Virus record (IMG/VR): IMGVR_UViG_3300021127_000002
Location: 1 to 64,000 of that record
From: a virus
Length of the DNA stretch: 64,000 bases
Strand: one strand, 5' to 3'
This document shows, one piece after another, positions 1-64,000 of the stretch; the stretch's first letter is position 1; each line of letters starts with the position of its first letter. Position numbers and translations under genes: made by a program. The notes beneath the pieces are model-generated. The model saw only the letters and a program-made list of their open reading frames with translations, was not told the DNA's origin and did not search any database.

Positions 1-2
1 TA

Positions 3-3000
3 AATGGTTTGAACGGTATCGATGGTATATCAGGTGTTAGTGGAACTTCTGGAACAAATGGTACATCAGGAACTTCAGGTATTAATGGTACATCAGGTAC
101 AAGCACAGTATCAAGTACTTCAGGAACATCAGGTTCTAATGGTACAAGCGGTATAGCTTCTACAGCTGGTATTTCAACTACATCATCTACAAGTGGTACA
201 TCTGGTACAAATGGTACATCAGGATTGAGTTCTACAAGCGGTAATTCAAGTACAAGCGGAACAAGTGGTACTTCTGGTAGTAATGGAACACAAGGTACAT
301 CTGGTTTATCATCGACAAGTGGTACAAATGGTACTGCTGGTACTTCAGGGGTTAATTCAACTGCTGGTACATCTGGTTTATCAAATACATCAGGAACATC
401 AGGAACATCAGGTAGTAATGGTACTTCAGGTATGTCAAGTACTGCTGGTACATCTACAATTTCATCAACAAGTGGAACAAGTGGTTCTAACGGTACATCA
501 GGATTAACAACAACATCTGGAAATAGTTCAACATCTGGAACATCAGGAACAACAGGTTCTAACGGTACATCAGGATTGGCAAATACTTCAGGTTTATCAA
601 GTACTGCTGGAACCTCAGGTACAAATGGTACATCTGGAGTTTCATCAACAGCTGGTACTTCTACAATTTCATCAACGAGTGGCACAAGCGGCTCTAATGG
701 TACATCAGGAGTTTCATCAACAGCTGGTACATCTACTTTATCATCAACAAGTGGAACAAGTGGTTCTAATGGAACATCTGGTACAAATTCAAGTGCAGGT
801 ACATCTGGTCTAAGTAATACATCAGGTACAAACGGAACGGCTGGTACATCAGGAGTAAATTCGAGCGCTGGTACATCAGGATTAAGTAATACATCAGGTA
901 CAAACGGTACTAACGGTACTTCAGGTATAAACGGATTGGCTGGAACGAGCGGATTAAGTAATACAAGTGGAACATCAGGTACGAATGGTACATCTGGAAT
1001 TAATGGTTTAGCTGGTACGTCTGGCTTATCAAATACTTCAGGTACATCTGGTACAACAGGATCTAATGGTACATCAGGATTGAATGCAACAAGTGGTTTA
1101 TCAACAACATCTGGTACAAGTGGTACAACAGGTAGCCAGGGAACAAGTGGTTTAGCTGGCACATCTGGTCTATCAAATACATCAGGTACTTCAGGTACAC
1201 ATGGTACATCAGGATATTCATCTTCTGCTGGTACATCAGGTATATCAAATACATCTGGTACAAACGGTAGCGCAGGTACATCAGGTTTATCAAATACAGC
1301 AGGTTCTTCAGGAACAGCTGGAACATCAGGAACTAATTCTACAGCTGGAACATCTGGTTTATCAAATACATCAGGATCATCTGGTACAGCTGGTACATCT
1401 GGATTAAGTAATACAAGTGGTACTAATGGTACTGCTGGTACATCAGGAATCAGCTCAAGTGCAGGTACCTCTGGATTATCGTCAACAAGCGGTTCTTCAG
1501 GAACAAATGGTACATCTGGAATTAATGGTTTGGCTGGAACAAGTGGTTTAAGTAATACAAGTGGTACAAGCGGATCTAATGGTACATCTGGAACTAACTC
1601 AACTGCTGGAACAAGTGGTTTGAGTAATACAAGTGGTACAAGCGGATCTAATGGTACATCTGGTATAAATGGATTAGCTGGCACATCTGGTATATCAAAT
1701 ACTTCTGGTACATCTGGTACAAACGGTAGTCAAGGTACGAGTGGTTTAGCTGGAACATCAGGAATAAGTAACACATCTGGTACTTCAGGTACCAATGGTA
1801 CATCAGGATTGTCAAGTACAGCTGGTACATCAGGATTAAGTAATACAAGTGGTACTAATGGTACCGCAGGTACATCAGGATTGTCAAACACAGCTGGATC
1901 TTCTGGTACGGCTGGTACATCTGGAACTAACTCAACTTCTGGAACAAGTGGTTTAAGTAATACAAGTGGTTCTTCAGGAACAAATGGTACTTCTGGAGCA
2001 AATGCCACAGCTGGTACTTCTGGTTTATCAAATACTTCAGGAACATCAGGTACAAACGGTACTTCAGGAACTAACTCAACTTCAGGAACTTCAACAGCAT
2101 CAGGTACAAGCGGTACAACAGGAACTAATGGTACATCAGGATTAACTACAACAAGTGGTAATTCGAGTACATCTGGCACATCTGGAACTACTGGTTCTAA
2201 TGGTACTTCAGGATTAACAACAACTTCTGGAAATAGCTCAACATCTGGTACTTCAGGAACTACTGGTTCTAATGGTACTTCAGGATTAACAACAACTTCT
2301 GGAAATAGCTCAACATCTGGTACTTCAGGAACTACTGGTTCTAATGGTACTTCTGGTATCAATGGTTTGGCTGGAACATCAGGTCTTTCAAATACATCTG
2401 GAACTTCTGGGTCTAATGGCACATCTGGAACTAATTCAACAGCTGGTACATCAACTGTTTCATCAACAAGTGGCACAAGTGGTTCTAATGGAACTTCTGG
2501 TACATCAACAACATCAGGTAATAGTTCAACTTCTGGAACATCAGGAACAACAGGTTCTAATGGTACATCTGGTTTAGCTGGTACGTCTGGTTTGTCATCA
2601 ACAAGTGGAACATCAGGTACACAAGGTACATCAGGATTTTCATCGCCTGCTGGTACATCTGGATTAAGTAATACATCAGGTACTAATGGTACAGCTGGTA
2701 CATCAGGTTTATCAAATACGGCAGGTTCTTCAGGAACAGCTGGTACATCAGGAACAAATTCTTCTTCTGGTACTTCAGGATTGAGTAACAGTTCAGGTAC
2801 GAGTGGCACAAATGGTACTTCTGGCGCAAATGCTACAGCAGGTACGTCAACTGTATCTGGTACAAGTGGTACAAATGGTAGCAATGGTACGTCAGGATTA
2901 GCATCTACATCAGGTACATCAACAGTTTCAGGTACATCAGGTACTAATGGTTCAAATGGTACATCAGGATTAGCATCTACATCAGGTGCGTCAACGGTTT

Positions 3001-6000
3001 CAAGTACATCTGGTACATCAGGTACCAATGGTACATCTGGTATCAATGGTTTAGGTGGTACATCAGGATTAAGTAATACTTCAGGAACGAATGGTACTAA
3101 CGGAACATCTGGTATTAATGGTTTGGCTGGAACAAGTGGGTTAAGTAATACATCAGGCACATCAGGTACAAACGGCACATCTGGAATTAATGGTTTAGGT
3201 GGTACTTCAGGATTGAGTAGCACAAGCGGAACGAGTGGTACAAATGGTAGCCAAGGTACATCTGGTTTAACAACAACATCTGGTAATTCATCAACAAGTG
3301 GTACAGCTGGTACAACTGGTAGTTCTGGTACACATGGTACATCAGGAACTAATTCAACTTCAGGTACATCTACTGTATCATCAACAAGTGGAACATCAGG
3401 TACAAATGGTTCTTCAGGTTCTGTATCAACATCTGGAACTTCCACAGCATCAAGCACATCTGGAACATCTGGTACTAATGGTATAAGCGGAGTTTCATCT
3501 ACTTCAGGAACATCAGGTACAAATGGTTCGTCAGGTACAAATAGTGTTGCAGGTACAAGTGGTATAAGCAATACGAGTGGTACATCAGGTACAAATGGAA
3601 CAAGTGGTGCAAGCTCAACTGCTGGTACATCGACTGTTAGTGGAACATCAGGTACAAACGGTTCTAATGGTACATCAGGATTAGCATCCACATCAGGAAC
3701 ATCTACCGTTTCTGGTACCTCAGGAACTAACGGTTCTAATGGAACAAGTGGAATAAATGGTATTGGTGGAACTTCTGGATTGAGTAACACTTCAGGTACT
3801 AATGGTACTAACGGAACATCTGGAATTAATGGTTTGGCTGGAACTTCAGGATTATCTAACACATCTGGTACTTCAGGCACAAACGGAACTTCAGGTACAA
3901 ATTCTACTTCAGGTACATCTACTGTTTCTGGTACATCAGGAACAAGCGGTACAAGTGGTACATCTGGATTGACATCCACTTCTGGTACATCAACTGTATC
4001 ATCAACAAGTGGTACATCAGGCACAAATGGTGTAAGTGGTATAGCAAGTACTTCAGGTACATCTACTGTTTCTGGTACATCAGGAACAAGCGGTACAAGT
4101 GGTACATCTGGATTGACATCCACTTCTGGTACATCTACAGCATCTGGTACAAGTGGCACAACAGGTTCTAATGGTACATCAGGTTCAGCAACAACATCAG
4201 GAACCTCAACAGCATCTGCTTCAAGTGGTACTTCTGGTACATCAGGTACACATGGTACTTCTGGAACAAATTCTACAGCTGGTACATCAGGTATTTCTAA
4301 TACAGCTGGTACATCTGGTACATCTGGTACGAGTGGTTTGTCAAGTACTTCTGGTACATCATCAACAAACAGTTCATCTGGTACAACTGGTACATCAGGT
4401 ACTTCAGGTATGTCTGGAGCAAATGGTGTGAGCGGTGCATCAGGTTCATCAGGTACAGTTGGTACTTCTGGTACTAATGGTACAAGTGGTACAAATAGTT
4501 CTTCTGGAACATCAACAATAAGTTCTACCTCTGGAACATCAGGTTCTAATGGTACGTCTGGAGCAACAACTACATCAGGTACATCATCAGTATCATCAAC
4601 AAGTGGAACTGCTGGTACTTCAGGTACGCATGGTACATCAGGAACCAATTCAACCTCTGGAACATCAACCGTATCATCAACAAGTGGCACAAGTGGTTCT
4701 AATGGTAGCTCTGGTTCAGTATCGACATCAGGTACATCATCGGTATCAGGTACATCAGGAACTAACGGTTCATCAGGTACAAATAGTGTTGCTGGTACAA
4801 GTGGATTAAGTAATACAAGTGGTTCTTCAGGAACTAATGGTACATCTGGTATAAATGCAACAGCTGGTACATCAACAGTTTCTGGTACTTCTGGTACTAA
4901 TGGTTCTAATGGTACATCAGGTACAGCAAGCACATCTGGAACTTCATCATTATCATCAACAAGCGGTACGTCAGGTAGCTCTGGTACACATGGTACATCA
5001 GGAATTAACTCAACTTCAGGTACTTCGACAATAAGTTCTACTTCAGGTACTTCAGGTAGTAATGGTTCTTCAGGATCTGTTTCAACTTCAGGTACATCAA
5101 CTGTATCAGGAACATCTGGAACAACTGGTTCTAATGGTTCATCAGGTAATTCAGGAAACTCTGGTAATTCTGGTGTTTCTGGAACAAGTGGTACAACAGG
5201 TTCAAACGGTACATCTGGTGTTGCTGGTTCATCTGGTACTAATGCAGCATCATCTGGTACGTCTGGTACAAGCGGAACATCAGGTGTTAACGGTTTAACA
5301 GGTATAAGTGGTACATCTGGAACTGCTGGTACATCAGGTAACTCTGGTACTTCAGGAGCAGTCGGTACCGCTGGTACATCTGGTATTACAGGTACGTCTG
5401 GTACAGGCGCTTCAGGTACATCAGGTGTAAACGGTACATCAGGTACTTCAGGTGCAACTGGCACATCAGGTACAGGTGCAGCAGGTACCTCAGGCGTAAA
5501 CGGAACATCAGGTACATCAGGCGCAACTGGTACTTCTGGAGTGAACGGAACGTCAGGTACTTCAGGTGCTACTGGTACATCAGGTACTAAAGGTGGTGGT
5601 GGAACATCAGGTATCAATGGTACCGCTGGTACATCAGGTGCTACTGGTACATCAGGTACAGGTGCAGCTGGCACATCTGGTGTTAATGGTACAGCTGGTA
5701 CAAGTGGTATTCCAGGTACAAGTGGTGTATCTTTCAGTGGTACATCAGGTATAAGTGGTGGTACATTCAGTGACTATCCAAATTATATGGTTATTACTGC
5801 TGGTGCATCAACAGTAACAGACACACATAATGTTAAATATGACACAACAAACAAAGTCTTAATTGCTGGTCTTACAACTATTCTTGCAGGTGGAACACCA
5901 AGAACTGGTATAACATCGGTATTATCCCTTACAGGATATTCAAGCGGTAATTTTACAGGTGATGTTTTGATTAATCAAACAGCTGGTGCATATGGTTTAA

Positions 6001-6380
6001 GTTACGGACAATTATGTTACTTGGACGCAAGTGGTATATGGCAACTTGCTGACGCTACAGGTTCAGCCACAGCTATTAATATGTTGGGTGTTTGTGTTAA
6101 AACAGCCGCACTCGGATTTGTAACAGATATATTAATAAGAGGGTTTATTTCAGAACCATATGGTGTATCATCAACATATACTCCAAACGTTGGTGATCAA
6201 CTTTATATGGATGGGGTTTCTCCTGGTTCACCAGGTAATTTTGCAACTTTAGATGAGGTAAATACGTATTACACATCTGGAAATATAGTAAGATCTGTTG
6301 GGTTTGTTGCTCAAATGGGGGGTGTCGGAACTGTACAAACAATATACTTCAATCCATCAAATGATTATATTACATTATAA
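3..6380 (+). CDS. Giant collagen-like tail fibre (5' end outside window)
   Basis: The frame is open through the left edge, so the gene starts upstream. About 1,900 residues are Gly-X-Y triplets dominated by GTS, GTN, GSN and GLS with almost no proline, broken at intervals by short TVSSTS or NSSTS interruptions. A ~200-residue C-terminal region without repeats (from about nt 5760) is probably the globular tip that binds the host. Period-3 glycine suggests a collagen-like trimeric stalk; this class is common in phage fibres. Thr and Ser fill most X/Y positions, so stabilisation by O-glycosylation, as in spore BclA collagen, is a reasonable inference given the glycosyltransferases just downstream. 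Long tandem DNA repeats (72-nt unit near 2195-2340) make assembly here less certain. Phage fibre is well supported; the receptor is unknown. Confidence 0.85.
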   Translation, partial: NGLNGIDGISGVSGTSGTNGTSGTSGINGTSGTSTVSSTSGTSGSNGTSGIASTAGISTTSSTSGTSGTNGTSGLSSTSGNSSTSGTSGTSGSNGTQGTSGLSSTSGTNGTAGTSGVNSTAGTSGLSNTSGTSGTSGSNGTSGMSSTAGTSTISSTSGTSGSNGTSGLTTTSGNSSTSGTSGTTGSNGTSGLANTSGLSSTAGTSGTNGTSGVSSTAGTSTISSTSGTSGSNGTSGVSSTAGTSTLSSTSGTSGSNGTSGTNSSAGTSGLSNTSGTNGTAGTSGVNSSAGTSGLSNTSGTNGTNGTSGINGLAGTSGLSNTSGTSGTNGTSGINGLAGTSGLSNTSGTSGTTGSNGTSGLNATSGLSTTSGTSGTTGSQGTSGLAGTSGLSNTSGTSGTHGTSGYSSSAGTSGISNTSGTNGSAGTSGLSNTAGSSGTAGTSGTNSTAGTSGLSNTSGSSGTAGTSGLSNTSGTNGTAGTSGISSSAGTSGLSSTSGSSGTNGTSGINGLAGTSGLSNTSGTSGSNGTSGTNSTAGTSGLSNTSGTSGSNGTSGINGLAGTSGISNTSGTSGTNGSQGTSGLAGTSGISNTSGTSGTNGTSGLSSTAGTSGLSNTSGTNGTAGTSGLSNTAGSSGTAGTSGTNSTSGTSGLSNTSGSSGTNGTSGANATAGTSGLSNTSGTSGTNGTSGTNSTSGTSTASGTSGTTGTNGTSGLTTTSGNSSTSGTSGTTGSNGTSGLTTTSGNSSTSGTSGTTGSNGTSGLTTTSGNSSTSGTSGTTGSNGTSGINGLAGTSGLSNTSGTSGSNGTSGTNSTAGTSTVSSTSGTSGSNGTSGTSTTSGNSSTSGTSGTTGSNGTSGLAGTSGLSSTSGTSGTQGTSGFSSPAGTSGLSNTSGTNGTAGTSGLSNTAGSSGTAGTSGTNSSSGTSGLSNSSGTSGTNGTSGANATAGTSTVSGTSGTNGSNGTSGLASTSGTSTVSGTSGTNGSNGTSGLASTSGASTVSSTSGTSGTNGTSGINGLGGTSGLSNTSGTNGTNGTSGINGLAGTSGLSNTSGTSGTNGTSGINGLGGTSGLSSTSGTSGTNGSQGTSGLTTTSGNSSTSGTAGTTGSSGTHGTSGTNSTSGTSTVSSTSGTSGTNGSSGSVSTSGTSTASSTSGTSGTNGISGVSSTSGTSGTNGSSGTNSVAGTSGISNTSGTSGTNGTSGASSTAGTSTVSGTSGTNGSNGTSGLASTSGTSTVSGTSGTNGSNGTSGINGIGGTSGLSNTSGTNGTNGTSGINGLAGTSGLSNTSGTSGTNGTSGTNSTSGTSTVSGTSGTSGTSGTSGLTSTSGTSTVSSTSGTSGTNGVSGIASTSGTSTVSGTSGTSGTSGTSGLTSTSGTSTASGTSGTTGSNGTSGSATTSGTSTASASSGTSGTSGTHGTSGTNSTAGTSGISNTAGTSGTSGTSGLSSTSGTSSTNSSSGTTGTSGTSGMSGANGVSGASGSSGTVGTSGTNGTSGTNSSSGTSTISSTSGTSGSNGTSGATTTSGTSSVSSTSGTAGTSGTHGTSGTNSTSGTSTVSSTSGTSGSNGSSGSVSTSGTSSVSGTSGTNGSSGTNSVAGTSGLSNTSGSSGTNGTSGINATAGTSTVSGTSGTNGSNGTSGTASTSGTSSLSSTSGTSGSSGTHGTSGINSTSGTSTISSTSGTSGSNGSSGSVSTSGTSTVSGTSGTTGSNGSSGNSGNSGNSGVSGTSGTTGSNGTSGVAGSSGTNAASSGTSGTSGTSGVNGLTGISGTSGTAGTSGNSGTSGAVGTAGTSGITGTSGTGASGTSGVNGTSGTSGATGTSGTGAAGTSGVNGTSGTSGATGTSGVNGTSGTSGATGTSGTKGGGGTSGINGTAGTSGATGTSGTGAAGTSGVNGTAGTSGIPGTSGVSFSGTSGISGGTFSDYPNYMVITAGASTVTDTHNVKYDTTNKVLIAGLTTILAGGTPRTGITSVLSLTGYSSGNFTGDVLINQTAGAYGLSYGQLCYLDASGIWQLADATGSATAINMLGVCVKTAALGFVTDILIRGFISEPYGVSSTYTPNVGDQLYMDGVSPGSPGNFATLDEVNTYYTSGNIVRSVGFVAQMGGVGTVQTIYFNPSNDYITL
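2195..2410 (+). repeat. 72-nt tandem repeat inside fibre gene
   Basis: A 72-nt (24-codon) unit starting TTCTAATGGTACTTC recurs at 2195, 2267 and 2339; the first two copies are nearly identical and the third diverges after the first few codons. It encodes GSNGTSGLTTTSG-type blocks. It suggests recent expansion of the stalk by slippage or recombination. Confidence 0.75.
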
Positions 6381-6391
6381 AAAATATAACT

Positions 6392-6757
6392 ATGGGGCAA
6401 CTGAACGGAATTGATATGGTTAATAACATCACAAATAATTTGGATGGTGTAAACATATATAATATAAATAAAAAAAATGGTATAAATATGCAAGTTTTGG
6501 GGCTTGGATTTGGAAAAGGGTATAATGTATGTCTTACAGCTTATAAAACAGATATCAATGCATGTAAAACTGGCTCTACTGACCCTAATACTGGTACATT
6601 CTTTCAAGGTTATCAAAATTTGGTTTATGTGTTAGATGTCAGCGGAAATTATTACGATTTATTTGATGGTAATAATCAATGGTATTTTAACTTGGATACA
6701 GCTGAGTCTTGGCAAATTAATAGAAATGGTGTTATTACAAACATAATATCATGTTAA
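6392..6757 (+). CDS. Small protein following the fibre gene
   Basis: 121 residues, 11 bp after the fibre stop, same strand. It is Asn/Gly/Tyr-rich, without signal peptide or TM segment. The C-terminal half (NLVYVLDVSGNYYDLF and following) looks like short beta strands. Position directly behind the fibre gene suggests a fibre-associated or tip protein, but no family is recognised. Confidence 0.6.
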   Translation: MGQLNGIDMVNNITNNLDGVNIYNINKKNGINMQVLGLGFGKGYNVCLTAYKTDINACKTGSTDPNTGTFFQGYQNLVYVLDVSGNYYDLFDGNNQWYFNLDTAESWQINRNGVITNIISC

Positions 6758-6786
6758 TAAATCAAAATTAATAAAAATATAAATAT

Positions 6787-7041
6787 ATGACAGTAAATAT
6801 TTCTCCAGTAAAATGGAAATACAATGATACGGTTAATGTAACCAAGTTATCGGTAACAAGCGCTTCCGATGATTTTAATCTATATTGTAAAGTGCAGTGG
6901 CAAGTATTGGATGATTCCAGTGTTGTACATGATAGTGGTATTATTGTAATTACTGGTACTGATTATTCTAATTGGAATGGTAGTAATTCTTACCCAGCAA
7001 CCTACGTTGCAAATAAATTAGGTGTTACAATAACAACTTAA
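6787..7041 (+). CDS. Small beta-rich virion-like protein
   Basis: 84 residues, 29 bp after the previous gene. Alternating hydrophobic strands (YCKVQWQVLDDSSVVHDSG) suggest a small beta-sandwich. No family recognised; the fibre-operon position suggests a minor structural protein. Confidence 0.55.
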   Translation: MTVNISPVKWKYNDTVNVTKLSVTSASDDFNLYCKVQWQVLDDSSVVHDSGIIVITGTDYSNWNGSNSYPATYVANKLGVTITT

Positions 7042-7048
7042 TTTACTA

Positions 7049-7079
7049 TTTAATTTAGATAGGACTTTTATTACTTTTA
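7049..7079 (+). promoter_or_regulatory. Possible Bacteroidota-type promoter
   Basis: TACTTTTA at 7072-7079 is one base from the -7 consensus TAnnTTTG and lies just ahead of the glycosyltransferase operon start at 7093. The -33 box is not clear. Confidence 0.35.
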
Positions 7080-7092
7080 TATAAAAAAAGTG

Positions 7093-9057
7093 ATGAAAGT
7101 TCTATTGTATATAGCACCCCATTTAAGCACTGGTGGCCTTCCTCAATACCTTACAAAAAAAGTTGAATTATTAAAAAACATATATAAAATATATGTTGTT
7201 GAATATGAAGATATTACTGGTGGCCGATTAGTTATTCAAAAAAACAAAATAAAAGATTTATTGGGTGATAATTTAATCACCATACCATGGGGTGGATCAA
7301 AACAAATATTGATTGATACAATCAACAATATAAAACCAGACATTATACATCTCGAAGAAATGCCTGAATATTTCATGTCTGATGATATAGCAAAACAGAT
7401 ATATACATCCGACAGGAAATACAAGATATTTGAAACATCACATGATTCATCATTTGATACTTCCAGAAAAAAATATCAACCAGATAAGTTTATTTTAGTT
7501 TCAAATTACCAAGTTGGTATGTTAAAATCACTGAATATACCATCGGAAGTTGTTGAATACCCTATAGAATTTAAGGAAAGACCAAACCGTGAGCAAGCTT
7601 TGATTAAACTCGGTCTTGATCCCACATATAAACATGTTCTCCATGTTGGTCTTTATACACCAAGAAAAAATCAAGCAGAATTTTATGAATATGCGAACCA
7701 ATTCCTTGGTGAAAAAGTTATGTTCCATTCATTGGGTAATATGGCCGATAATTTTAGATATTATTGGGAACCACTGTTAAATAACAAACCAGATAATATG
7801 ATTTGGCATGGTGAAAAAACGAATGTTGATGATTATTATGCTGCGATGGATTTGTTTTTATTTACATCTAAAGGAACGGTTAATGACAAAGAAACAATGC
7901 CTTTGGTTATCAGAGAAGCAATATCTTGGAATATACCAACATTAATATATAATTTGCCAGTATATGAAAATTATTTTGACAAATTCAAAAATATTCAATA
8001 TTTAGATTTTTCAAGCAAAGATGAAAATTTGAAAAAAATAAAATCTTTGCTTTATGGTCATGATGACAAAACTGTGGTGATTATATCATCATATCCGACA
8101 ACAGAAAGTACTACTAAATTGACCTTAGATTCAATTATTTCAGCTAAAGAACAGGGTTATGAAGTAATCTTAGCTTCTCATGCCAAAGTACCTTTAGAAC
8201 TTCAAGAAAAGGCTAATTATGTGGTTTACGACCATGATAATATTTTGACACATCATGATTTTTATTCATTATATTGGACTGAAACAGATAGATACAAAGT
8301 TGATATGAATATTAAAAGTGAAAATAATGATGTTTATCATGGCCCTGCTGTATATACAAACTATCGTAATGCTATTGGTTTTGCAAAGGAGTTAGGTTAT
8401 ACTAATGCCATATGTCACAATTTTGATATGGATATAGTCGATGAAAATGTTTACAAAGAACTTGTTAAGGGTTTGAAACATAATAAAGCTGTATTCAATT
8501 ATAATAAAGCTCAGGAAGGTGATTGTTTAAGAACAGTATTATTTGCAACAAGAACAGATTTCTTTTGTAAAAATTTTAGAGTTGTAGAAACCGAACAGGA
8601 TTATACAACTTGGAAAAATGATGTTGGTTCTGGTTCAAATGGTTTAGAAAATATGTTTTATTATAATCTCAAAGATAAATTATCAGAAATCAAAATGTTG
8701 AGCAATGATGAATTTTATGGTTTATTGAGTAATTGTAAAATTGACACTTGTTCAAGAGTTGAATATTTTAATGTATTATCTGTTGAGAATAACCCTAATC
8801 AATTTGCTGTTTGGTTTAACTCATCAAATCTTGTTGATAATAGAACAATCACGATAGATGTTGTGAGTAAAGATACAAGAGATTTGAATAGAATCGATTT
8901 GACTAAAAATCAAATGTTCTACAAGATATATGATTTTGATGGAAACGATTTTGAGATAAAATTAATGGAAAATAGGGTTATGAAAAAGAAGATTGTGGTT
9001 AATAAATCTTACATGGAAAATAATATTAAAAATAACGGTAAAATTAAAATTAAATGA
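7093..9057 (+). CDS. Two-domain glycosyltransferase (GT-B plus GT-A-like)
   Basis: Chosen start is ATG 7093; the overlapping GTG at 7090 is less likely. Residues 1-330 look like a GT4-type GT-B enzyme: N-terminal MKVLLYIAPHLSTGG, then HVGLYTPRKNQAEF (donor-domain entry), and an E-rich loop with TMPLVIREAISWNIPTLIY. Residues ~335-655 form a second domain with VVIISSYPTTES at its start and an acidic DMD near residue 446, typical of GT-A folds. It overlaps the next gene by 4 bp (ATGA), so three glycosyltransferases are translationally coupled. Acceptor unknown; the adjacent Thr/Ser-rich fibre is a candidate. Confidence 0.75.
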   Translation: MKVLLYIAPHLSTGGLPQYLTKKVELLKNIYKIYVVEYEDITGGRLVIQKNKIKDLLGDNLITIPWGGSKQILIDTINNIKPDIIHLEEMPEYFMSDDIAKQIYTSDRKYKIFETSHDSSFDTSRKKYQPDKFILVSNYQVGMLKSLNIPSEVVEYPIEFKERPNREQALIKLGLDPTYKHVLHVGLYTPRKNQAEFYEYANQFLGEKVMFHSLGNMADNFRYYWEPLLNNKPDNMIWHGEKTNVDDYYAAMDLFLFTSKGTVNDKETMPLVIREAISWNIPTLIYNLPVYENYFDKFKNIQYLDFSSKDENLKKIKSLLYGHDDKTVVIISSYPTTESTTKLTLDSIISAKEQGYEVILASHAKVPLELQEKANYVVYDHDNILTHHDFYSLYWTETDRYKVDMNIKSENNDVYHGPAVYTNYRNAIGFAKELGYTNAICHNFDMDIVDENVYKELVKGLKHNKAVFNYNKAQEGDCLRTVLFATRTDFFCKNFRVVETEQDYTTWKNDVGSGSNGLENMFYYNLKDKLSEIKMLSNDEFYGLLSNCKIDTCSRVEYFNVLSVENNPNQFAVWFNSSNLVDNRTITIDVVSKDTRDLNRIDLTKNQMFYKIYDFDGNDFEIKLMENRVMKKKIVVNKSYMENNIKNNGKIKIK

Positions 9058-9794
9058 TAGGAGTTACTCACACAGGTAAGACAGGAGATTTCGGTCTATG
9101 TTTACCAGTATGTTCGTGGTTATATAAAACATACAATGAAAAAATAATTTTTATAATACCATCAGGCGTACCATTTATAAATAGAGTAGAATCTTTACTT
9201 AGAATTCAACCTTTTACCGAAGATGTAATCTACTGTAATCATATTGTTGAAAATTACGATTTAGGAGGACAACCCTATAAGTTCAACCCAAATGATTATA
9301 TAGCAAATTTAAATATCTCACGATATTATAATTTTGGTTTTAGAGCTGTACCAGATAAGTATGTACCGTATTTTTATGCTGAAGAATATGGTCTTGTAGT
9401 TGATGAAGATTTTGTATTGAATTTAGGACTTGATTTTAGATATAATAATGATAAAATCATGTGTACTGAAGTTATGGGTAGATTTTTTCCAAACTATGAA
9501 CAAACGGATTTAAATAAAGATTTTTTAAGTGCTTTACAGGATTTTGCTTATGCTAAAGAAAGGCATATGCATTTTTCATCACTTGCTGTTTATTTGATGT
9601 TAGCCAAGATCCCATTTCATTTATATACAATAGCAAGAGATCAACCATTTGTTGATCAATTAACATTCGATAAAATTAACGCAATAAACCCAAGTGATTT
9701 CTGGGTTTATTATAAAGATGCTTTGGCCTTAGATATTAGAGCTCTTAAAAATAATAAAATAGTTTCTGTATATAACCAAGTATTTTTTAAATGA
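9054..9794 (+). CDS. GT9-like glycosyltransferase half-protein
   Basis: 246 residues. The N-terminus (THTGKTGDFGLCLPVCSWLY) resembles the GxxGD nucleotide-sugar entry motif of heptosyltransferase-like GT-B proteins, but the protein is too short to carry both Rossmann domains. It may be an acceptor-binding partner of the next protein, with which it overlaps by 4 bp. Function inferred only from the motif and context. Confidence 0.5.
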   Translation: MIGVTHTGKTGDFGLCLPVCSWLYKTYNEKIIFIIPSGVPFINRVESLLRIQPFTEDVIYCNHIVENYDLGGQPYKFNPNDYIANLNISRYYNFGFRAVPDKYVPYFYAEEYGLVVDEDFVLNLGLDFRYNNDKIMCTEVMGRFFPNYEQTDLNKDFLSALQDFAYAKERHMHFSSLAVYLMLAKIPFHLYTIARDQPFVDQLTFDKINAINPSDFWVYYKDALALDIRALKNNKIVSVYNQVFFK

Positions 9795-11926
9795 GAATTT
9801 GCCAAGTAACACCAGGATTATTACCTATACCACCAAATGGGTGGGGAGCTGTTGAAAAGATTATATGGGAATACCATAATAACACTAATGCTCTCGGACA
9901 TCAAAGTGAAATTAAGTATTTAAATGATGTTGATCCAACAGTTGATATAATTCATACTCATGTAGCGAATTTATCAATCGAAGCAAAGAATCGTGGTCTT
10001 GATTATATATTCACGTGTCATGACCATCACGTCTATGTTTATGGTAAAGATTCAGATTGTTATAAACAAAATCTTGAAGCTATTGATAAATCAGTATTAT
10101 CAATTGTTCCTGCAAAATTTTTGATACCATATTTCAATTATCATCCGAAATTAATTTATTTGGAACATGGTGTAAATTTAGATTTTTTCAAACCAGGAAA
10201 AACTCCTACAGAACACAGGTTGTTATGTGTTGCAAATAATGGTTTTGCAAATGATCAAGGATTTGATAGAAAAGGGTTTTCCTATGCTGTAAATGCAGCC
10301 AAAGTTTTGAATTTACCTATAACTATTGTAGGGCCTGAAAATAATAGAAATTTCTTTAATTCTTTCAGACAAGATTATAAAAATCTTAATATTATATATA
10401 ATGCCGATGAACAACAATTGCTTAATATATATCAAGAACATACTATATTTCTTCATCCTTCCATACTTGAAGCTGGACATCCAAATTTGACATTGTTAGA
10501 AGCAATGGCATGTGGTTTACCTGTAGTTGGTACATATGAAACAGAAGGTAAATTACCTGGATTATTTAGAGTAGAAAGGGACATAGATCAAATAGTAACA
10601 AAATTAAAATATGTTATTGCTAATTATGACCAATGTAGAACCTTAGCGTTAGATACAGCAGAGAAACATTCATATAAAAATATAACTAATAAACTCATAG
10701 ATATCTATGGGAAAACAATAGAAAAACAAAAAAGCATGAAAGATCAATTAGTTAAAATTTATGAGGAAACACCTATAATGGTTAAGCCACAAATTGAAAA
10801 ACAAAATAGATTTAATTACACCTTCATTCAAGGTGCTAAACTTGAAATCACAGGTGATAAAAATACAAAGTATAAGGTTCAATTTATAAATAGAGATACT
10901 GATAAAATTGAATACACGACTGAAATAACAAACAATTGTTGGTGTAAACCATCAAAAGAATACCTTGTCAATTGGCATATCAAAGTGTTCGAGAACGATA
11001 TATTGGTATCGGAACATATATTTGATTTGAACAATAAGAATGTTTATATTGCAATGGATTCTGGTGCGATAGGTGATACCATAGCATGGTTTCCAATATT
11101 TGATGAGTTCAGAAAAAAATATAATTTGAATCTTACAGTTTCAACGTTCCATAATGATTGGTTTGAAGGACAATATCCTGAAATTAAATTTGTGACACCT
11201 GGTGATACAGTATATAATTTATATGCTATGTATACTGTTGGTTGGTATTATAATGAAGATGGTTCAATCAATTACAACAGAGTACCTACTAATTTCAGAA
11301 CACAACCAATGATTGATACAGCAACATCGATTCTTGGCTTACCACATATGGAAATTAAACCAAAATTAAACATAAAAAAACCAGATACCGATATACAAGG
11401 TAAATATGTTGTTATAGCACCACATGCTTCAGCACATGCCAAATATTGGATGTTCCCTGGTGGTTGGCAAAGAATAATTGACCATTTGAATAGTATAGGT
11501 TATAAGGTTGTAATGATTACAAAAGAACCACTCGGAGATGCGTGGCATGATTCTAAACTTGGTGGAACCTTAACTGGTGTCATAAATAAAACAGGTGACT
11601 TACCAATAGAAGATAGAATAGCTGATATTAAAAATGCTGACATGTTTATTGGTGTGGGAAGTGGTTTAAGTTGGATTTCATGGGCTCTCGGAACTAAAAC
11701 AATGATGATTTCTGGTTTTAGTTATCCTTATACAGAATTTGAGGATTGTATTAGAATATATAATGATTATAAAAATTTGTGTACTGGTTGTTTTAACAGA
11801 CATAGACTTGATCCAGGTGATTGGGAATGGTGTCCAGATTTTAAAAACACACCAAGAATGTTTGAATGTACTAAATCAATTAGCCCAGAACAGATAATTA
11901 ACGAAATAAATAAAGTTCTTTTATAA
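9791..11926 (+). CDS. GT4 fused to BAHT-type (autotransporter heptosyltransferase-like) GT9
   Basis: 711 residues. Residues ~1-320 are a GT4 domain (MRICQVTPGLLPIPPNGWGA; FLHPSILEAGHPNLTLLEAM; PVVGT). Residues ~415-711 resemble bacterial autotransporter heptosyltransferases (TibC/Aah family): DSGAIGDTIAWFPIFDEF, VIAPHASAHAKYW, MFIGVGSGLSWISWALGT, and a C-terminal Cys-rich finger CTGCF...WEWCP...ECTKSI with cysteines near 664, 667, 681 and 693. In TibC the equivalent cysteines bind iron and the enzyme adds heptose to Ser of repeat-rich autotransporters. Next to a 6-kb Thr/Ser repeat fibre, protein O-glycosylation is the natural hypothesis. Sugar donor not determinable. Confidence 0.8.
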   Translation: MRICQVTPGLLPIPPNGWGAVEKIIWEYHNNTNALGHQSEIKYLNDVDPTVDIIHTHVANLSIEAKNRGLDYIFTCHDHHVYVYGKDSDCYKQNLEAIDKSVLSIVPAKFLIPYFNYHPKLIYLEHGVNLDFFKPGKTPTEHRLLCVANNGFANDQGFDRKGFSYAVNAAKVLNLPITIVGPENNRNFFNSFRQDYKNLNIIYNADEQQLLNIYQEHTIFLHPSILEAGHPNLTLLEAMACGLPVVGTYETEGKLPGLFRVERDIDQIVTKLKYVIANYDQCRTLALDTAEKHSYKNITNKLIDIYGKTIEKQKSMKDQLVKIYEETPIMVKPQIEKQNRFNYTFIQGAKLEITGDKNTKYKVQFINRDTDKIEYTTEITNNCWCKPSKEYLVNWHIKVFENDILVSEHIFDLNNKNVYIAMDSGAIGDTIAWFPIFDEFRKKYNLNLTVSTFHNDWFEGQYPEIKFVTPGDTVYNLYAMYTVGWYYNEDGSINYNRVPTNFRTQPMIDTATSILGLPHMEIKPKLNIKKPDTDIQGKYVVIAPHASAHAKYWMFPGGWQRIIDHLNSIGYKVVMITKEPLGDAWHDSKLGGTLTGVINKTGDLPIEDRIADIKNADMFIGVGSGLSWISWALGTKTMMISGFSYPYTEFEDCIRIYNDYKNLCTGCFNRHRLDPGDWEWCPDFKNTPRMFECTKSISPEQIINEINKVLL

Positions 11927-11947
11927 AAAAAGGAATATTTATAATAT

Positions 11948-12376
11948 ATGAAACTTGTTGAAACCGTACTCAAAGGTAAATTTGATGTTTATATTGATCC
12001 TGAATTAAAATATAATCAGGAAAAGAAATATTTGACTCATAAATTCATTAATTTTTGTATTGATGAGCTTGAAATAACTGGTAAGTTCAAAACAAAAATT
12101 GTATCTGAAAGAGAAAAGTATGGTATCAAAACAACAGCTTATTATAGAGATAATGATAAAGAGTTGGTTGTTTATGGTAAAAATCGTATGCTTGGTGATG
12201 TATTCAGAAGTATAGCGCATGAGTTAACTCATAAAAAGCAATATGAAGACAACAAGGTAAAACATCCTGTACAAGACGTTGGTGGCGATATAGAAGATGA
12301 AGCTAATGCAAAAGCTGGTGCCATCATAAAAAGATTCATCAAATATGATGAAGATGGATCTAAGGTTTTTTATTAA
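11948..12376 (+). CDS. HExxH zinc metallopeptidase-like protein
   Basis: 142 residues. The segment IAHELTHKKQ gives the HExxH zincin motif, followed about 30 residues later by DIEDEANAKAGA, which can supply the third ligand. No signal peptide. Starts 21 bp after the glycosyltransferase operon. Similar small cytosolic metallopeptidases are common in large phages; substrate unknown. Confidence 0.65.
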   Translation: MKLVETVLKGKFDVYIDPELKYNQEKKYLTHKFINFCIDELEITGKFKTKIVSEREKYGIKTTAYYRDNDKELVVYGKNRMLGDVFRSIAHELTHKKQYEDNKVKHPVQDVGGDIEDEANAKAGAIIKRFIKYDEDGSKVFY

Positions 12377-12380
12377 AAAT

Positions 12381-12411
12381 TTGTTTTTTATTCCTTTATT
12401 TGTTATTTTTG
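12381..12411 (+). promoter_or_regulatory. Bacteroidota promoter
   Basis: TTG at 12381 and TATTTTTG at 12404-12411 match the -33/-7 pattern. It favours ATG 12430 as the start of the next gene, because an in-frame TTG at 12400 lies inside the promoter. Confidence 0.7.
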
Positions 12412-12429
12412 TCGGATAATTGGAAAACT

Positions 12430-14181
12430 ATGTTAGAAAATAAAAAATCCAGATTGGATTTCGTTTACGAGCAATTCAACAAAACTTTAGAGAAATCTAT
12501 AAAAAAAGATAAGTTACTCAATATTAAAAATATTGAACTTGTAAATAAATTTATACCAAATTTATCAAATACAGGTATAAATCCTGAAAGAGATGCGAAT
12601 TTAAATGATGAATATTTTGACATATCATTTGCTCATTTTGTTAATACCAATAGCGATATTTGGTGTACTGGTGAGACTTTCAAAGACCAATTATGGAACT
12701 ATTTCCTACAATTTGATCCATCACCAAATAAAGAGTATATTCAATGGTTTGTGAATCTTTATAGTGATCTATGTAAAGACAGACCACAAATTACAAGGGA
12801 TAACAAAACTGGTGATAAGTTTTCAGCTAAAACTATTAGGAAAGAAACATTATTCTTTGAAGACTTTGGTAAAATAGCCGAGGCTCTTGAAACTTTTATG
12901 TTTCTTAAGAAGACTAACGTGTTGTCAACATCTCAAAAAGATATTAACCAATATAAAACATATCATGATTTTGTTAATACAATAAAACCATATGCACCAG
13001 GTGATGATGATGATGATGATGATGATAATGAAAATGTTCATACATTAACACATTCTGAAATTAAATCAATCCAAAATTATGTTGATTTAAAAACCAGAAA
13101 TGCAAACTCATATAAAAATGCTGGAATACCACTAACTGAACTTTGTTTTGAGAATAAAGAATGGGTAGTTGTAATAACTCACAATAGAGAATCAAATAAG
13201 ATTCTTGGTAAAAATACAACATGGTGTACAGCAGGTACAAGATATTCTGATATGTTCCATTCCTATTACGATAAAGGCCCTTTATTTGTATTGATTAAAA
13301 AAGGATTTGGATCCAAAAAACATATCAACAAAGATGCTTCCGTTCGCTTACAGTTTCATTTTGAAACTGGTAACTATATGGATGCAAATGACCGACCAAT
13401 CAATATACAAGAATTTTTGAACAAAAATCCTGAAATCAAATTTTATCTGGGCAACCATATAATTAAGGTTGTTAGTGATATGAGCAAAGCTGATAGAACA
13501 GGAATTCAGAAAGTAGTAGAGTTCTTAACAAAACTCGGTTATGCTGAAGAATTAATTGGTATCCTCGTTAAATCTCAACCAGAAAAATTGGAATTAGTTG
13601 ATTTCAATCTTACAGAAGAAAATGTTAAAGAAATCGGTAAAATTACAGCTTTGAAACAATTATTACTTAACAATTGTAATGTTTGCGAAATACCTGAATC
13701 ATTTACCAACTTGAAAAATCTAAAAGAATTATCAATAATACATGACAAAAAATTGAAACATATCCCAGATTTTATTTCGAGTTTGACAAATCTTGTAAAA
13801 ATTGATTTCAGTAATTGTAATATTCAAAATAATTTTGATTTACTGGGATTAGATAATCTTGAAGAATTAAATTTGGATAATAATAGAGAATTGAGTCAAA
13901 TACCAAAAAATATTGATAAATGTAAGAAATTATGTAGACTTTCACTATCAAAATGTGATTTGAAAAACCTGGATGATTCTATTCTGAATTTGAAGCGTTT
14001 ATTTATGTTAGATTTACATTACAATAAAAATCTAACCTACATTCCAGAAAAATTGACAAGCTTACCAGAATTAATTGCATGTAACCTTGATAACACTAAT
14101 TTACCTAATCATCTCAAGACGGCGCTTAGAGATAACGCAACCTATAAAAAAGAAAAATGCACTGTTGTAATTTATGATTAA
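12430..14181 (+). CDS. Phage leucine-rich-repeat protein
   Basis: 583 residues from ATG 12430. Residues ~1-190 are alpha-helical and end in a run of eight aspartates. A central domain (~240-340) has NTTWCTAG, YYDKGPLFVLIKK and QFHFETGNYMDANDRPI, a signature I associate with a family recurrent in large phages but cannot name. Residues ~395-570 are leucine-rich repeats (LKELSIIHDKKLKHIPDF; LEELNLDNNRELSQIPKN; LFMLDLHYNKNLTYIPEK). LRRs normally bind proteins, so a host-takeover or inhibitor role is possible. No TM or signal peptide. Confidence 0.65.
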   Translation: MLENKKSRLDFVYEQFNKTLEKSIKKDKLLNIKNIELVNKFIPNLSNTGINPERDANLNDEYFDISFAHFVNTNSDIWCTGETFKDQLWNYFLQFDPSPNKEYIQWFVNLYSDLCKDRPQITRDNKTGDKFSAKTIRKETLFFEDFGKIAEALETFMFLKKTNVLSTSQKDINQYKTYHDFVNTIKPYAPGDDDDDDDDNENVHTLTHSEIKSIQNYVDLKTRNANSYKNAGIPLTELCFENKEWVVVITHNRESNKILGKNTTWCTAGTRYSDMFHSYYDKGPLFVLIKKGFGSKKHINKDASVRLQFHFETGNYMDANDRPINIQEFLNKNPEIKFYLGNHIIKVVSDMSKADRTGIQKVVEFLTKLGYAEELIGILVKSQPEKLELVDFNLTEENVKEIGKITALKQLLLNNCNVCEIPESFTNLKNLKELSIIHDKKLKHIPDFISSLTNLVKIDFSNCNIQNNFDLLGLDNLEELNLDNNRELSQIPKNIDKCKKLCRLSLSKCDLKNLDDSILNLKRLFMLDLHYNKNLTYIPEKLTSLPELIACNLDNTNLPNHLKTALRDNATYKKEKCTVVIYD

Positions 14182-14223
14182 ATTTAATCATATTCACAAC
14201 TATTTATACAAAAGAGAATATCA

Positions 14224-15405
14224 GTGAAAAAATCAGATATATTAAGAAATAATGTAATAACTAAAATGTTGTCAGAAGGTGTAACCAAATCTGATAATAT
14301 TTCCTTTATTAATGAAAACAATAGGGAATATTATGTTGAAGTATTACCGATTAACAGTATAAGAGGTAATGTTTCAGAATATATTTCTGATTTGATTGAT
14401 AATGATATTGATATCATCCTTGAGGAAAATGGTTATGATGTTGATTATAATAATTTATTTCTTGAATCATCTGATCTTTATGATGGGTATCAATTAAAAG
14501 TTCCGATTAAAAAAAACAAGAGAGATATTGAAGAAGATTTATTCAAAGAGCTTGATGAAGAGTTGGCTACACCACAACAAAATCCTCAACCAGCTCCAAC
14601 ACAACAAACTAACCCTGGTAATGTAAATCCAGCGGTTAAAAACATGGCTTCGAATGTTCCTTTAGGTAAAGAGCCGCAGAAACAACAATTACAGAATCTA
14701 CCAAAATTGAATGCAAATAAACCAAAGAAAACCCAAAACCCAAAAAAGGTGGACTTGGTTTTGAAAACAACATTTGACACTAAATTTCTTAAATATACTT
14801 TAAGAACAGATGCGGAAAATTGGAAACCTGTAAAAAAACCAGAACCAAAGGGTAAATTATTTATTGTTTGGGAAAATAAAGATGCTACTAATTTGAAAAT
14901 AGAAACATTACTATTCCCTAACGATACTAATAAAATTGAAATATTTGTTAAAAAGGATAATAAAGTTATTTTAACAACCTTTTTTGAAATATATCGAATT
15001 CCAACAAATGAGTTTATTGCTGAGAAATTCTTCAGAAAAACATTCTTCAACCTATTGAAGAAATATATTGATACAAAGGTTATATTATTGGAACCATTCG
15101 AATTCAAATTTGTGTTTTGGAGAAGTGATAACCCAACATACGCATATTCATTCAGTTCCCCTAATAAGAATAAGATCATATTAGATCTTATATCATTTAT
15201 TAACACAGCGCAAAAACCAATCCTTGACGATTTCTTTGAACAGAATAACTTGAAACATAAACAAGGTTATCTACAGACGTTATTGGACTCAGCTGAAGCT
15301 GCTGGTATCTTTAGATTTAAACGTGAGGGTAATGAAATCTTGATACTTAGAGGCCCTAACTACAAATCATTCCTTGATGGTAAAGTAAGAAGAGTTGTTT
15401 CCTAA
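14224..15405 (+). CDS. Hypothetical protein with Pro/Gln-rich linker
   Basis: 393 residues starting at GTG 14224 (no nearby in-frame ATG before conserved-looking sequence). An acidic N-terminal region (~1-120) is joined by a Gln/Pro/Asn-rich linker (~121-160) and a Lys/Pro segment to a folded C-terminal domain (~175-393) rich in aromatic strands and ending in a basic KVRRVVS tail. No family recognised. Two-domain build with a flexible linker is typical of virion or nucleic-acid-handling proteins. Confidence 0.5.
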   Translation: MKKSDILRNNVITKMLSEGVTKSDNISFINENNREYYVEVLPINSIRGNVSEYISDLIDNDIDIILEENGYDVDYNNLFLESSDLYDGYQLKVPIKKNKRDIEEDLFKELDEELATPQQNPQPAPTQQTNPGNVNPAVKNMASNVPLGKEPQKQQLQNLPKLNANKPKKTQNPKKVDLVLKTTFDTKFLKYTLRTDAENWKPVKKPEPKGKLFIVWENKDATNLKIETLLFPNDTNKIEIFVKKDNKVILTTFFEIYRIPTNEFIAEKFFRKTFFNLLKKYIDTKVILLEPFEFKFVFWRSDNPTYAYSFSSPNKNKIILDLISFINTAQKPILDDFFEQNNLKHKQGYLQTLLDSAEAAGIFRFKREGNEILILRGPNYKSFLDGKVRRVVS

Positions 15406-15411
15406 TCTAAC

Positions 15412-15442
15412 TTGTTTTTTTAAAAGAAATTTTCTACTATTG
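15412..15442 (+). promoter_or_regulatory. Bacteroidota promoter
   Basis: TTG at 15412 and TACTATTG at 15435-15442, 20 bp before the start of the Mom-like gene. Confidence 0.6.
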
Positions 15443-15461
15443 TAATAATACATTTATTATA

Positions 15462-16382
15462 ATGGTAAAAAAAGAGGTTTTAGATATAACAGAGAGGTTT
15501 AAAAATTACGACAAAGAGCATTGCTGGCAATATCAGATAAGAACTGATAATAAGGAAGGCGATTTGATCGAATCCAATCTTACACAAGATATTGTTGATA
15601 ATCTTAAAGTAAGTGATTTCACATTTGAGTTTATTCCGAAATCTGATAAAGATACTGTTGAATTAATCAAAAAATTTATTAAAAGACATGAGTGGTTAGG
15701 TACTATAAGTAACTACCCAACACATTTTTTCACAGCAAAATATAAAGATATTTTAGCTGGTGTTATCATTATGGATATGCCCAACTCATTTTCAAAATTG
15801 CTTGGAGAAAAAACTAAGAAACTTGAAAGATTAATATCCAGAGGTGCATGTATATCATGGTCGCCAAAGAATCTTGGTTCGTCATTAATAATGTATTCAA
15901 TTAAATGGATGGTTAAAAATACCGATTACAGGGTATTTACAGCCTATTCTGACCCAGAAGCTAAAGAACTTGGTACAATATACCAAGCATGTAATTTCTA
16001 CTATTTAGGGCAATCTTCTGGGGCAACAAATCAATATAAAGCAAAGAACGGTAAATGGGTATCTGATAGATATTTCAGAAGTAGAAGTGTCTATAAGAAA
16101 CTTGCTATTGAAGATGGTATCACATGGGATAAATCATGGCAAAACGGTGATACTATTATATGGGAGAATATGCCCAAAGATATTGAAGATAGAGTACGTA
16201 AATTAAGTAAGCAATATCAGAATTCATGTGAAAAGAGAAGTATACCTAAAAAACACAAATACGCATATATTTTAGGCAAAGATAAAAAAGAAACTAATTT
16301 ATTGCGTGAAGAATTTAAAATTAAAAACCCAAATCTTGTAGGATTACCATACCCTAAAGAGAGGGGTAAATATGAAAATTAA
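15462..16382 (+). CDS. Mom-like DNA base-modification protein (GNAT fold)
   Basis: 306 residues. The core SRGACISWSPKNLGSSLI, followed by YRVFTAYSDPEAKELGTIYQ and ACNFYYLGQSSGATNQY, matches the arrangement in phage Mu Mom and relatives, which convert adenine to an acetamido form and protect phage DNA from restriction. It is longer than Mu Mom, with a Lys-rich C-terminal extension. It has its own promoter and is followed 11 bp later by a metallophosphoesterase. Alternative: another GNAT acetyltransferase; the D-P-E / G-T-x-Y motif favours Mom. Confidence 0.7.
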   Translation: MVKKEVLDITERFKNYDKEHCWQYQIRTDNKEGDLIESNLTQDIVDNLKVSDFTFEFIPKSDKDTVELIKKFIKRHEWLGTISNYPTHFFTAKYKDILAGVIIMDMPNSFSKLLGEKTKKLERLISRGACISWSPKNLGSSLIMYSIKWMVKNTDYRVFTAYSDPEAKELGTIYQACNFYYLGQSSGATNQYKAKNGKWVSDRYFRSRSVYKKLAIEDGITWDKSWQNGDTIIWENMPKDIEDRVRKLSKQYQNSCEKRSIPKKHKYAYILGKDKKETNLLREEFKIKNPNLVGLPYPKERGKYEN

Positions 16383-16393
16383 ATTTAATAATT

Positions 16394-17989
16394 ATGAAGT
16401 TTAAAGATGTAACGCCAGAACAAATTGAAAAAGCCAGAAATATATACTGGAATACTGAATTAAGTTGGGATGAAAGAATGAAACTATTAATGGATCTTTT
16501 TGGTAAATCGGAAAGGACTGTTAGAAAATGGTGCTCAGAAAAATTGGGATTTAAAGAAAAAGTTGAAGTAGAATCTGAACAATATGAAACCGCAAAACAA
16601 AGGGTTCATGATAAAACCAAGAAAAGATTTTTAATAACATGGGCACAAAACGATACACCTGTACATAGTAAGTTTTTCAACAACATGAAAGCATATGCTG
16701 AATATATTGATGCTGATATCCACGTTATTGCTGGTAGATATAAAAATCCAACATCGGTATTTACTGATAAAGACTATGATACATGGCATGATGATGTGTT
16801 ACCATATTTAGATGCTGGTAGACACTCTATACACAAGTATATAACTATTATGTCTGACATTAAAATACAACCCACAGCCACAAACCCTATGAGTGGTATG
16901 CAAGGTGTAAGTGGTGTCAATTCATGTGTATTTGGTGCACCAAAGGTACAATTAGAAATGATACCTGTACTTGAAGGTTGTAAACCAAAGATGATGGTTA
17001 CAACTGGTTCGGTAACACTAATGAATTATACTGATTCTAAATCAGGTAAAAAAGGTGAATTTCATCACACATATGGATTCGTTATTGTTGAAATAAAAGA
17101 TGATGAAACATTTTATGTAAGACAAGTTACAGCAGATGATAAATCTGGTTCCTTCCAAGATTTATGCTATAAAGTTGATTCTGGAAACATTACCAAAATA
17201 AATGAAATGTCCGCAATCGTTTTTGGTGATATGCATTACGGAAATCATGACAATGATGTTATAAATAAAACAATGGAGTTACTTGATAAAGTTACACCAG
17301 AACATGTAATTCTGCATGATGTTTTTGACGGCACATCAATTAATCATCATGAAATGAAAGATCCTTTTGTACAATACGCAAAAGAAATACATGGTAAGAA
17401 TTCCCTTGAAAAAGAAATAGATGAAATGATGCTCAATCTTGCAACATTTGAAAAATTTAAAAATGTTGTTATTGTTAGAAGTAATCATGATGATTTTCTT
17501 GATAGATGGTTAAAGAATGAAGATTGGAAAAAACAACCAACAACCAAGAATTCAAAACTATACATGAAGTATTCACAAATGCTCATGGAACAATATGAAA
17601 AGGATATGTATAAAATCAAAGGTGTAATACCTGAAATAATTAACTCAAAATATCCTAAATACGTAACACTCGGAAGAAATCAATCATATAAAGTTAATGG
17701 ATGGGAACTTGGGCAACATGGTGACCAAGGTACAAATGGTTCAAGAGGCTCTCTTAATCAATACAGAACATTGAATACAAAAATTGTTGTAGGCCACTAT
17801 CATTCACCAGGAAGAAAAGATGGTGCATTAGCTGTCGGTACATCAACCAAATTGAGAATGGGTTATAACTCAGGCCCAAGCTCATGGTTACAGTCACATG
17901 TAATCATACATAAAAATGGTAGAGCACAACATATATCTTTTGTAAAAGATAAAAATAATCAAATCGGTTTTACGACCTTTGATATATGA
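16394..17989 (+). CDS. Metallophosphoesterase with N-terminal HTH (T5 A1-like)
   Basis: 531 residues. Residues ~20-50 (DERMKLLMDLFGKSERTVRK) look like a homeodomain-type helix-turn-helix. The catalytic metal motifs follow in order: VFGDMHYGNHDN (~275), HDVFDG (~308), VRSNHDDFLDRW (~362), GQHGDQGTNGSRG (~440) and VVGHYHSPG (~467), the D-x-H / GD / NHD / H / GHxH series of calcineurin-like phosphoesterases. Size and layout resemble the T5 pre-early A1 protein involved in host DNA degradation; that assignment rests on memory of the family. A nuclease or phosphodiesterase role is likely. Overlaps the next small ORF by 4 bp. Confidence 0.7.
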   Translation: MKFKDVTPEQIEKARNIYWNTELSWDERMKLLMDLFGKSERTVRKWCSEKLGFKEKVEVESEQYETAKQRVHDKTKKRFLITWAQNDTPVHSKFFNNMKAYAEYIDADIHVIAGRYKNPTSVFTDKDYDTWHDDVLPYLDAGRHSIHKYITIMSDIKIQPTATNPMSGMQGVSGVNSCVFGAPKVQLEMIPVLEGCKPKMMVTTGSVTLMNYTDSKSGKKGEFHHTYGFVIVEIKDDETFYVRQVTADDKSGSFQDLCYKVDSGNITKINEMSAIVFGDMHYGNHDNDVINKTMELLDKVTPEHVILHDVFDGTSINHHEMKDPFVQYAKEIHGKNSLEKEIDEMMLNLATFEKFKNVVIVRSNHDDFLDRWLKNEDWKKQPTTKNSKLYMKYSQMLMEQYEKDMYKIKGVIPEIINSKYPKYVTLGRNQSYKVNGWELGQHGDQGTNGSRGSLNQYRTLNTKIVVGHYHSPGRKDGALAVGTSTKLRMGYNSGPSSWLQSHVIIHKNGRAQHISFVKDKNNQIGFTTFDI

Positions 17990-18132
17990 TTAGGTCAATA
18001 GAGCATCTATCACACTTTCTATGTACGTTCTGTAACAAATGGTGGTCAATAGGTGATGCACCTATCGAAAAGAAAAAATGGTTTTGTCCATGGTGTGGTA
18101 AACAAAATGTGGAAAAAGAAAAACAAGATTAA
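17986..18132 (+). CDS. 48-residue zinc-ribbon protein
   Basis: ATG at 17986 overlaps the preceding TGA (ATGA). The peptide has two CxxC knuckles, CTFC and CPWC, 21 residues apart, with a WW and KKKWF between them and a Lys/Glu tail: a compact zinc ribbon. Too short for most gene finders. Translational coupling suggests it works with the phosphoesterase, perhaps as a nucleic-acid or protein adaptor. Confidence 0.65.
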   Translation: MIRSIEHLSHFLCTFCNKWWSIGDAPIEKKKWFCPWCGKQNVEKEKQD

Positions 18133-18133
18133 T

Positions 18134-18163
18134 TTGTTTTATTAGTTTTATTTACTACATTTG
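18134..18163 (+). promoter_or_regulatory. Bacteroidota promoter
   Basis: TTG at 18134 and TACATTTG at 18156-18163, 16 bp before the YkuK-like gene. Confidence 0.65.
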
Positions 18164-18178
18164 TAAAAATTTATTGAA

Positions 18179-18634
18179 ATGGCTAAGTTCAGAACAAGAC
18201 AAGGTATGGTTATCCATAACCTTAAAGAGTATGTAGAAAACTGGATTTCTGACAAACCAAATGCGGAAATCTATATTGGTTGTGATTCACAAACACGTGA
18301 CAAGAAAATTGATTACGCTGTTAGTGTGTGTATGTATGAACCAGGTAAAGGTGGTCACATCATCAACAAAAAAGAAACTGAATCAATGAAACCTAATAAC
18401 TATATGAGGTTATGGGAAGAAGTTAATAAGTCAGTTATTGTTGCTGATACCTTAAAAGGTATTGATAGAAAAATTACGATACACGTTGACTATAACTCAA
18501 ACCCTAACGAAAAATCACATGAGTTATATGATGCTGGTATCGGTTACGCAAAATCAATGGGTTATGAAGCAGCAGGTAAACCACACGCTTGGGCAGCTAC
18601 ACATGCAGCCGATAAAATCGTTAAAAAACACTAA
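18179..18634 (+). CDS. YkuK-like RNase H-fold protein
   Basis: 151 residues. YIGCDSQTRDKKIDYAVSVC and later TIHVDYNSNPNEKSHEL match the YkuK/DUF458 family, predicted to adopt an RNase H-like fold with acidic catalytic residues (the D of GCDSQ, D of VDYN). The C-terminal HAWAATHAADKIVK is also typical. Its biochemical role is not established; RNA processing near the tRNA arrays is attractive but unproven. Confidence 0.7.
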   Translation: MAKFRTRQGMVIHNLKEYVENWISDKPNAEIYIGCDSQTRDKKIDYAVSVCMYEPGKGGHIINKKETESMKPNNYMRLWEEVNKSVIVADTLKGIDRKITIHVDYNSNPNEKSHELYDAGIGYAKSMGYEAAGKPHAWAATHAADKIVKKH

Positions 18635-18669
18635 AAACAAATTATAATAAAAAATATATAAAAAAAGAT

Positions 18670-18699
18670 TTGTTTTTTGAAAAACTTTTATTACTTTTG
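18670..18699 (+). promoter_or_regulatory. Promoter of tRNA array 1
   Basis: TTG at 18670 and TACTTTTG at 18692-18699 with 22-nt spacing, 38 bp upstream of the leader ORF. Confidence 0.8.
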
Positions 18700-18737
18700 T
18701 ACTAATTATTATTAACACATAAAATTTTAAGCTTTCG

Positions 18738-18821
18738 ATGAAATCGCAAATAAAAAATATAGGAATGACGTTTGGCAGAGTGAATGATCACACTGACAGG
18801 GGTTTCTTATGCGATTACTAA
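18738..18821 (+). CDS. Leader peptide of tRNA array 1
   Basis: 27 codons. After MKSQ the run IKNIGMTFGRVNDHTDRGF uses only amino acids whose tRNAs occur in the array that follows (Ile by AUA codons, Arg by AGA/AGG). The run leads directly into GGGGTTTCT (18799-18807), which can pair with AGAAACCCC (18844-18852), the strand that also forms the 5' arm of the terminator at 18849. Layout of a transcription attenuator; a structural or enzymatic role is unlikely. Confidence 0.75.
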   Translation: MKSQIKNIGMTFGRVNDHTDRGFLCDY

Positions 18822-18852
18822 TAGAAAGTAAAAGTTATAAATGAGAAACCCC
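18799..18852 (+). promoter_or_regulatory. Antiterminator pairing, array 1
   Basis: GGGGTTTCT (18799-18807) pairs perfectly over 9 bp with AGAAACCCC (18844-18852). The 3' strand includes the CCCC of the terminator stem, so the two structures exclude each other. Confidence 0.7.
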
Positions 18853-18876
18853 AGCACAAAAAGCTGGGGTTTTTTT
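18849..18876 (+). terminator. Attenuator terminator, array 1
   Basis: CCCCAGC (18849-18855) and GCTGGGG (18863-18869) form a 7-bp stem followed by a run of T. It separates the leader ORF from tRNA-His. Confidence 0.85.
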
Positions 18877-18881
18877 ATGTA

Positions 18882-18893
18882 GTTCTTTAACAT
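18882..18893 (+). promoter_or_regulatory. boxA-like site before tRNA-His
   Basis: GTTCTTTAACAT resembles the rrn boxA (CTCTTTAACA) bound by NusB/S10 and lies between the attenuator terminator and the first tRNA. Confidence 0.5.
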
Positions 18894-18894
18894 G

Positions 18895-18967
18895 GTGACT
18901 GTAGCTCAATTGGGAGAGCGCTTCGTTGTGAGCGAAGGGGTAGTCGGATCGAAACCGACCTGTCACA
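18895..18967 (+). tRNA. tRNA-His(GUG)
   Basis: Full cloverleaf; anticodon loop TTGTGAG closed by CTTCG/CGAAG; T-loop ATCGAAA; no encoded CCA. A G at 18894 can serve as the His-specific G-1. Confidence 0.9.
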
Positions 18968-18972
18968 CAAAT

Positions 18973-19043
18973 ATTATAAGAGATAAGTATAGGACTTAGG
19001 TCTGGCTAAATAAGTCTTAAAACACTCGAAGGGGTCTTATAAT
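18973..19043 (+). other. Structured spacer S1
   Basis: ATTATAAGA (18973-18981) pairs over 9 bp with TCTTATAAT (19035-19043); inside, GACTTA (18993-18998) pairs with TAAGTC (19011-19016). It fills most of the gap after tRNA-His. Confidence 0.6.
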
Positions 19044-19047
19044 TAAT

Positions 19048-19059
19048 GTTCTTTGACAT
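19048..19059 (+). promoter_or_regulatory. boxA-like site
   Basis: GTTCTTTGACAT, the form typical ahead of Bacteroidota rRNA/tRNA operons, lies after spacer S1 and before the tRNA-Phe promoter. Confidence 0.5.
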
Positions 19060-19091
19060 ATTGGGATAAACAAAAAAAAATAAAAAAAAGT

Positions 19092-19122
19092 TTGGAAGTT
19101 TGAAAATAACTTCATACTTTTG
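19092..19122 (+). promoter_or_regulatory. Internal promoter before tRNA-Phe
   Basis: TTG at 19092 and TACTTTTG at 19115-19122. It means array 1 is not solely dependent on the attenuated promoter. Confidence 0.7.
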
Positions 19123-19133
19123 TAAAACAAATG

Positions 19134-19196
19134 GGAATGGTTCCAGCAAATTTTTAAGCAATTCACTTTTAATGATTCAAGCTAAAACCCCATTCC
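19134..19196 (+). other. CAGCA stem element E1
   Basis: GGAATGG (19134-19140) pairs with CCATTCC (19190-19196). TTCCAGCAAATTTTT follows the 5' strand. One of four similar elements (19134, 29536, 28 bp later at 29628, and 50078) that begin ~12-20 nt after a promoter and share CAGCA but have different, compensated stems. Confidence 0.5.
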
Positions 19197-19202
19197 GAAT
19201 TT

Positions 19203-19275
19203 GGTGCCGTAGCTCAGTTGGTAGAGCACGAAACTGAAAATTTCGGTGTCCCTGGTTCGATTCCAGTCGGTACCA
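19203..19275 (+). tRNA. tRNA-Phe(GAA)
   Basis: Anticodon loop CTGAAAA, stem CGAAA/TTTCG, T-loop TTCGATT, discriminator A, no encoded CCA. Confidence 0.92.
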
Positions 19276-19287
19276 CTTTATAAAGAA

Positions 19288-19417
19288 ATTTGCTTTGATA
19301 GGTGTGTATATTTGAAAACAGCCTTATCTGATGGTAACAGGTGACAAAGGGAATAAAATATTTAATTATTCGGTTATTACCAAATTAAACGGAATAACAT
19401 AACCTATCATAGCAAAT
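19288..19417 (+). other. Structured spacer S2
   Basis: ATTTGCTTTGATAGGT (19288-19303) pairs with ACCTATCATAGCAAAT (19402-19417) over 16 positions with one T-T mismatch. An internal GGTAA/TTACC stem (19333/19377) adds structure. The spacer is 152 nt and has no plausible ORF. Confidence 0.65.
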
Positions 19418-19427
19418 ACGTTATTAT

Positions 19428-19501
19428 GTACCCTTAGCTCAGCTGGTTAGAGCATAACACTCATAATGTTGGGGTCACAGGTTCGAACCCTGTAGGGTAC
19501 A
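19428..19501 (+). tRNA. tRNA-Met(CAU), elongator
   Basis: Anticodon loop CTCATAA, stem TAACA/TGTTG, GGGTCACAGG after the stem as in elongator tRNA-Met; paired 1-72, so not an initiator. Confidence 0.88.
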
Positions 19502-19510
19502 CTTAAAAAT

Positions 19511-19583
19511 TCTTCCATAGCGCAGCTGGTAGCGCAGCAGACTGTTAATCTGTTGGTCGCAGGTTCGAATCCTGCTGGAAGAG
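19511..19583 (+). tRNA. tRNA-Asn(GUU)
   Basis: Anticodon loop CTGTTAA, stem GCAGA/TCTGT, discriminator G followed by CA only. Confidence 0.92.
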
Positions 19584-19584
19584 C

Positions 19585-19648
19585 AAAATTAAAGGAAGTA
19601 AGTTAAGCGCACCTTGTTGAAAGCAGAACCTTTTAACCCTTTAATTTT
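19585..19648 (+). other. Structured spacer S3
   Basis: AAAATTAAAGG (19585-19595) pairs perfectly over 11 bp with CCTTTAATTTT (19638-19648); inner GTTAA/TTAAC. The stem exactly spans the gap between tRNA-Asn and tRNA-Asp. Confidence 0.65.
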
Positions 19649-19653
19649 AATAC

Positions 19654-19730
19654 GGAGGTGTAGTAGAGTTGGTTACAATGTCAGCTTGTCACGCTGAAGG
19701 TCGAGGGTTCGAATCCCTTCATCTCCGCCA
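19654..19730 (+). tRNA. tRNA-Asp(GUC)
   Basis: Anticodon loop TTGTCAC, acceptor GGAGGTG/CATCTCC, encoded GCCA 3' end. Confidence 0.92.
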
Positions 19731-19818
19731 AAATTCATAACCCTGTAAATATGAGAAGTACTATCTCGTCAATAGTATGATGGACAAAAAACACGGTGGG
19801 TTGACAACCTATGAATTT
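19731..19818 (+). other. Structured spacer S4
   Basis: AAATTCATA (19731-19739) pairs over 9 bp with TATGAATTT (19810-19818); nested AACCC/GGGTT and a TACTAT/ATAGTA hairpin. The stem starts at the base after the tRNA-Asp CCA. Confidence 0.65.
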
Positions 19819-19822
19819 CAAT

Positions 19823-19943
19823 GCTGATGTAGTGTAATGGTAACACGCTGTTAAAACAAGTGAATCTGATGAGATTCCATACCGCAATTAACAGTTATAT
19901 GCATTCCAAGCCAGAGTCGGTGGTTCGATTCTATCCGTCAGCT
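19823..19943 (+). tRNA. tRNA-Gly(UCC) interrupted by a 50-nt insertion
   Basis: Acceptor GCTGATG/CGTCAGC, D-arm GTGT-AATGGTA-ACAC and T-arm are normal, but 50 nt (19851-19900) interrupt the anticodon stem between positions 29 and 30. Removing them joins CTG to GC, restoring stem CTGGC/GCCAG, loop ATTCCAA and a 71-nt tRNA. The insert starts TTAAAACAAG, has hairpin GAATC-TGATGA-GATTC, then CCGCA, and ends TTATAT. It is far too short for a known group I or II intron. An uninterrupted tRNA-Gly(UCC) lies at 22774. Confidence 0.75.
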
Positions 19944-19957
19944 CAAAAAAATATATT

Positions 19958-20077
19958 ATGGCAAGAACATCCAAACGTGTTGCAAAAAAAGCAAGCAAAG
20001 CGTTAAAGAGTAAATCAACGAGTAAAACAACAAAAACACTTGCTGGTTCGGCTCTAAGACAAAGACGAAAAAGATAA
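19958..20077 (+). CDS. 39-residue Lys/Arg-rich basic protein
   Basis: Starts MARTSKRVAKKASKALKSKS and ends RQRRKR; almost entirely Lys, Arg, Ser, Thr, Ala, with no acidic residue. Embedded in the tRNA array 14 bp after tRNA-Gly and followed by a hairpin. Likely binds nucleic acid (RNA or DNA) by charge, like histone-H1-type tails; no family recognised. Confidence 0.65.
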   Translation: MARTSKRVAKKASKALKSKSTSKTTKTLAGSALRQRRKR

Positions 20078-20083
20078 TTATAA

Positions 20084-20118
20084 TATGCAAAACACCTCAA
20101 TAAACCTATTTTTGCATA
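20084..20118 (+). terminator. Hairpin after the basic-protein gene
   Basis: TATGCAAAA (20084-20092) pairs with TTTTGCATA (20110-20118). No U tract follows, so it may be a processing or stability element rather than a terminator. Confidence 0.4.
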
Positions 20119-20169
20119 ATATACTTTACATCTTTAACGTGCATATTTAACTTTATTAAGATATTATAT

Positions 20170-20242
20170 TGCGAGATAGAGCAGCGGTAGCTCGCCAGGC
20201 TCATAACCTGTGAGGTCGAAGGTTCGAGTCCTTCTCTCGCTA
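20170..20242 (+). tRNA. tRNA-fMet(CAU), initiator
   Basis: Anticodon loop CTCATAA with an unpaired 1-72 (T-T), the initiator hallmark; T-loop TTCGAGT; discriminator A. Confidence 0.85.
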
Positions 20243-20246
20243 CAAA

Positions 20247-20340
20247 TAGTAGTATGTTACGCACAAAACTCCTGATCCGAGAACGTGGTCGAAACGGTCA
20301 TATGTTAATTACAGACTCCGTAACTCTAAGACAACTACTA
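20247..20340 (+). other. Structured spacer S5
   Basis: TAGTAGT (20247-20253) pairs with ACTACTA (20334-20340), and GTTACG (20256-20261) with CGTAAC (20319-20324), nested. No ORF. Confidence 0.6.
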
Positions 20341-20354
20341 ACCTTTTTAAACAT

Positions 20355-20427
20355 TGCGAATTAGAGAAAAAGTTATCTCGCCAGGCTCATAACCTGGAGA
20401 TACCAGGAGCATTACCTGGGTTCGCTA
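20355..20427 (+). tRNA. Initiator-like tRNA(CAU) without elbow motifs
   Basis: 73 nt, fold TGCGAAT/GTTCGCT acceptor with T-T at 1-72, D-stem GAGA/TCTC, anticodon arm CCAGG-CTCATAA-CCTGG, T-stem CCAGG/CCTGG. The D-loop AAAAGTTA lacks GG and the T-loop AGCATTA lacks TTCGA, so the D-loop/T-loop contacts are missing while all four stems are intact. Either a decayed duplicate of the fMet gene at 20170 or a specialised mimic. Confidence 0.55.
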
Positions 20428-20561
20428 CAAAAGCCCAAAGGCCAAGGGATCGAAGATAAGAAAGTCTAATATCGGATTAATCATCCGAGAACAAGCCACT
20501 AAACTTCTGGATCGTATGCCAGCACAGTTCACAACTCTGGGGATAATTTAAAAGTTGTAAT
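20428..20561 (+). other. 134-nt spacer S6, no gene seen
   Basis: No ORF and no outer stem. Small hairpins CGGAT/ATCCG (near 20475) and CTGG/CCAG (near 20508) are visible. Probably tRNA spacer RNA like its neighbours. Confidence 0.35.
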
Positions 20562-20636
20562 GGACGCATAGTTTAGCTGGAAAAATACTTGCCTTGTAAG
20601 CATGAGTTCTCAGGTCGGTTCTGAGTGTGTCCTCCA
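20562..20636 (+). tRNA. tRNA-Thr(UGU)
   Basis: Anticodon loop CTTGTAA; acceptor GGACGCA/TGTGTCC; T-stem CTCAG/CTGAG with loop GTCGGTT; encoded CCA. Confidence 0.8.
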
Positions 20637-20656
20637 AAAAAAATTACAATAATAAT

Positions 20657-20687
20657 TTGCTTTTATTAACAATGTTTATTACTATTG
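20657..20687 (+). promoter_or_regulatory. Internal promoter in array 1
   Basis: TTG at 20657 and TACTATTG at 20680-20687. The expected start coincides with the first base of the next tRNA (20696), so it would have almost no 5' leader. Confidence 0.65.
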
Positions 20688-20695
20688 TATAACAA

Positions 20696-20816
20696 GGCGA
20701 GATGGTGTAACGGCAGCATTAAAAAAGAATCATCCAGTGTGGATGAATGCTGCAAATTAACTATCTAACAATTTCCTATTAAGAAAAAGGTTCAGGTTCG
20801 AATCCTGATCTCGCCG
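20696..20816 (+). tRNA. tRNA-like gene with ~50-nt insertion (Gln-type D-arm)
   Basis: Acceptor GGCGAGA/TCTCGCC, D-arm GTGT-AACGGCA-GCAT and T-arm TCAGG-TTCGAAT-CCTGA are intact. About 50 extra nt (around 20721-20770) lie between the D-arm and the anticodon arm; the rest leaves a weak arm TTTC-CTATTAA-GAAA, whose formal anticodon would be AUU, unusual enough that identity is open. The insert has the A-run start and a CATCC-AGTGT-GGATG hairpin, and GCAGCATT of the D-arm can pair with AATGCTGC in the insert. Confidence 0.5.
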
Positions 20817-20818
20817 CA

Positions 20819-21006
20819 ATGAGTTAGAGATACTCAGAGTCTTTGAATCAAGATTAAAAATGATTTCGCAGACCGTCAGTCAGCGTGAGTGGGACGGCTT
20901 GGGGTTAAAGATGACACACAAATCTTCCCAGTAGTGTTGGCACTTTTAATGAGGGATGCCTCGCAGGTTTTGTAGAAATAGAAAACCGAAATAACTACTC
21001 ATCCAT
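20819..21006 (+). other. Structured spacer S7
   Basis: ATGAG-TTA near 20819 can pair with TAA-CTACTCAT near 20992 around a small bulge. Inside are CCGTC/GACGG, AAGAT/ATCTT and GGTTTT/AAAACC hairpins. No ORF in ~190 nt. Confidence 0.45.
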
Positions 21007-21027
21007 AATCTCAAGATGGGGGAATTT

Positions 21028-21150
21028 CATCCTGTAGCTCAGTTGGTAGAGCAACGGTAAAAAAAAAGAGCATTCTGATGAGAATGTGTTCCGCAGTGAA
21101 AATTTTATATGTAGAACTGTGTGTCGGTGGTTCGAATCCATCCAGGATGA
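21028..21150 (+). tRNA. tRNA interrupted by a 50-nt insertion, probably GUA anticodon
   Basis: Acceptor CATCCTG/CAGGATG, D-arm GCTC/GAGC, T-arm GGTGG-TTCGAAT-CCATC. Removing 50 nt (21059-21108) gives stem ACGGT/ACTGT and loop ATGTAGA, i.e. anticodon GUA; but the five-base variable loop is not typical of tRNA-Tyr, and a class II tRNA-Tyr exists at 50364, so identity is tentative. The insert has nine A, hairpin CATTC-TGATGA-GAATG, CCGCA and a TTTTAT end, closely matching the insert at 19851. Confidence 0.6.
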
Positions 21151-21155
21151 CAAAA

Positions 21156-21384
21156 GGTTCCATTCCCTTTTAAAAAACGAATGGATGGTGGGATTCCCCT
21201 GGCGAAAGCCTCACAACATTGGGTTAAGATGTTTTTAACTAAAAAAAACGCTACCCATGGCGTTCTTCGTAAGGAGTTGAATCTACAGATTCTGAAATTC
21301 TTGGTCAGCTGGTAACTGATTAGTAGCAAAAGAATAAAAAAGCAGAGGTAACTGGGGTCACTGTAAATGGGTGAATAGGGAACC
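21156..21384 (+). other. Structured spacer S8
   Basis: GGTTCC (21156-21161) pairs with GGAACC (21379-21384). Internal hairpins CCATTC/GAATGG, AACGC/GCGTT; GAGGCG/CGCCTC follows immediately downstream. Reading frames through it are not gene-like. Confidence 0.5.
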
Positions 21385-21411
21385 GAGGCGTACCGAAGCA
21401 TCGCCTCAATT

Positions 21412-21486
21412 GCAGTAGTCGTATAGTGGCTATTACATCGCCTTGCCAAGGCGAGGACGGCAGTTCGATTCTGCCTTACTGCTCCA
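21412..21486 (+). tRNA. tRNA-Gly(GCC)
   Basis: Anticodon loop TTGCCAA, stem TCGCC/GGCGA, encoded TCCA end. Confidence 0.92.
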
Positions 21487-21500
21487 AAACAATAAATAAT

Positions 21501-22556
21501 ATGTCATGTAGAGTGCTTTTTATTTTAAAAAGAAAAGAGGATTTTAATCCAGTTAAAGATTCTAAAATTGGATTAACAACAGGTCTATATAATTCAGCAT
21601 CCTTCATGTATCAAATGCTTTTGGATTGTGGGGTTGAAACAAAAATTGTTGTTGTGATTGATAATAATGGTATTGATAAAGAAGTTACTGAGTTCAAACC
21701 AACACACGTTATTATTGAAGCGTTATGGGTTGTACCAACAAAGTTCTCAGTTCTTTGTAACTTACATCCAAGTGTTAAATGGATAATTAGATTACATAGT
21801 GAAATTCCATTTCTTGCAAACGAGGGAATGGCTATGGATTGGTTAGGTGATTATATTTCATATCCTAATGTTTTAATTGCTGTTAATTCACCAAGAACTT
21901 TAAATGAGATAAAATTTTATCTTGGGTATAAAATGAATTGGGATGATTTTGAAAAGGATAATAGAATTATATATTTACCAAATTTTTATCCACAAGATTA
22001 TAAGACAAAAACTTATACAGCAAATGATAAAGATATAATTGATATAGGTTGTTTTGGTGCAGTTAGACCTTTAAAAAATCATATAATGCAAGCAATCGCT
22101 GCTGTTAAGTTTGCAGACTCAATCAATAAAAAATTGAGGTTCCATGTTAACGGTGGTAGGGTTGAACAAAAAGGTGAACCTGTTATGAGAAATCTTATTG
22201 GATTTTTTTCACAATTATCTGATAAAGGACATCAATTAATAAACCATGGGTGGCAAGATAGAGAAGATTTTTCAAATATTTGTGCACAAATGGATATTGG
22301 TATGCAAGTTTCAATAACTGAAACGTTTAACATAGTTGGTGCTGATATTATAAGTCAAGGCGTACCTCTTGTTGGATCTAAAGAAATACCATGGATTGAT
22401 AGTTGGTTTGTAGCAAAAGCAACACAAACTGAAGAAATATATGCGGCTTTATTACTAACACATCAATCACCAAATTTGAATGTTACAAAGAATCAAAAAG
22501 AACTAACTATTTATACTAATAAGACCAAAGATATTTGGTTAGAATATTTTAAATAA
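21501..22556 (+). CDS. GT4-like glycosyltransferase
   Basis: 352 residues from ATG 21501; earlier in-frame codons lie inside tRNA-Gly and are excluded. Begins MSCRVLFILKRKEDFNP. The C-terminal half has IGCFGAVRPLKNHIMQAI (donor domain), HGWQDREDFSNICAQMDI and SITETFNIVGADIISQGVPL, where SITETF...VGADI corresponds to the E-x7-E region of GT4 enzymes. Inserted within the tRNA array. Donor and acceptor unknown; may serve the same glycan as the clusters at 31-39 and 53-58 kb. Confidence 0.75.
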   Translation: MSCRVLFILKRKEDFNPVKDSKIGLTTGLYNSASFMYQMLLDCGVETKIVVVIDNNGIDKEVTEFKPTHVIIEALWVVPTKFSVLCNLHPSVKWIIRLHSEIPFLANEGMAMDWLGDYISYPNVLIAVNSPRTLNEIKFYLGYKMNWDDFEKDNRIIYLPNFYPQDYKTKTYTANDKDIIDIGCFGAVRPLKNHIMQAIAAVKFADSINKKLRFHVNGGRVEQKGEPVMRNLIGFFSQLSDKGHQLINHGWQDREDFSNICAQMDIGMQVSITETFNIVGADIISQGVPLVGSKEIPWIDSWFVAKATQTEEIYAALLLTHQSPNLNVTKNQKELTIYTNKTKDIWLEYFK

Positions 22557-22564
22557 AAAAGAAT

Positions 22565-22765
22565 ATGTCACACAAAGTAAAAGTAAGTACCTGGGAAAAA
22601 GGTGTATTGACTCATAGAGAATCCGAATTTAATTATAAACACGAAGCACATGGTTTCGCTAAAAAAATTAAAAAAGGACTCATAAAAATTTATGATGATT
22701 TAAATAAATTAATACATTCATGGGAAAGCGGTTTTGATGAAAAAGATAATGATTCATATGCTTAA
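22565..22765 (+). CDS. Small hypothetical protein
   Basis: 66 residues, 8 bp after the glycosyltransferase. Charged, Lys-rich middle (AKKIKKGLIKIYDDLNKL) and acidic tail. Shares with the small protein at 30322 the pattern of a short ORF following phage tRNAs. No function assignable. Confidence 0.55.
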   Translation: MSHKVKVSTWEKGVLTHRESEFNYKHEAHGFAKKIKKGLIKIYDDLNKLIHSWESGFDEKDNDSYA

Positions 22766-22773
22766 TTAAATTT

Positions 22774-22848
22774 GCGGTAGTCGTATAGTGGCTATTACTC
22801 CTTCCTTCCAAGTAGGAGACGGAGGTTCGATTCCTCTCTACCGCTCCA
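22774..22848 (+). tRNA. tRNA-Gly(UCC)
   Basis: Anticodon loop CTTCCAA, acceptor GCGGTAG/CTACCGC, encoded TCCA end. Uninterrupted counterpart of the split gene at 19823. Confidence 0.9.
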
Positions 22849-22957
22849 TAGGAATATGCATAAAAGCGTTGATAGATGAAGTGTCTAAGGTTTGGTTGAC
22901 TGAGTTATACAGTTTGAAGAGACACCCCTAATGCGCACCAAACAGCCTCTATTCCTA
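22849..22957 (+). other. Pseudoknotted spacer S9
   Basis: TAGGAATA (22849-22856) pairs with TATTCCTA (22950-22957). Inside, GTGTCT (22881)/AGACAC (22920) and GTTTGGT (22890)/ACCAAAC (22937) interleave, giving an H-type pseudoknot. It starts at the base after the tRNA-Gly CCA. Confidence 0.55.
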
Positions 22958-23114
22958 ACCTTATTAAAAACGACAGAGAAATCTGTAACTCTTATAGTAA
23001 ACGAAGTAATTAATCGTTGAAATGTCGCATCGTCTGAGGGCTTAGGGGAGAATCGGATAAAGTGCTTTATAAAAGCAAGCACAACGCTGGTGATGGGCGG
23101 CTATACCAGCAAAT
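22958..23114 (+). other. Second half of spacer, hairpins only
   Basis: CGACA/TGTCG encloses ACAGA-GAAA-TCTGT and AACGA/TCGTT hairpins; GTGCTT/AAGCAC and GCTGG/CCAGC follow. No ORF supported. Confidence 0.4.
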
Positions 23115-23186
23115 GCCGATGTAGCTCAAAGGAAGAGCGATCCCCTCATATGGGATAGGTTTGGGTTTCGAGATCCCACATCGGTA
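23115..23186 (+). tRNA. tRNA(CAU), probably Ile2
   Basis: Anticodon loop CTCATAT with stem ATCCC/GGGAT. A normal elongator and an initiator tRNA-Met are already present, so lysidine-modified Ile2 reading AUA is the likely role; the array-1 leader uses two AUA codons. Confidence 0.6.
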
Positions 23187-23209
23187 CAATTTGTTTATCT
23201 CAAATATAT

Positions 23210-23281
23210 ACCCCTTTAGCTCAAAGGCGGAGCGCTTGGCTTACATCCAAGAGGTTGGGATTTCGAAATTCTCAGGGGGTA
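23210..23281 (+). tRNA. tRNA-Val(UAC)
   Basis: Anticodon loop CTTACAT, stem CTTGG/CCAAG, acceptor ACCCCTT/AGGGGGT. Confidence 0.88.
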
Positions 23282-23285
23282 CAAA

Positions 23286-23383
23286 AAAAATTGCTAAACC
23301 AGCTTCCGTACACGTTTGTCTAACGGAATAATTAAGGCAATGTAGACATGAACGTATCATTGATCTAACTGGAGGTAATTTTT
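23286..23383 (+). other. Structured spacer S10
   Basis: AAAAATT/AATTTTT (23286/23377), CCAG/CTGG (23299/23369) and a TTCCGT/ACGGAA hairpin (23304/23323) nest in order. Confidence 0.5.
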
Positions 23384-23393
23384 AAAAATAAAT

Positions 23394-23424
23394 TTGGTAA
23401 GTAAAAAATAATTACTTATCTTTG
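23394..23424 (+). promoter_or_regulatory. Internal promoter before broken tRNA
   Basis: TTG at 23394 and TATCTTTG at 23417-23424; start expected close to the 5' tRNA fragment at 23435. Confidence 0.6.
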
Positions 23425-23434
23425 TAAAACAAAT

Positions 23435-23454
23435 GGCTCCATAGCTCAATGGAT
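23435..23454 (+). pseudogene. 5' fragment of a split tRNA gene
   Basis: GGCTCCATAGCTCAATGGAT has an acceptor 5' strand and half a D-arm. Its complement TGGGGTC occurs at 23977-23983, beyond the tRNA-Arg/HNH block. ATGGAT is repeated at 23449 and 23928, as if the block were inserted into the D-loop. Confidence 0.6.
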
Positions 23455-23459
23455 ATTAT

Positions 23460-23530
23460 GCTCCCATCGTTCAATGGAAGGACGAGACTCTTCTAAAGTC
23501 TTCATAGAGGTTCGAATCCTCTTGGGAGCA
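23460..23530 (+). tRNA. tRNA-Arg(UCU)
   Basis: Anticodon loop CTTCTAA, stem AGACT/AGTCT, acceptor GCTCCCA/TGGGAGC. Lies inside the block that splits the older tRNA and may replace its function. Confidence 0.9.
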
Positions 23531-23905
23531 CTAAAATTTTATTTCGTTATGGTGCCGTATACGATGACAGTTAGAACAAAGTAAAACACATTTATCAAGT
23601 TCATCCGTTATTTTATCCCAAGATTGTAATCTTAATTTAGTCCAATCCATATCTTTTTTATTTGGATCTAAATGGTGAAAATCAAAGATAACATATGGAT
23701 ATTCTGGATAAGAAGTAGAACAATCTACGCATTTGTCACCTTTGTAATGTATAGCGTCTATTTTGCGTTCAATCCATCGTTGAACACAATAAGAGTTAAA
23801 ACATACTTTACACATACCAAATGCACTATTTTTTCTACTTTTTCTATGATAAAAGTCAGACTCTTGTTTTGGTTGTTTACATCTTGAACATAATTTTTCT
23901 TTCAT
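23531..23905 (-). CDS. HNH homing endonuclease
   Basis: 124 residues, opposite to the tRNAs. Zinc cysteines CSRC...CKVC at the N-terminus and CVDC...CSNC flank FDFHHLDPNKKD, the HNH core, ending CSNCHRIRHH. Typical of small phage HNH homing enzymes. It begins one base after tRNA-Arg, ends in TAG (rare as a stop here), and the segment 23455-23933 interrupts a tRNA gene, so it is a mobile element with the tRNA as target. Confidence 0.8.
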   Translation of the reverse strand: MKEKLCSRCKQPKQESDFYHRKSRKNSAFGMCKVCFNSYCVQRWIERKIDAIHYKGDKCVDCSTSYPEYPYVIFDFHHLDPNKKDMDWTKLRLQSWDKITDELDKCVLLCSNCHRIRHHNEIKF

Positions 23906-23927
23906 ATATTTCTTTATTTATAAATAT

Positions 23928-23984
23928 ATGGATTAGAAGTAAAAGTTCTAAGCTGTGGATCAAGGTTCGAGTCCCTGTGGGGTC
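23928..23984 (+). pseudogene. 3' fragment of the split tRNA gene
   Basis: ATGGATTAGAAGTAAAAG, then TTCTAAG as an anticodon-like loop, a degraded T-arm (CAAGG-TTCGAGT-CCCTG) and acceptor strand TGGGGTC. Joined to 23435-23454 it makes a near-complete tRNA. Confidence 0.55.
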
Positions 23985-23992
23985 ACTAATAA

Positions 23993-24065
23993 TGCGCTAT
24001 AAGCTTTAAGGTGAAGTAACGAGCTTTTAACTCGTGGAAGAAGGGTCAGTACCTTCATGGCGCAC
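23993..24065 (+). tRNA. tRNA-Lys(UUU)
   Basis: Anticodon loop CTTTTAA, stem ACGAG/CTCGT, acceptor TGCGCTA/TGGCGCA. T-loop GTCAGTA and a short D-stem are unusual. Confidence 0.75.
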
Positions 24066-24068
24066 AAT

Positions 24069-24130
24069 AAACCAGATTATGTTTAATATACCAATTAAGT
24101 TTATTATGCATTTTCTGGTTTCTTATTTTT
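24069..24130 (+). terminator. Probable terminator of array 1
   Basis: AAACCAGA (24069-24076) pairs with TCTGGTTT (24114-24121), followed by CTTATTTTT. Confidence 0.55.
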
Positions 24131-24138
24131 GAAAATAT

Positions 24139-24169
24139 TTGGTTATATCAGTAATCTTTTGTAATTTTG
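24139..24169 (+). promoter_or_regulatory. Bacteroidota promoter
   Basis: TTG at 24139 and TAATTTTG at 24162-24169, 17 bp before the NADAR gene. Confidence 0.6.
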
Positions 24170-24186
24170 TTTTATAATCAAATTTT

Positions 24187-24684
24187 ATGAGAATAACGGA
24201 CAAATATGTGTTTTTTTGGAATGGTACATTTTCTCAATGGAAACGTGCTAATATGGTAATTGATGGAGTAACGTATAACTGTTGCGAACAGTATATGATG
24301 TACAAAAAAGCTATGTTATTTGGTGATGAGGATACTGCTGATCTTATTATGGAAGAATCACATCCTTTCGACCAAAAAGAGCTTGGTAGGCAAGTTAAAA
24401 ACTTTAATAAGGAAAAGTGGGATGCTGTTTGTAAGGATTATGTGTTTGAAGCAAATTATGCTAAGTTCACACAAAACAAAAAGTTAAAAGCTGAAATGCT
24501 GGAAACTGGTGACCGTATGTTTGTTGAAGCATCACCTAAGGATACTATATGGGGTATTGGTATGTATGACACAGATCATGGTATTGAAGATCCAAAAAAT
24601 TGGAAAGGAACAAACTGGTTGGGTGAAGTATTAACTAACGTCAAAAAGAAAATACAAGATGAAGATAGCAGAAATGCAAAATAA
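24187..24684 (+). CDS. NADAR-family protein (YbiA-like)
   Basis: 165 residues. VFFWNGTFSQWKRANM, then CCEQYMMYKKAMLFGDED and a C-terminal NWLGEVLTNVK are NADAR hallmarks; WGIGMYD corresponds to the WGxG site. Members hydrolyse N-glycosidic bonds, and some remove ADP-ribose from guanine bases, reversing toxin attack on DNA. In a phage it could counter an ADP-ribosylating defence. Start of a four-gene operon with NADAR, a small protein, YqeY and an acidic protein. Confidence 0.8.
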   Translation: MRITDKYVFFWNGTFSQWKRANMVIDGVTYNCCEQYMMYKKAMLFGDEDTADLIMEESHPFDQKELGRQVKNFNKEKWDAVCKDYVFEANYAKFTQNKKLKAEMLETGDRMFVEASPKDTIWGIGMYDTDHGIEDPKNWKGTNWLGEVLTNVKKKIQDEDSRNAK

Positions 24685-24946
24685 AGATATTGTAATTAAA
24701 TGTACCACAAAAGAAGAGATGCAAAAGGTTGCGGAATATCTCAACAAATATGTAGCATGGACTTATAAAGGTTTATATTATACAATAGATGGGTTCCAAA
24801 ATGGTTTTATCTTTATACATATTGATAAATCTGGGGCTTATACAACTAAGCAAGGTAAGGATATCTTCATGCACACAAATAAAATTATGGCTATTGATTT
24901 TTTAAAAGAAAATATGCCTAAAGAAGAAGAAGAAGTTGTATCATAA
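24659..24946 (+). CDS. Small hypothetical protein overlapping NADAR
   Basis: 95 residues if started at ATG 24659 (26-bp overlap); ATG 24674 gives an 11-bp overlap and is equally likely. Alternating strands and helices (KEEMQKVAEYLNKYVAWT), acidic tail EEEEVVS. No family recognised; tight overlap implies coupling to NADAR. Confidence 0.6.
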   Translation: MKIAEMQNKDIVIKCTTKEEMQKVAEYLNKYVAWTYKGLYYTIDGFQNGFIFIHIDKSGAYTTKQGKDIFMHTNKIMAIDFLKENMPKEEEEVVS

Positions 24947-24961
24947 AAAAAATTAGAAAAT

Positions 24962-25420
24962 ATGTTAAAACAAAAAATTAATGCGGATTATATCACCGCA
25001 TGGAAAGGAAAAGATGAGCAATCAAAAATTGCTAAAGATGCCTTAAATAATCTTAAAAGTAAAATCACTGAGGCTGAAAAAGCTAAGAAAGTTTCTGACT
25101 TATCCGATGAAGATACTTTGAAAGTTATTGTGAATGCTATTAAGCAACGTAAAGATTCTATGGAACAATTTGAAAAAGGTGGCCGTATGGATCTTGCTGA
25201 AAAAGAAAAAGCTGAAATGTTGGTTTTTGAACAATATTTGCCTGCTCAATTAACCGAAGAAGAAATTAGACGTAATCTTTTAAATTTATCAATTACATTC
25301 AACAATGAAACTAATCTAATGAAAAAGAAAGGTATGTTGACTGGTAATTTTAATAAATTATATTCTGGTCAATTTGACATGAACACATTTAAAAGAATAC
25401 TTGAGGAGGTAATTATATAA
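24962..25420 (+). CDS. GatB/YqeY domain protein
   Basis: 152 residues, close to the usual YqeY length. KDEQSKIAKDALNNLKSKI, IKQRKDSMEQFEKGGRMDLA and EQYLPAQLTEEEI are characteristic. The family shares a helical tail domain with the GatB tRNA amidotransferase subunit and is thought to contact tRNA. Near the tRNA arrays this suggests a translation role, though its reaction is unknown. Confidence 0.85.
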   Translation: MLKQKINADYITAWKGKDEQSKIAKDALNNLKSKITEAEKAKKVSDLSDEDTLKVIVNAIKQRKDSMEQFEKGGRMDLAEKEKAEMLVFEQYLPAQLTEEEIRRNLLNLSITFNNETNLMKKKGMLTGNFNKLYSGQFDMNTFKRILEEVII

Positions 25421-25421
25421 T

Positions 25422-25691
25422 ATGAAAATAGATTACGCATATTTTGCAATTGCGCTTAATGAAGAAGAAGCGGATATATTGCACATGGTTTTTTATGATA
25501 AGAAACCAGAACATAATGAACTTATTGGTCTTATCGATGAGTTGGAAAACGATGAAAGTTTCGGTTTAACCAAATTAACTGTTGGTATTGACTATGATTT
25601 ATTTTATTTTGATGGTGAAAAACTTGACAAATTAAAAGAAATGTTAGGAATACCAGATGATATTGAGGAACCGCCAATTAATGAAAATTAA
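25422..25691 (+). CDS. Small acidic hypothetical protein
   Basis: 89 residues, very acidic (DIEEPPINEN tail), preceded by GAGGAGGT at 25404, one of the few Shine-Dalgarno-like sequences in the window. No family recognised. Tail-to-tail with the minus-strand fibre gene. Confidence 0.6.
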   Translation: MKIDYAYFAIALNEEEADILHMVFYDKKPEHNELIGLIDELENDESFGLTKLTVGIDYDLFYFDGEKLDKLKEMLGIPDDIEEPPINEN

Positions 25692-25697
25692 AATTTA

Positions 25698-28205
25698 TCA
25701 ATACCCCTCAACTGTTGGAGAATTTGTTAATATTGTTGATGTATTAGCTAACCAAGAATCAGATGTTGTACCCAATACACCATCTGGATCTTGACCACCA
25801 GATGTACAAGGACTTGCTAACGTATAAGTATCTTTATATGAAGTTGAATCATTCCATAAGGTAAATAAATCATGGCTTGTATTTGCACTATAGAAGTATA
25901 CATCATCAAATAGTATACCACCATAAGTATCTGTATTAGCAGTTGTTGGGTTTGTATAAATAAAACCACCACCACCTGTATTGATATTACTCAAAACTAC
26001 TTGATGTAATCTTATTCTTGATGGAGAACTTACATTACTTACATCATCAAATATACACCATGAAGCGTTGGTAGATGTACCAACAACTGTGCTTGGCCCA
26101 CTTCTATAAAATTGATAAGGTGAATTAATTTCAAGTTTGGATGATTTTATGTAAATATTTGCACCAATAGACCAAATTACATTACTTATGTATGTAGTAG
26201 ATGGTGTCCCATAATTGAAATTGAGTGTTGAATTATCAATTTTTATTGAACCAGCGTTACTTTTAATTATACAATTCATAGATGGCGCTGTATAATGAAT
26301 TGATTCTGAAGTCAATTGTATATTACTAACAGTTACTGTACCGTTTCCAGTATCTATACCATTTGTATTTTTGAAATCTATTGTGTTTTGTGATCTACCA
26401 GTACCAGATATATTTAATGAAGACGCAGCGCCACCAAGTGAAAAAATGGAACCACCACCACCAACAACGTTCCATGTTGCTTTAGCGTTTGTTTCGAAAT
26501 ATAGTGATAATTTCATACCATTTGGTATTGTATTAACAAATACAGTTTCATTATAGGTACCACAAAATATATGAATGGTATAATCATAACCTGTTGTTCC
26601 GAATGCTGTTATTGCAGCATTACAAGCTACTGTTATTGATGCATAAGGTTTTGTCATATCACCCACACTACCAGTCATATTATTACCATTTACTTCATCA
26701 ACAAACACTGTTTTCCCATAAAGTAGTGTACCTATTGCACTTGTACCTGACGTACCATCAAAACCTGAGGTACCGCTGGTACCACTAATTCCGCTGGTAC
26801 CACCAATACTACCTAATAAATACCATGTTGCTGAACCAGCTGCAAATTGCCAAGTAGTGTTGTCTGTTGTTTGTAAATAAAAATCACCATCCATCAGACC
26901 TGGTATTGTTGCCAATGGGTTAGCTGACCCTTCAAACCATACTGTACCCCTTCTACCACTTGTACCTGAAGAACCAACACCACTTGTACCAGAACTTCCA
27001 CTTGTTCCAGATAAACCAGAACTACCACTTGTTCCAGATAAACCAGAACTGCCTGATGAACCAGAAGAGCCTGATGTACCTGAACTACCTGAAAAACCAG
27101 ACGTACCAGATGAACCAATACCAGAAGTACCAGAAGAACCATGAAGACCGCTTGTTCCTGAAGTACCAGCCGAACCGACACCACTTGTACCAGAACTTCC
27201 ACTTGTACCAGATAAACCAGAACTACCAGATGTTCCAGCAGAACCAACACCACTTGTACCAGAACTTCCACTTGTTCCAGATAAACCAGAACTGCCTGAA
27301 GTACCGTTTATACCAGATGTACCAGCACCTGCTAACTCAACAACAGATATGACAGGGCCATCTGCCTCACCAAATTGAAAATTACTACCACTTACTGTAA
27401 TTGCTTTTAAAGAATAAACATAAGAACCAGCAGAAGGAGTGTCAATATAATTAAATGCATATGGTATATTTTCGTTTGCTGAACTTGATTCACCTTGAAT
27501 TACTTTACCTATAGGTGTTGTGTCTCTATATAATTGTAATCTTACCCAACCAGCAGCACTTATATTATTAGCATCACCAGCAACAATAATTTGTACAGGT
27601 CTACCTGTTGTTGTGATTGATGGTGCAGATATCACCGTTCCTGTTGAACCATTATTTATTGTTACACTTGTACCAGCAGTTTGTTGATAATTTAATACCC
27701 CAGAAGATGATGTTCCAGAGGAACCATTTGCACCACTTGTACCAGCAGAACCAACACCACTTGTTCCTGAACTACCAGCAGAACCTGAAGAACCTGAGGT
27801 ACCAGAAGAACCTGGCGAACCTACTCCAGATGTTCCTGATGAACCATGAAAACCGCTCGTTCCAGAACTTCCTGGTAATCCATTTATACCTGATGTACCA
27901 TTCAAACCAACACCACTCGTTCCAGATGAACCTGCTAAACCAACACCACTTGTTCCTGAACTACCAGAAGAACCATCAGTACCTGCTAAACCAACACCAC
28001 TTGTTCCTGAACTACCAGAAGAACCATCAGTACCTGGAGAACCCATACCACTTGTACCAGAAGAACCATCTGAACCAGATGTTCCAGCGCTACCAGCCGA
28101 ACCACCACTACCAACCCAAGCATAACCATTCCAAGTCCATGTTGTGGTTCCGAAGGTATATGTTTCACCTATATATGATGGTATTGGAAAATCTATATTT
28201 GCCAT
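25698..28205 (-). CDS. Second collagen-like tail fibre
   Basis: 835 residues. The N-terminus PSYIGETYTFGTTTWTWNGY is a short domain seen at the start of phage fibres. Gly-X-Y stretches (GTSGSSGTSG type) span about 33-170 and 295-420. Between them is a beta-sandwich of ~120 residues, then WQFAAGSATWYLLG, and from ~505 a FVDEVNGNNMTGSVGDMTKPY start of a right-handed beta-helix, common in receptor-binding or depolymerising tailspikes. It follows the gene at 28213 on the same strand. Complements the giant fibre at 1-6.4 kb and may be a side fibre. Confidence 0.8.
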   Translation of the reverse strand: MANIDFPIPSYIGETYTFGTTTWTWNGYAWVGSGGSAGSAGTSGSDGSSGTSGMGSPGTDGSSGSSGTSGVGLAGTDGSSGSSGTSGVGLAGSSGTSGVGLNGTSGINGLPGSSGTSGFHGSSGTSGVGSPGSSGTSGSSGSAGSSGTSGVGSAGTSGANGSSGTSSSGVLNYQQTAGTSVTINNGSTGTVISAPSITTTGRPVQIIVAGDANNISAAGWVRLQLYRDTTPIGKVIQGESSSANENIPYAFNYIDTPSAGSYVYSLKAITVSGSNFQFGEADGPVISVVELAGAGTSGINGTSGSSGLSGTSGSSGTSGVGSAGTSGSSGLSGTSGSSGTSGVGSAGTSGTSGLHGSSGTSGIGSSGTSGFSGSSGTSGSSGSSGSSGLSGTSGSSGLSGTSGSSGTSGVGSSGTSGRRGTVWFEGSANPLATIPGLMDGDFYLQTTDNTTWQFAAGSATWYLLGSIGGTSGISGTSGTSGFDGTSGTSAIGTLLYGKTVFVDEVNGNNMTGSVGDMTKPYASITVACNAAITAFGTTGYDYTIHIFCGTYNETVFVNTIPNGMKLSLYFETNAKATWNVVGGGGSIFSLGGAASSLNISGTGRSQNTIDFKNTNGIDTGNGTVTVSNIQLTSESIHYTAPSMNCIIKSNAGSIKIDNSTLNFNYGTPSTTYISNVIWSIGANIYIKSSKLEINSPYQFYRSGPSTVVGTSTNASWCIFDDVSNVSSPSRIRLHQVVLSNINTGGGGFIYTNPTTANTDTYGGILFDDVYFYSANTSHDLFTLWNDSTSYKDTYTLASPCTSGGQDPDGVLGTTSDSWLANTSTILTNSPTVEGY

Positions 28206-28212
28206 ATATTAT

Positions 28213-28803
28213 TTAAATTTTGTTTTCGTTTGTATATATTAATTTGTATTCAAGATTATTCATATTCCAAATGCACCCAGATTCAACATCTAATGAATAA
28301 TACCACATAAATGAGCTTCTTGCTTTATAAATATATGGGTTAAATTCTATACCATCATATTTTTTAGATACCTCAAACCAATCTATTAATTTGTTATCTG
28401 CACTACTATATTTTTTATGAAAATCAGCAATTTCTTCAAATGTTGATAATTTCAATATATTACAAGCACTTGTATCTATTTCAAAAACATATATAGGTTT
28501 TTTGTATCCATAAAAGTCTGGCATTTCCGATTTAACCCAATTTAACCATGAATAACCAATTGAATACCAAAACCCATGCGGTTTAAAACCTTCAAAATCC
28601 TGTTTGTAAGTCTTTTTTATAATATTATCACCGTGTGTAATATGAAGTTTTGAATCTTCAGATATATCAATATTTTTTAATTCATTTTCAATATCCACAA
28701 GATGTTGATTATGATAATTTTCTGATGTTTCAGATATACTCAAATCTTCTCCGAGTATTTTCATGATACCCTTCATTTTATTTATTTGTTCGGTTAACTT
28801 CAT
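28213..28803 (-). CDS. ADP-ribosyltransferase-like phage protein
   Basis: 196 residues. PHGFWYSIGYSWLNWVKSEM, YVFEIDTSACNILKLST, KYDGIEFNPY and a closing SGCIWN resemble a family of small phage and bacterial proteins that I tentatively link to ADP-ribosyltransferase folds (H-Y-x-E type layout). The first 20 residues (TEQINKMKGIMKILGE) look like the start of the divergent kinase-like protein at 28848. Possibly virion-packaged effectors. No catalytic proof. Confidence 0.45.
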   Translation of the reverse strand: MKLTEQINKMKGIMKILGEDLSISETSENYHNQHLVDIENELKNIDISEDSKLHITHGDNIIKKTYKQDFEGFKPHGFWYSIGYSWLNWVKSEMPDFYGYKKPIYVFEIDTSACNILKLSTFEEIADFHKKYSSADNKLIDWFEVSKKYDGIEFNPYIYKARSSFMWYYSLDVESGCIWNMNNLEYKLIYTNENKI

Positions 28804-28847
28804 AGTTATCTATAAATATTTGAAAATAAGTTAAACTATTTATATTT

Positions 28848-29465
28848 ATGAAGAATTTAAATGAGCAAATATTTGCCATTCAGAGAATGATAAAATTATT
28901 GGAGGGATATACAGATAAACTGGAAAAATTCCTTAATGATGAGGGAATTGAATACAATTCCATAGATTGGCTCGGTTCTGGTGAATATGGAAATGCCTAT
29001 TCTTTGGGTAATGGTAACGTATTAAAAATCACGAATTCTCCAAGTGAATTTGAACTGGCTGGACAAATCAAAGGTAAAAATTTACCTGGTATTGTAAAAA
29101 TATATGACTGGGGTTGGTATAAAGAAGAAAAACCAACATTATATTATATTGTGATGGAAGAACTTAATACAGACAGCTCAATAGAGGATTTATTCCAAAG
29201 AACTGAAATGATTCTAACAACACAAGGTTTAGATGTGTCACAAATCGGTAATTTTGATGAAGAAGAGTATGATGGTTCAGAAGGTGATTCAGACCCAAAA
29301 ATTCAAAAATTCATGAACGATTTATACATAATTTACAGAAGCTGTCAACAACTTGGTATTAGGGTACCTGATGTAAACTATGGGAATTTAGGCTACGATA
29401 AATCTGGAAACCTTACATTATTTGATGTTTCTGACAGAGCTGCTATGAGAGGAAGAATGTGGTAA
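28848..29465 (+). CDS. Protein-kinase-like protein
   Basis: 205 residues. LGSGEYGNAYSLGNGNVLKI gives a glycine loop and beta3 lysine; VMEEL is the hinge; VPDVNYGNLGYD stands for the catalytic D-x4-N loop; LTLFDVSD for DFG. The lobe after the active site is cut short (ends ~20 residues later), so it is a minimal kinase, perhaps acting on a small molecule or an antibiotic-kinase-like substrate. Divergent from 28213, with a similar N-terminal NEQIFAIQRMIKLLEG. Confidence 0.6.
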   Translation: MKNLNEQIFAIQRMIKLLEGYTDKLEKFLNDEGIEYNSIDWLGSGEYGNAYSLGNGNVLKITNSPSEFELAGQIKGKNLPGIVKIYDWGWYKEEKPTLYYIVMEELNTDSSIEDLFQRTEMILTTQGLDVSQIGNFDEEEYDGSEGDSDPKIQKFMNDLYIIYRSCQQLGIRVPDVNYGNLGYDKSGNLTLFDVSDRAAMRGRMW

Positions 29466-29487
29466 AAAAAATTTTTGAGAAAAAACT

Positions 29488-29517
29488 TGTTTTTTTAAAA
29501 ATTGTTTATTACTTTTG
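29488..29517 (+). promoter_or_regulatory. Promoter of tRNA array 2
   Basis: TTG at 29488 and TACTTTTG at 29510-29517. Confidence 0.8.
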
Positions 29518-29535
29518 TACTATATTGAAATAATG

Positions 29536-29614
29536 GGATTGCCTACAGCAAATTTTTATCAATTTAAACTTCCAATTTAAACTTCCAATTTAAAACGTCA
29601 AAAAAAAGCAATCC
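29536..29614 (+). other. CAGCA stem element E2
   Basis: GGATTGC (29536-29542) pairs with GCAATCC (29608-29614). CTACAGCAAATTTTT follows the first strand; the loop carries a repeated AATTTAAACTTCC unit. Confidence 0.5.
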
Positions 29615-29627
29615 GTATTTTATAAAG

Positions 29628-29678
29628 GGAATAATTTCAGCATTTAAACCTTGCTAAATAAGAAAAAAACATTATTCC
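29628..29678 (+). other. CAGCA stem element E3
   Basis: GGAATAAT (29628-29635) pairs with ATTATTCC (29671-29678). TTCAGCATTTAAACC follows; AGCA/TGCT and TTTA/TAAA inside could form a small pseudoknot; AAGAAAAAAAC precedes the closing strand, as in E4. Confidence 0.5.
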
Positions 29679-29730
29679 GATTTTTTTTAAAAAAAGAACA
29701 TATTTATATAAAAGCATAAAATATTTTAAA

Positions 29731-29820
29731 ATGAAAAACGTTAATAACATTATTCGCCTACAACAGTTACAACTCTTAATTTTAAGAGATGGGGCATCTA
29801 TTGTTAAAACTTTTTCATAA
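29731..29820 (+). CDS. Leader peptide of tRNA array 2
   Basis: 29 codons, starts MKNVNN, then IIRLQQLQLLILR, thirteen residues only of Ile, Arg, Leu and Gln, followed by DGASIVKTFS. The downstream array encodes tRNA-Arg(ACG), Leu(AAG), Leu(UAG), Gln(UUG) and Ile(GAU). The run ends at 29787, just before TGGGGC (29790-29795), which can pair with GCCCCA of the terminator arm. Confidence 0.8.
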   Translation: MKNVNNIIRLQQLQLLILRDGASIVKTFS

Positions 29821-29855
29821 CATAGAAGAATTAAGAAAGGAAAACTTAAGCCCCA
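29790..29855 (+). promoter_or_regulatory. Antiterminator pairing, array 2
   Basis: TGGGGC (29790-29795) pairs with GCCCCA (29850-29855), which overlaps the terminator 5' arm. Shorter than the pairings in arrays 1 and 3. Confidence 0.55.
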
Positions 29856-29885
29856 GTACGCAAAGCGATCTGGGGTTTTTTATTT
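29851..29885 (+). terminator. Attenuator terminator, array 2
   Basis: CCCCAG (29851-29856) and CTGGGG (29870-29875) with inner CGC/GCG, followed by TTTTTTATTTT. Confidence 0.85.
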
Positions 29886-29888
29886 TAC

Positions 29889-29962
29889 GGCTATGTGGCG
29901 CAACGGATTAGCGCACTCCGCTACGGACGGAGGGGTTGAAAGTTCGAATCTTTCCATAGTCA
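29889..29962 (+). tRNA. tRNA-Arg(ACG)
   Basis: Anticodon loop CTACGGA, stem CTCCG/CGGAG, acceptor GGCTATG/CATAGTC. Needs inosine at 34 to read CGC, the Arg codon in the array-2 leader. Confidence 0.92.
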
Positions 29963-29971
29963 CAATATAAT

Positions 29972-30053
29972 GGCTCTGTGCTGTAATTGGTAGCCAGGCT
30001 GGTCTAAGAAGCCAGTGTTTTAGGACGTGTCGGTTCGAGTCCGACCAGAGTCA
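29972..30053 (+). tRNA. tRNA-Leu(AAG)
   Basis: Class II with a long variable arm; anticodon loop CTAAGAA, stem CTGGT/GCCAG. A34 is rare for Leu in bacteria and would need deamination to read CUC. Confidence 0.8.
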
Positions 30054-30059
30054 CATAAT

Positions 30060-30133
30060 GGTTCAGTAGCCCAAATGGGAGAGGCAATAGTTTTAGAAAC
30101 TATACAGTGAGGGTTCGAATCCCTCTTGGACTA
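30060..30133 (+). tRNA. tRNA-Leu(UAG), short variable loop
   Basis: Anticodon loop TTTAGAA, stem ATAGT/ACTAT. The variable loop is only five bases (ACAGT), unlike normal class II tRNA-Leu. Confidence 0.75.
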
Positions 30134-30155
30134 CAAGGGAATTATAGTCTTAGAT

Positions 30156-30227
30156 AGTTACGTGGTGCAACGGTTAGCACAACAGGTTTTGACCCTGTTA
30201 ATTCAAGTTCGAATCTTGACGTAACTA
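30156..30227 (+). tRNA. tRNA-Gln(UUG)
   Basis: Anticodon loop TTTTGAC, stem ACAGG/CCTGT, acceptor AGTTACG/CGTAACT. Confidence 0.9.
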
Positions 30228-30236
30228 CACAAATAT

Positions 30237-30311
30237 TGCTCCATAGTAGAATGGTTATAACGCTTGACTGATACTCAAGAAAATCCAGTTCGATTCTGGG
30301 TGGAGCAACCA
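30237..30311 (+). tRNA. tRNA-Ile(GAU)
   Basis: Anticodon loop CTGATAC, stem CTTGA/TCAAG, encoded ACCA end. Confidence 0.92.
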
Positions 30312-30321
30312 AAAATTTTTT

Positions 30322-30525
30322 ATGGTAAACAAATATGAAAAATCTATAACAACAGATATACCATTTGAAATCAAATATACATCTAATAAAGATGGCTTGA
30401 TTTCTTGTTATTTGCCTGAAATCAATTCGTATTTTTCAGCAAAAAATGAATTAGATATGAAACGAAAAGCACATGCTTTTTTTAAAATCTGGATAAAATT
30501 TTTCAATGAACAAAATAAACCTTAA
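30322..30525 (+). CDS. Small hypothetical protein, HicB-like pattern
   Basis: 67 residues, 10 bp after tRNA-Ile. SNKDGLISCYLPEINSYFSA resembles the strand order of small HicB-type partial RNase H folds, but the DNA-binding half is absent. No toxin partner is adjacent. Function unknown. Confidence 0.5.
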   Translation: MVNKYEKSITTDIPFEIKYTSNKDGLISCYLPEINSYFSAKNELDMKRKAHAFFKIWIKFFNEQNKP

Positions 30526-30530
30526 ATTTT

Positions 30531-30560
30531 TTGTTTTTTCAAAAAAGTTTATTACTTTTG
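30531..30560 (+). promoter_or_regulatory. Promoter before tRNA-Leu(UAA)
   Basis: TTG at 30531 and TACTTTTG at 30553-30560. Confidence 0.75.
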
Positions 30561-30570
30561 TAACATAAAT

Positions 30571-30597
30571 GCCTCGGTGATGGAATGGTAGACATGC
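30571..30597 (+). pseudogene. 5' fragment of a Leu-type tRNA
   Basis: GCCTCGGTGATGGAATGGTA plus GACATGC is an acceptor strand and D-arm of class II tRNA-Leu form, with no 3' half before the complete tRNA-Leu starts six bases later. It sits at the expected transcription start. Confidence 0.55.
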
Positions 30598-30602
30598 AAA
30601 AT

Positions 30603-30688
30603 GCGACTGTGCTGTAACTGGTAACCAGGTTGGTCTTAAAAACCAATGAGCCGTAAGGTTCGTGAGGGTTCGACTCCCTTCAGTCGCA
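30603..30688 (+). tRNA. tRNA-Leu(UAA)
   Basis: Class II; anticodon loop CTTAAAA, stem TTGGT/ACCAA, variable arm GAGCCGTAAGGTTCG, acceptor GCGACTG/CAGTCGC. Confidence 0.9.
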
Positions 30689-30703
30689 CAATTATTTAAA
30701 TAA

Positions 30704-30736
30704 ATTTGGAAGTTTGAAAAACTTTTATTATTTTTG
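30704..30736 (+). promoter_or_regulatory. tmRNA promoter
   Basis: TTG at 30706 and TATTTTTG at 30729-30736, 18 bp before the tmRNA 5' end. Confidence 0.7.
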
Positions 30737-30754
30737 TAAATAATTATAAATCAT

Positions 30755-31201
30755 GGGGCTACCTGGCTTTGATTTTTAGGATGTTCTTTGAATTGATGCA
30801 AGTAGTGTTAACATTGGAAGCACTTTAAATACTCTATGTGAAAACTAAATGACAATATCGGCGCAAGCTATATTGATGCTGACGGAAACATTGTGTTTGA
30901 CGGTCAGGCTGTTGAGATTGCAGATCTTGAATTAGCGTAAGCTAACAACAGGGAAAAAACCTGCTTAATCCCTTAACTCATGGGTGTAAAATAATAATGG
31001 GTTCGGTCTTTTCTGGTTTGGGTCGTTACTGGGCAATAAATCAGAACTCTTTAATACAGAGTCTAAAAATTATTATCCTCACGCAAGTAGTCCTGGGTAA
31101 ATGGATCTTGATATTTCTCTTGGTTAGAAAACTAAGATAAACTTGTGAATGATTTTCAAACGATGACTAAAAAGACTTCGGTTCGATTCCGAATAGCTCC
31201 T
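30755..31201 (+). ncRNA. ssrA: Phage-encoded tmRNA
   Basis: About 447 nt. The ends form a tRNA-like domain: GGGGCTA pairs with TAGCTCC, followed by discriminator T, with T-arm TTCGG-TTCGATT-CCGAA and the tmRNA-type 5' block CTGGCTTTGA. A tag frame is open from 30842 and ends TAA at 30938; if resumed at GCA 30863 the tag is 25 residues, starting ASYIDADGNIVFDG and ending ADLELA. That is longer than common tags (often 8-15) but keeps a hydrophobic, Ala-ending C-terminus. No CCA encoded. Own promoter and terminator. The resume codon is inferred. Confidence 0.8.
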
Positions 31202-31211
31202 CTACAGTGTA

Positions 31212-31238
31212 AAAGGTACCAAATTGGTACCTTTTTTT
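31212..31238 (+). terminator. tmRNA terminator
   Basis: AAAGGTACC and GGTACCTTT form a 9-bp stem followed by a T run. Confidence 0.9.
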
Positions 31239-31250
31239 GTTTATATTTAC

Positions 31251-31281
31251 TTGTCTTTTACACGATAATTTATTACTATTG
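31251..31281 (+). promoter_or_regulatory. Bacteroidota promoter
   Basis: TTG at 31251 and TACTATTG at 31274-31281. The in-frame GTG at 31281 overlaps the box, so ATG 31287 is the better start; the transcript would have almost no leader. Confidence 0.65.
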
Positions 31282-31286
31282 TGTAT

Positions 31287-31742
31287 ATGGAATTAATATC
31301 TACGCATCTTGTTAAAGCCTTTGAAATAGGAATTTCTGATAATATGTTTGGTGGCGTTATGATGTCACTAATTGATGATGCTTCGGCTGCATATGCTATG
31401 CAAATATGCGACACTCCTAAAATTGTAACGTTAAAAATAGATGAATTAACATTCAAAAAACCTGTTAAGATAGGTAATTTGATAAAAATTTATGGTGAGG
31501 TTACAGAATTCGGTAATACATCTGTGACCTTATATATTGAGGTTAGAAAGCACAATGTATATACTGGAAATCAAGACATTGTTACTCAAACACATATAAA
31601 ATTTGTTCGTATAGATGAAGAGGGTATACCATTACCAATATCAGAGAAAGTAAAGACAAGATATAATAATAGAATGGCTAAATATGGCCGTGGCTTATTA
31701 ACACCATTAGAAATCGAACAAGAAAAAATTAATAATAATTAA
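31287..31742 (+). CDS. Hotdog-fold acyl-CoA thioesterase (YciA-like)
   Basis: 151 residues. FGGVMMSLIDDASAAYAMQ with the conserved Asp, then ITLKIDELTFKKPVKIGNLI-type strand (VTLKIDELTFKKPVK) match YciA/acyl-CoA thioesterases. Cytosolic. Overlaps the next gene's ATG by 1 bp (TAATG), heading the glycan operon. May supply or hydrolyse acyl groups for glycan or lipid decoration; substrate unknown. Confidence 0.8.
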   Translation: MELISTHLVKAFEIGISDNMFGGVMMSLIDDASAAYAMQICDTPKIVTLKIDELTFKKPVKIGNLIKIYGEVTEFGNTSVTLYIEVRKHNVYTGNQDIVTQTHIKFVRIDEEGIPLPISEKVKTRYNNRMAKYGRGLLTPLEIEQEKINNN

Positions 31743-32500
31743 TGAAAGTAGCTGTTTGTTTATCTGGACATAGCAGAAATTATAAACACAATTATCCAAA
31801 TTTTGACTTGGATGCTGATGTTTTTATTTCTTCATGTGAACAATCTGGTTTACCGAATCAAAATACACCAGAATATGTGGCATACCACTTTATGGATAAT
31901 TTGGTAACCGATTATGTTGATAAAACCGATATCATAAATTTATATAAGCCTAAATTGTATGAATTTCTTGATGATAAAATATATCCAAAAGAAATGCAAA
32001 GATATGTTGGAGTAAGAACAACAAGAAATTGCAAAATGGAACATATTGGAATGATGTTTTACCGCATATATCGAGCTAATACATTAAAGAAAAAATATGA
32101 ATATCTCAATAATTTCAAGTATGATTTTGTTATTAGAAGTAGATTTGATATTAAGATAAATCAATTCAATATTAATAAGGATTATTTGTATTTGGTCTGT
32201 TCAAAAAATAGAATGATTGATTTATTTTTTGCTGGAAGATCACACATTATGGATGCTATATGTGATTGTTATAATTGGTTTATACATCAAGAACCTGATT
32301 ATCTCGCCACATTTGAAAATGGAGAAGATATATTAAGATATTATATTGAAAGTTTAAATTTGAATGTTCCTTTTATCAACAATTTTGATATTACATTCAA
32401 TAAGGATTACCCAATTCAAGTCAATCATATTTTGAATGGATTAGTTAGACAAGTAGCTGCGGATGAAACAATAATACATGAAGGATACTGGCAACAATGA
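31742..32500 (+). CDS. Putative glycosyltransferase of phage/LPS type
   Basis: 252 residues. Begins VAVCLSGHSRNYKHNYPNF and has YDFVIRSRFDIKINQF, a pattern found in poorly defined glycosyltransferase-like proteins of large phages and LPS loci, where RSRFD supplies the acidic site. Overlaps the next gene by 4 bp. Confidence 0.6.
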   Translation: MKVAVCLSGHSRNYKHNYPNFDLDADVFISSCEQSGLPNQNTPEYVAYHFMDNLVTDYVDKTDIINLYKPKLYEFLDDKIYPKEMQRYVGVRTTRNCKMEHIGMMFYRIYRANTLKKKYEYLNNFKYDFVIRSRFDIKINQFNINKDYLYLVCSKNRMIDLFFAGRSHIMDAICDCYNWFIHQEPDYLATFENGEDILRYYIESLNLNVPFINNFDITFNKDYPIQVNHILNGLVRQVAADETIIHEGYWQQ

Positions 32501-33864
32501 TAAAGCTAATAATATTTGACCTTGATGGTGTTTTAATTGAGACCAAAAATTTACATTTTGAAGCACTTAATAAAGCTTTGAGGTTGGTAGGATATAAATA
32601 TGAGATTACATGGCAAGAACATTTAAGTAAATATGATGGTTTAAAAACCGATCAAAAGCTAAAAATGTTAACGGAAGAAAAGGGTTTGCCCACATCTCAT
32701 TATCAAGAAATTTGGGATAATAAGCAAAAATTTACTCTTGAGATGTTAGATAATTTAAAAGTTGACACCTCTTTAAGGGGTACAATACTTAAATTATCAA
32801 GAAACGGTTATAAAATTGCTTGTTGTTCAAATAGTATTAGAAAAACCATAATTACAATTTTGGATAAATTAGATATTATCAAATACTTTGATTTATTCAT
32901 ATCAAATGAAGATGTTTTGAATAGCAAACCACACCCTGAAATGTATTGGAATGCTATGTCAAAATTTAAAGTATTACCAGAAGAAACTCTTATAATTGAG
33001 GATTCACCATATGGTTTACTTGCAGCATCGAGAAGTGGCGCAAATATGTTAAGAGTAAAAAATCCGAAAGAAGTAAAACGCTCCACAATAATTAATACAA
33101 TAAATAAAATCAATAAAAATATGAATATACCTAAATGGAAAGATTCCAAATTAAATGTATTGATACCTATGGCTGGCGCTGGTAGTAGATTTGAACAAGC
33201 TGGTTATACATTTCCCAAACCATTGATTGACATCAAAAATAAACCAATGATTCAAGTGGTTGTTGAGAATTTAAATATAGATGCCAATTTCATATATGTG
33301 GTTCAAAAGAAACATAGAGAAAAATATAATCTTGACACATTACTAAATTTAATTACACCAGGTTGCAAAATTGTTGAAACTGATGGTATGACTGAAGGAG
33401 CTGCATGTACTGCTCTTTTAGCAAAAGAACACATTAATAATGACGCTCCATTGTTCTTTGCTAATTCAGACCAATTTGTTGAATGGGATTCTAATGAATT
33501 TATGTATAAAATGAATGAAACCGACTCTGATGGTGGTATTGTAATATTCAAAGCTATACACCCTAAATGGTCTTTTGCAAAAGTTGATGAAAATGGTTTT
33601 GTAACAGAAGTAGCGGAAAAAAATCCGATATCTGATAATGCAACTGTTGGATATTATTATTGGAAACATGGGTCTGATTTTGTCAAATATGCTGAACAGA
33701 TGATAGAAAAAAACATACGTGTGAATAATGAATTTTATGTATGTCCAGTCTTTAATCAAGCGATTGGAGATGGTAAAAAAATAAGAATATATGAGGCATC
33801 TGAAATGTGGGGGTTGGGGGATCCTGATTCTTTAGTCTATTATCTTAACAATTACAATAAATGA
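32497..33864 (+). CDS. HAD phosphatase fused to sugar nucleotidyltransferase
   Basis: 455 residues. Residues 1-210 are a beta-phosphoglucomutase-like HAD (FDLDGVLIETKNLHFEALN; CCSNS; KPHPEMY; IEDSPYG). Residues 215-455 are an NTP-transferase (IPMAGAGSRFEQAGYTFPKP; FFANSDQF; GYYYWKHGSDF). One chain could dephosphorylate a sugar bisphosphate and then activate the sugar with a nucleotide, as GmhB and HddC do in heptose synthesis. Compatible with heptose supply for the BAHT-like enzyme at 9791, but the sugar is not proven. Confidence 0.75.
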   Translation: MIKLIIFDLDGVLIETKNLHFEALNKALRLVGYKYEITWQEHLSKYDGLKTDQKLKMLTEEKGLPTSHYQEIWDNKQKFTLEMLDNLKVDTSLRGTILKLSRNGYKIACCSNSIRKTIITILDKLDIIKYFDLFISNEDVLNSKPHPEMYWNAMSKFKVLPEETLIIEDSPYGLLAASRSGANMLRVKNPKEVKRSTIINTINKINKNMNIPKWKDSKLNVLIPMAGAGSRFEQAGYTFPKPLIDIKNKPMIQVVVENLNIDANFIYVVQKKHREKYNLDTLLNLITPGCKIVETDGMTEGAACTALLAKEHINNDAPLFFANSDQFVEWDSNEFMYKMNETDSDGGIVIFKAIHPKWSFAKVDENGFVTEVAEKNPISDNATVGYYYWKHGSDFVKYAEQMIEKNIRVNNEFYVCPVFNQAIGDGKKIRIYEASEMWGLGDPDSLVYYLNNYNK

Positions 33865-33936
33865 GAAATAATTTTCATTTTTTATTTTGGTTTAAAAGTA
33901 TTGGGTATAAAACGATTGATGAAATTTTAAAAATAT

Positions 33937-34128
33937 ATGGGAGCACACAAAACAAAAAATAAAAAATTAGTTTCTTTTAGTGTTGACGAAGAAACGTTAA
34001 GAAGCTTCAATAAGCTGTGTAAACAGCGCAGTATAAATAAATCGCTTTTCATACAAAATTTTATGAAGGTGGTGTTGGGTACACCAGAAGATCTTAAATA
34101 TTATTTAGAAAATTATGGAAGTAAGTAA
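33937..34128 (+). CDS. Ribbon-helix-helix protein
   Basis: 63 residues. KKLVSFSVDEETLRSFNKLC then NKSLFIQNFMKVVL is the strand-helix-helix of MetJ/Arc DNA-binding proteins. Probable small repressor; a target inside the glycan region is possible. Overlaps the following methyltransferase by 14 bp. Confidence 0.75.
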   Translation: MGAHKTKNKKLVSFSVDEETLRSFNKLCKQRSINKSLFIQNFMKVVLGTPEDLKYYLENYGSK

Positions 34129-34741
34129 TTATCATGCTGGTTGGCAAAATGCCAGACTCAATTTCATATTTTCCCAATATCCAGAAAATTATTTTGTTGG
34201 TAAGAGAATTTTAGAATTGGGTGCATTTAATGGTTATATTGGTGCGCAATTTGCTAAAAAGGGTGCCTATGTAAAGATTGTAGAAGGGAGAAAAGAAAAT
34301 GTTGATAATATTCGTTCAAATTATCCAAACTTGATTGTTGAACAAGGTGATTTGGATTCACCAAACTGGAATTATGGTGAGTGGGACATTATTATAAATT
34401 TTGGTTTATATTATCATCTTACAAATTATCATAGACAACATTTGATCAATTGTATTAATAACAGTAAACTTATGTTTTTTGAAACTGTTATATTTGATAA
34501 TTCCCAGCCAGTTTTATATTTTAGGAATGAACAAGGTATAGATCAGGCTTTACAATCAACAGCTGGTACGCCATCAACATCATATGTTGAAAATATATTA
34601 AATGAGTGTGATGTTAAATTTGAAAAATTTTCTGATTCATCATTAAATGGTGATTGTCATCATTATGATTGGGTTGATAGAAACAGTAATCAATTTGACG
34701 CTTTCTCAAGAAGATTATGGATAATTAAAGGTAAATTATGA
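34115..34741 (+). CDS. SAM-dependent methyltransferase
   Basis: 208 residues. ILELGAFNGYIGAQFAKKGA is motif I; VEGRKENVDNI motif II; WDIIINFGLYYHL motif IV. Likely modifies a glycan or small molecule in this operon. Overlaps the next gene by 4 bp. Confidence 0.8.
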   Translation: MEVSNYHAGWQNARLNFIFSQYPENYFVGKRILELGAFNGYIGAQFAKKGAYVKIVEGRKENVDNIRSNYPNLIVEQGDLDSPNWNYGEWDIIINFGLYYHLTNYHRQHLINCINNSKLMFFETVIFDNSQPVLYFRNEQGIDQALQSTAGTPSTSYVENILNECDVKFEKFSDSSLNGDCHHYDWVDRNSNQFDAFSRRLWIIKGKL

Positions 34742-35097
34742 AAATAGAGGTTTCACACGGTGAGATTGTTGATAAGTTAACAATTTTAACAATTAAAAAA
34801 GAAAGAATCCAAGACCCCAAAAAGCTTATTGATTTATCTAAAGAATATGACTATATTTTAGGTATTGTTGAAAATGATTTAAAGATGTCAACATCATCTG
34901 AAGAATTCAATGAACTTTTGGAAATAAATAAAAAAATATGGGATTCTGAAGATATGGTAAGATCCAATTTGAATGATTCGGATTATCTGTATTACAGTAA
35001 GTTATCTCATGATAACAATGAAAAAAGATTCAAAATTAAACAAAAAATAAATAATAAATATAATTCGAATTTTATAGAAGTTAAAAATTATGGATAA
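34738..35097 (+). CDS. DUF6165-like small protein
   Basis: 119 residues. EVSHGEIVDKLTILTIKKER with DPKKLIDLSKEY matches a small family linked to polysaccharide loci whose function is unknown. Charged, helical, cytosolic. Coupled to both neighbours by overlaps. Confidence 0.6.
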   Translation: MKIEVSHGEIVDKLTILTIKKERIQDPKKLIDLSKEYDYILGIVENDLKMSTSSEEFNELLEINKKIWDSEDMVRSNLNDSDYLYYSKLSHDNNEKRFKIKQKINNKYNSNFIEVKNYG

Positions 35098-36304
35098 GGT
35101 TTTAATATTAGGTGATCATTGTGTTTCAGATTTCATAACATCTGATGATGCTGACAGAAAAAAATATAGTCTTGATTTGCAGATTGAACAAAGCACAGGT
35201 GCTGTTAGATTAGTTGAAGATGCGCCAGATGATAGTATGTGGGGAAAGTATTGGTATAGATCAGGTATCAATGCAACAATGACTAAAGAACTTGGTAATA
35301 TTGTTAATGAAATCACATCAAGAATTAAATATCAGCCAGGTGATATATGGTTAGACATTGCTTGTAACGATGGTACGATGTTAAGACAAATACCATATGA
35401 TTTTGTTAGACTTGGTATTGACCCATGTGACGATTCATTTTACAATGAGGCATGTAAATATGGTGTTGTTGTTCAAGATTACTTTAACTATAACAGTTAT
35501 CAAAAAACAGGTTATGGTGACCAAAAATGTAAAGTTATTACAACGATAGCAATGTTCTATGATTTATCGGATCCAAATCCCTTTATTGAAGATATCAATA
35601 AAATTCTTGATGATAATGGTTTGTGGGTGTTACAAATGAGTTACACGCCGCTTATGATTGAACAATTGGCTTTTGACAATATATGTCATGAACATAGATA
35701 TTATTACTCTTTAAGAACCATCCAAAATTTATTTGCTAAACATAATCTGAAAATTGTTGATTGTGAATTGAATGATGTAAATGGCGGTAGTTTCAGAGTT
35801 TATGTTCAAAAAGATAAAGCTGCTATAACATCATTCGGTACAGCACCATTAAGAGATGTTTGTAATTATAGAATTCAGTCTATTTTAAATTATGAAAATA
35901 TCATTAATATTGAATCCCCTGAAGTTTGGAAACAATATCAGAAAGATATTGATAATTTGAAAGAGCAGACAGTATCATTCATCAAAGGTGAGATAGCAAA
36001 AGGTAAAACAGTCTATGGTTATGGCGCATCAACCAAAGGAAATACGTTATTACAATACTTTGGTTTGGATCACACATTAATAACAGCCATTGCAGAAAGA
36101 AGTCCTTATAAATATGGTTTGAAGACAGTTGGTACTAATATACCAATTATATCTGAGGATGAAATGAGAGAAGCTAAACCAGATTATCTTTTGGTACTAC
36201 CATGGCATTTTATTAATGAATTTGTAGGCAGAGAAAAGGAATTTCTTAATCGTGGTGGTAAATTTATTGTACCATGTCCTAAATTTGAAATCATAGGAAA
36301 ATAA
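35090..36304 (+). CDS. Sugar C-methyltransferase, zinc motif lacking
   Basis: 404 residues. DIWLDIACNDGTMLRQIPYD is the SAM motif; HEHRYYYSLRTIQNLF is the conserved H-E-H block; the C-terminal third (GYGASTKGNTLLQYFGLD through LPWHFINEF) is the C-methyltransferase closing domain. Family members usually begin with a CxxC zinc module; here the chain starts LILGDHCVSDFITSD and lacks the paired cysteines. Predicted to branch a nucleotide sugar; the GDP-4-keto-6-deoxymannose made by the next gene is a plausible substrate. Confidence 0.75.
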   Translation: MDKVLILGDHCVSDFITSDDADRKKYSLDLQIEQSTGAVRLVEDAPDDSMWGKYWYRSGINATMTKELGNIVNEITSRIKYQPGDIWLDIACNDGTMLRQIPYDFVRLGIDPCDDSFYNEACKYGVVVQDYFNYNSYQKTGYGDQKCKVITTIAMFYDLSDPNPFIEDINKILDDNGLWVLQMSYTPLMIEQLAFDNICHEHRYYYSLRTIQNLFAKHNLKIVDCELNDVNGGSFRVYVQKDKAAITSFGTAPLRDVCNYRIQSILNYENIINIESPEVWKQYQKDIDNLKEQTVSFIKGEIAKGKTVYGYGASTKGNTLLQYFGLDHTLITAIAERSPYKYGLKTVGTNIPIISEDEMREAKPDYLLVLPWHFINEFVGREKEFLNRGGKFIVPCPKFEIIGK

Positions 36305-36323
36305 TATACTTTAAAATTAACTA

Positions 36324-37295
36324 ATGAAAAAAGCTTTTATAACAGGTATAAACGGACAAGATGGTTCATATTTAGCTGAATTACTTTTATCCAAAGGATA
36401 TGAAGTACATGGTACAAGAAAAAGAAGTTCTATCAAAGAAAGTGAAATTGGTCGAATTGATAATATACAAGACAAAATAAAATTTTATTATGTTGATCTT
36501 GTGGATTTAAGTTCGTTAATAAACGTACTTAAAGAAATACAACCAGATGAAATATATAATCTCGCAGCGCAATCAGATGTAAGAATATCTTTTGATCAAC
36601 CTATTCATACGTCTATGGTTACTGGTATTGGTGCTTTAAATGTTATTGAAGCGGCAAGATTATTGGGTTTAAAATGTAAGATATATCAGGCATCTTCTTC
36701 AGAAATGTTTGGTAATAGTATAGACTCAGATGGGTACCAAAGAGAAACAACCAAAATGGTTCCAGTATCACCATATGGATGTTCAAAATTATTTGCTCAT
36801 AATATATGCCACAATTATAGGAATTCCTATAATATGTTTATTTCCAACGGTATTTTATTCAATCATGAATCACCAAGAAGGGGAACAAATTTTGTAACAA
36901 ATAAAGTCTGTAAAGAAGCTGTTAAAATCAAACTTGGTTTAATCGATAAACTTTATTTGGGGAATTTGAATGCAACAAGAGATTGGGGACACGCAAAGGA
37001 TTATGTTGAAGCTATGTGGTTAATATTGCAACAAGATGAAGCTGATGATTTTGTTTGTGCAACAGGGGTATCACATTCAGTGAAAGATCTTGTTGAATAT
37101 GTGTTTGGCTCACTTGGATTGGATTGGGAACAGCATGTTGTACAAGACCCAAAATTCTTGCGTTATGAGGAATTAAATGACTTAAAAGGTGACTCAAGTA
37201 AATTAAGAGATAAAACTAACTGGAAACCAAATTATACCTTCGAATCCATGTTAGATGAAATGATTAAATATTGGTTCGATTATTATGAAATCTAA
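36324..37295 (+). CDS. gmd: GDP-mannose 4,6-dehydratase
   Basis: 323 residues, family length. TGINGQDGSYLAELLLSKGY binds NADP; SSSEMFG carries the catalytic Ser/Glu; SPYGCSK gives Y-x3-K; NHESPRRGTNFVTNK and LGNLNATRDWGHAKDYVEAM are diagnostic. Makes GDP-4-keto-6-deoxy-mannose, precursor of GDP-fucose and related sugars, which the GT11 fucosyltransferases at 52.9-57.2 kb could use. Confidence 0.93.
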   Translation: MKKAFITGINGQDGSYLAELLLSKGYEVHGTRKRSSIKESEIGRIDNIQDKIKFYYVDLVDLSSLINVLKEIQPDEIYNLAAQSDVRISFDQPIHTSMVTGIGALNVIEAARLLGLKCKIYQASSSEMFGNSIDSDGYQRETTKMVPVSPYGCSKLFAHNICHNYRNSYNMFISNGILFNHESPRRGTNFVTNKVCKEAVKIKLGLIDKLYLGNLNATRDWGHAKDYVEAMWLILQQDEADDFVCATGVSHSVKDLVEYVFGSLGLDWEQHVVQDPKFLRYEELNDLKGDSSKLRDKTNWKPNYTFESMLDEMIKYWFDYYEI

Positions 37296-38343
37296 AGAAG
37301 AGATTGTTATTATAAATGCTATTCCAAATAGTTCGGATAAGGTGGAGATGTTAGAAAAACAAATTCACTATTTCAGTAAATTAAATTTACCGATACTTGT
37401 TGTTAGTGGGTGCGATATACCTCAACATATATTACCAACAATCGATTATTATATTGTGAATACAGATAATGAAAGGATTGAAAAAGATTACTCATGCAAA
37501 ATGTATGAAGCTGGATTAACAGACCTTGCTTTAGATCATGAAATTATAGGTAATGCATTATTTAATTTTTATTGGCCCACTGTAAACTCAACTATAACAA
37601 AAAATATTAAATTGGGTTTCAATATGGCAAAAATATTGAATTACAAACGAGCAATATATACAGAAGATGATAATATATTTAAAGATGGTAGTTTTTATTT
37701 TTTAAATGAAAATATGAATGCACTTAGAAATGGTTATAAATTTGCGGCGTGGAAAGGTATGATGTCTGAAGAATTGCCTATGATGTGTACTGCATTCTTT
37801 TTTGCTGATATTAATTTCTTATGTAATTCGTTGACATTACCACATATGAAGGATGAATGGTATGATGTTCAGGTATCGAAAACCTATCATTTTCATAAAC
37901 CATACGAATACGTTTATTATAGATTTTTTGAACAATATGATCATTTAGTTTATGATTGTCATGACAGCTATACGAATCTTATAAAGAATAATGAAAATAA
38001 TTCTTTGATGGAGTTCGGTCAAATGAATAGAAGATTTAGTGAGAAGAATTTGATAAATACGTTTTTTACTGTTGTGAGAGCGCCAAATGATAACAACAAA
38101 AAAATACTTATCCTTCTTAATAAAACCGCATATATGCCAAACGGTGGTATCAATTACAATATTGATATATTTTATGATGATAATTTTGTTAATACTGTAC
38201 AATTGGATATAAACGCTTATTATCATGTATTGTTATCTAATGATATAAAACAGGTTAAATTAAATATATCTGGTTACGGTGAAAGAATTATTGATTGTGA
38301 CATTAATAGTGTTAAGAATAATGGACATGTAATATTTTTTTAA
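37285..38343 (+). CDS. GT-A-like glycosyltransferase with beta-rich tail
   Basis: 352 residues. Residues 1-240 resemble the second domain of the protein at 7093 (IVIINAIPNSSDKVEML opening; AIYTEDDNIFKDG as acidic metal site; AAWKGMMS). Residues ~270-352 form a small beta domain. Overlaps gmd by 11 bp and the next gene by 1 bp. Confidence 0.65.
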   Translation: MKSKEEIVIINAIPNSSDKVEMLEKQIHYFSKLNLPILVVSGCDIPQHILPTIDYYIVNTDNERIEKDYSCKMYEAGLTDLALDHEIIGNALFNFYWPTVNSTITKNIKLGFNMAKILNYKRAIYTEDDNIFKDGSFYFLNENMNALRNGYKFAAWKGMMSEELPMMCTAFFFADINFLCNSLTLPHMKDEWYDVQVSKTYHFHKPYEYVYYRFFEQYDHLVYDCHDSYTNLIKNNENNSLMEFGQMNRRFSEKNLINTFFTVVRAPNDNNKKILILLNKTAYMPNGGINYNIDIFYDDNFVNTVQLDINAYYHVLLSNDIKQVKLNISGYGERIIDCDINSVKNNGHVIFF

Positions 38344-39134
38344 TGAATTTAATTATTGGTAACACAAGTCAATTTTTTACATATTTTAAAGAACAAGACC
38401 CAAACATTATTGGAGTTTCATCTCGAAACTTTGATTTAAGTAGCATTGGTTTTCATGAATATAATAGAGCGATATTAACCTTTGGGGAACATAGAACGTT
38501 TGCAGATATATCACTTGAAGATTATATATCTGTTAATGTTGATTATACACTTGAAGTTATAAATAAAATTAAAGACCAATGTAAAACGATAGTTGTTTTT
38601 ATCACCAGTGAGTTATGGAATAATTGCTCTGGTGGTATAACTTTGGAAACACCCATAAATTACAACTACACCCATTATATTAAATCAAAGGAAATTCTTA
38701 GAGATAAAATAATGCATTTAAGAGAATCGCAAGGTCTTAACATTATTATGGTTTATCCTTTCAATTGTAATTCACCTTATAGAAAAGATGGGTTTTTATT
38801 CAAGAAATTCATAAATTTAATAAATGACAAACAACCAATAATCATTGGTGATTTAAATTTTCAAAGAGATTTACCACACCCAAAATTACTTGTTGAAACA
38901 TGTTTATCAAGCACTGAAGATGCTATCATAGGATCTGGTAATTTAACCAACATGCGTGAATTTTACACCAAAATATTGGGATGTTTCGATATTGAATACA
39001 AAAATTATGTAACAGAAAACCCTAAAATATTTCAAAACACCAGATTACCCTTTTATTATGATACTAAGGAAAAATATAATGGTATAATAGAAGATACTAT
39101 ATATGATATTAAAAAATATCTGAAAATTTTTTAA
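38343..39134 (+). CDS. SDR-type sugar epimerase/reductase, divergent
   Basis: 263 residues. N-terminal Rossmann glycines are eroded (LIIGNTSQFFTYF), but TSELWNNCSG and YIKSKEILRDKI give the Ser and Y-x3-K pair, followed by NIIMVYPFNCNSPYRKDG. Possibly the 4-keto reductase/epimerase partner of Gmd; the weak cofactor motif lowers certainty. Confidence 0.6.
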   Translation: MNLIIGNTSQFFTYFKEQDPNIIGVSSRNFDLSSIGFHEYNRAILTFGEHRTFADISLEDYISVNVDYTLEVINKIKDQCKTIVVFITSELWNNCSGGITLETPINYNYTHYIKSKEILRDKIMHLRESQGLNIIMVYPFNCNSPYRKDGFLFKKFINLINDKQPIIIGDLNFQRDLPHPKLLVETCLSSTEDAIIGSGNLTNMREFYTKILGCFDIEYKNYVTENPKIFQNTRLPFYYDTKEKYNGIIEDTIYDIKKYLKIF

Positions 39135-39142
39135 AAAAAGTT

Positions 39143-39172
39143 TTGTTTTTTCAAAATTTCTTCATACTTTTA
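39143..39172 (+). promoter_or_regulatory. Bacteroidota-type promoter
   Basis: TTG at 39143 and TACTTTTA at 39165-39172, ahead of the amber-containing PTH2-like gene. Confidence 0.55.
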
Positions 39173-39206
39173 CACTATATATTATTAGAACGAAAAAAAA
39201 ATTATC

Positions 39207-39560
39207 ATGTTGTAGATTAACAAATTAATTGTCGTAACACGAAAAGATATTGATCCTGGCTTACAGATGAGCCAGAGTGGACATGCCTTAGCTCAGTTCT
39301 TCTTGGAACATCCAGAACGAGCAAATCAATGGAATAATAACTTTCTAATCTGTTTATCCATTGAAAATGAAGAAAAGCTACATAAATTATACAATAAGTT
39401 AGAAGAGCGAGGCATAGCCGTCTCTTATTTCACCGAACCTGATATTGGTCATCAAATGACCGCAATTGCTTTTGAAGGCTCTAAAGAGGCTTCCAAAGTT
39501 ACGTCTTCATTGCCTTTAGCATTAAAGGAATATAAAAACAATAAAATTATGTCACATTAA
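39207..39560 (+). CDS. PTH2-like peptidyl-tRNA hydrolase with amber codon 3
   Basis: The frame runs ATG-TTG-TAG-ATT from 39207. Only when read through the TAG (39213-39215) does it encode KLIVVTRKDIDPGLQMSQSG, the N-terminal strand and glycine turn of PTH2-type hydrolases; starting at the next ATG (39267) would remove this essential part. The rest (HALAQFF; NEEKLHKLYNKLEERGI; EPDIGHQMTAIAF) fits PTH2. The enzyme frees tRNA from stalled peptidyl-tRNA. Read as Gln the start is MLQIN. Alternatives: initiation at a non-ATG codon after the TAG, or a two-codon minigene preceding it. Confidence 0.7.
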
Positions 39561-39571
39561 AATTAAAAACT

Positions 39572-39766
39572 ATGTTGTAGATTACAGAAAGAAAGGAACC
39601 AATTACGTTCCATTTTAACAAGAAACATCTCGAAGATCCTACTGTACCTATGTGGGTTGTTAAATGTCGAGGCGATACTTATTATGTTCATCATGTTGAT
39701 GTAGAACCTGGTGTTGGATTACAATCCAAGTACAAAGGGTTCTATAAAATTCAAAGCAAGTCTTAA
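39572..39766 (+). CDS. Small phage protein with amber codon 3
   Basis: Second gene opening ATG-TTG-TAG-ATT (TAG at 39578-39580), 11 bp after the PTH2-like gene and sharing ATGTTGTAGATTA with it. After the amber come 61 codons (TFHFNKKHLEDPTVPMWVVK; TYYVHHVDVEPGVG), a small protein type also seen in T4-like phages. No function known. The repeat of the same unusual start argues against sequencing error. Confidence 0.6.
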
Positions 39767-39810
39767 AATAATAACAGAAAATAATTTAATAATCGCTAAA
39801 ATTTTTAACA

Positions 39811-40101
39811 ATGAAAAACTCTAAAACAGAAATGATCAAATCTAAATTCAGTAATGCTGTACACAGATTACTTAATCCAACCCCAATGAAAAACAGGGAT
39901 AAATGGAGAAATAAACCAACACCTTTGACTGATGCTCAAAAGATTGAACTATTTGATAAAATAGTTCAATTAGATAAAGAAATAAGCAATGAGCTTGGTT
40001 CTTATTGGTTTGATAGAAGATGGAAAAAACGTAGGGATAAAGCTCGTGTTGAGCGTGGTTGGAAAGCAAAACAAAAAAATAAAAGAAAAGTTGAACAATA
40101 A
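39811..40101 (+). CDS. Basic hypothetical protein
   Basis: 96 residues, C-terminal half very basic (RRWKKRRDKARVERGW; KQKNKRKVEQ). Likely binds nucleic acid. In the translation-related block between the PTH2-like gene and tRNA-Cys. Confidence 0.6.
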   Translation: MKNSKTEMIKSKFSNAVHRLLNPTPMKNRDKWRNKPTPLTDAQKIELFDKIVQLDKEISNELGSYWFDRRWKKRRDKARVERGWKAKQKNKRKVEQ

Positions 40102-40102
40102 T

Positions 40103-40132
40103 TTGTTTATTTAAAAACTTTTATTACTTTTG
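40103..40132 (+). promoter_or_regulatory. Promoter of tRNA-Cys
   Basis: TTG at 40103 and TACTTTTG at 40125-40132. A hairpin GTGTAGT/ACTACAC (about 40132-40152) lies at the transcript start. Confidence 0.75.
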
Positions 40133-40158
40133 TGTAGTTATTAATACTACACAAACTT

Positions 40159-40231
40159 GTACATGTGGTCGAGTGGTTAAGGCAGGTGCCTGCAAAGTAT
40201 CAATTCGGTGGTTCGAATCCATCCATGTACT
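40159..40231 (+). tRNA. tRNA-Cys(GCA)
   Basis: Anticodon loop CTGCAAA, acceptor GTACATG/CATGTAC. The only amino acid not represented in any of the three tRNA leader runs, and it is controlled separately. Confidence 0.9.
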
Positions 40232-40250
40232 CTAAATTTAAATTAAATAT

Positions 40251-40580
40251 ATGAAAAAAAATATAGACTTCAATACTTACAAGGAACTTAGTGATAAAGT
40301 TGAAATATTGTTAGGTGAAATCACGTCCGCAGAAAAAGTGGAAAAAAGTGATAAGATGTTAAAGTTAACTGTGAACTTCGGAAATGAAGATGTTAGAACA
40401 GTAATGACAAACATCGGTAACAGAATTGATTGTAATGAACTTGTAAATTCGGTTTATCCTTTTATAACAAATCTTGAACCAGCTAAAATTATGGGTATAA
40501 TGTCATCTGCGATGATAATGGTGCCGTCAAGTGGTGATACTCTTGATTTAATGGGTAATCCTGGTTCACGATTGATGTAA
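40251..40580 (+). CDS. tRNA-binding OB-fold protein (Trbp111-like)
   Basis: 109 residues. LGEITSAEKVEKSDKMLKLT, then VNFGNEDVRTVMTNI and a closing SSAMIMVPSSG match the tRNA-binding domain found at the C-terminus of MetRS and in CsaA/Trbp111. It lies between tRNA-Cys and the suppressor-like tRNA, so a tRNA chaperone or aminoacylation cofactor role is likely. Confidence 0.8.
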   Translation: MKKNIDFNTYKELSDKVEILLGEITSAEKVEKSDKMLKLTVNFGNEDVRTVMTNIGNRIDCNELVNSVYPFITNLEPAKIMGIMSSAMIMVPSSGDTLDLMGNPGSRLM

Positions 40581-40588
40581 TCAGATCA

Positions 40589-40660
40589 GGCTCGTTGGTG
40601 TAGCGGCAACATTCGGAATTCTAAACTCCAGAGTCACCAGTTCGATCCTGGTACGAGCCA
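40589..40660 (+). tRNA. Amber suppressor-like tRNA(CUA)
   Basis: 72 nt, normal spacing throughout: acceptor GGCTCGT/ACGAGCC, Gln-type D-arm GTGT-AGCGGCA-ACAT, anticodon stem CGGAA/CTCCA (three of five paired), loop TTCTAAA, T-arm ACCAG-TTCGATC-CTGGT. The anticodon CUA reads UAG. Two genes within 1.4 kb upstream have TAG as codon 3. Confidence 0.8.
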
Positions 40661-40676
40661 CATAATTTATATTTCA

Positions 40677-40958
40677 ATGATTAAATCCCAATATATTATT
40701 GCTGGTATAGTAATTTATTTTATAGTGATGACTATCATTATAAAACAAAAGTATGCGAAAAAAGACAATAATCAAATTATAATTGAATGTGTTGTTGATA
40801 GTATATATAAAAAACCTATTGTTTCCATTACAGACTATGATCCCACATATGTTTTATATACGGATTGTGGTACAACAGTTTATCAACATAATTTAAACTA
40901 TAAAATAGGTGACAAAATCACCTATACAATAGATGTTGATAAAAAAACTAAGAATTAA
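40677..40958 (+). CDS. Small membrane-anchored protein
   Basis: 93 residues; TM helix ~6-23 (YIIAGIVIYFIVMTIII) then a soluble beta-rich domain with KIGDKITYTIDV. No cleavable signal peptide. Convergent with the next gene, overlapping its stop by a few bases. Function unknown. Confidence 0.6.
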   Translation: MIKSQYIIAGIVIYFIVMTIIIKQKYAKKDNNQIIIECVVDSIYKKPIVSITDYDPTYVLYTDCGTTVYQHNLNYKIGDKITYTIDVDKKTKN

Positions 40959-41401
40959 AGTTTACTTACAGCTTCAATAATAGCCTTTTTCATTGACATA
41001 CCAATTGTAGATTTTTCAAAAGGTATTTTGCCATCTTTTAATTCCATAAAAGCAAAATTTGCTTTTGTATCAGATGAACCTTGTCCCTCAACAATTTTTT
41101 CACCAAAATAAAGTTTAACAATAACCTGCGTTGATTGCGTTGATTCACCAACACCAGCTATTTTAAAAGTTGTTTGGGGAACACCAACTCTTGTGATTTC
41201 AAGTTTAACTGGTATTGCGTTAGAGTCACATAAAGAATATTTTTCGGATAACACATCTTCTGTAATCTGTTTTACACCAAACAAAATATCTTTGCTTTTA
41301 AGCTCTCTGATGTTCATTGTACATGATACTTTTTCAACCTTAACACATTGTGCAAATGACAATGAAGGAATTAACATTAATGCGAATAATAGTTTTTTCA
41401 T
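40955..41401 (-). CDS. Secreted protein with CsgG-like tail
   Basis: 148 residues with a Sec signal peptide (MKKLLFALMLIPSLSFAQC). The C-terminal IPFEKSTIGMSMKKAIIEAV parallels the end of the CsgG-like protein at 44784 (FNQSTIGITTKKALETA), suggesting a shortened relative. Last gene of a minus-strand run of envelope proteins (47.5 to 41.0 kb). Confidence 0.6.
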   Translation of the reverse strand: MKKLLFALMLIPSLSFAQCVKVEKVSCTMNIRELKSKDILFGVKQITEDVLSEKYSLCDSNAIPVKLEITRVGVPQTTFKIAGVGESTQSTQVIVKLYFGEKIVEGQGSSDTKANFAFMELKDGKIPFEKSTIGMSMKKAIIEAVSKL

Positions 41402-41658
41402 TTTACTTGTTTTATTTCAATTAAATTTGGTCTTATATGAAATGCGTTACTTGTCTTCAAATATTCACCTTGTGAAAAAGAAATAAAATATAATTTATTT
41501 GGTTCACATGTTGTATCTAAAGCATAGTATTCTCCCATGTTATTATATAACAAACAATTAGGACAAACAGATTTTAAATCATTTAATCTTTCCTGTTTGC
41601 TGGGTAATAATAATTTACATGATGTCATGAAAAATAATAATAGAATGAGCTTTTTCAT
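41398..41658 (-). CDS. Small lipoprotein
   Basis: 86 residues; MKKLILLLFFMTSCKLL has a lipobox ending at Cys15. The mature part has a CPNC pair. Overlaps the next downstream gene by 4 bp, so it belongs to the envelope operon. Function unknown. Confidence 0.6.
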   Translation of the reverse strand: MKKLILLLFFMTSCKLLLPSKQERLNDLKSVCPNCLLYNNMGEYYALDTTCEPNKLYFISFSQGEYLKTSNAFHIRPNLIEIKQVK

Positions 41659-41661
41659 ATC

Positions 41662-43407
41662 TTAATATGTTACTTTGTTAGCGTACCCAGGTGCTATAAG
41701 GTAATAATTAGCTGTGCCGCCACTGGTCGCTGATGTTATTATTATAGATGAAACACCAGGATATGTCAATTTCATATTACTTGTTGTTCCAATTATCGAT
41801 GTATATTGTGATGGTGTAAATAATTGTGATATAAAAGTTGAACCACCCCAAGAGGAAAATCTACCAACAGATTTTGCGATAATATAGTAGAGATCGGCTA
41901 CACTTACCTTATTATCACCATTCACATCATATTGATAATAATGTAAACCATTAAATGTTGTCCTTTTTAATATAACATTTGACACACCAAGATAATCTAC
42001 AGTACTTAAATTACTTGCAGGTGTAACAGCATCATATTCTAATTGCCAGTCAAGTGAAGGGTTGGTAGGTACACTGATGTTATATTTACCATTAGTATCT
42101 GTATAATATGTACCATAATATGCCCAAGGTGTATATGTTATAATTGTATCGAATTCTAAAACATAATTTAAAGAGTTATAATTATTTAAGTCATTCCAAA
42201 GACCTCCACCAACAAATTGTATATAATCTTCACCCCCAGAGTTATTTGGTTCACCACCATTCCATGCTGAATATGGGTAAACACCATATCTAAAAGCGCC
42301 AGCCATATAATTCCTGTTCATTTGGTCTGATGTTAAGGATACTTTATAAATTGATAAGTCACCTAATCTAAAAGAACCATATGCTCCAGAACCCATGTTA
42401 GTTGCATCAGCAAGTCCAATAGCAAAGTTTTCGCCTCCACCACTACCAAAGGGAACCTGACGACTGAAAGTTGTTGAACCAAAATTGGTTCCATCTAAAT
42501 AACCTTTTAGAGTCGAACCATCATACGTTAAGCCAATACAATGCCATGTATTCAATGATATAGATGAAGTAACCTTTGATATACTACTTCCATTCCATAG
42601 ACCACAATTTAATGTGTTAGAACCAGTAATTTCAAACACAGATTCATGCCAAACAGATGATGTTGACATAACACCCAATTCATCTAATATCACACCATTT
42701 CCAGTAGGGTAAATCCACATTCGTATTGAAATTACCGAACTACTTAATTTAGAAGATATATCATTCAAAAGTGCATAGTTATTAGAACCATTAAATGTTA
42801 TATACTTACCACCAGATGATGAATATGATGGAGAATTATACATTACCGCATTAGCATTACCATTAATATCTGTGATTGTGTTGCCAGAACCAGAATATGA
42901 AACAGAATTCCATATTCTCATATTTGTACCGTTTAATGTAATACCTGGGGCTGAAACAGTATCATTAACAACGTTTGATATATTATACCAACAAACTTGT
43001 CCATTAGTTACTGGGGTTTCAGTCCATCTCCAACCAGCATTTGGTTCACCATAAAATGCGCCAGTTTTGTCTTGATAATAACCAATCCAACCTGAAGGCC
43101 ATGTACTATAAACAAAGTTATTTTCGGCAGCATTTGACATAGTTACCAAGTGACCACCCATAGCAGCACAAGCTTGTTGAGCTGATGTCCAAGTAGCAAC
43201 ACCTGTTGATCTATAATATGAGTGACCATTGTAATTTGTTTGAGATGTAAATCCACTCATTACAGGTGTTGTCCTTTGATATAGTTTAACTGGCACGTTT
43301 GCTGCACCAGAACCATTTGAATTATAAATGTAACCAGAATAAGTAAATGTTTGAGCTATTACATTCATAGCTAATAAAATAAACAAAACAACTAAAACTA
43401 TCCTCAT
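41662..43407 (-). CDS. Secreted C-type lectin with embedded LamG domain and dockerin-like segment
   Basis: 581 residues with signal peptide. YYRSTGVATWTSAQQACAAM then GGHLVTMSNAAENNF starts a C-type lectin fold; WIGYYQD and GWRWTETPVT follow, then a ~200-residue LamG/concanavalin domain (ISIRMWIYPTGNG; IGLTYDGSTLKGYLDGTNFG), and the lectin fold resumes with YSAWNGGEPNNSGGEDYIQF and LWNDLNNYNSLNYVLEF. A C-terminal YDVNGDNKVSVADLYYII is a dockerin/EF-hand-like calcium loop. Likely binds glycans at the cell or virion surface. Such architecture is host-like and rare in phages. Confidence 0.75.
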   Translation of the reverse strand: MRIVLVVLFILLAMNVIAQTFTYSGYIYNSNGSGAANVPVKLYQRTTPVMSGFTSQTNYNGHSYYRSTGVATWTSAQQACAAMGGHLVTMSNAAENNFVYSTWPSGWIGYYQDKTGAFYGEPNAGWRWTETPVTNGQVCWYNISNVVNDTVSAPGITLNGTNMRIWNSVSYSGSGNTITDINGNANAVMYNSPSYSSSGGKYITFNGSNNYALLNDISSKLSSSVISIRMWIYPTGNGVILDELGVMSTSSVWHESVFEITGSNTLNCGLWNGSSISKVTSSISLNTWHCIGLTYDGSTLKGYLDGTNFGSTTFSRQVPFGSGGGENFAIGLADATNMGSGAYGSFRLGDLSIYKVSLTSDQMNRNYMAGAFRYGVYPYSAWNGGEPNNSGGEDYIQFVGGGLWNDLNNYNSLNYVLEFDTIITYTPWAYYGTYYTDTNGKYNISVPTNPSLDWQLEYDAVTPASNLSTVDYLGVSNVILKRTTFNGLHYYQYDVNGDNKVSVADLYYIIAKSVGRFSSWGGSTFISQLFTPSQYTSIIGTTSNMKLTYPGVSSIIITSATSGGTANYYLIAPGYANKVTY

Positions 43408-44777
43408 AACGCTAATTTTGTTCCCATCATTATTGTGTAATTCAAAACATCATTACCCATTGAGTATGAACCACCAAAATTTAAATTTATTCTAAATACC
43501 TTAGTAACATTTATATTAGTACCAAGTACTGGTAATATAACATATGGAGATTTTAATAACGCATCACTATAATATTTAACAAAGGGTGCGTAAACAAATA
43601 GTAACATCGTTTTCATATCTATTCTTTTACCAATCTTAAAATCTTTTGCTTCACCAACAATTGCAGCTGTGCTTATATATGGTTGATGATATATTTCACC
43701 ACCAGCTACAGTTAACATATAAACTGTTTTCATCTTTATTTTCTTTATTGTTCTAAGTTGACCAAAAGCAACTGAATTATAAAGAGAACCAGCACCTTGA
43801 AAACCTATTGTAATGGTATTGGCTAAAAGTGTTATCGCTTTTGGTTTGATCCATGCATAATAACCTGTTATGTTAGGCCCTTGAATTGATGTATTAAAAT
43901 CTACCATTAAACCATGCATAGAACTACCATCATATTTTAATGATGAATAACTACCATTAACTTGGCCACCACTTGTGACTGTATTATTTTTGAATTGGAA
44001 TCCAACAAGATCACTACCTATCAAAACAGATGGTTTTCCACCATTTTGTTTATTATTACTACCACTTGAACCACTTCCACCTGAACTTGATTGAACAGCA
44101 TTAGAAGTACCAGATATCATATCTGTTTTTTTCTCACTTGTTGATGAATTAGAACCAGAACTATTATTTGTTGATGCGCCAGAATTATCACTTGTTGATG
44201 AACCAGAACCACCACTACCAGAACTGCTGCCACCTGAACCACCACTACCAGTTCCTCCAGATCCGCCAGAACCAGACCCACCAGAACCACCAGATCCACC
44301 AGATCCGCCAGAACCAGACCCACCAGAACCAGAATTACCGTTATCACCAGAACCTCCACCAGCCTCTGGGCTAACACTACCAGCAGCACCCACAGCATCG
44401 CCTAATACGTTTGTAACACCAGCTGTCATATCTGATATTGCTGATACTGAATTGATGATACTGATGAAATTTATTGATGTTCCCTGAGCTTGGCTTATAC
44501 TGCTTGTTGTACCTACGGATTGACAAGGTGATGTGTTTCTAAAAGAACTGAATACATTCGTTGCCCACTGGTTAAAAACACCATTAGTAAAGTCGGCAGC
44601 TGTGAATGATTTTACTTGTCCATAATATGTTACAGCAATTTGATTCTGACCATATGGTATTGTTATAATAGAAGTTCTACCAGTACATGGGTCTACGTAA
44701 TTATAAGAAAATGATTGTGCACTTGCTATTTTAGATAGCATCAATAATAAAATAACTGTAAGGAATTTTACTTTCAC
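43404..44777 (-). CDS. Secreted Gly/Ser-linker protein with outer-membrane-like C-terminus
   Basis: 457 residues. Signal peptide (MLSKIASAQS), ~110-residue N-terminal domain with two cysteines, a Gly/Ser linker (~145-250; GSGGSGGSG), then a ~190-residue domain of alternating strands ending in MMGTKLAL, as in small beta-barrels. Overlaps the lectin gene by 4 bp. Possibly a surface anchor for the secreted lectin. Confidence 0.55.
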   Translation of the reverse strand: MKVKFLTVILLLMLSKIASAQSFSYNYVDPCTGRTSIITIPYGQNQIAVTYYGQVKSFTAADFTNGVFNQWATNVFSSFRNTSPCQSVGTTSSISQAQGTSINFISIINSVSAISDMTAGVTNVLGDAVGAAGSVSPEAGGGSGDNGNSGSGGSGSGGSGGSGGSGGSGSGGSGGTGSGGSGGSSSGSGGSGSSTSDNSGASTNNSSGSNSSTSEKKTDMISGTSNAVQSSSGGSGSSGSNNKQNGGKPSVLIGSDLVGFQFKNNTVTSGGQVNGSYSSLKYDGSSMHGLMVDFNTSIQGPNITGYYAWIKPKAITLLANTITIGFQGAGSLYNSVAFGQLRTIKKIKMKTVYMLTVAGGEIYHQPYISTAAIVGEAKDFKIGKRIDMKTMLLFVYAPFVKYYSDALLKSPYVILPVLGTNINVTKVFRINLNFGGSYSMGNDVLNYTIMMGTKLAL

Positions 44778-44783
44778 GCACTT

Positions 44784-45497
44784 TTAGTTCTTAAATTTGC
44801 CCTTCTTTATTAATCTTGTTATAACTCTTGATGAGGCGGTTTCAAGAGCTTTTTTGGTTGTAATACCTATTGTTGATTGATTGAATTTAATATCATCAAC
44901 GTCACTCAGAATTGAAGATTGTTTAACAGTTGAAGCTTCACCTAAACCACTTCCAACAATCACTTCATTAGTTTCTGCATCAACAAATTTAACTTGTAGA
45001 CCAAGTCTTGTTGTTTGAGTAGCTGTAGCTTTCCCACTTACTTTAACAACCTCATCCTCAGATACACTAAAATCATAAACTTCAATATATACAAAATATT
45101 TTGCTAATTTGATTTTACCTCTACCATCTACTTTATTTTCTGTAAAACCTTTATCAGATGCTTTGAATTGACTAACCATTCTTTCTTTGATCTCTAATTT
45201 GTCTTCAGTGAATATAAAACGGTTTGTCATTTCCAAAAATTCAATAACTATATTTGTAACACCTAAACCAACACGTTTATCCTTTAATTCTGGATACATG
45301 GAATACAATTCTTCATTGATACCAATCTTTAATAACTGAATAGGATATTTTACAGTATCATCATAATTAGATACAACATCAATCGATTGTTCCTTTTCAA
45401 AACTTGCTTTATAAGCTTCAGTTTTTACAGAACCAACGGATTGCGCATTAGCGTTATATACAAATAACATTAATATTAATATAAATAATTTTTTCAT
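44784..45497 (-). CDS. CsgG-like secretion/assembly protein
   Basis: 237 residues with signal peptide but no lipobox Cys. TNRFIFTEDKLEIKERMVSQ, YFVYIEVYDFS, LGLQVKFVDAETNEVI and STIGITTKKALETASSRV match the CsgG/HfaB fold that forms the curli export pore. Lack of the lipid-anchoring Cys differs from CsgG itself. Sits six bp upstream of the outer-membrane-like gene. Confidence 0.7.
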   Translation of the reverse strand: MKKLFILILMLFVYNANAQSVGSVKTEAYKASFEKEQSIDVVSNYDDTVKYPIQLLKIGINEELYSMYPELKDKRVGLGVTNIVIEFLEMTNRFIFTEDKLEIKERMVSQFKASDKGFTENKVDGRGKIKLAKYFVYIEVYDFSVSEDEVVKVSGKATATQTTRLGLQVKFVDAETNEVIVGSGLGEASTVKQSSILSDVDDIKFNQSTIGITTKKALETASSRVITRLIKKGKFKN

Positions 45498-45500
45498 ATT

Positions 45501-46391
45501 TTAAAACCAATTTTTAGGGTTCAAGTAATGTTTTATTCCTTTATCAATTTTTTTAGCTGCTTTCTCAGCTTCTTCTTTAGCTTTTTGAGCAGCATTAGCT
45601 GTTTCTCTTGCAATTCTATCAGCCTCTTCTTTAGCTTTTTGGGTTTCTTCAGCTATTTTTTTAGCTGTATCTACCATATCTCCAACTGGAATATCAACAT
45701 TAATATCTGCATCTACACCAACTAATAAAGCAACATCACCTGTAATACCGATACTTGCCACACCACCTTCATACGTTGCGTGAGCATCACCCCCAACACC
45801 AACTTGAGCACCTATGCTAACTTCAGCGCCTGTACTTATCTTAGCACCAGCTATATTACCTGTAACACCACCACCAGCTCCAATAGAAGCCCCAGCAGAT
45901 AAATCACCACCAACACTTGCACCATGTTCCCCTACAGAAACTGAACCTTCAGCTGAAGCATGAACTTCAGCACCAGCTTGTCCCTTAGCTTCAATTGAAG
46001 CTGTAATGTCACCAACAGGTGTATCAATTCCAGCACCAGCGCCAGCATCACCTGTAGCATTTACTTCAGCACTTACACCAGCACCACCAGTTACATGAGC
46101 ATCACTACCATCCCAACCAGCAGAAACCTCAGCATGAACTTCAGCGCTTGCTTCAACAGAAGCATGAGCACCAGCTTCAGCGTGTACATCAATACCTGGT
46201 AATATTTCTTGTGATACTTCAGTATCAATATTAGCATGAGCTTCAGCGCTAACTTCAGCATTTGCGTTTGCACTTATTTCTGTATCGCTTATTTGGACAC
46301 CTGCATTTGCTGATGCTTCAGCGCTTGCACCCAAATTCTCATTACCAACGCTGGCACCCACACCAACATTTACATTTTCGTTTATAGACAT
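45501..46391 (-). CDS. Ala/Gly/Val repeat protein with coiled-coil tail
   Basis: 296 residues without signal peptide. About 230 residues alternate small and polar residues (EVSAEAHANIDTEVS; GAGVSAEVNATGDAG), suggesting a beta-solenoid or amyloid-like fibre; residues ~235-285 form an amphipathic helix (AKKIAEETQKAKEEADRIA), ending KHYLNPKNWF. Next to a CsgG-like gene, a fibrous role is possible. No family recognised. Confidence 0.55.
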   Translation of the reverse strand: MSINENVNVGVGASVGNENLGASAEASANAGVQISDTEISANANAEVSAEAHANIDTEVSQEILPGIDVHAEAGAHASVEASAEVHAEVSAGWDGSDAHVTGGAGVSAEVNATGDAGAGAGIDTPVGDITASIEAKGQAGAEVHASAEGSVSVGEHGASVGGDLSAGASIGAGGGVTGNIAGAKISTGAEVSIGAQVGVGGDAHATYEGGVASIGITGDVALLVGVDADINVDIPVGDMVDTAKKIAEETQKAKEEADRIARETANAAQKAKEEAEKAAKKIDKGIKHYLNPKNWF

Positions 46392-46456
46392 TATATTAAT
46401 TTGATTTAAAATTGATTGTGCTCAGATTTTATCCAAACACAATCAATTATTTATAA

Positions 46457-46738
46457 TTATACTTGATCACCACTTCCTTCTTCAGCTTTAGGTGTTGAAG
46501 TAGATGAAATCCCCTTAATAGAAAATTTATCCAAGCTATCAGCACCCATACCAACTATTGTTATAATCATAACAGCATTAACCAAACCATCGGAAGGTTT
46601 AACATCACCATGTGTATAACTGTTTAATAAAGTAGTTACACAAAGGAATAATGCTCCCATGAATGCAATAACTGGTTTGATTGAAGTTGATCCTCTTTCA
46701 TCTTTGAAAAGGTCAATTATCCATTGTTTAAATGACAT
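46457..46738 (-). CDS. Holin-like two-TM protein
   Basis: 93 residues starting MSFKQWIIDLFKDERGS. Two TM helices (IAFMGALFLCVTTLL; LVNAVMIITIVGMGA) and a charged, disordered tail, the size and layout of phage holins. In-frame codons upstream belong to the neighbour and are not used. Adjacent to a second two-TM protein, a common holin pair arrangement. Confidence 0.55.
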   Translation of the reverse strand: MSFKQWIIDLFKDERGSTSIKPVIAFMGALFLCVTTLLNSYTHGDVKPSDGLVNAVMIITIVGMGADSLDKFSIKGISSTSTPKAEEGSGDQV

Positions 46739-46760
46739 AAAATATGTTTTAATTTTAAAT

Positions 46761-47117
46761 TTATTTTTCAGCGGCCATATTTGATAATGATTCACCGTCT
46801 TCCTCATCCATTTTTTGAATAAGCATTTTATCTCTATCTTCAGAAGAGAAATAGAAATCGATTACTTTGTTCAAATTACCAACGAATGCACCTAAAAGAA
46901 TCAATAACAATTCTTTCCATGCTTCAGCTATTGTTGCTTTGAATAGCACAGCCATCACAATACCAAAAACGATAAAGAAGAATGTACAAAGTACAATAAG
47001 TGTTATTTTCCAACGATTTGACATCATTGTTTGTAAAAGGTAATTGAACCTATTTTTATCATCTACCTCAGTGTAGTCACTGCTGGTATTTATTAAATCT
47101 TTTAAACCCATTTTCAT
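46761..47117 (-). CDS. Two-TM phage membrane protein
   Basis: 118 residues. TM helices ITLIVLCTFFFIVFGIVMAV and LLLILLGAFVGNLNKVI followed by DFYFSSEDRDKM, a pattern common in phage holin-like or superinfection membrane proteins. Soluble ends both charged. Confidence 0.55.
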   Translation of the reverse strand: MKMGLKDLINTSSDYTEVDDKNRFNYLLQTMMSNRWKITLIVLCTFFFIVFGIVMAVLFKATIAEAWKELLLILLGAFVGNLNKVIDFYFSSEDRDKMLIQKMDEEDGESLSNMAAEK

Positions 47118-47147
47118 TATTCAGTTTAACATATGTTTTTTTTTATC

Positions 47148-47504
47148 CTACCAAGGAGAATCTGTTTCTTTCTTTTTTTCTTCTTTTTTCGGTTCTTCTT
47201 TTGGTTTTGCAGCGGTTGCTGTTGCGTTAGAATTACCACCAGAAGCAGATTGTTTTTGTTGGTTTGTGTTATTATTAGAAAGATTAATCACAACTGGTGC
47301 AGCAGCTGGTGCTGGTGCAGGCGCAGCAGTTTCTGTTTTGTGTTCTTCCTTCGGTGCTTCTTTATGACCACCACTTAATAGTGTACTTAACCATACTCCA
47401 CCACCAGCAATAGCTGTTGTAAGTGTACCGATTAATGTTTTCTTTAAACCTGACCAACCACCTTCAGCGGTTGTCGTTTCTGGGGCTTTTGTTTCTTCTG
47501 CCAT
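47148..47504 (-). CDS. Single-TM protein with Pro/Ala-rich tail
   Basis: 118 residues. One hydrophobic segment (TLIGTLTTAIAGGGVWLSTLL, ~26-46), then an Ala/Pro and Gln/Asn/Ser-rich tail and a Lys/Glu end. Stop is TAG, one of only two TAG stops seen; readthrough would add nine residues. Spanin-like periplasm-spanning role is conceivable given the holin-like neighbours. Confidence 0.5.
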   Translation of the reverse strand: MAEETKAPETTTAEGGWSGLKKTLIGTLTTAIAGGGVWLSTLLSGGHKEAPKEEHKTETAAPAPAPAAAPVVINLSNNNTNQQKQSASGGNSNATATAAKPKEEPKKEEKKKETDSPW

Positions 47505-47528
47505 TTTTTGTTTTTTTTAATTTGTGTT

Positions 47529-49442
47529 TTATTGTTTCAATGTTTTTGTTGAAGTTATATCATTAGTACTGGTTTTTAACACACCATAATAAGTTCCAGG
47601 TGTTAAATATGATAAATCAGCCATATATTTATAACTTCCTTTATAAATTGTTCCTTGATAAACTGTGTAAACTTTATTACCACTCAAATCATAAAAATCC
47701 ACATTTGCTGTGCAATCTTGTGGTATTGAAAATGTTACAAACACAAGACCTGATGTTGGGTTTGGTGTAACTGTTATTGCGCAATTTTTATCAATTTTAT
47801 TGTTATTGGGTGCTAATCTCATAACAGCAACCATACCATTTGTTGGGTTTATAGAAAGATCTGTAGCATTTTGATTACCAGAAAATTTTCTGGTTACATA
47901 TAATGGGCTCTTACCCCATTGGTCTTGTGGTTTTAATGCCAAGAAATCAAGACTGAAAAGTTTATCACCATCATTTGCTGAAAATTGGTTAGCTGTCATG
48001 TCAGAACCAATCCATTCGACAGTACCAGAATTTGGATTCAAAATTGACATCCAATTATTGAATTTTTGTTCTGTTTCCATACCTTTGAATTGTAGCAATG
48101 TTGAATCATAAGTGAATGCTACTTGCAAAGAACCAATTTGTCCAGAAGGTATTTTAACATCAACTGGTACTGAAACAAGATTACCTTCATCAACAGTTAA
48201 TTCAGGTAAATTAACCTCAACTTTATCAGTTGGGAAATCATAATCCACAGTTTCATCAATAATATAATGATATGCATTATTAGGATTGATAATTTGGATA
48301 GGCGTTACACGAGCCATGTGAAAACCAGTACCATTTGCATCACCCATACCAAGAACATAATATGTTACAGAATCAACTGATCCTGGAACGATTGGGAATG
48401 TTAAATTTGTTACACCTTGAATTGTAGACGTATAATTGGTTGTTGAACCATTAATTGTTGAATATTCAGTAGTTGTGAAGAATTTAACATCTTGAACGTT
48501 ATTAGGCCATGCTGTAAATCTACCTGCAAGTCTACCGTAAATTGAATAAACGTCAGCAATAGAGATTGTATAAGAACCATTTACGTCAGAAGTATAATAG
48601 TCAAAACCAGAAGGTGTTGCTTGACCAAGAATAAATTGGTTAACTTTTTGAGCATCAGCAACAGAAACTGTTGCACCAACATTCATAGAATCACCTTTTA
48701 CATATAAATGCGTATCCCAATAAGTTGTATCTACAATTTCGTTAAATGAAAATTTACCAGCAGTATCAGTTACATAAACACCAACTGGAGTCCATGTGCC
48801 TGAAGAACCTCTTGGTCTCTTTTCAAGAGCTAATGTTAAATTTTTGGTAGCAGAACCTGTAACATTTGCAAATCTACCATGATATGCAAGATGTGGTCTG
48901 TAAAAAGAACCACCATAAGAATAAAGATTTAAAGTTGTATCATTACCATACACTGTTGAAGCAGAAGCTTGGAATGATAAAGAACCAGTAACCCTCATAC
49001 TATCTATTGAGGTTAAATACTGAAACGTTGCAGCTGGAGAATGATAAAGGGTTATTTCGAAACCAACAGAATCGGCTGGATAGGTAAATGTTGGACTACT
49101 ACCAGTGAACGCTATTGTTATCGTAATGTTACCATTTACCGAATCCGATACATATTGCATGTAGTTTGATGAACTGAACAATGATGTTACAGTTGGTTTC
49201 ATTCCGTTGAATGCAACCTTGTCATAATAAACACGGAACTGCATACCTGTAATTTTTGTACCAGTTGTGTTGGCAAAACTCAATCTTGCCTTGGTAAAAC
49301 CCATTGTATTGGTACCTACAGTATATGACGTATCCACCAATACCCAAATGCCTGAAGACGGCGCTGGAGATAAACCTACTACCTGAGAATAGGATGTTAC
49401 TGTAAATAAAACTAACAGTAAAGACATTAAAATTTTTTTCAT
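47529..49442 (-). CDS. T9SS-exported cohesin-like surface protein
   Basis: 637 residues. Signal peptide (MKKILMSLLLVLFTVTSYSQ). Two cohesin-like beta-sandwiches (~20-170 and ~405-540; VEVNLPELTVDEGNLVSVPV opens the second). Between them, SDVNGSYTISIADVYSIYGR is a dockerin-like loop. The last ~80 residues, starting ITVTPNPTSGLVFVTF and ending SSTKTLKQ-like (DITSTKTLKQ), are a type A T9SS sorting domain, found only in Bacteroidota. So the phage appears to export a protein to the host surface during infection. Confidence 0.8.
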   Translation of the reverse strand: MKKILMSLLLVLFTVTSYSQVVGLSPAPSSGIWVLVDTSYTVGTNTMGFTKARLSFANTTGTKITGMQFRVYYDKVAFNGMKPTVTSLFSSSNYMQYVSDSVNGNITITIAFTGSSPTFTYPADSVGFEITLYHSPAATFQYLTSIDSMRVTGSLSFQASASTVYGNDTTLNLYSYGGSFYRPHLAYHGRFANVTGSATKNLTLALEKRPRGSSGTWTPVGVYVTDTAGKFSFNEIVDTTYWDTHLYVKGDSMNVGATVSVADAQKVNQFILGQATPSGFDYYTSDVNGSYTISIADVYSIYGRLAGRFTAWPNNVQDVKFFTTTEYSTINGSTTNYTSTIQGVTNLTFPIVPGSVDSVTYYVLGMGDANGTGFHMARVTPIQIINPNNAYHYIIDETVDYDFPTDKVEVNLPELTVDEGNLVSVPVDVKIPSGQIGSLQVAFTYDSTLLQFKGMETEQKFNNWMSILNPNSGTVEWIGSDMTANQFSANDGDKLFSLDFLALKPQDQWGKSPLYVTRKFSGNQNATDLSINPTNGMVAVMRLAPNNNKIDKNCAITVTPNPTSGLVFVTFSIPQDCTANVDFYDLSGNKVYTVYQGTIYKGSYKYMADLSYLTPGTYYGVLKTSTNDITSTKTLKQ

Positions 49443-49540
49443 ATGAGAATATTGTTGTTGTTATAAATAAATAGAAAAGTTTTTCAAAAAGAACTATTTA
49501 CTTTTTTAATTTTTTTATGTATAGAGGTGGCTATTTATAT

Positions 49541-50002
49541 ATGATGAAAAAAGTTATTATATTATTATATTTTATATTTATTGGTATTATCAATGTTAGT
49601 GGCCAAATGGTTATTGACAAAGCTGGTGATTATTGGGATTATGATGTTATTAAAGCAATAGAACTTATTGAAAAAACTGATGAAGATTCATATAAAAATC
49701 TATTTGAATATTGTGATAAGATAACATTCTGGAATCAAAAATATTCCACCAATTTTGGAACTTGTACAAATAAAGGTATAATAACACTATCGTCATATGA
49801 TATGAAATCTCATGATGTTAATGATGTTGCCGCAGCTTTGGTACATGAATCTTACCATTTAAGATTACGTTATATGTGTATAACATTACCTGTGGAAACA
49901 GAGGAATCCTTATGTTATCAATATGAATATAACTTTTTGAAAAAAATACCTGATATAAACCCATTATTATTGTATCATTGTAAAAAATATATGAAAAAAT
50001 AA
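49541..50002 (+). CDS. Secreted HExxH metallopeptidase-like protein
   Basis: From ATG 49541 (a second ATG follows) the N-terminus is a signal peptide (MMKKVIILLYFIFIGIINVSG). ALVHESYHLRLRY gives HExxH, and VETEESLCYQYEYNF supplies a likely third ligand. Resembles the small zincin at 11948 only in motif. Might act on envelope proteins. Divergent from the T9SS protein. Confidence 0.6.
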   Translation: MMKKVIILLYFIFIGIINVSGQMVIDKAGDYWDYDVIKAIELIEKTDEDSYKNLFEYCDKITFWNQKYSTNFGTCTNKGIITLSSYDMKSHDVNDVAAALVHESYHLRLRYMCITLPVETEESLCYQYEYNFLKKIPDINPLLLYHCKKYMKK

Positions 50003-50030
50003 AAAATCTGAAAAAAAAATTAGAAAACAT

Positions 50031-50060
50031 TTGTTTTTTCAAAAATTTTTACTACTTTTG
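50031..50060 (+). promoter_or_regulatory. Promoter of tRNA array 3
   Basis: TTG at 50031 and TACTTTTG at 50053-50060, spacing identical to arrays 1 and 2. Confidence 0.8.
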
Positions 50061-50077
50061 TACTATATATAACAAGA

Positions 50078-50128
50078 GGATAATTCCAGCAGTTAAAAAC
50101 TTCTATTGGTAAGAAAAAAACATTATCC
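50078..50128 (+). other. CAGCA stem element E4
   Basis: GGATAAT (50078-50084) pairs with ATTATCC (50122-50128). TCCAGCAGTTAAAAAC follows the first strand; AAGAAAAAAAC precedes the second, as in E3. Confidence 0.5.
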
Positions 50129-50166
50129 TGGTTATTTTTAAAAAAACTATAAAAAATTAAAAGAAA

Positions 50167-50307
50167 ATGAGAAACTCAAGATTAACAGTAGTAGCCGCAT
50201 CATGGGCACCGAGTTATGAACCGTCATCAGCGTATGAGAGCGGAAGGGGTTCTTATTACTTTTATTTTCCTATAAAGTCAACAAAAGATACTGACGATAG
50301 AGGATAA
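50167..50307 (+). CDS. Leader peptide of tRNA array 3
   Basis: 46 codons. After MRNSRLTVV comes AASWAPSYEPSSAYES, sixteen residues only of Ala, Ser, Trp, Pro, Tyr and Glu; the array encodes tRNA-Tyr, Pro, Ser(UGA), Trp, Ser(GCU), Glu x2 and Ala, with both Ser codon families used. The run ends at 50241; GGGTTCTTATTA (50247-50258) follows and can pair with TAATAAGAACCC before and in the terminator arm. Confidence 0.85.
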   Translation: MRNSRLTVVAASWAPSYEPSSAYESGRGSYYFYFPIKSTKDTDDRG

Positions 50308-50333
50308 AAAAAAGAAAAAGATAATAAGAACCC
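50247..50333 (+). promoter_or_regulatory. Antiterminator pairing, array 3
   Basis: GGGTTCTTATTA (50247-50258) pairs perfectly over 12 bp with TAATAAGAACCC (50322-50333), whose last three bases are the start of the terminator stem. Confidence 0.75.
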
Positions 50334-50358
50334 TGAGAATAAAATCTCAGGGTTTTTT
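50331..50358 (+). terminator. Attenuator terminator, array 3
   Basis: CCCTGAG (50331-50337) and CTCAGGG (50346-50352), then TTTTTTG. Confidence 0.85.
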
Positions 50359-50363
50359 GTTTT

Positions 50364-50448
50364 GGGAGTGTTGTCGATACGGTTAGTCGGCACCTGTCTG
50401 TAAAACAGGAACTTAACGGTTTTGTCAGTTCGAATCTGACCACTCTCA
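50364..50448 (+). tRNA. tRNA-Tyr(GUA)
   Basis: Class II; anticodon loop CTGTAAA, stem CCTGT/ACAGG, long variable arm, acceptor GGGAGTG/CACTCTC. Confidence 0.9.
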
Positions 50449-50464
50449 CAGTTGAAGACTGTTA

Positions 50465-50502
50465 CTAATTCATAGAAAGTCCGTTACTTTGCATAGAATT
50501 AG
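50465..50502 (+). other. Structured spacer S11
   Basis: CTAATTC (50465-50471) pairs with GAATTAG (50496-50502), between tRNA-Tyr and tRNA-Pro. Confidence 0.5.
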
Positions 50503-50506
50503 AAAC

Positions 50507-50581
50507 CAGGGGTTAGTATAGCCAGGTCAATTACTCGTGCTTTGGGAGCATGAAACGCAGATTCGAATTCTGCACCCCTGA
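50507..50581 (+). tRNA. tRNA-Pro(UGG)
   Basis: Anticodon loop TTTGGGA, stem CGTGC/GCATG, acceptor CAGGGGT/ACCCCTG. Confidence 0.92.
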
Positions 50582-50586
50582 CAAAT

Positions 50587-50690
50587 AAGTTGATTATACA
50601 TTATGAGTATTGAGTCATGACTTGAAAATAATGTAAGGTGGTTGAGAACCCTGGTGGTTTGAGATAATGGTTCAAGTCCATTTCAACTTA
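50587..50690 (+). pseudogene. Degenerate or interrupted tRNA-like element
   Basis: Acceptor AAGTTGA/TCAACTT and T-arm AATGG-TTCAAGT-CCATT are intact, but the 73 nt between them give no normal D and anticodon arms. CATTAT/ATAATG (50600/50628) forms a hairpin there. No anticodon can be assigned. Confidence 0.45.
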
Positions 50691-50702
50691 CAAAAAAAGG
50701 AA

Positions 50703-50714
50703 GTTCTTTGAAAT
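50703..50714 (+). promoter_or_regulatory. boxA-like site
   Basis: GTTCTTTGAAAT, 13 bp before tRNA-Ser(UGA). Confidence 0.4.
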
Positions 50715-50727
50715 ATTGTTTTAATAA

Positions 50728-50814
50728 GGTAGATGGTGCTTATGGAAGCAAACGCTCTTGAAAAGCGTGACTATCGGTGATGAGCTGGTAAGGGTTCGAT
50801 TCCTTCATCTACCG
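50728..50814 (+). tRNA. tRNA-Ser(UGA)
   Basis: Class II; anticodon loop CTTGAAA closed by ACGCT/AGCGT, acceptor GGTAGAT/ATCTACC, discriminator G. Confidence 0.9.
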
Positions 50815-50828
50815 CTAAATTTTAAAGT

Positions 50829-50939
50829 ATGAAAAACAAAATTATTTTGGATGAAAAATCCTTAGATTGGTTGATTGGAACAAGAAAAAATCCAAGATCA
50901 AACAAGTTTTATCTAAAGATAAATTGTACAATACTTTAA
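50829..50939 (+). CDS. Possible 36-codon ORF between tRNAs
   Basis: MKNKIILDEKSLDWLIGTRK opens a short frame ending TAA 50937. It fills the gap between tRNA-Ser and tRNA-Trp. Small size and lack of homologs I can recall make it uncertain. Confidence 0.35.
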   Translation: MKNKIILDEKSLDWLIGTRKNPRSNKFYLKINCTIL

Positions 50940-50951
50940 TAAAATTAAAAT

Positions 50952-51022
50952 ACGAGCATAGTTCAATGGTAGAATATCGGTCTCCAAAACCGCAGATATA
51001 GGTTCGAATCCTATTGTTCGTG
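50952..51022 (+). tRNA. tRNA-Trp(CCA)
   Basis: Anticodon loop CTCCAAA, stem TCGGT/ACCGC, acceptor ACGAGCA/TGTTCGT, discriminator G. Confidence 0.9.
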
Positions 51023-51033
51023 CAAATAAAAAT

Positions 51034-51267
51034 ATGATTATGGAAAAGAATGAAATAAAAAAAGCTTTGTATAAGCAAAATCCGAAAGCTCAACTTGATT
51101 ATATCAGGAAAGGTAATGCGTATTATTACACATATGTTAATAAGCATTTTGATGATGGTACTTTCGAATCATTTGATGTAAGATTTGAAATACCAGTTGA
51201 GGATATGGGCGATGCAGATTTCTTTGTTGAAATGGAATCAAAGTATTTGCAGCGTTGGATTATGTAA
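51034..51267 (+). CDS. Small hypothetical phage protein
   Basis: 77 residues (start ATG 51034; ATG 51040 also possible). NPKAQLDYIRKGNAYYYTYV and an acidic VEDMGDADFFVEMESKYL helix. Looks like a conserved small phage protein; function unknown. Confidence 0.6.
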   Translation: MIMEKNEIKKALYKQNPKAQLDYIRKGNAYYYTYVNKHFDDGTFESFDVRFEIPVEDMGDADFFVEMESKYLQRWIM

Positions 51268-51275
51268 AAATAAAT

Positions 51276-51362
51276 GGAGAGTTAAACAGCCAGGGTCGCT
51301 GTCGCCACCTGCTAAGTGAGCGGCTCATTAATTTGGGTGCATTTCGATTATGCAACTCTCCG
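51276..51362 (+). tRNA. tRNA-Ser(GCU)
   Basis: Class II; anticodon loop CTGCTAA, acceptor GGAGAGT/ACTCTCC, long variable arm, discriminator G. Confidence 0.85.
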
Positions 51363-51394
51363 CCTGGAACTTTTGAAGCTTTTTATACTATAAA

Positions 51395-51571
51395 ATGAAA
51401 AAAAGAAAAGATTATAGAAAACTAAGTGATGAGGAAAAAAAAGTTATTGATGAAAAAATCAAAAGAGATTTACCGATTGATAAATATGCCAACGACTTTA
51501 TAATTTCCAATATCAAAGATGGTTACAGATGTTATGAATGTTATACAATTACATGTATATGTGAATGTTAA
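51395..51571 (+). CDS. 58-residue Lys-rich protein with Cys cluster
   Basis: Starts MKKRKDYRKLSDEEKKVIDE and ends CYECYTITCICEC, five cysteines in 13 residues, which may bind a metal. Lies between tRNA-Ser and tRNA-Glu. Not a known family. Confidence 0.5.
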   Translation: MKKRKDYRKLSDEEKKVIDEKIKRDLPIDKYANDFIISNIKDGYRCYECYTITCICEC

Positions 51572-51575
51572 TAAT

Positions 51576-51647
51576 GTCGGTGTGGTGCAACGGTTAGCAC
51601 GACAGATTTTCGATCTGTAAACGAGGGTTCGATTCCCTTCATCGATA
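51576..51647 (+). tRNA. tRNA-Glu(UUC) 1
   Basis: Anticodon loop TTTTCGA, stem ACAGA/TCTGT, acceptor GTCGGTG/CATCGAT. Confidence 0.88.
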
Positions 51648-51654
51648 CTAAAAT

Positions 51655-51725
51655 GGCGCATTAGTTCAATGGTAGAACGTGGCACTTTCACTGCCAAAAA
51701 GACGGATCGTAACCGTTATGCGCTA
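51655..51725 (+). tRNA. tRNA-Glu(UUC) 2
   Basis: Anticodon loop CTTTCAC, stem TGGCA/TGCCA, acceptor GGCGCAT/ATGCGCT; T-loop ATCGTAA is unusual. Confidence 0.8.
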
Positions 51726-51733
51726 CAAAATAT

Positions 51734-51806
51734 GGGGTGTTGGTTAAGAAGGCGATAACACGACCCTTGCAAGGTCGAGTCATGGGTTCGACTCCCATAC
51801 GCTCCA
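51734..51806 (+). tRNA. tRNA-Ala(UGC)
   Basis: Anticodon loop CTTGCAA, stem CGACC/GGTCG, acceptor GGGGTGT/ACGCTCC. Confidence 0.9.
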
Positions 51807-51919
51807 CTTATAAAATTTAAACTGATGGAAAACTTAAATGGAGGCACCACGCTGGTCGCACGAAGGGTCAGAGACTAAAAGATGTTTCTGACCGTATTGG
51901 AACAAGACACCAACGAAAA

Positions 51920-52312
51920 TTGAGAAAATATTCGGATGGTTTCAATGAGAAATTTAATTTCTTTTTAAAATCTTACAGGACTGGAATTCTAACTTTTTGT
52001 GGTGAAGATGTTCAGGTTGAATATGATCCGAATGGGGTTGATTGTAAGGAAGGATTTAGATTATATGATGATGGTTATTTTAAAACCAGACCAATAAAAT
52101 CAAGACATCCGAATTTATTAAGATCTATTATAATTGGAAAAAAGTCTTGGGGGTTATTCTTAGATCAGTGGACAGATGGGATTGCTGATTGGTGTTTTAC
52201 CAGGGACGAAATCTTTGATATCTTCAAAGATAAAAAAATAATAATACCAGAATCTTTTATAAAGGATTTTGATAATAGATTAAATAAGAAAAAACAAAGA
52301 CGTTATGAGTAA
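51920..52312 (+). CDS. Hypothetical protein, start uncertain
   Basis: 130 residues from TTG 51920; the frame stays open back to 51821 with protein-like coding but without ATG. A separate ATG at 51825 in another frame gives MENLNGGTTLVARRVRD then TAA. Either the gene uses a non-ATG start, or it begins in the other frame and shifts -1 near 51875. The protein (TGILTFCGEDVQVEYDPNGV; DGIADWCFTRDEI) is not recognised. Confidence 0.5.
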   Translation: MRKYSDGFNEKFNFFLKSYRTGILTFCGEDVQVEYDPNGVDCKEGFRLYDDGYFKTRPIKSRHPNLLRSIIIGKKSWGLFLDQWTDGIADWCFTRDEIFDIFKDKKIIIPESFIKDFDNRLNKKKQRRYE

Positions 52313-52475
52313 GATTGATAAAAAGAAAAAGAGACTTCAAGAAAGGATACAATTTCTTCAAGATGAGATGAATAATGCATTAATTAAAAAAGTCTCTAAT
52401 GTTAAGGAAATTAATCTTCCAGAACAGATATCAAAAATAAACGCTTTGAAAAAAGAGCTTAGCGAATTAAAATAA
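52305..52475 (+). CDS. 56-residue coiled-coil protein
   Basis: ATG 52305 overlaps the previous stop by 8 bp. MSKIDKKKKRLQERIQFLQD, then QISKINALKKELSELK: two amphipathic helices. Similar tiny coiled-coil proteins are frequent in phages; function unknown. Confidence 0.6.
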   Translation: MSKIDKKKKRLQERIQFLQDEMNNALIKKVSNVKEINLPEQISKINALKKELSELK

Positions 52476-52481
52476 CATTAT

Positions 52482-52781
52482 ATGAGTAATAGGCGATATT
52501 ATGTGATTATGAAAAGTGGTAGAAAGTTCTGTATTGAAGAATACGGCGACCCACACGTATCTTGGGGTAATGTAATCCCTGGACAAAATAAAATTGAGAA
52601 GGTTAGTTCCAAAGTCGATGAGATTATTGACGATTCAAATACTCAAATTACAAAAGAAAATGGTTATAAAAATATCTGTATGCTTGAAATGGGTACATCA
52701 CCCATAGCATATATTGGGGCACTCGATAAAAGTGGTGTTGAGAGATTTGAAGGAGCTGATTTTGTAACTTACTTAGATTAA
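52482..52781 (+). CDS. Hypothetical phage protein
   Basis: 99 residues, 6 bp after the coiled-coil gene. RRYYVIMKSGRKFCIEEYGD and SPIAYIGALDKSGVERFEGA suggest a small beta-barrel. Followed by a strong terminator that closes the array-3 transcription unit. Confidence 0.55.
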   Translation: MSNRRYYVIMKSGRKFCIEEYGDPHVSWGNVIPGQNKIEKVSSKVDEIIDDSNTQITKENGYKNICMLEMGTSPIAYIGALDKSGVERFEGADFVTYLD

Positions 52782-52787
52782 ATGATA

Positions 52788-52815
52788 AACCCCAGAATAT
52801 TCTGGGGTTTTTTAT
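52788..52815 (+). terminator. Terminator of array-3 unit
   Basis: CCCCAGAATATTCTGGGG (52790-52807) is a perfect inverted repeat followed by TTTTTTA. Confidence 0.92.
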
Positions 52816-52855
52816 TATGATTTATCTTTATGATTTCATTTTTTTTAACAAATGC

Positions 52856-52886
52856 TTGCTTTTATTGATTATTTTTTTTATTTTTG
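52856..52886 (+). promoter_or_regulatory. Promoter of second glycan cluster
   Basis: TTG at 52856 and TATTTTTG at 52879-52886; sets the next start at ATG 52900. Confidence 0.75.
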
Positions 52887-52899
52887 TGTAAAAATATTA

Positions 52900-54369
52900 A
52901 TGGATAATAGAAAAATAAGTATCTGCATCCCAACCTGGAATAGGTTTGAGTTAACAATTAATTCCTTTTCAAAAATCCTTAATGATGATAGAGTCTCAGA
53001 AATTATAATTGTTGATGATTGTTCTACAGATGATAGTTATGTTAAGTTAACTAATTTTAGTAATGGTAAAGATAAAATAAAGCTTTATAGGAATGATGTT
53101 AATTTAGATTGTTATAAAAATAAACAAAGAGCAATATCATTAGCTCAAAATGAATGGTGTATATTATTTGATAGTGATAATGTTTTAACAACAGATTATA
53201 TTAATACAATTTTTAATATACAAGAATGGAAAAAGGATGTTGTTTATTTACCAGTATTTGCCAAACCAAATTTTGATTATAGAGAGTTTAGTGATTTATT
53301 AGTCACAAAAAACAATATTAATCAATATTTGAGCGAAGCGATGTTTTTAACTGCATTGAATACTTGTAATTTTTTTATTAATAAAATAACGTATTTAGAT
53401 TCTTGGGATCCAAAAGTTGATCCTATTACAGCAGATAGTATTTATTTGAATTATTGTTTATTAGCTAAAGGGTATAGTTTATATTTTGTTCCTGGTTTAG
53501 AATATGATCATCTGGTACACGATGGTTCACATTATAGAAATAATTTACATAGAACTGGGACTTTTTATGATAATGTTATTGAATTAATAAAAAACTTTAA
53601 TAATAAAAATAACCTTGATAACTCAAATGTGGCAACAACTGTTCTACAAGGTAGAATAGGAAATAATTTTTATCAAATTGCTATGTTACTTGCTTATTGT
53701 AAAAAACATAATATTTTGTATCAAATTCCAACAACTGGCGTTAATTGTGATAATAATAAAACATATTTCAATTTACTTTCAACGGGCCATAGTGATAAAT
53801 TTAATGATTTTTATGAGCCAAGACCTAATGATATTCCATATTTAATGGATATACCAAAATTATCTAATCCGAGATTTATTGGTTATTGGCAATGTTTCGA
53901 TTATATAGATAATTATAGAGAATATATTTTAAATATTTTTAATATTGAATATAAAAAAATAGATAACACTGTATCGATACATGTTCGTAGAGGTGATTTT
54001 TTAGAATTACAAAATAAACACCCATATGTTGGAATGGATTATTATTCGGAAGCTATAAAATATTTTAATAAATTAAATTATTTTAAATTTATTGTTTTTT
54101 CGGACGATATTAATTGGTGTAAAACTCAATTCAATTCATATAATTTTATGGATTGCGAATTTATGTTTTCTGAAGATAGAAGTGAGTTAGAAGATCTTAC
54201 CTACATGTCTCAATGCGAACATAATATAATTTGTATGTCAACATTTAGTTTTGTTGCTGGATGGTTAAATAGAAATCCAAATAAAATTGTTTTATGCCCT
54301 GATGATAAATACGTATTTAAAGGTGCGCATACTAATATGATACCTAAATATTTTACTAAACTTAACTAA
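52900..54369 (+). CDS. GT2-GT11 bifunctional glycosyltransferase
   Basis: 489 residues from ATG 52900 (upstream in-frame ATG lies before the promoter box). Residues 1-240: GT2 (ISICIPTWNRFELTINSF; VDDCSTDDSY; LFDSDN as the metal site). Residues 245-489: GT11 fucosyltransferase-like (GRIGNNFYQIAMLLAYCKKH; SIHVRRGDF; MSTFSFVAGWLN). Likely adds a sugar and then caps it with fucose from GDP-fucose. A fusion of these two families is unusual. Confidence 0.8.
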   Translation: MDNRKISICIPTWNRFELTINSFSKILNDDRVSEIIIVDDCSTDDSYVKLTNFSNGKDKIKLYRNDVNLDCYKNKQRAISLAQNEWCILFDSDNVLTTDYINTIFNIQEWKKDVVYLPVFAKPNFDYREFSDLLVTKNNINQYLSEAMFLTALNTCNFFINKITYLDSWDPKVDPITADSIYLNYCLLAKGYSLYFVPGLEYDHLVHDGSHYRNNLHRTGTFYDNVIELIKNFNNKNNLDNSNVATTVLQGRIGNNFYQIAMLLAYCKKHNILYQIPTTGVNCDNNKTYFNLLSTGHSDKFNDFYEPRPNDIPYLMDIPKLSNPRFIGYWQCFDYIDNYREYILNIFNIEYKKIDNTVSIHVRRGDFLELQNKHPYVGMDYYSEAIKYFNKLNYFKFIVFSDDINWCKTQFNSYNFMDCEFMFSEDRSELEDLTYMSQCEHNIICMSTFSFVAGWLNRNPNKIVLCPDDKYVFKGAHTNMIPKYFTKLN

Positions 54370-54370
54370 A

Positions 54371-55792
54371 ATGAAACTTGCTTTTGATATAGGTGCTAAT
54401 ATTGGTCAAAAAACTAATATTTTATTAAATTCTGGTTATAAAGTAGTTGCTTTCGAGCCTAATCCAGATTTAAATAATAAATTAAATAGAATATATAAAG
54501 ATAATGATAATGTTATAATTGATAGCTCTGGATTATCAGATAATAATGGAATAAATGATTTTTTTATTTGTAATTCTGAAACATTATCAACATTATCTTT
54601 AGATTTTATAAAAAACTCAAGATTTTCTAATAAACATAATTGGAATGTAAAAATACCTATTAATACTATTACTCTTGATAGTGCTATAGAAAAATATGGT
54701 ATACCTGATTTTATAAAGATAGATGTTGAGGGTTATGAACTGAATGTAATTAAAGGGTTAACAAAATTATTATCTAATACCATGATTTGTTTTGAATGGG
54801 AAGAAGAAAATAAAGAAAATATTGAAGCTATTGTAAAATATTTACAAGATATTGGTTATAATAATTTTTCAATTAAAGAAAAAGATGATATCTATTTTGA
54901 AAATGAATTAACATGGTTATCATGGAATGATATTAATTTTGATTTTGATGTTAATAGAAAAGAAAAATGGGGTATGATTTATGTAAGAAAAGATCAGTTA
55001 ATTACAACCAATAAAGATATACTTGATGAAACGTATGCGTCATATATTAATCTTGATGTTAGAAAAGATAGGGATAATAGAATGGTTTCAGAGCTTGAAA
55101 GAATTGGGCTATCAGCTATAAGATTTAAGGGTTTATTACCAAACGAAGTTGATCAACCATTAGTTAAAATTAAGACGATGTTAAATAGAACACCTGGTGC
55201 TATAGGTTGTCATTTTTCACAGGTAGGTGTAATGAAAAAAGCATTAGAACAAAATAAACATGCATTAGTTATGGAAGATGATTTAATTTTTTGTGATGAT
55301 TTCATGGATCGATTAAGTGATATTCAGAATTTTCTTAATACCCATGAATGGGATGTTTTTTGGTTAGGTGGCACATATCATATTCCAGCTGAATGGCATA
55401 AAATTGGACATCATCCAGATATGCAAAAATGTTCATGTAAAAAGGGAACAGATGTGGAGAAAACAGATGTTGATTATATTGTGAGAACATATGGTTGTTG
55501 GAGTACTTATGCATATATTGTAAATAAAAAAAGTTTACCAAGAATATTGGATTTACTTGATACTCATGTACATATGAGTATGGGTATTGATTGGTTATTT
55601 ATGAAACTATCTCCAGATTTATATACATATGCTTACGTACCTGGTTGTGTTAAACAATATGATAATCCATCGAATATAGGTCAAGGGATAAAAGAATTTA
55701 GCGGTTTTTCGAGATTAGGCGATTACTGGTTTCAATCAACTAAAAATAATTTTGATTATATATCATATCATAATAAATTAAATAAAAAATAA
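54371..55792 (+). CDS. FkbM methyltransferase fused to GT25
   Basis: 473 residues. Residues 1-200: FkbM (FDIGANIGQKTNILLNSGYK; VVAFEPNPDL; FIKIDVEGYELNVIKGL). Residues 215-473: GT25 (YINLDVRKDRDNRMVSELER; AIGCHFSQVGVMKKAL; LVMEDDLIFCDDF; DWLFMK). Suggests coupled glycosylation and O-methylation. One base after the previous stop. Confidence 0.82.
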   Translation: MKLAFDIGANIGQKTNILLNSGYKVVAFEPNPDLNNKLNRIYKDNDNVIIDSSGLSDNNGINDFFICNSETLSTLSLDFIKNSRFSNKHNWNVKIPINTITLDSAIEKYGIPDFIKIDVEGYELNVIKGLTKLLSNTMICFEWEEENKENIEAIVKYLQDIGYNNFSIKEKDDIYFENELTWLSWNDINFDFDVNRKEKWGMIYVRKDQLITTNKDILDETYASYINLDVRKDRDNRMVSELERIGLSAIRFKGLLPNEVDQPLVKIKTMLNRTPGAIGCHFSQVGVMKKALEQNKHALVMEDDLIFCDDFMDRLSDIQNFLNTHEWDVFWLGGTYHIPAEWHKIGHHPDMQKCSCKKGTDVEKTDVDYIVRTYGCWSTYAYIVNKKSLPRILDLLDTHVHMSMGIDWLFMKLSPDLYTYAYVPGCVKQYDNPSNIGQGIKEFSGFSRLGDYWFQSTKNNFDYISYHNKLNKK

Positions 55793-55797
55793 ATACA

Positions 55798-56433
55798 ATG
55801 TTAATACCATATCAAACTTTACTATCAAAATATTCTATAAAACCAACAGGTGTTTTACATATAGGCGCAAATACTGGTCAAGAGGTTGATGATTATTATA
55901 GTAATGGAATTCAAAGAACAATTTGGATTGAAGCTAATCCAAAATTAATACCAGAACTACAAAAAAATGTTAATAGATATCCTAATTCATTAATTTTTAA
56001 TGTTTGTACGACAGAACATGATAATCAAGAAGTTAAATTTAAAATATCTAATAATGAGGGGCAAAGTAGTTCAATATTAGATTTACACACCCATAAAATT
56101 GCTCACCCAACAGTTCATTATATCGATGAAATTATACTTAAAACAAAAAGAATTGATACTTTATTTATTGAAAATAATTTAGATATTCAAGACTATGATT
56201 TTGTAAATATAGATATTCAGGGGGCTGAGCTTTTATCACTAAAAGGTTTTGGTGATTTATTATATCAAGTAAAATATTTATTTCTTGAGGTTAATGATGA
56301 GGAATTATATTCTGGTTGTGCACTTTATCCTGAAATAGTATCATATCTTGGGAATTTTAATTTTGAACCAAAAGAAAAAGTTATGGCTGGAAATTTTGGA
56401 TGGGGTGATGCGTTTTTTATTAATAAATATTAA
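55798..56433 (+). CDS. FkbM-family methyltransferase
   Basis: 211 residues. GVLHIGANTGQEVDDYYSNG, IWIEANPKLIPELQKN and DYDFVNIDIQGAELLSLKGF are the FkbM motifs. O-methylation of a glycan is the usual role. Same operon, 5 bp after the fusion gene. Confidence 0.85.
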   Translation: MLIPYQTLLSKYSIKPTGVLHIGANTGQEVDDYYSNGIQRTIWIEANPKLIPELQKNVNRYPNSLIFNVCTTEHDNQEVKFKISNNEGQSSSILDLHTHKIAHPTVHYIDEIILKTKRIDTLFIENNLDIQDYDFVNIDIQGAELLSLKGFGDLLYQVKYLFLEVNDEELYSGCALYPEIVSYLGNFNFEPKEKVMAGNFGWGDAFFINKY

Positions 56434-56437
56434 TAAC

Positions 56438-57214
56438 ATGGTTTCAGCAAAACTTTCTGGTGGATTAGGTAATCAAATGTTTCAAATAGCGACAGCAACA
56501 GCTTTAGCTATAAGAAATAATGATGTTTCACGATTTAATTTAAATACTTGCCATACACCATTGCAAGGTAAACCAGCTAATAATTATAAAAATAATATAT
56601 TTAGAAATATAGACGATGCACCAAACAATTTTTTAAAAATAGATTATGTATATAAAGAACCATATTTTAATTTTAAAGAAATTAAATATGTTCCTAATAT
56701 ACAAATAGATGGTTATTTCCAATCCGAAAAATATTTTAAAGATCAAACTAAAGATATAAAAAAAATATTTGATTTTGATGAAGAAACAAAACGTGATGTT
56801 AAAAAGTTTTTAAGTTTATTAGATGGTAAAAAATTAACATCGGTTCATGTAAGACGTGGTGATTATTTAAAATTTCCTAATATCCATCCTACGTGTGATG
56901 TTAATTATTATAATAATGCAATATCACTTATTGGTGATAATTATTTTATTTTTATTTCAGATGATCCACAATGGGTTGTTGAAAATTTCAAAGGAGATAA
57001 TATTAAATATTCAATAGGAAATTCAGATGTTTTTGATCTTTGTTTAATGACATTATGTGATAATAATATTATTGCTAATAGTTCATTTAGTTGGTGGGGT
57101 GCCTGGTTGAATAATAATTTAAATAAAAAAATTATTGCACCTAAATTGTGGTTCAATAATTTAAATTATGATGACTATAAAGATATATATGGAGAAAGTT
57201 GGATAGTTATTTAA
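56438..57214 (+). CDS. GT11 alpha-1,2-fucosyltransferase-like
   Basis: 258 residues from ATG 56438, 4 bp after the previous stop; longer in-frame versions overlap FkbM and are not needed. AKLSGGLGNQMFQIATATAL, QIDGYFQSEKYF, SVHVRRGDYLKFP and NSSFSWWGAWLN are classic GT11 motifs. Uses GDP-fucose, whose first committed enzyme, Gmd, is at 36324. Confidence 0.9.
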   Translation: MVSAKLSGGLGNQMFQIATATALAIRNNDVSRFNLNTCHTPLQGKPANNYKNNIFRNIDDAPNNFLKIDYVYKEPYFNFKEIKYVPNIQIDGYFQSEKYFKDQTKDIKKIFDFDEETKRDVKKFLSLLDGKKLTSVHVRRGDYLKFPNIHPTCDVNYYNNAISLIGDNYFIFISDDPQWVVENFKGDNIKYSIGNSDVFDLCLMTLCDNNIIANSSFSWWGAWLNNNLNKKIIAPKLWFNNLNYDDYKDIYGESWIVI

Positions 57215-58253
57215 CCTGTGTATTTATCCAATTATATGTTTTTATTATACCTGCACGTAATGGGAATGATGGAACCCAATCCATTTTTTCTTGGAATAAT
57301 TTATTATCTGAATTCCTACCTCTTACACCAGTTGGACATTTAAAACCATATTTGGATTCAAATTCCTCACCATATATATTACTTATTGTAATATCTTTAC
57401 CAGAAGCGTCTATAGCCATTTGAGCTAAATCATTAATAGTTACCATTTCATCTGAACCTATATTAACAGGTCCTAAGAAGGAATCTTGGCGCATAAATCT
57501 GAATACAGCTTCAACACACTCATCAATATAAAGGAATGATCTTGTTTGTTGACCATCACCCCAAACTTCGATTATACCGCCATTAGGTGTTTCAGCAGCC
57601 TTTCTACACATTGCGGCTGGCGCTTTTTCTTTTCCACCTTTCCAGGTACCATAAGGCCCAAAAATGTTATGGAATCTTGCAATTCTAACATCAAGATTAT
57701 AATTTCTATTAAAGGCCAAATAAAGTCTTTCAGAGAATAGTTTTTCCCAACCATATTCAGAATCAGGATTTGCTGGATAGGCCGATGATTCCTCACAATT
57801 TGGGTTATTTGGGTCTAATTGATTATGTTCAGGATACATACATGCAGATGATGAGTAAAATACTCGTTTTACGTTATATTTTACAGCATCATAAGCAACA
57901 TTCAAATTTATCAAGGCTGAGTTATGCATAACATTAGCGTCATTTGCGCCAGTAAAAATATAACCAGCACCACCCATGTCGGCAGCTAACTGATAAACCT
58001 CATCAAAGGAATTTTCTTTATCATCTAAAGACCTTTGATTTGGTGAAAACATAACTTTTGAAACCACTTTAGGGTCTCTTAAATCACCAACAATAAATTC
58101 ATCACAGAAATCTGGTGAACCCATGAAATATTCATGTTCTTTTATATCAACAACTCTTACCCAATAACCTTCAGATTTTAATTTTTTTGCAATATGTCCT
58201 CCAATGAAACCTCCGCCACCTAAGACCAATGCTGTTTTAATAAATTGAACCAT
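57207..58253 (-). CDS. GDP-mannose 3,5-epimerase-like SDR
   Basis: 348 residues. ALVLGGGGFIGGHIAKKLKS binds NAD; LAADMGGAGYIFTGANDANV, SSSACMYPEHNQ, SEYGWEKLFSERLY and FHNIFGPYGTWKGGKEKAPA are diagnostic for plant/bacterial GME. Makes GDP-L-galactose or related sugars. Overlaps the convergent fucosyltransferase by 8 bp. A second GDP-sugar route beside Gmd. Confidence 0.88.
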   Translation of the reverse strand: MVQFIKTALVLGGGGFIGGHIAKKLKSEGYWVRVVDIKEHEYFMGSPDFCDEFIVGDLRDPKVVSKVMFSPNQRSLDDKENSFDEVYQLAADMGGAGYIFTGANDANVMHNSALINLNVAYDAVKYNVKRVFYSSSACMYPEHNQLDPNNPNCEESSAYPANPDSEYGWEKLFSERLYLAFNRNYNLDVRIARFHNIFGPYGTWKGGKEKAPAAMCRKAAETPNGGIIEVWGDGQQTRSFLYIDECVEAVFRFMRQDSFLGPVNIGSDEMVTINDLAQMAIDASGKDITISNIYGEEFESKYGFKCPTGVRGRNSDNKLFQEKMDWVPSFPLRAGIIKTYNWINTQVK

Positions 58254-58308
58254 AATTATATTTTTTTCTTTAAATATAACTATGGTTCAATAAAAAATAA
58301 ACCCAAAA

Positions 58309-58839
58309 TTACTTAATTTTATCGCTTTGATCAAGGTAATCTAAATCTGAAGATATTTTAACTGTTTTAAGATTATAATCTTTACCAGCTAATACCATTT
58401 CAGCATTATCAAGGTGTTTTTGGTCATCATCATAGAATACAATATTTTTAACACCAGAATAGTATTTTTTCATTATTTCCAACATTCTGTCACCCTTCTC
58501 ATGATCATTATGTTTATAAGAATAATGTTCAAATGTCATATTATGACTATCCAATACTTTTTTAACTTCATCACCCAATTTATATTGTCTATTTGTAAGT
58601 AGAACAGCATGTGCCTCTGGGTTTTTCATAACATTACGATATACTTCTTCCATACCAGATTTTGGTCTAATATCGAATATATCCATATCAAGTGATTCAG
58701 GTTTACTCCACCAACCTATATGAGGATATGGTTTACCTGTAACTTGTTGATATATATCTTTACCAGTTTCAGGTAAAGGTGTTGAAAAAAGACAACCATC
58801 AAAATCAAAAAAGGTCACAACCTCTAAATTTTTTGTCAT
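58309..58839 (-). CDS. HAD of the Swiss-army-knife RNA-repair type
   Basis: 176 residues. TFFDFDGCLFSTPLPETGKD, GWWSKPESLDMDIFD, LLTNRQ and FYDDDQKHLDNA follow the HAD_SAK family associated with RNA-repair proteins. With the 2H phosphoesterase and CCA-adding genes downstream, a role in healing cleaved tRNA ends is plausible. Confidence 0.7.
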   Translation of the reverse strand: MTKNLEVVTFFDFDGCLFSTPLPETGKDIYQQVTGKPYPHIGWWSKPESLDMDIFDIRPKSGMEEVYRNVMKNPEAHAVLLTNRQYKLGDEVKKVLDSHNMTFEHYSYKHNDHEKGDRMLEIMKKYYSGVKNIVFYDDDQKHLDNAEMVLAGKDYNLKTVKISSDLDYLDQSDKIK

Positions 58840-58887
58840 AATTATTAACTTTTAATTTTTATATGCTATTTATAATAAAGTAAAGAT

Positions 58888-59892
58888 ATGAAAAAGAAAT
58901 TAGAAATACAAGAGGTTAAAAAAATTTATTTTGAGGAAAATAAAACATTAAAAGAAGTTGGTGATATTTTGGGCTATACCGCTTCTGGTGTCAGAAAATT
59001 TTTAATTAAAAATAATATAAAAACTAAAAAACAAAATTTTAATTCTAAAAACTGTAAAAATAGTATGAATATTACTTTTTTTGAAAATATAAATTCATCG
59101 TCTAAAGCATATGTTTTAGGCTTGTTATTATCAGATGGGTATATTAGTAAAAAATGGTCTAAGGTAGTATTAACATCTAAAGATTATGAATTAGTTGATA
59201 TCGTTAGAAAAGAATTAAATTCCACTCATAAGTTAAGTGAATATGATGTCTATGATAAAAGAACTAATAAAACATATAAAAGATTTAGTTTACAGATACC
59301 ATCTAAGAAAATGTGTGTTGATTTAAATTGTTTAGGATTACAAAATAATAAATCTTTTGATTGTGAATATCCTAATATTAATGATGATTATTTTTGGGAT
59401 TTTGTTAGAGGTGTTTTTGATGGCGATGGTTCAATATCAAAAATGAACAAAGAAGGTATTTTAAGGTTTTCAATTATTGGTTCTGAAAATTTTATATTAA
59501 AATTAAAAGAAAAGTTTAATTCATTTGGGTTAACTGATACTAAAATTATATATACCAAATATAAATCCGAAAAAGGTTGTATATGTAAATTATTATATTA
59601 TTCTTTTGAAGATTTGGATTTTATAAAAAATAATATGTATAATAATTCGGATGGTTTGAGATTGAGTAGGAAATATGAAATATTTCAAACGTTAAAGGAA
59701 CATAATCGTGGTGCGTATGATAGAACACCAGTTCTGAAACCAGTTAAAATGTATGGTTTAAATGGTGTTTTAATTAAAGAGTTTAAAAATATACATGACG
59801 CAACAACCGAATTAGAAATAACATCAGAAATGATTTATAGGGTTATTCGTGGTGAAAGAAAAAAAACAAAAGGTTATAAATTTAGTTATTAA
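58888..59892 (+). CDS. LAGLIDADG homing endonuclease
   Basis: 334 residues. N-terminal HTH (EVGDILGYTASGVRKFLIK), two LAGLIDADG helices (AYVLGLLLSDGYI; FVRGVFDGDGSIS) and a C-terminal NUMOD-like DNA-binding region (KMYGLNGVLIKEFKNIHDA). Convergent with the CCA gene, overlapping its stop by 4 bp. Free-standing; target unknown. Confidence 0.88.
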   Translation: MKKKLEIQEVKKIYFEENKTLKEVGDILGYTASGVRKFLIKNNIKTKKQNFNSKNCKNSMNITFFENINSSSKAYVLGLLLSDGYISKKWSKVVLTSKDYELVDIVRKELNSTHKLSEYDVYDKRTNKTYKRFSLQIPSKKMCVDLNCLGLQNNKSFDCEYPNINDDYFWDFVRGVFDGDGSISKMNKEGILRFSIIGSENFILKLKEKFNSFGLTDTKIIYTKYKSEKGCICKLLYYSFEDLDFIKNNMYNNSDGLRLSRKYEIFQTLKEHNRGAYDRTPVLKPVKMYGLNGVLIKEFKNIHDATTELEITSEMIYRVIRGERKKTKGYKFSY

Positions 59893-60917
59893 CCTTTTGT
59901 TTTCATTTTACCAGACACATATTGCAAAAGTTGTGATTTATCGTTTGCAACGGTATCAGAGTAAACAGCATCCATAGCCAACTTCAATCCAAGACCAACT
60001 TTTTCGTTTTTAAAGCCCAGACTTTCCAGATCATTACCATTAATAGCTAATTGTTTATATGATATCGGATATCTACCATCTTCGAAAAATGGTAATACGT
60101 TATCCAATTCGTTCAATATGAAATAACTATCAAACATTGTCGGCGCAATCTTATTTACACCAAAAACCATCCATTTATCCTCAAGGTCAGTTCTCACAGG
60201 TTTATCCATAACCAATTGTAAGGCTTTCATTTCAGCATGAGTCTTCAAATCACCTTTCATAACTTTCATGAAATAAGCTGCTGGGTCTTTTGTAATTGGT
60301 TGTAATAACCAATAAATAAATTCACTTAGTTTGTTGACATGATTAAATGGTTTGAATGAGCCAAGAAACCTGCTATCAAAAATACCTTCATATAAACCAG
60401 ACTTAACCAACAAAGTGACACCAACATAGGGTGAACCTTTATCTACAATCTTTTGAAACTCTTCTATAACCCTTTCAAACGCTATTGTTTTGATTGAATC
60501 GGCGTTTTTTTGAATCATATCAAAAGTATGAGGCTCAATTGTGAATCCAAACCTCGAAGCAAATTGAACCGATCTTAGCATTCTCAAAGGGTCATCAGCA
60601 AAAGCTTCAGGATTTGTTAAACGTATAGTTTTTGTTTTAATATCTTCAATACCCTTGTATGGATCAATTAGATTACCTTCAGCATCCTTAGCTATTGAGT
60701 TGATAGTAAAATCACGCCTTTCAAGATCCTTTTCAATTGGTAGAGTATGGTCGGAAGTCACATCAAATCCTTTATGACCAGCTAAATTTTTTATCTTAGT
60801 CGGCTTAATTGTTTTATTTAAAAAACTAATTATATTTTCTGGTTTATTGTAAACAACTCCGTTAATGACATTGAAACCATTTAATTCTAATAGTTGTAAT
60901 ATTTTTTTCTTATCCAT
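59889..60917 (-). CDS. CCA-adding enzyme, C-terminal piece
   Basis: 342 residues. Residues ~45-130 hold the second half of the class II nucleotidyltransferase head: GHKGFDVTSDHTLPIEKDL, RRDFTINSIAKDAEGNLIDP, then DDPLRMLRSVQFASRFGFTI. The rest is the helical tRNA-binding body. The catalytic GGxVRD and DxD motifs are missing here and lie in the gene at 61883. The first ~45 residues (KKILQLLELNGFNVINGV...) have no counterpart in intact enzymes. Product of a gene split by the endonuclease at 60910. Confidence 0.85.
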   Translation of the reverse strand: MDKKKILQLLELNGFNVINGVVYNKPENIISFLNKTIKPTKIKNLAGHKGFDVTSDHTLPIEKDLERRDFTINSIAKDAEGNLIDPYKGIEDIKTKTIRLTNPEAFADDPLRMLRSVQFASRFGFTIEPHTFDMIQKNADSIKTIAFERVIEEFQKIVDKGSPYVGVTLLVKSGLYEGIFDSRFLGSFKPFNHVNKLSEFIYWLLQPITKDPAAYFMKVMKGDLKTHAEMKALQLVMDKPVRTDLEDKWMVFGVNKIAPTMFDSYFILNELDNVLPFFEDGRYPISYKQLAINGNDLESLGFKNEKVGLGLKLAMDAVYSDTVANDKSQLLQYVSGKMKTKG

Positions 60918-61905
60918 ATATTTTTTTCAATTCGTTAATCTTTTCGTTTAAATCATCTGATTCCCAAATAACAATCACTCGCCAACCATTTTGAATATAA
61001 TCAGATATTCGTTTTTCATCCTTATCCCAAATTTGTTTAGCTGTCATTTTAATAAAAGGGTGATAATAGTCACCATTATAAAATTTTGGATTACAATGCC
61101 AAAAATCACCATTTAGCTCAATAATAATTTTTTTCTCTAAATCAACCTCATCACTTGTGTAATTGTTAACGACAGTTTGTTCCGATTCTGTTATTATATT
61201 GTTTTCGATTAACATTTGTTTTAACTTATCATGCCAATTTGAATGACCTGCCGTTTTATTACCATACGCAACAAACCCACCATATTTTTTTATTATTGTT
61301 TCAGCTCGTTTTAAATAAGATTGATTCTTTTCACAAGTAGCTAATCGTTTTTTAATGATTGCCCTTTTTTCTTCTTGTGTTTTTTCATCGTATATTTGTT
61401 TTCTTTTTTCAATAATTTGTGGATTATGTGAGGGGTTATTATACTTTAACATTTCAGATAATTTTTCTAACCTTGAAACATTAGTTGAAGCGACTTTAGC
61501 CGCTTTTTTTGCTAATGTTTGATTTTTAAAACCACCCATTCTTTCAATAAATTTTTCAGAGTAACGTGACCCTGTATTATTGAGTAAGGTTTGCTTACCC
61601 CTGTCAGTTACTTTCTTATTAAAATCATCTGGGTATATATTACTTAATGATTTTTTTAGCATTGGTAGCGACCCAGTACCAATATTATGATATTTTTTTT
61701 GTATGGATTTCAAACCAATACCGTTTCGAATCATATCTTTTATATCATCCAATATTCCAGGATTGTTATAATCAAAATACATCAGATATATATCCGCATT
61801 TTCGGATAATTTTAATTCGTGTATGTTATGGTAATGCCTACCAACACCTTTAGCTGTAGTTTCAAAATCACAAATGTGACATTTAACCTTTAAGTTCTCT
61901 TTCAT
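60910..61905 (-). CDS. Vsr-like (EDxHD) homing endonuclease splitting the CCA gene
   Basis: 331 residues. N-terminal zinc finger CHICDFETTAKGVGRHYHNIH, helical DNA-binding middle, and a C-terminal nuclease core (SNWHDKLKQ; KKIIIELNGDFWHCNPKFYN; WRVIVIWESD) of the very-short-patch-repair type. It overlaps both CCA-enzyme pieces (by 23 and 8 bp) and occupies the whole gap, leaving no room for a group I intron core. Confidence 0.85.
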   Translation of the reverse strand: MKENLKVKCHICDFETTAKGVGRHYHNIHELKLSENADIYLMYFDYNNPGILDDIKDMIRNGIGLKSIQKKYHNIGTGSLPMLKKSLSNIYPDDFNKKVTDRGKQTLLNNTGSRYSEKFIERMGGFKNQTLAKKAAKVASTNVSRLEKLSEMLKYNNPSHNPQIIEKRKQIYDEKTQEEKRAIIKKRLATCEKNQSYLKRAETIIKKYGGFVAYGNKTAGHSNWHDKLKQMLIENNIITESEQTVVNNYTSDEVDLEKKIIIELNGDFWHCNPKFYNGDYYHPFIKMTAKQIWDKDEKRISDYIQNGWRVIVIWESDDLNEKINELKKIYG

Positions 61906-62653
61906 TCATTGAATCGTTATATTCTATAAATATATCGTTTTGACCTAAAGTTACCACGATCTGTTTTTTAGCCTTTTCAGTACGTGGTAAAGCAATATCA
62001 ATTTCTTCACCACCTGGGGGTGTAAATTTGATAATACCAAATGATGCACCAACAAGATCCACTTTACCGTATTTACTCAATATTGATTGTAGTTTATCTG
62101 AAGGTACACCAGTAATTAAAATATCAAGGTCTTTAGATGTTTTATTCAAGAAGGTATCTCGTACAGCACCGCCAACTTGATAGATTTTACCACCAGCTTT
62201 TGTTACATCCGATTTAAAGGGTAAATCGTTGATATCCACAATTTCTTTTAAATTTTTTTTCATAGGTTGATCAGGTTGTCCCACTTCTTTAATTTGGCCT
62301 GTTAGTATAAATTTTTCTTCAATTGGTTGCCAATCAGTTATGTTATTTGACATGAATGGTTTACCACCATCTTTTCTATTAACAGCTAATGTTACATGTG
62401 GTTGAGTATTTTTGGATTCAAACCCAGAAACACCAATTTCCATAACCATATCGGTCATACCTAAAGATTCAGCGGTAATAGATTGTTCTGTACCAAGCAA
62501 ATCAAGTTTTTCCTTGGGTAAAGAACCCATAGTTATTGTCATATGGTGAGCAATCCATTCCCAACCATCAGGCATCATTTGCTTATACTTTTCAGCCAAT
62601 AGTTGTCTGGATTTATTATCCAAAATAATCCCTGTATATGATATATTTTTCAT
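61883..62653 (-). CDS. 2H phosphoesterase fused to the N-terminal piece of the CCA-adding enzyme
   Basis: 256 residues. Residues 1-130: a 2H phosphoesterase-like domain with HHMTITMG and PHVTLAV as the two HxT motifs. Residues ~145-225: nucleotidyltransferase head (KIYQVGGAVRDTFLNKTSKD, LDILITG; ASFGIIKFTPPGGEEIDIAL; PRTEK). After PRTEK the last ~30 residues are unrelated to the family. Together with 59889 it rebuilds a CCA-adding enzyme with an added RNA-end-processing domain, suited to repair of cut tRNAs and to maturing the many phage tRNAs without encoded CCA. Confidence 0.82.
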   Translation of the reverse strand: MKNISYTGIILDNKSRQLLAEKYKQMMPDGWEWIAHHMTITMGSLPKEKLDLLGTEQSITAESLGMTDMVMEIGVSGFESKNTQPHVTLAVNRKDGGKPFMSNNITDWQPIEEKFILTGQIKEVGQPDQPMKKNLKEIVDINDLPFKSDVTKAGGKIYQVGGAVRDTFLNKTSKDLDILITGVPSDKLQSILSKYGKVDLVGASFGIIKFTPPGGEEIDIALPRTEKAKKQIVVTLGQNDIFIEYNDSMNERELKG

Positions 62654-62734
62654 AAATTATAAATATGGGCAAAAATACACAATACTCTTCATTTTTACAA
62701 TCATTTTTATATATTTATTTTAAATTAAAGTATT

Positions 62735-63025
62735 ATGGAAGACATATCACTATTCAATAAGTGGGCTTTGAAATATAATTTGAAATGCGAAACGAATAAA
62801 CAAACATTTCCGTTTAATACGTTTTACCCAGAATTTATAATAAACGATAAGATATATATCGATATTTATGAAGATTGGGAAATTTCTGAAGATTATTTCA
62901 ACATTTGTGAAGCATTTAAAAATAGACATGGTATAATAATCATGATACCAATAGATGGTCTATCAGAATTGTTTAATTATGTAACACCAGAAGATATTGA
63001 AAATAAATTTGATATTAAATTTTAA
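62735..63025 (+). CDS. Hypothetical protein
   Basis: 96 residues, acidic and aromatic-rich (YIDIYEDWEISEDYFNICEA), no signal or TM. Overlaps the next start by one base. Not recognised. Confidence 0.6.
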   Translation: MEDISLFNKWALKYNLKCETNKQTFPFNTFYPEFIINDKIYIDIYEDWEISEDYFNICEAFKNRHGIIIMIPIDGLSELFNYVTPEDIENKFDIKF

Positions 63026-63438
63026 TGATTTACCTTAATACAACAAATAAGACTTTCATGCGTAAATTTTTGCGTAGAAATCCTGACAGAAATAAATTCA
63101 ATAACATATTTTCTGGTAACTATTATATTCTTAACATATATGAATTTCATATATTAGTTGAATACACACAAAACAAATATGGGGAATTTTTGGGTTTTGA
63201 AACTCAAAAACTTAAATCATTAATCAAATTCATAGATAAACTATATTTTGTTTGTGGTATTGATTTTATCAATAATAGCTGGTCATTGGATTATATATTT
63301 TTTGATGCACCACTATCAAAAACATTTTTGATGAAGAAAACAGTTATGCATGAACTGGATTATTTCTTCACAAATATAAAGATAGATAATATGAGATCAA
63401 ATTCCTATAATATAACAATATTTAACCCTGAATGTTGA
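63025..63438 (+). CDS. Hypothetical protein
   Basis: 137 residues; basic start (FMRKFLRRNPDRNKF) then aromatic strands. Coupled to the previous gene (TAATG). Not recognised. Confidence 0.6.
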   Translation: MIYLNTTNKTFMRKFLRRNPDRNKFNNIFSGNYYILNIYEFHILVEYTQNKYGEFLGFETQKLKSLIKFIDKLYFVCGIDFINNSWSLDYIFFDAPLSKTFLMKKTVMHELDYFFTNIKIDNMRSNSYNITIFNPEC

Positions 63439-63465
63439 TTTAATCAAAATTTTTTACTATATTTG
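63435..63465 (+). promoter_or_regulatory. Bacteroidota promoter
   Basis: TTG at 63435 and TATATTTG at 63458-63465. Makes ATG 63484 the likely start of the next gene. Confidence 0.6.
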
Positions 63466-63483
63466 TTTTTTAAATCCAAAACC

Positions 63484-63675
63484 ATGGAAAAAGAAACTAT
63501 TAAAATTAAGTTAAAACAACTTAATATCACTGACGATACTATCAATTCAATTCATGAATTTATTGTATCTTTGCAAATTAAAGATGAAGAAATTGAAAAG
63601 TTGCTTGCCCTAATTGAAAAAGTTGGGTTACAACACTATATTCGTGAATTTATGAAAAAAAATATTAATCTATAA
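63484..63675 (+). CDS. Small helical protein
   Basis: 63 residues from ATG 63484. Mostly amphipathic helix (NSIHEFIVSLQIKDEEIEKL). Coupled to the final gene by a TAATG overlap. Function unknown. Confidence 0.55.
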   Translation: MEKETIKIKLKQLNITDDTINSIHEFIVSLQIKDEEIEKLLALIEKVGLQHYIREFMKKNINL

Positions 63676-64000
63676 TGAGTTTTGACAATAATGAAAAAAA
63701 GCTGAGTATCTTCAGGAAGATATTTTTGTGGTGGAAGTTCGAAGGTAAATATTACCATAAGGATTTATATCAAGGCATTAGAAATATTATACGTTGGTTC
63801 CCTGTAATTTGGAAAGATAGGGACTGGGATGACCATTATATATGGCAAGTAATGATGACAAAATTAACATTCCAAGCTAAGTACATTCGTGAAAAGGGTT
63901 TACATGTTGATAATGTTCGTGATGCTGAAAAAATGGAGTTGTGTGTTAGATTGATGAAGCTCATATCTGATGAATTTTATACTGGCGAATATATGGATTA
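63675..64000 (+). CDS. Conserved phage protein (3' end outside window)
   Basis: Open to the right edge, at least 108 residues. IIRWFPVIWKDRDWDDHYIW and KLTFQAKYIREKGLHVDN belong to a small protein family seen in large phages, function unknown to me. Confidence 0.65.
   Translation, partial: MSFDNNEKKLSIFRKIFLWWKFEGKYYHKDLYQGIRNIIRWFPVIWKDRDWDDHYIWQVMMTKLTFQAKYIREKGLHVDNVRDAEKMELCVRLMKLISDEFYTGEYMD

Follow-up and report, generated by a model that had tools for sequence, protein, structure and literature searches.

In large viruses of Bacteroidota, short leaders in front of tRNA gene clusters are written in codons read by the tRNAs of the same cluster, an arrangement that apparently allows a stalled ribosome to switch the cluster on. 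We analysed a window comprising bases 1-64000 of an IMG/VR virus record of 120,202 bases. All three multi-gene tRNA arrays of the window follow the order promoter, short open reading frame (ORF), intrinsic terminator and tRNAs (Table 1), and we consider it very probable that ribosome-mediated transcription attenuation controls each tRNA operon of these phages. The architecture, the match of composition and codons, the co-variation between phages, the complementarity and the stall geometry that suggest this control are all seen in the sequence. In the proposed mechanism, the short leader would be translated while being transcribed, with 12-16 sensor codons readable by the tRNAs of its own operon, different isoacceptors included. 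Scarcity of any one of these tRNAs would stall the ribosome in the run and leave a segment beyond it, region 2, free to pair with the terminator 5′ arm, so that RNA polymerase would enter the tRNA genes. With all of the tRNAs ample, the ribosome would proceed and cover region 2, the terminator would form and the array would be off. Each operon would form a negative-feedback loop with OR logic.

Array 3 is the locus of the first-pass annotation, which had described a 46-codon ORF between the promoter and the tRNAs. The ORF is present, and its sensor run is confined, as had been proposed, to the amino acids of the downstream tRNAs, with Ser codons from both codon boxes; the longest matched run, of length 16, has P=0.0002 against random protein windows. 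The annotated tRNA list stood for the seven genes called by ARAGORN (Tyr, Pro, Ser(UGA), Trp, Glu, Glu and Ala). ARAGORN made no call for Ser(GCU), at about 51275-51363, and we accepted this gene on the basis of an acceptor, a T-arm and a GCU loop recognized by eye, together with an ARAGORN call of Ser(GCU) at the equivalent site of the related L110 array. GGGTTCTTATTA pairs with TAATAAGAACCC at 12 of 12 positions, as claimed, and the complementarity of regions 2 and 3 scored 31.6 against 13.7 (s.d. 3.1) in shuffles. The run was also correctly placed just before the antiterminator arm; the gap is five bases, not six. The promoter follows a Bacteroidota-type pattern, TTTG-N19-TAnnTTTG, which occurs 21 times in the window against 6.7 times (s.d. 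2.65) in shuffles.

That arrays 1 and 2 share the design of array 3 was absent from the earlier annotation. For array 1, the complementarity score was 27.8 against 6.4 (s.d. 6.1) in shuffles. The Lys residues of its leader are accounted for by tRNA-Lys(UUU) at 23994-24064, found by Rfam only and missed by ARAGORN. Ile is encoded only by AUA in this leader, and among the CAU tRNAs of the array there may be an Ile2. The array 2 sensor uses the Leu codons CUA, UUA and CUC, set against three Leu tRNAs in the array, and spells Ile only as AUU, the array tRNA being Ile(GAU). The antiterminator pairing is clear in arrays 1 and 3 and amounts to 6 bp only in array 2. When the window leaders were compared with each of the window arrays, the matched fractions were 0.68, 0.65 and 0.68 for leaders 1, 2 and 3 with their own arrays and 0.00-0.40 for all other pairings. 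A contrasting locus consists of a promoter, tRNA-Cys and tRNA(CUA), with neither a leader nor a terminator ahead of the Cys gene. ARAGORN found no tRNAs in the remainder of the 120,202-base record.

Table 1. Positions of the putative attenuator elements and tRNA genes in the window
Locus	Feature	Coordinates	Strand	Sequence or content	Basis
Array 1	Promoter	18669-18699	+		
Array 1	Leader ORF	18738-18821	+	MKSQIKNIGMTFGRVNDHTDRGFLCDY	
Array 1	Sensor	18753-18800	+	KNIGMTFGRVNDHTDR; Ile codons AUA	
Array 1	Antiterminator 5′ arm	18799-18810	+	GGGGTTTCTTAT	Stall scan
Array 1	Region 3	18841-18852	+	ATGAGAAACCCC	
Array 1	Intrinsic terminator	18845-18873	+	-17.8 kcal/mol	
Array 1	tRNAs	18895-24064	+	His, Phe, Met, Asn, Asp, Met/Ile2(CAU), Thr, Gly, Gly, Val, Arg and Lys(UUU)	
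Array 2	Promoter	29487-29517	+	First box degenerate	92% BLAST match to the promoter of array 3
Array 2	Leader ORF	29731-29820	+	MKNVNNIIRLQQLQLLILRDGASIVKTFS	
Array 2	Sensor	29749-29787	+	IIRLQQLQLLILR	
Array 2	Antiterminator 5′ arm	29790-29795	+	TGGGGC; pairs with GCCCCA at 29850-29855	
Array 2	Intrinsic terminator	29851-29875	+	CCCCAG..CTGGGG and T tract; -13.4 kcal/mol	
Array 2	tRNAs	29889-30689	+	Arg(ACG), Leu(AAG), Leu(UAG), Gln, Ile(GAU), Leu(UAA)	
Contrast locus	Promoter, tRNA-Cys, tRNA(CUA)	40102-40661	+	tRNA genes at 40159-40661	
Array 3	Promoter	50030-50060	+	TTTG-N19-TACTTTTG (TTTG-N19-TAnnTTTG)	Pattern scan
Array 3	Leader ORF	50167-50307	+	46 aa; MRNSRLTVVAASWAPSYEPSSAYESGRGSYYFYFPIKSTKDTDDRG	Recovered by composition-blind finder
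Array 3	Sensor run	50194-50241	+	AASWAPSYEPSSAYES; Ser codons UCA, AGU, AGC	
Array 3	Antiterminator 5′ arm (region 2)	50246-50263	+	GGGGTTCTTATTACTTTT	
Array 3	Antiterminator 3′ arm (region 3)	50317-50334	+	Overlaps terminator 5′ arm	
Array 3	Intrinsic terminator	50326-50357	+	-18.0 kcal/mol	
Array 3	tRNAs	50364-51807	+	Tyr, Pro, Ser(UGA), Trp, Ser(GCU), Glu, Glu, Ala	

An A1-like protein encoded directly upstream of array 1 (window 16394-17989) served as the query that led to Maribacter phage Panino and that worked in the scan for close relatives. In Panino, the leader MKTQRLHQELEQPTNIG is followed by tRNAs Pro, Glu, Gln, His, Leu, Leu and Arg, and in another array MRAATGIAIIGRTKDKPLG is followed by Ala, Lys, Ile, Gly, Asp, Thr, Val and Met. 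Cellulophaga phages phi38:1 and Calle contain three leader-preceded tRNA arrays: MKTIMNIATDIRTKGVKLLG with Lys, Ile, Gly, Met, Asp, Thr, Val and Arg, and an Ala gene recognized by eye in front; MKTNMTYNNFSWYSNCSFSSYN with Ser, Ser, Asn, Trp (in Calle) and Phe, and a Tyr gene recognized by eye in front; and MNARLLHQEPLEQLRLPSR with Pro, Glu, Gln, His, Leu and Arg. Uncultured phages of 635-642 kb carry MNTITNIASYESYYEEGN with Glu, Ser and Tyr tRNAs and MKTMNLNMNLNTLTVVNNTL with Asn, Leu, Val, Ile and Thr tRNAs, and a contig of a Lacinutrix MAG has two leaders resembling those of Panino. The remaining leaders come from 80 IMG/VR loci and the tRNA regions of their records. Occurrence of the putative device in cultured Cellulophaga and Maribacter phages makes the question of what phage tRNAs are for directly testable. 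No leader-terminator unit was found in the tRNA arrays of T4, T5 and crAss001, and the LR756508 and LR756501 loci beside RNase-H homologues have tRNAs with no detected leader. A search of viral contigs with the RNase-H-like protein (window 18179-18634) and the exact promoter pattern gave no close relatives. Attenuator-like sites away from tRNAs (8/25 in the sampled loci) look like chance occurrences.

The composition-blind finder sought a terminator no more than 900 nt upstream of a tRNA and an ATG-initiated ORF of 18-60 codons ending between -60 and +5 of the terminator. It returned 46 leaders, 37 of them distinct. We tested 35 leaders, namely those from the finder with complete arrays and that of window array 2, which was added by hand because the finder does not accept a terminator loop of that length. 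The fraction of sensor residues belonging to the set of their own array was 0.697, against 0.318 (s.d. 0.035) in shuffled pairings, with a maximum of 0.478 in 20,000, and the fraction of array amino acids found in their own leader was 0.946 against 0.507 when shuffled. Since many leaders are related, we also took one leader for each of 16 array types, which gave 0.699 against 0.326 with hand-delimited segments, none of 100,000 shuffles being as high. Within families, for amino acids that vary between related arrays, presence or absence agreed between leader and array in 42 of 51 cells, against 27.8 expected (P=0.0014, segments again hand-delimited). Glu, for instance, belongs to array 3 and leader 3 in the window, yet to array 1 and leader 1 in G003. 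Related phages had been suggested as a check at the outset, and in them leader composition tracks tRNA content.

Leader composition can also predict tRNA genes missed by annotation programs: Asn (L017, L026), His (L110) and Lys (window) were leader residues initially lacking a tRNA, and the corresponding genes, overlooked by ARAGORN, were found by Rfam. Residues without a detected tRNA are Ala in L110 and L114, where a search for the expected Ala tRNAs found none, and Lys in L042. The match might be suspected to arise by chance, or from selecting among the small ORFs of AT-rich DNA, as such ORFs are plentiful and that of array 3 was picked by eye; this explanation is refuted by the composition-blind search and the shuffles, with the positional profile described below and the replication in cultured phages also against it, and its probability is negligible. 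The leader families bear in addition on arrest by the nascent peptide, of the TnaC/Erm type, with which the peptide motifs common within one family (e.g. NIFDFAFFAAEAD) would agree. Composition is kept while residue order is scrambled, however (YQTQYQPKGGKP, YTGKQYPQGKQG, YQPKQYTQGGKP), and no motif is common to unrelated array types, so we give nascent-peptide arrest very little credence. The scrambled order also renders counts of synonymous and nonsynonymous changes inside leader families uninformative.

Most amino acids are represented by a single anticodon, which makes simple codon decodability weakly informative and isoacceptor coverage the better measure. A readable codon was present in the own leader for 228 of 244 distinct array anticodons, against 114 (s.d. 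10, maximum 147) with shuffled leaders. For isoacceptors of Leu, Arg, Ser, Ile and Gly, coverage was 79 of 83, against 68.9 (s.d. 2.7) and a maximum of 77 in 500 synonymous resamplings. The Leu anticodons AAG, CAA, UAA and UAG in the arrays correspond to the leader codons CUU, UUG, UUA and CUA. Judged by this codon choice, the putative sensor is one that reads tRNA species as well as amino acids.

The same attenuator could instead answer to amino acid starvation, the signal being uncharged tRNA and not missing tRNA molecules. Classical attenuators do answer to charging, and the phage leaders would react to starvation too; however, codons that follow isoacceptors, as the four Leu codons do, are unneeded for starvation sensing, and extra uncharged tRNA would be no cure. 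Starvation as the signal therefore appears unlikely to us. Instead, the signal would be a loss of usable tRNA, through host tRNA decay or a tRNA-cutting defence, more than a shortage of amino acids. It seems reasonably likely that each genome carries several attenuators, each reading the usable level of every encoded isoacceptor, and that the phage senses when host tRNAs decay or are destroyed, anticodon-nuclease defences included, and activates only the operon that repairs the loss. Depletion of host tRNA has been proposed as one reason for phage tRNAs (PMC10264068). In Flavobacterium, leader peptides are reported as the likely means of attenuating amino acid operons (PMC9723704), which makes host machinery capable of attenuation plausible; for the phage operons, we infer leader translation, stalling and readthrough.

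Complementarity between region 2 and the terminator arm reached P≤0.05 against shuffles in 19 of 34 leaders and was individually non-significant in 15, with P of about 0.9 for L046 and L047. For a positional profile we used 31 leaders in which region 2 was set by complementarity alone. The match to the own array was 0.77-0.97 at codons -14 to -4 before region 2, over a background near 0.31; the matched fraction was 0.87 at codons -16 to -4, 0.35 at -3 to -1 and 0.28 within or after region 2 (codons 0 to +8). The A site lies about four codons behind the leading edge of a ribosome; the sensor therefore stops at the point from which ribosome stalling would hide the arm. This profile is the footprint predicted for ribosome-mediated transcription attenuation whose sensor is a multi-tRNA OR-gate. 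Direct binding of tRNAs by the leader RNA, T-box-like and without translation, could build on the codon-anticodon complementarity that exists here, but it does not predict a match ending at a ribosome footprint from region 2. The match moreover occupies 12-16 consecutive codons of one continuous start-to-stop ORF, and an Rfam scan of the whole window gave tRNAs only, with zero T-box matches (RF00230). We therefore regard RNA-only sensing as highly improbable.

Stalled-ribosome folding, in which 15 nt were assumed to be covered, counted from the start of the A-site codon, gave antiterminator probabilities of 0.99, 0.94 and 0.89 for arrays 1, 2 and 3 over most of the run and of 0 once region 2 was covered. 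In arrays 1 and 2, a ribosome stalled at one of the final two or three sensor codons would itself cover region 2. The two alternative structures envisaged in the first-pass annotation are thus borne out in silico, with a stall in the run freeing the antiterminator and coverage of region 2 abolishing the pairing. Folding with no ribosome paired region 2 of array 1 with RNA upstream of it (0.74), as in a classical protector, and gave no protector pairing in array 3. Folding of the finished transcript at equilibrium favours the terminator, so the device would have to act co-transcriptionally, as known attenuators do. The composition tracking, the isoacceptor codon choice and a sensor that ends about four codons before the arm support the initial proposal of attenuation by a multi-amino-acid leader.

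The purpose of phage tRNAs has been disputed for decades, and the leader codons would name a shortage of those very tRNAs as the trigger. Attenuation is known from amino acid pathways and would here act on the translation machinery, with the leader as a natural multi-input tRNA sensor. A search of a collection of open-access papers found no report of a phage tRNA attenuator, and the curated amino-acid leader families of Rfam gave no match to the phage leaders. Leaders and attenuation go unmentioned in the portions of the literature on phage tRNAs and Calle drawn on here. The cited passages of van den Berg 2023 (PMC10264068) propose that phage arrays replace tRNAs destroyed during infection; they mention no leader, attenuation or terminator, whereas the arrays described here appear to sense the depletion.

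Like the trp, his, ilv and thr attenuators, the phage units have a leader ORF with control codons, an antiterminator arm just beyond these codons and an intrinsic terminator before the first gene, and array 1 shares with amino acid operon attenuators a protector in which upstream RNA pairs with region 2. Unlike those attenuators, the phage units would control tRNA genes, in viruses; their sensor spans 3 to 12 amino acids with isoacceptor resolution, and each phage genome splits the amino acids over several such operons. The ilv-leu and thr leaders sense a pathway-matched set of two or three related amino acids. The phage leaders are similar in that one leader would sense more than one amino acid, but they match the tRNA set of the operon, not a pathway. 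T-box riboswitches also sense the state of tRNA and control an intrinsic terminator, although they are RNA-only and distinguish charged from uncharged forms of one tRNA. The principle is known; as far as can be told, the novelty lies in the type of gene controlled, in a sensor spanning many tRNAs and in the occurrence in viruses.

Additional promoters lie within or next to the window's multi-gene tRNA arrays and lead directly into tRNAs, with neither a leader ORF nor a terminator between; part of the tRNA supply may therefore be unregulated. From alignment, we also found that a 5' UTR element, GGGAATG-nTTACAGCA-...-CATTCC(G), recurs immediately 3' of promoters in tRNA regions of the window and related viral loci (L-numbers in the table); it has no Rfam family match at the gathering threshold.

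Some array 1 tRNA genes, and a counterpart in L017, have ~40-50 nt inserted within the anticodon arm or close to it; a hairpin with the core CTGATGAG is present in most of these genes. Their anticodons are doubtful by ARAGORN, and the insertions could be either introns or features of unusual tRNA-like RNAs. In array 3, a tRNA-like sequence flanked by the Pro and Ser(UGA) genes has a T-arm and complementary termini (AAGTTGA...TCAACTT), and is called by neither ARAGORN nor Rfam. A suppressor-type tRNA with anticodon CUA adjoins tRNA-Cys in both the window and L110, a relative whose array resembles array 3; of the 100 long open stretches considered in the window record, just 6 terminate in TAG. 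By annotation, ARAGORN and Rfam, tmRNA genes occur among or close to phage tRNA arrays.

Past tRNA-Glu in L110, an opposite-strand ORF seems to interrupt the expected tRNA-Ala site. The locus keeps a fragment, ACACGCTCCA, similar to the 3'-terminal part of tRNA-Ala in the window, and Ala codons are still present in its leader.

Coordinates of the features in the window and related loci
Feature	Window	Related loci
5' UTR element	19124-19203, 29530-29684, 50070-50134	L015 3446-3526; L016 13910-13990; L017 12794-12856; L018 5364-5440; L022 14338-14406
Extra leaderless promoters	19091, 23393, 30530, 40102	
Insertion-bearing tRNA genes	19823-19943, 20696-20817, 21028-21150	L017 14311-14425
tRNA-like sequence, array 3	50588-50691	
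Suppressor-type tRNA (CUA)	40589-40661	L110 13062 (minus); L011 25503 and 25581
tmRNA genes		L012 13999-14400; L114 17608-17986; L100 17884-18242
Apparently interrupted tRNA-Ala site		L110 ~4550-5440 (minus)
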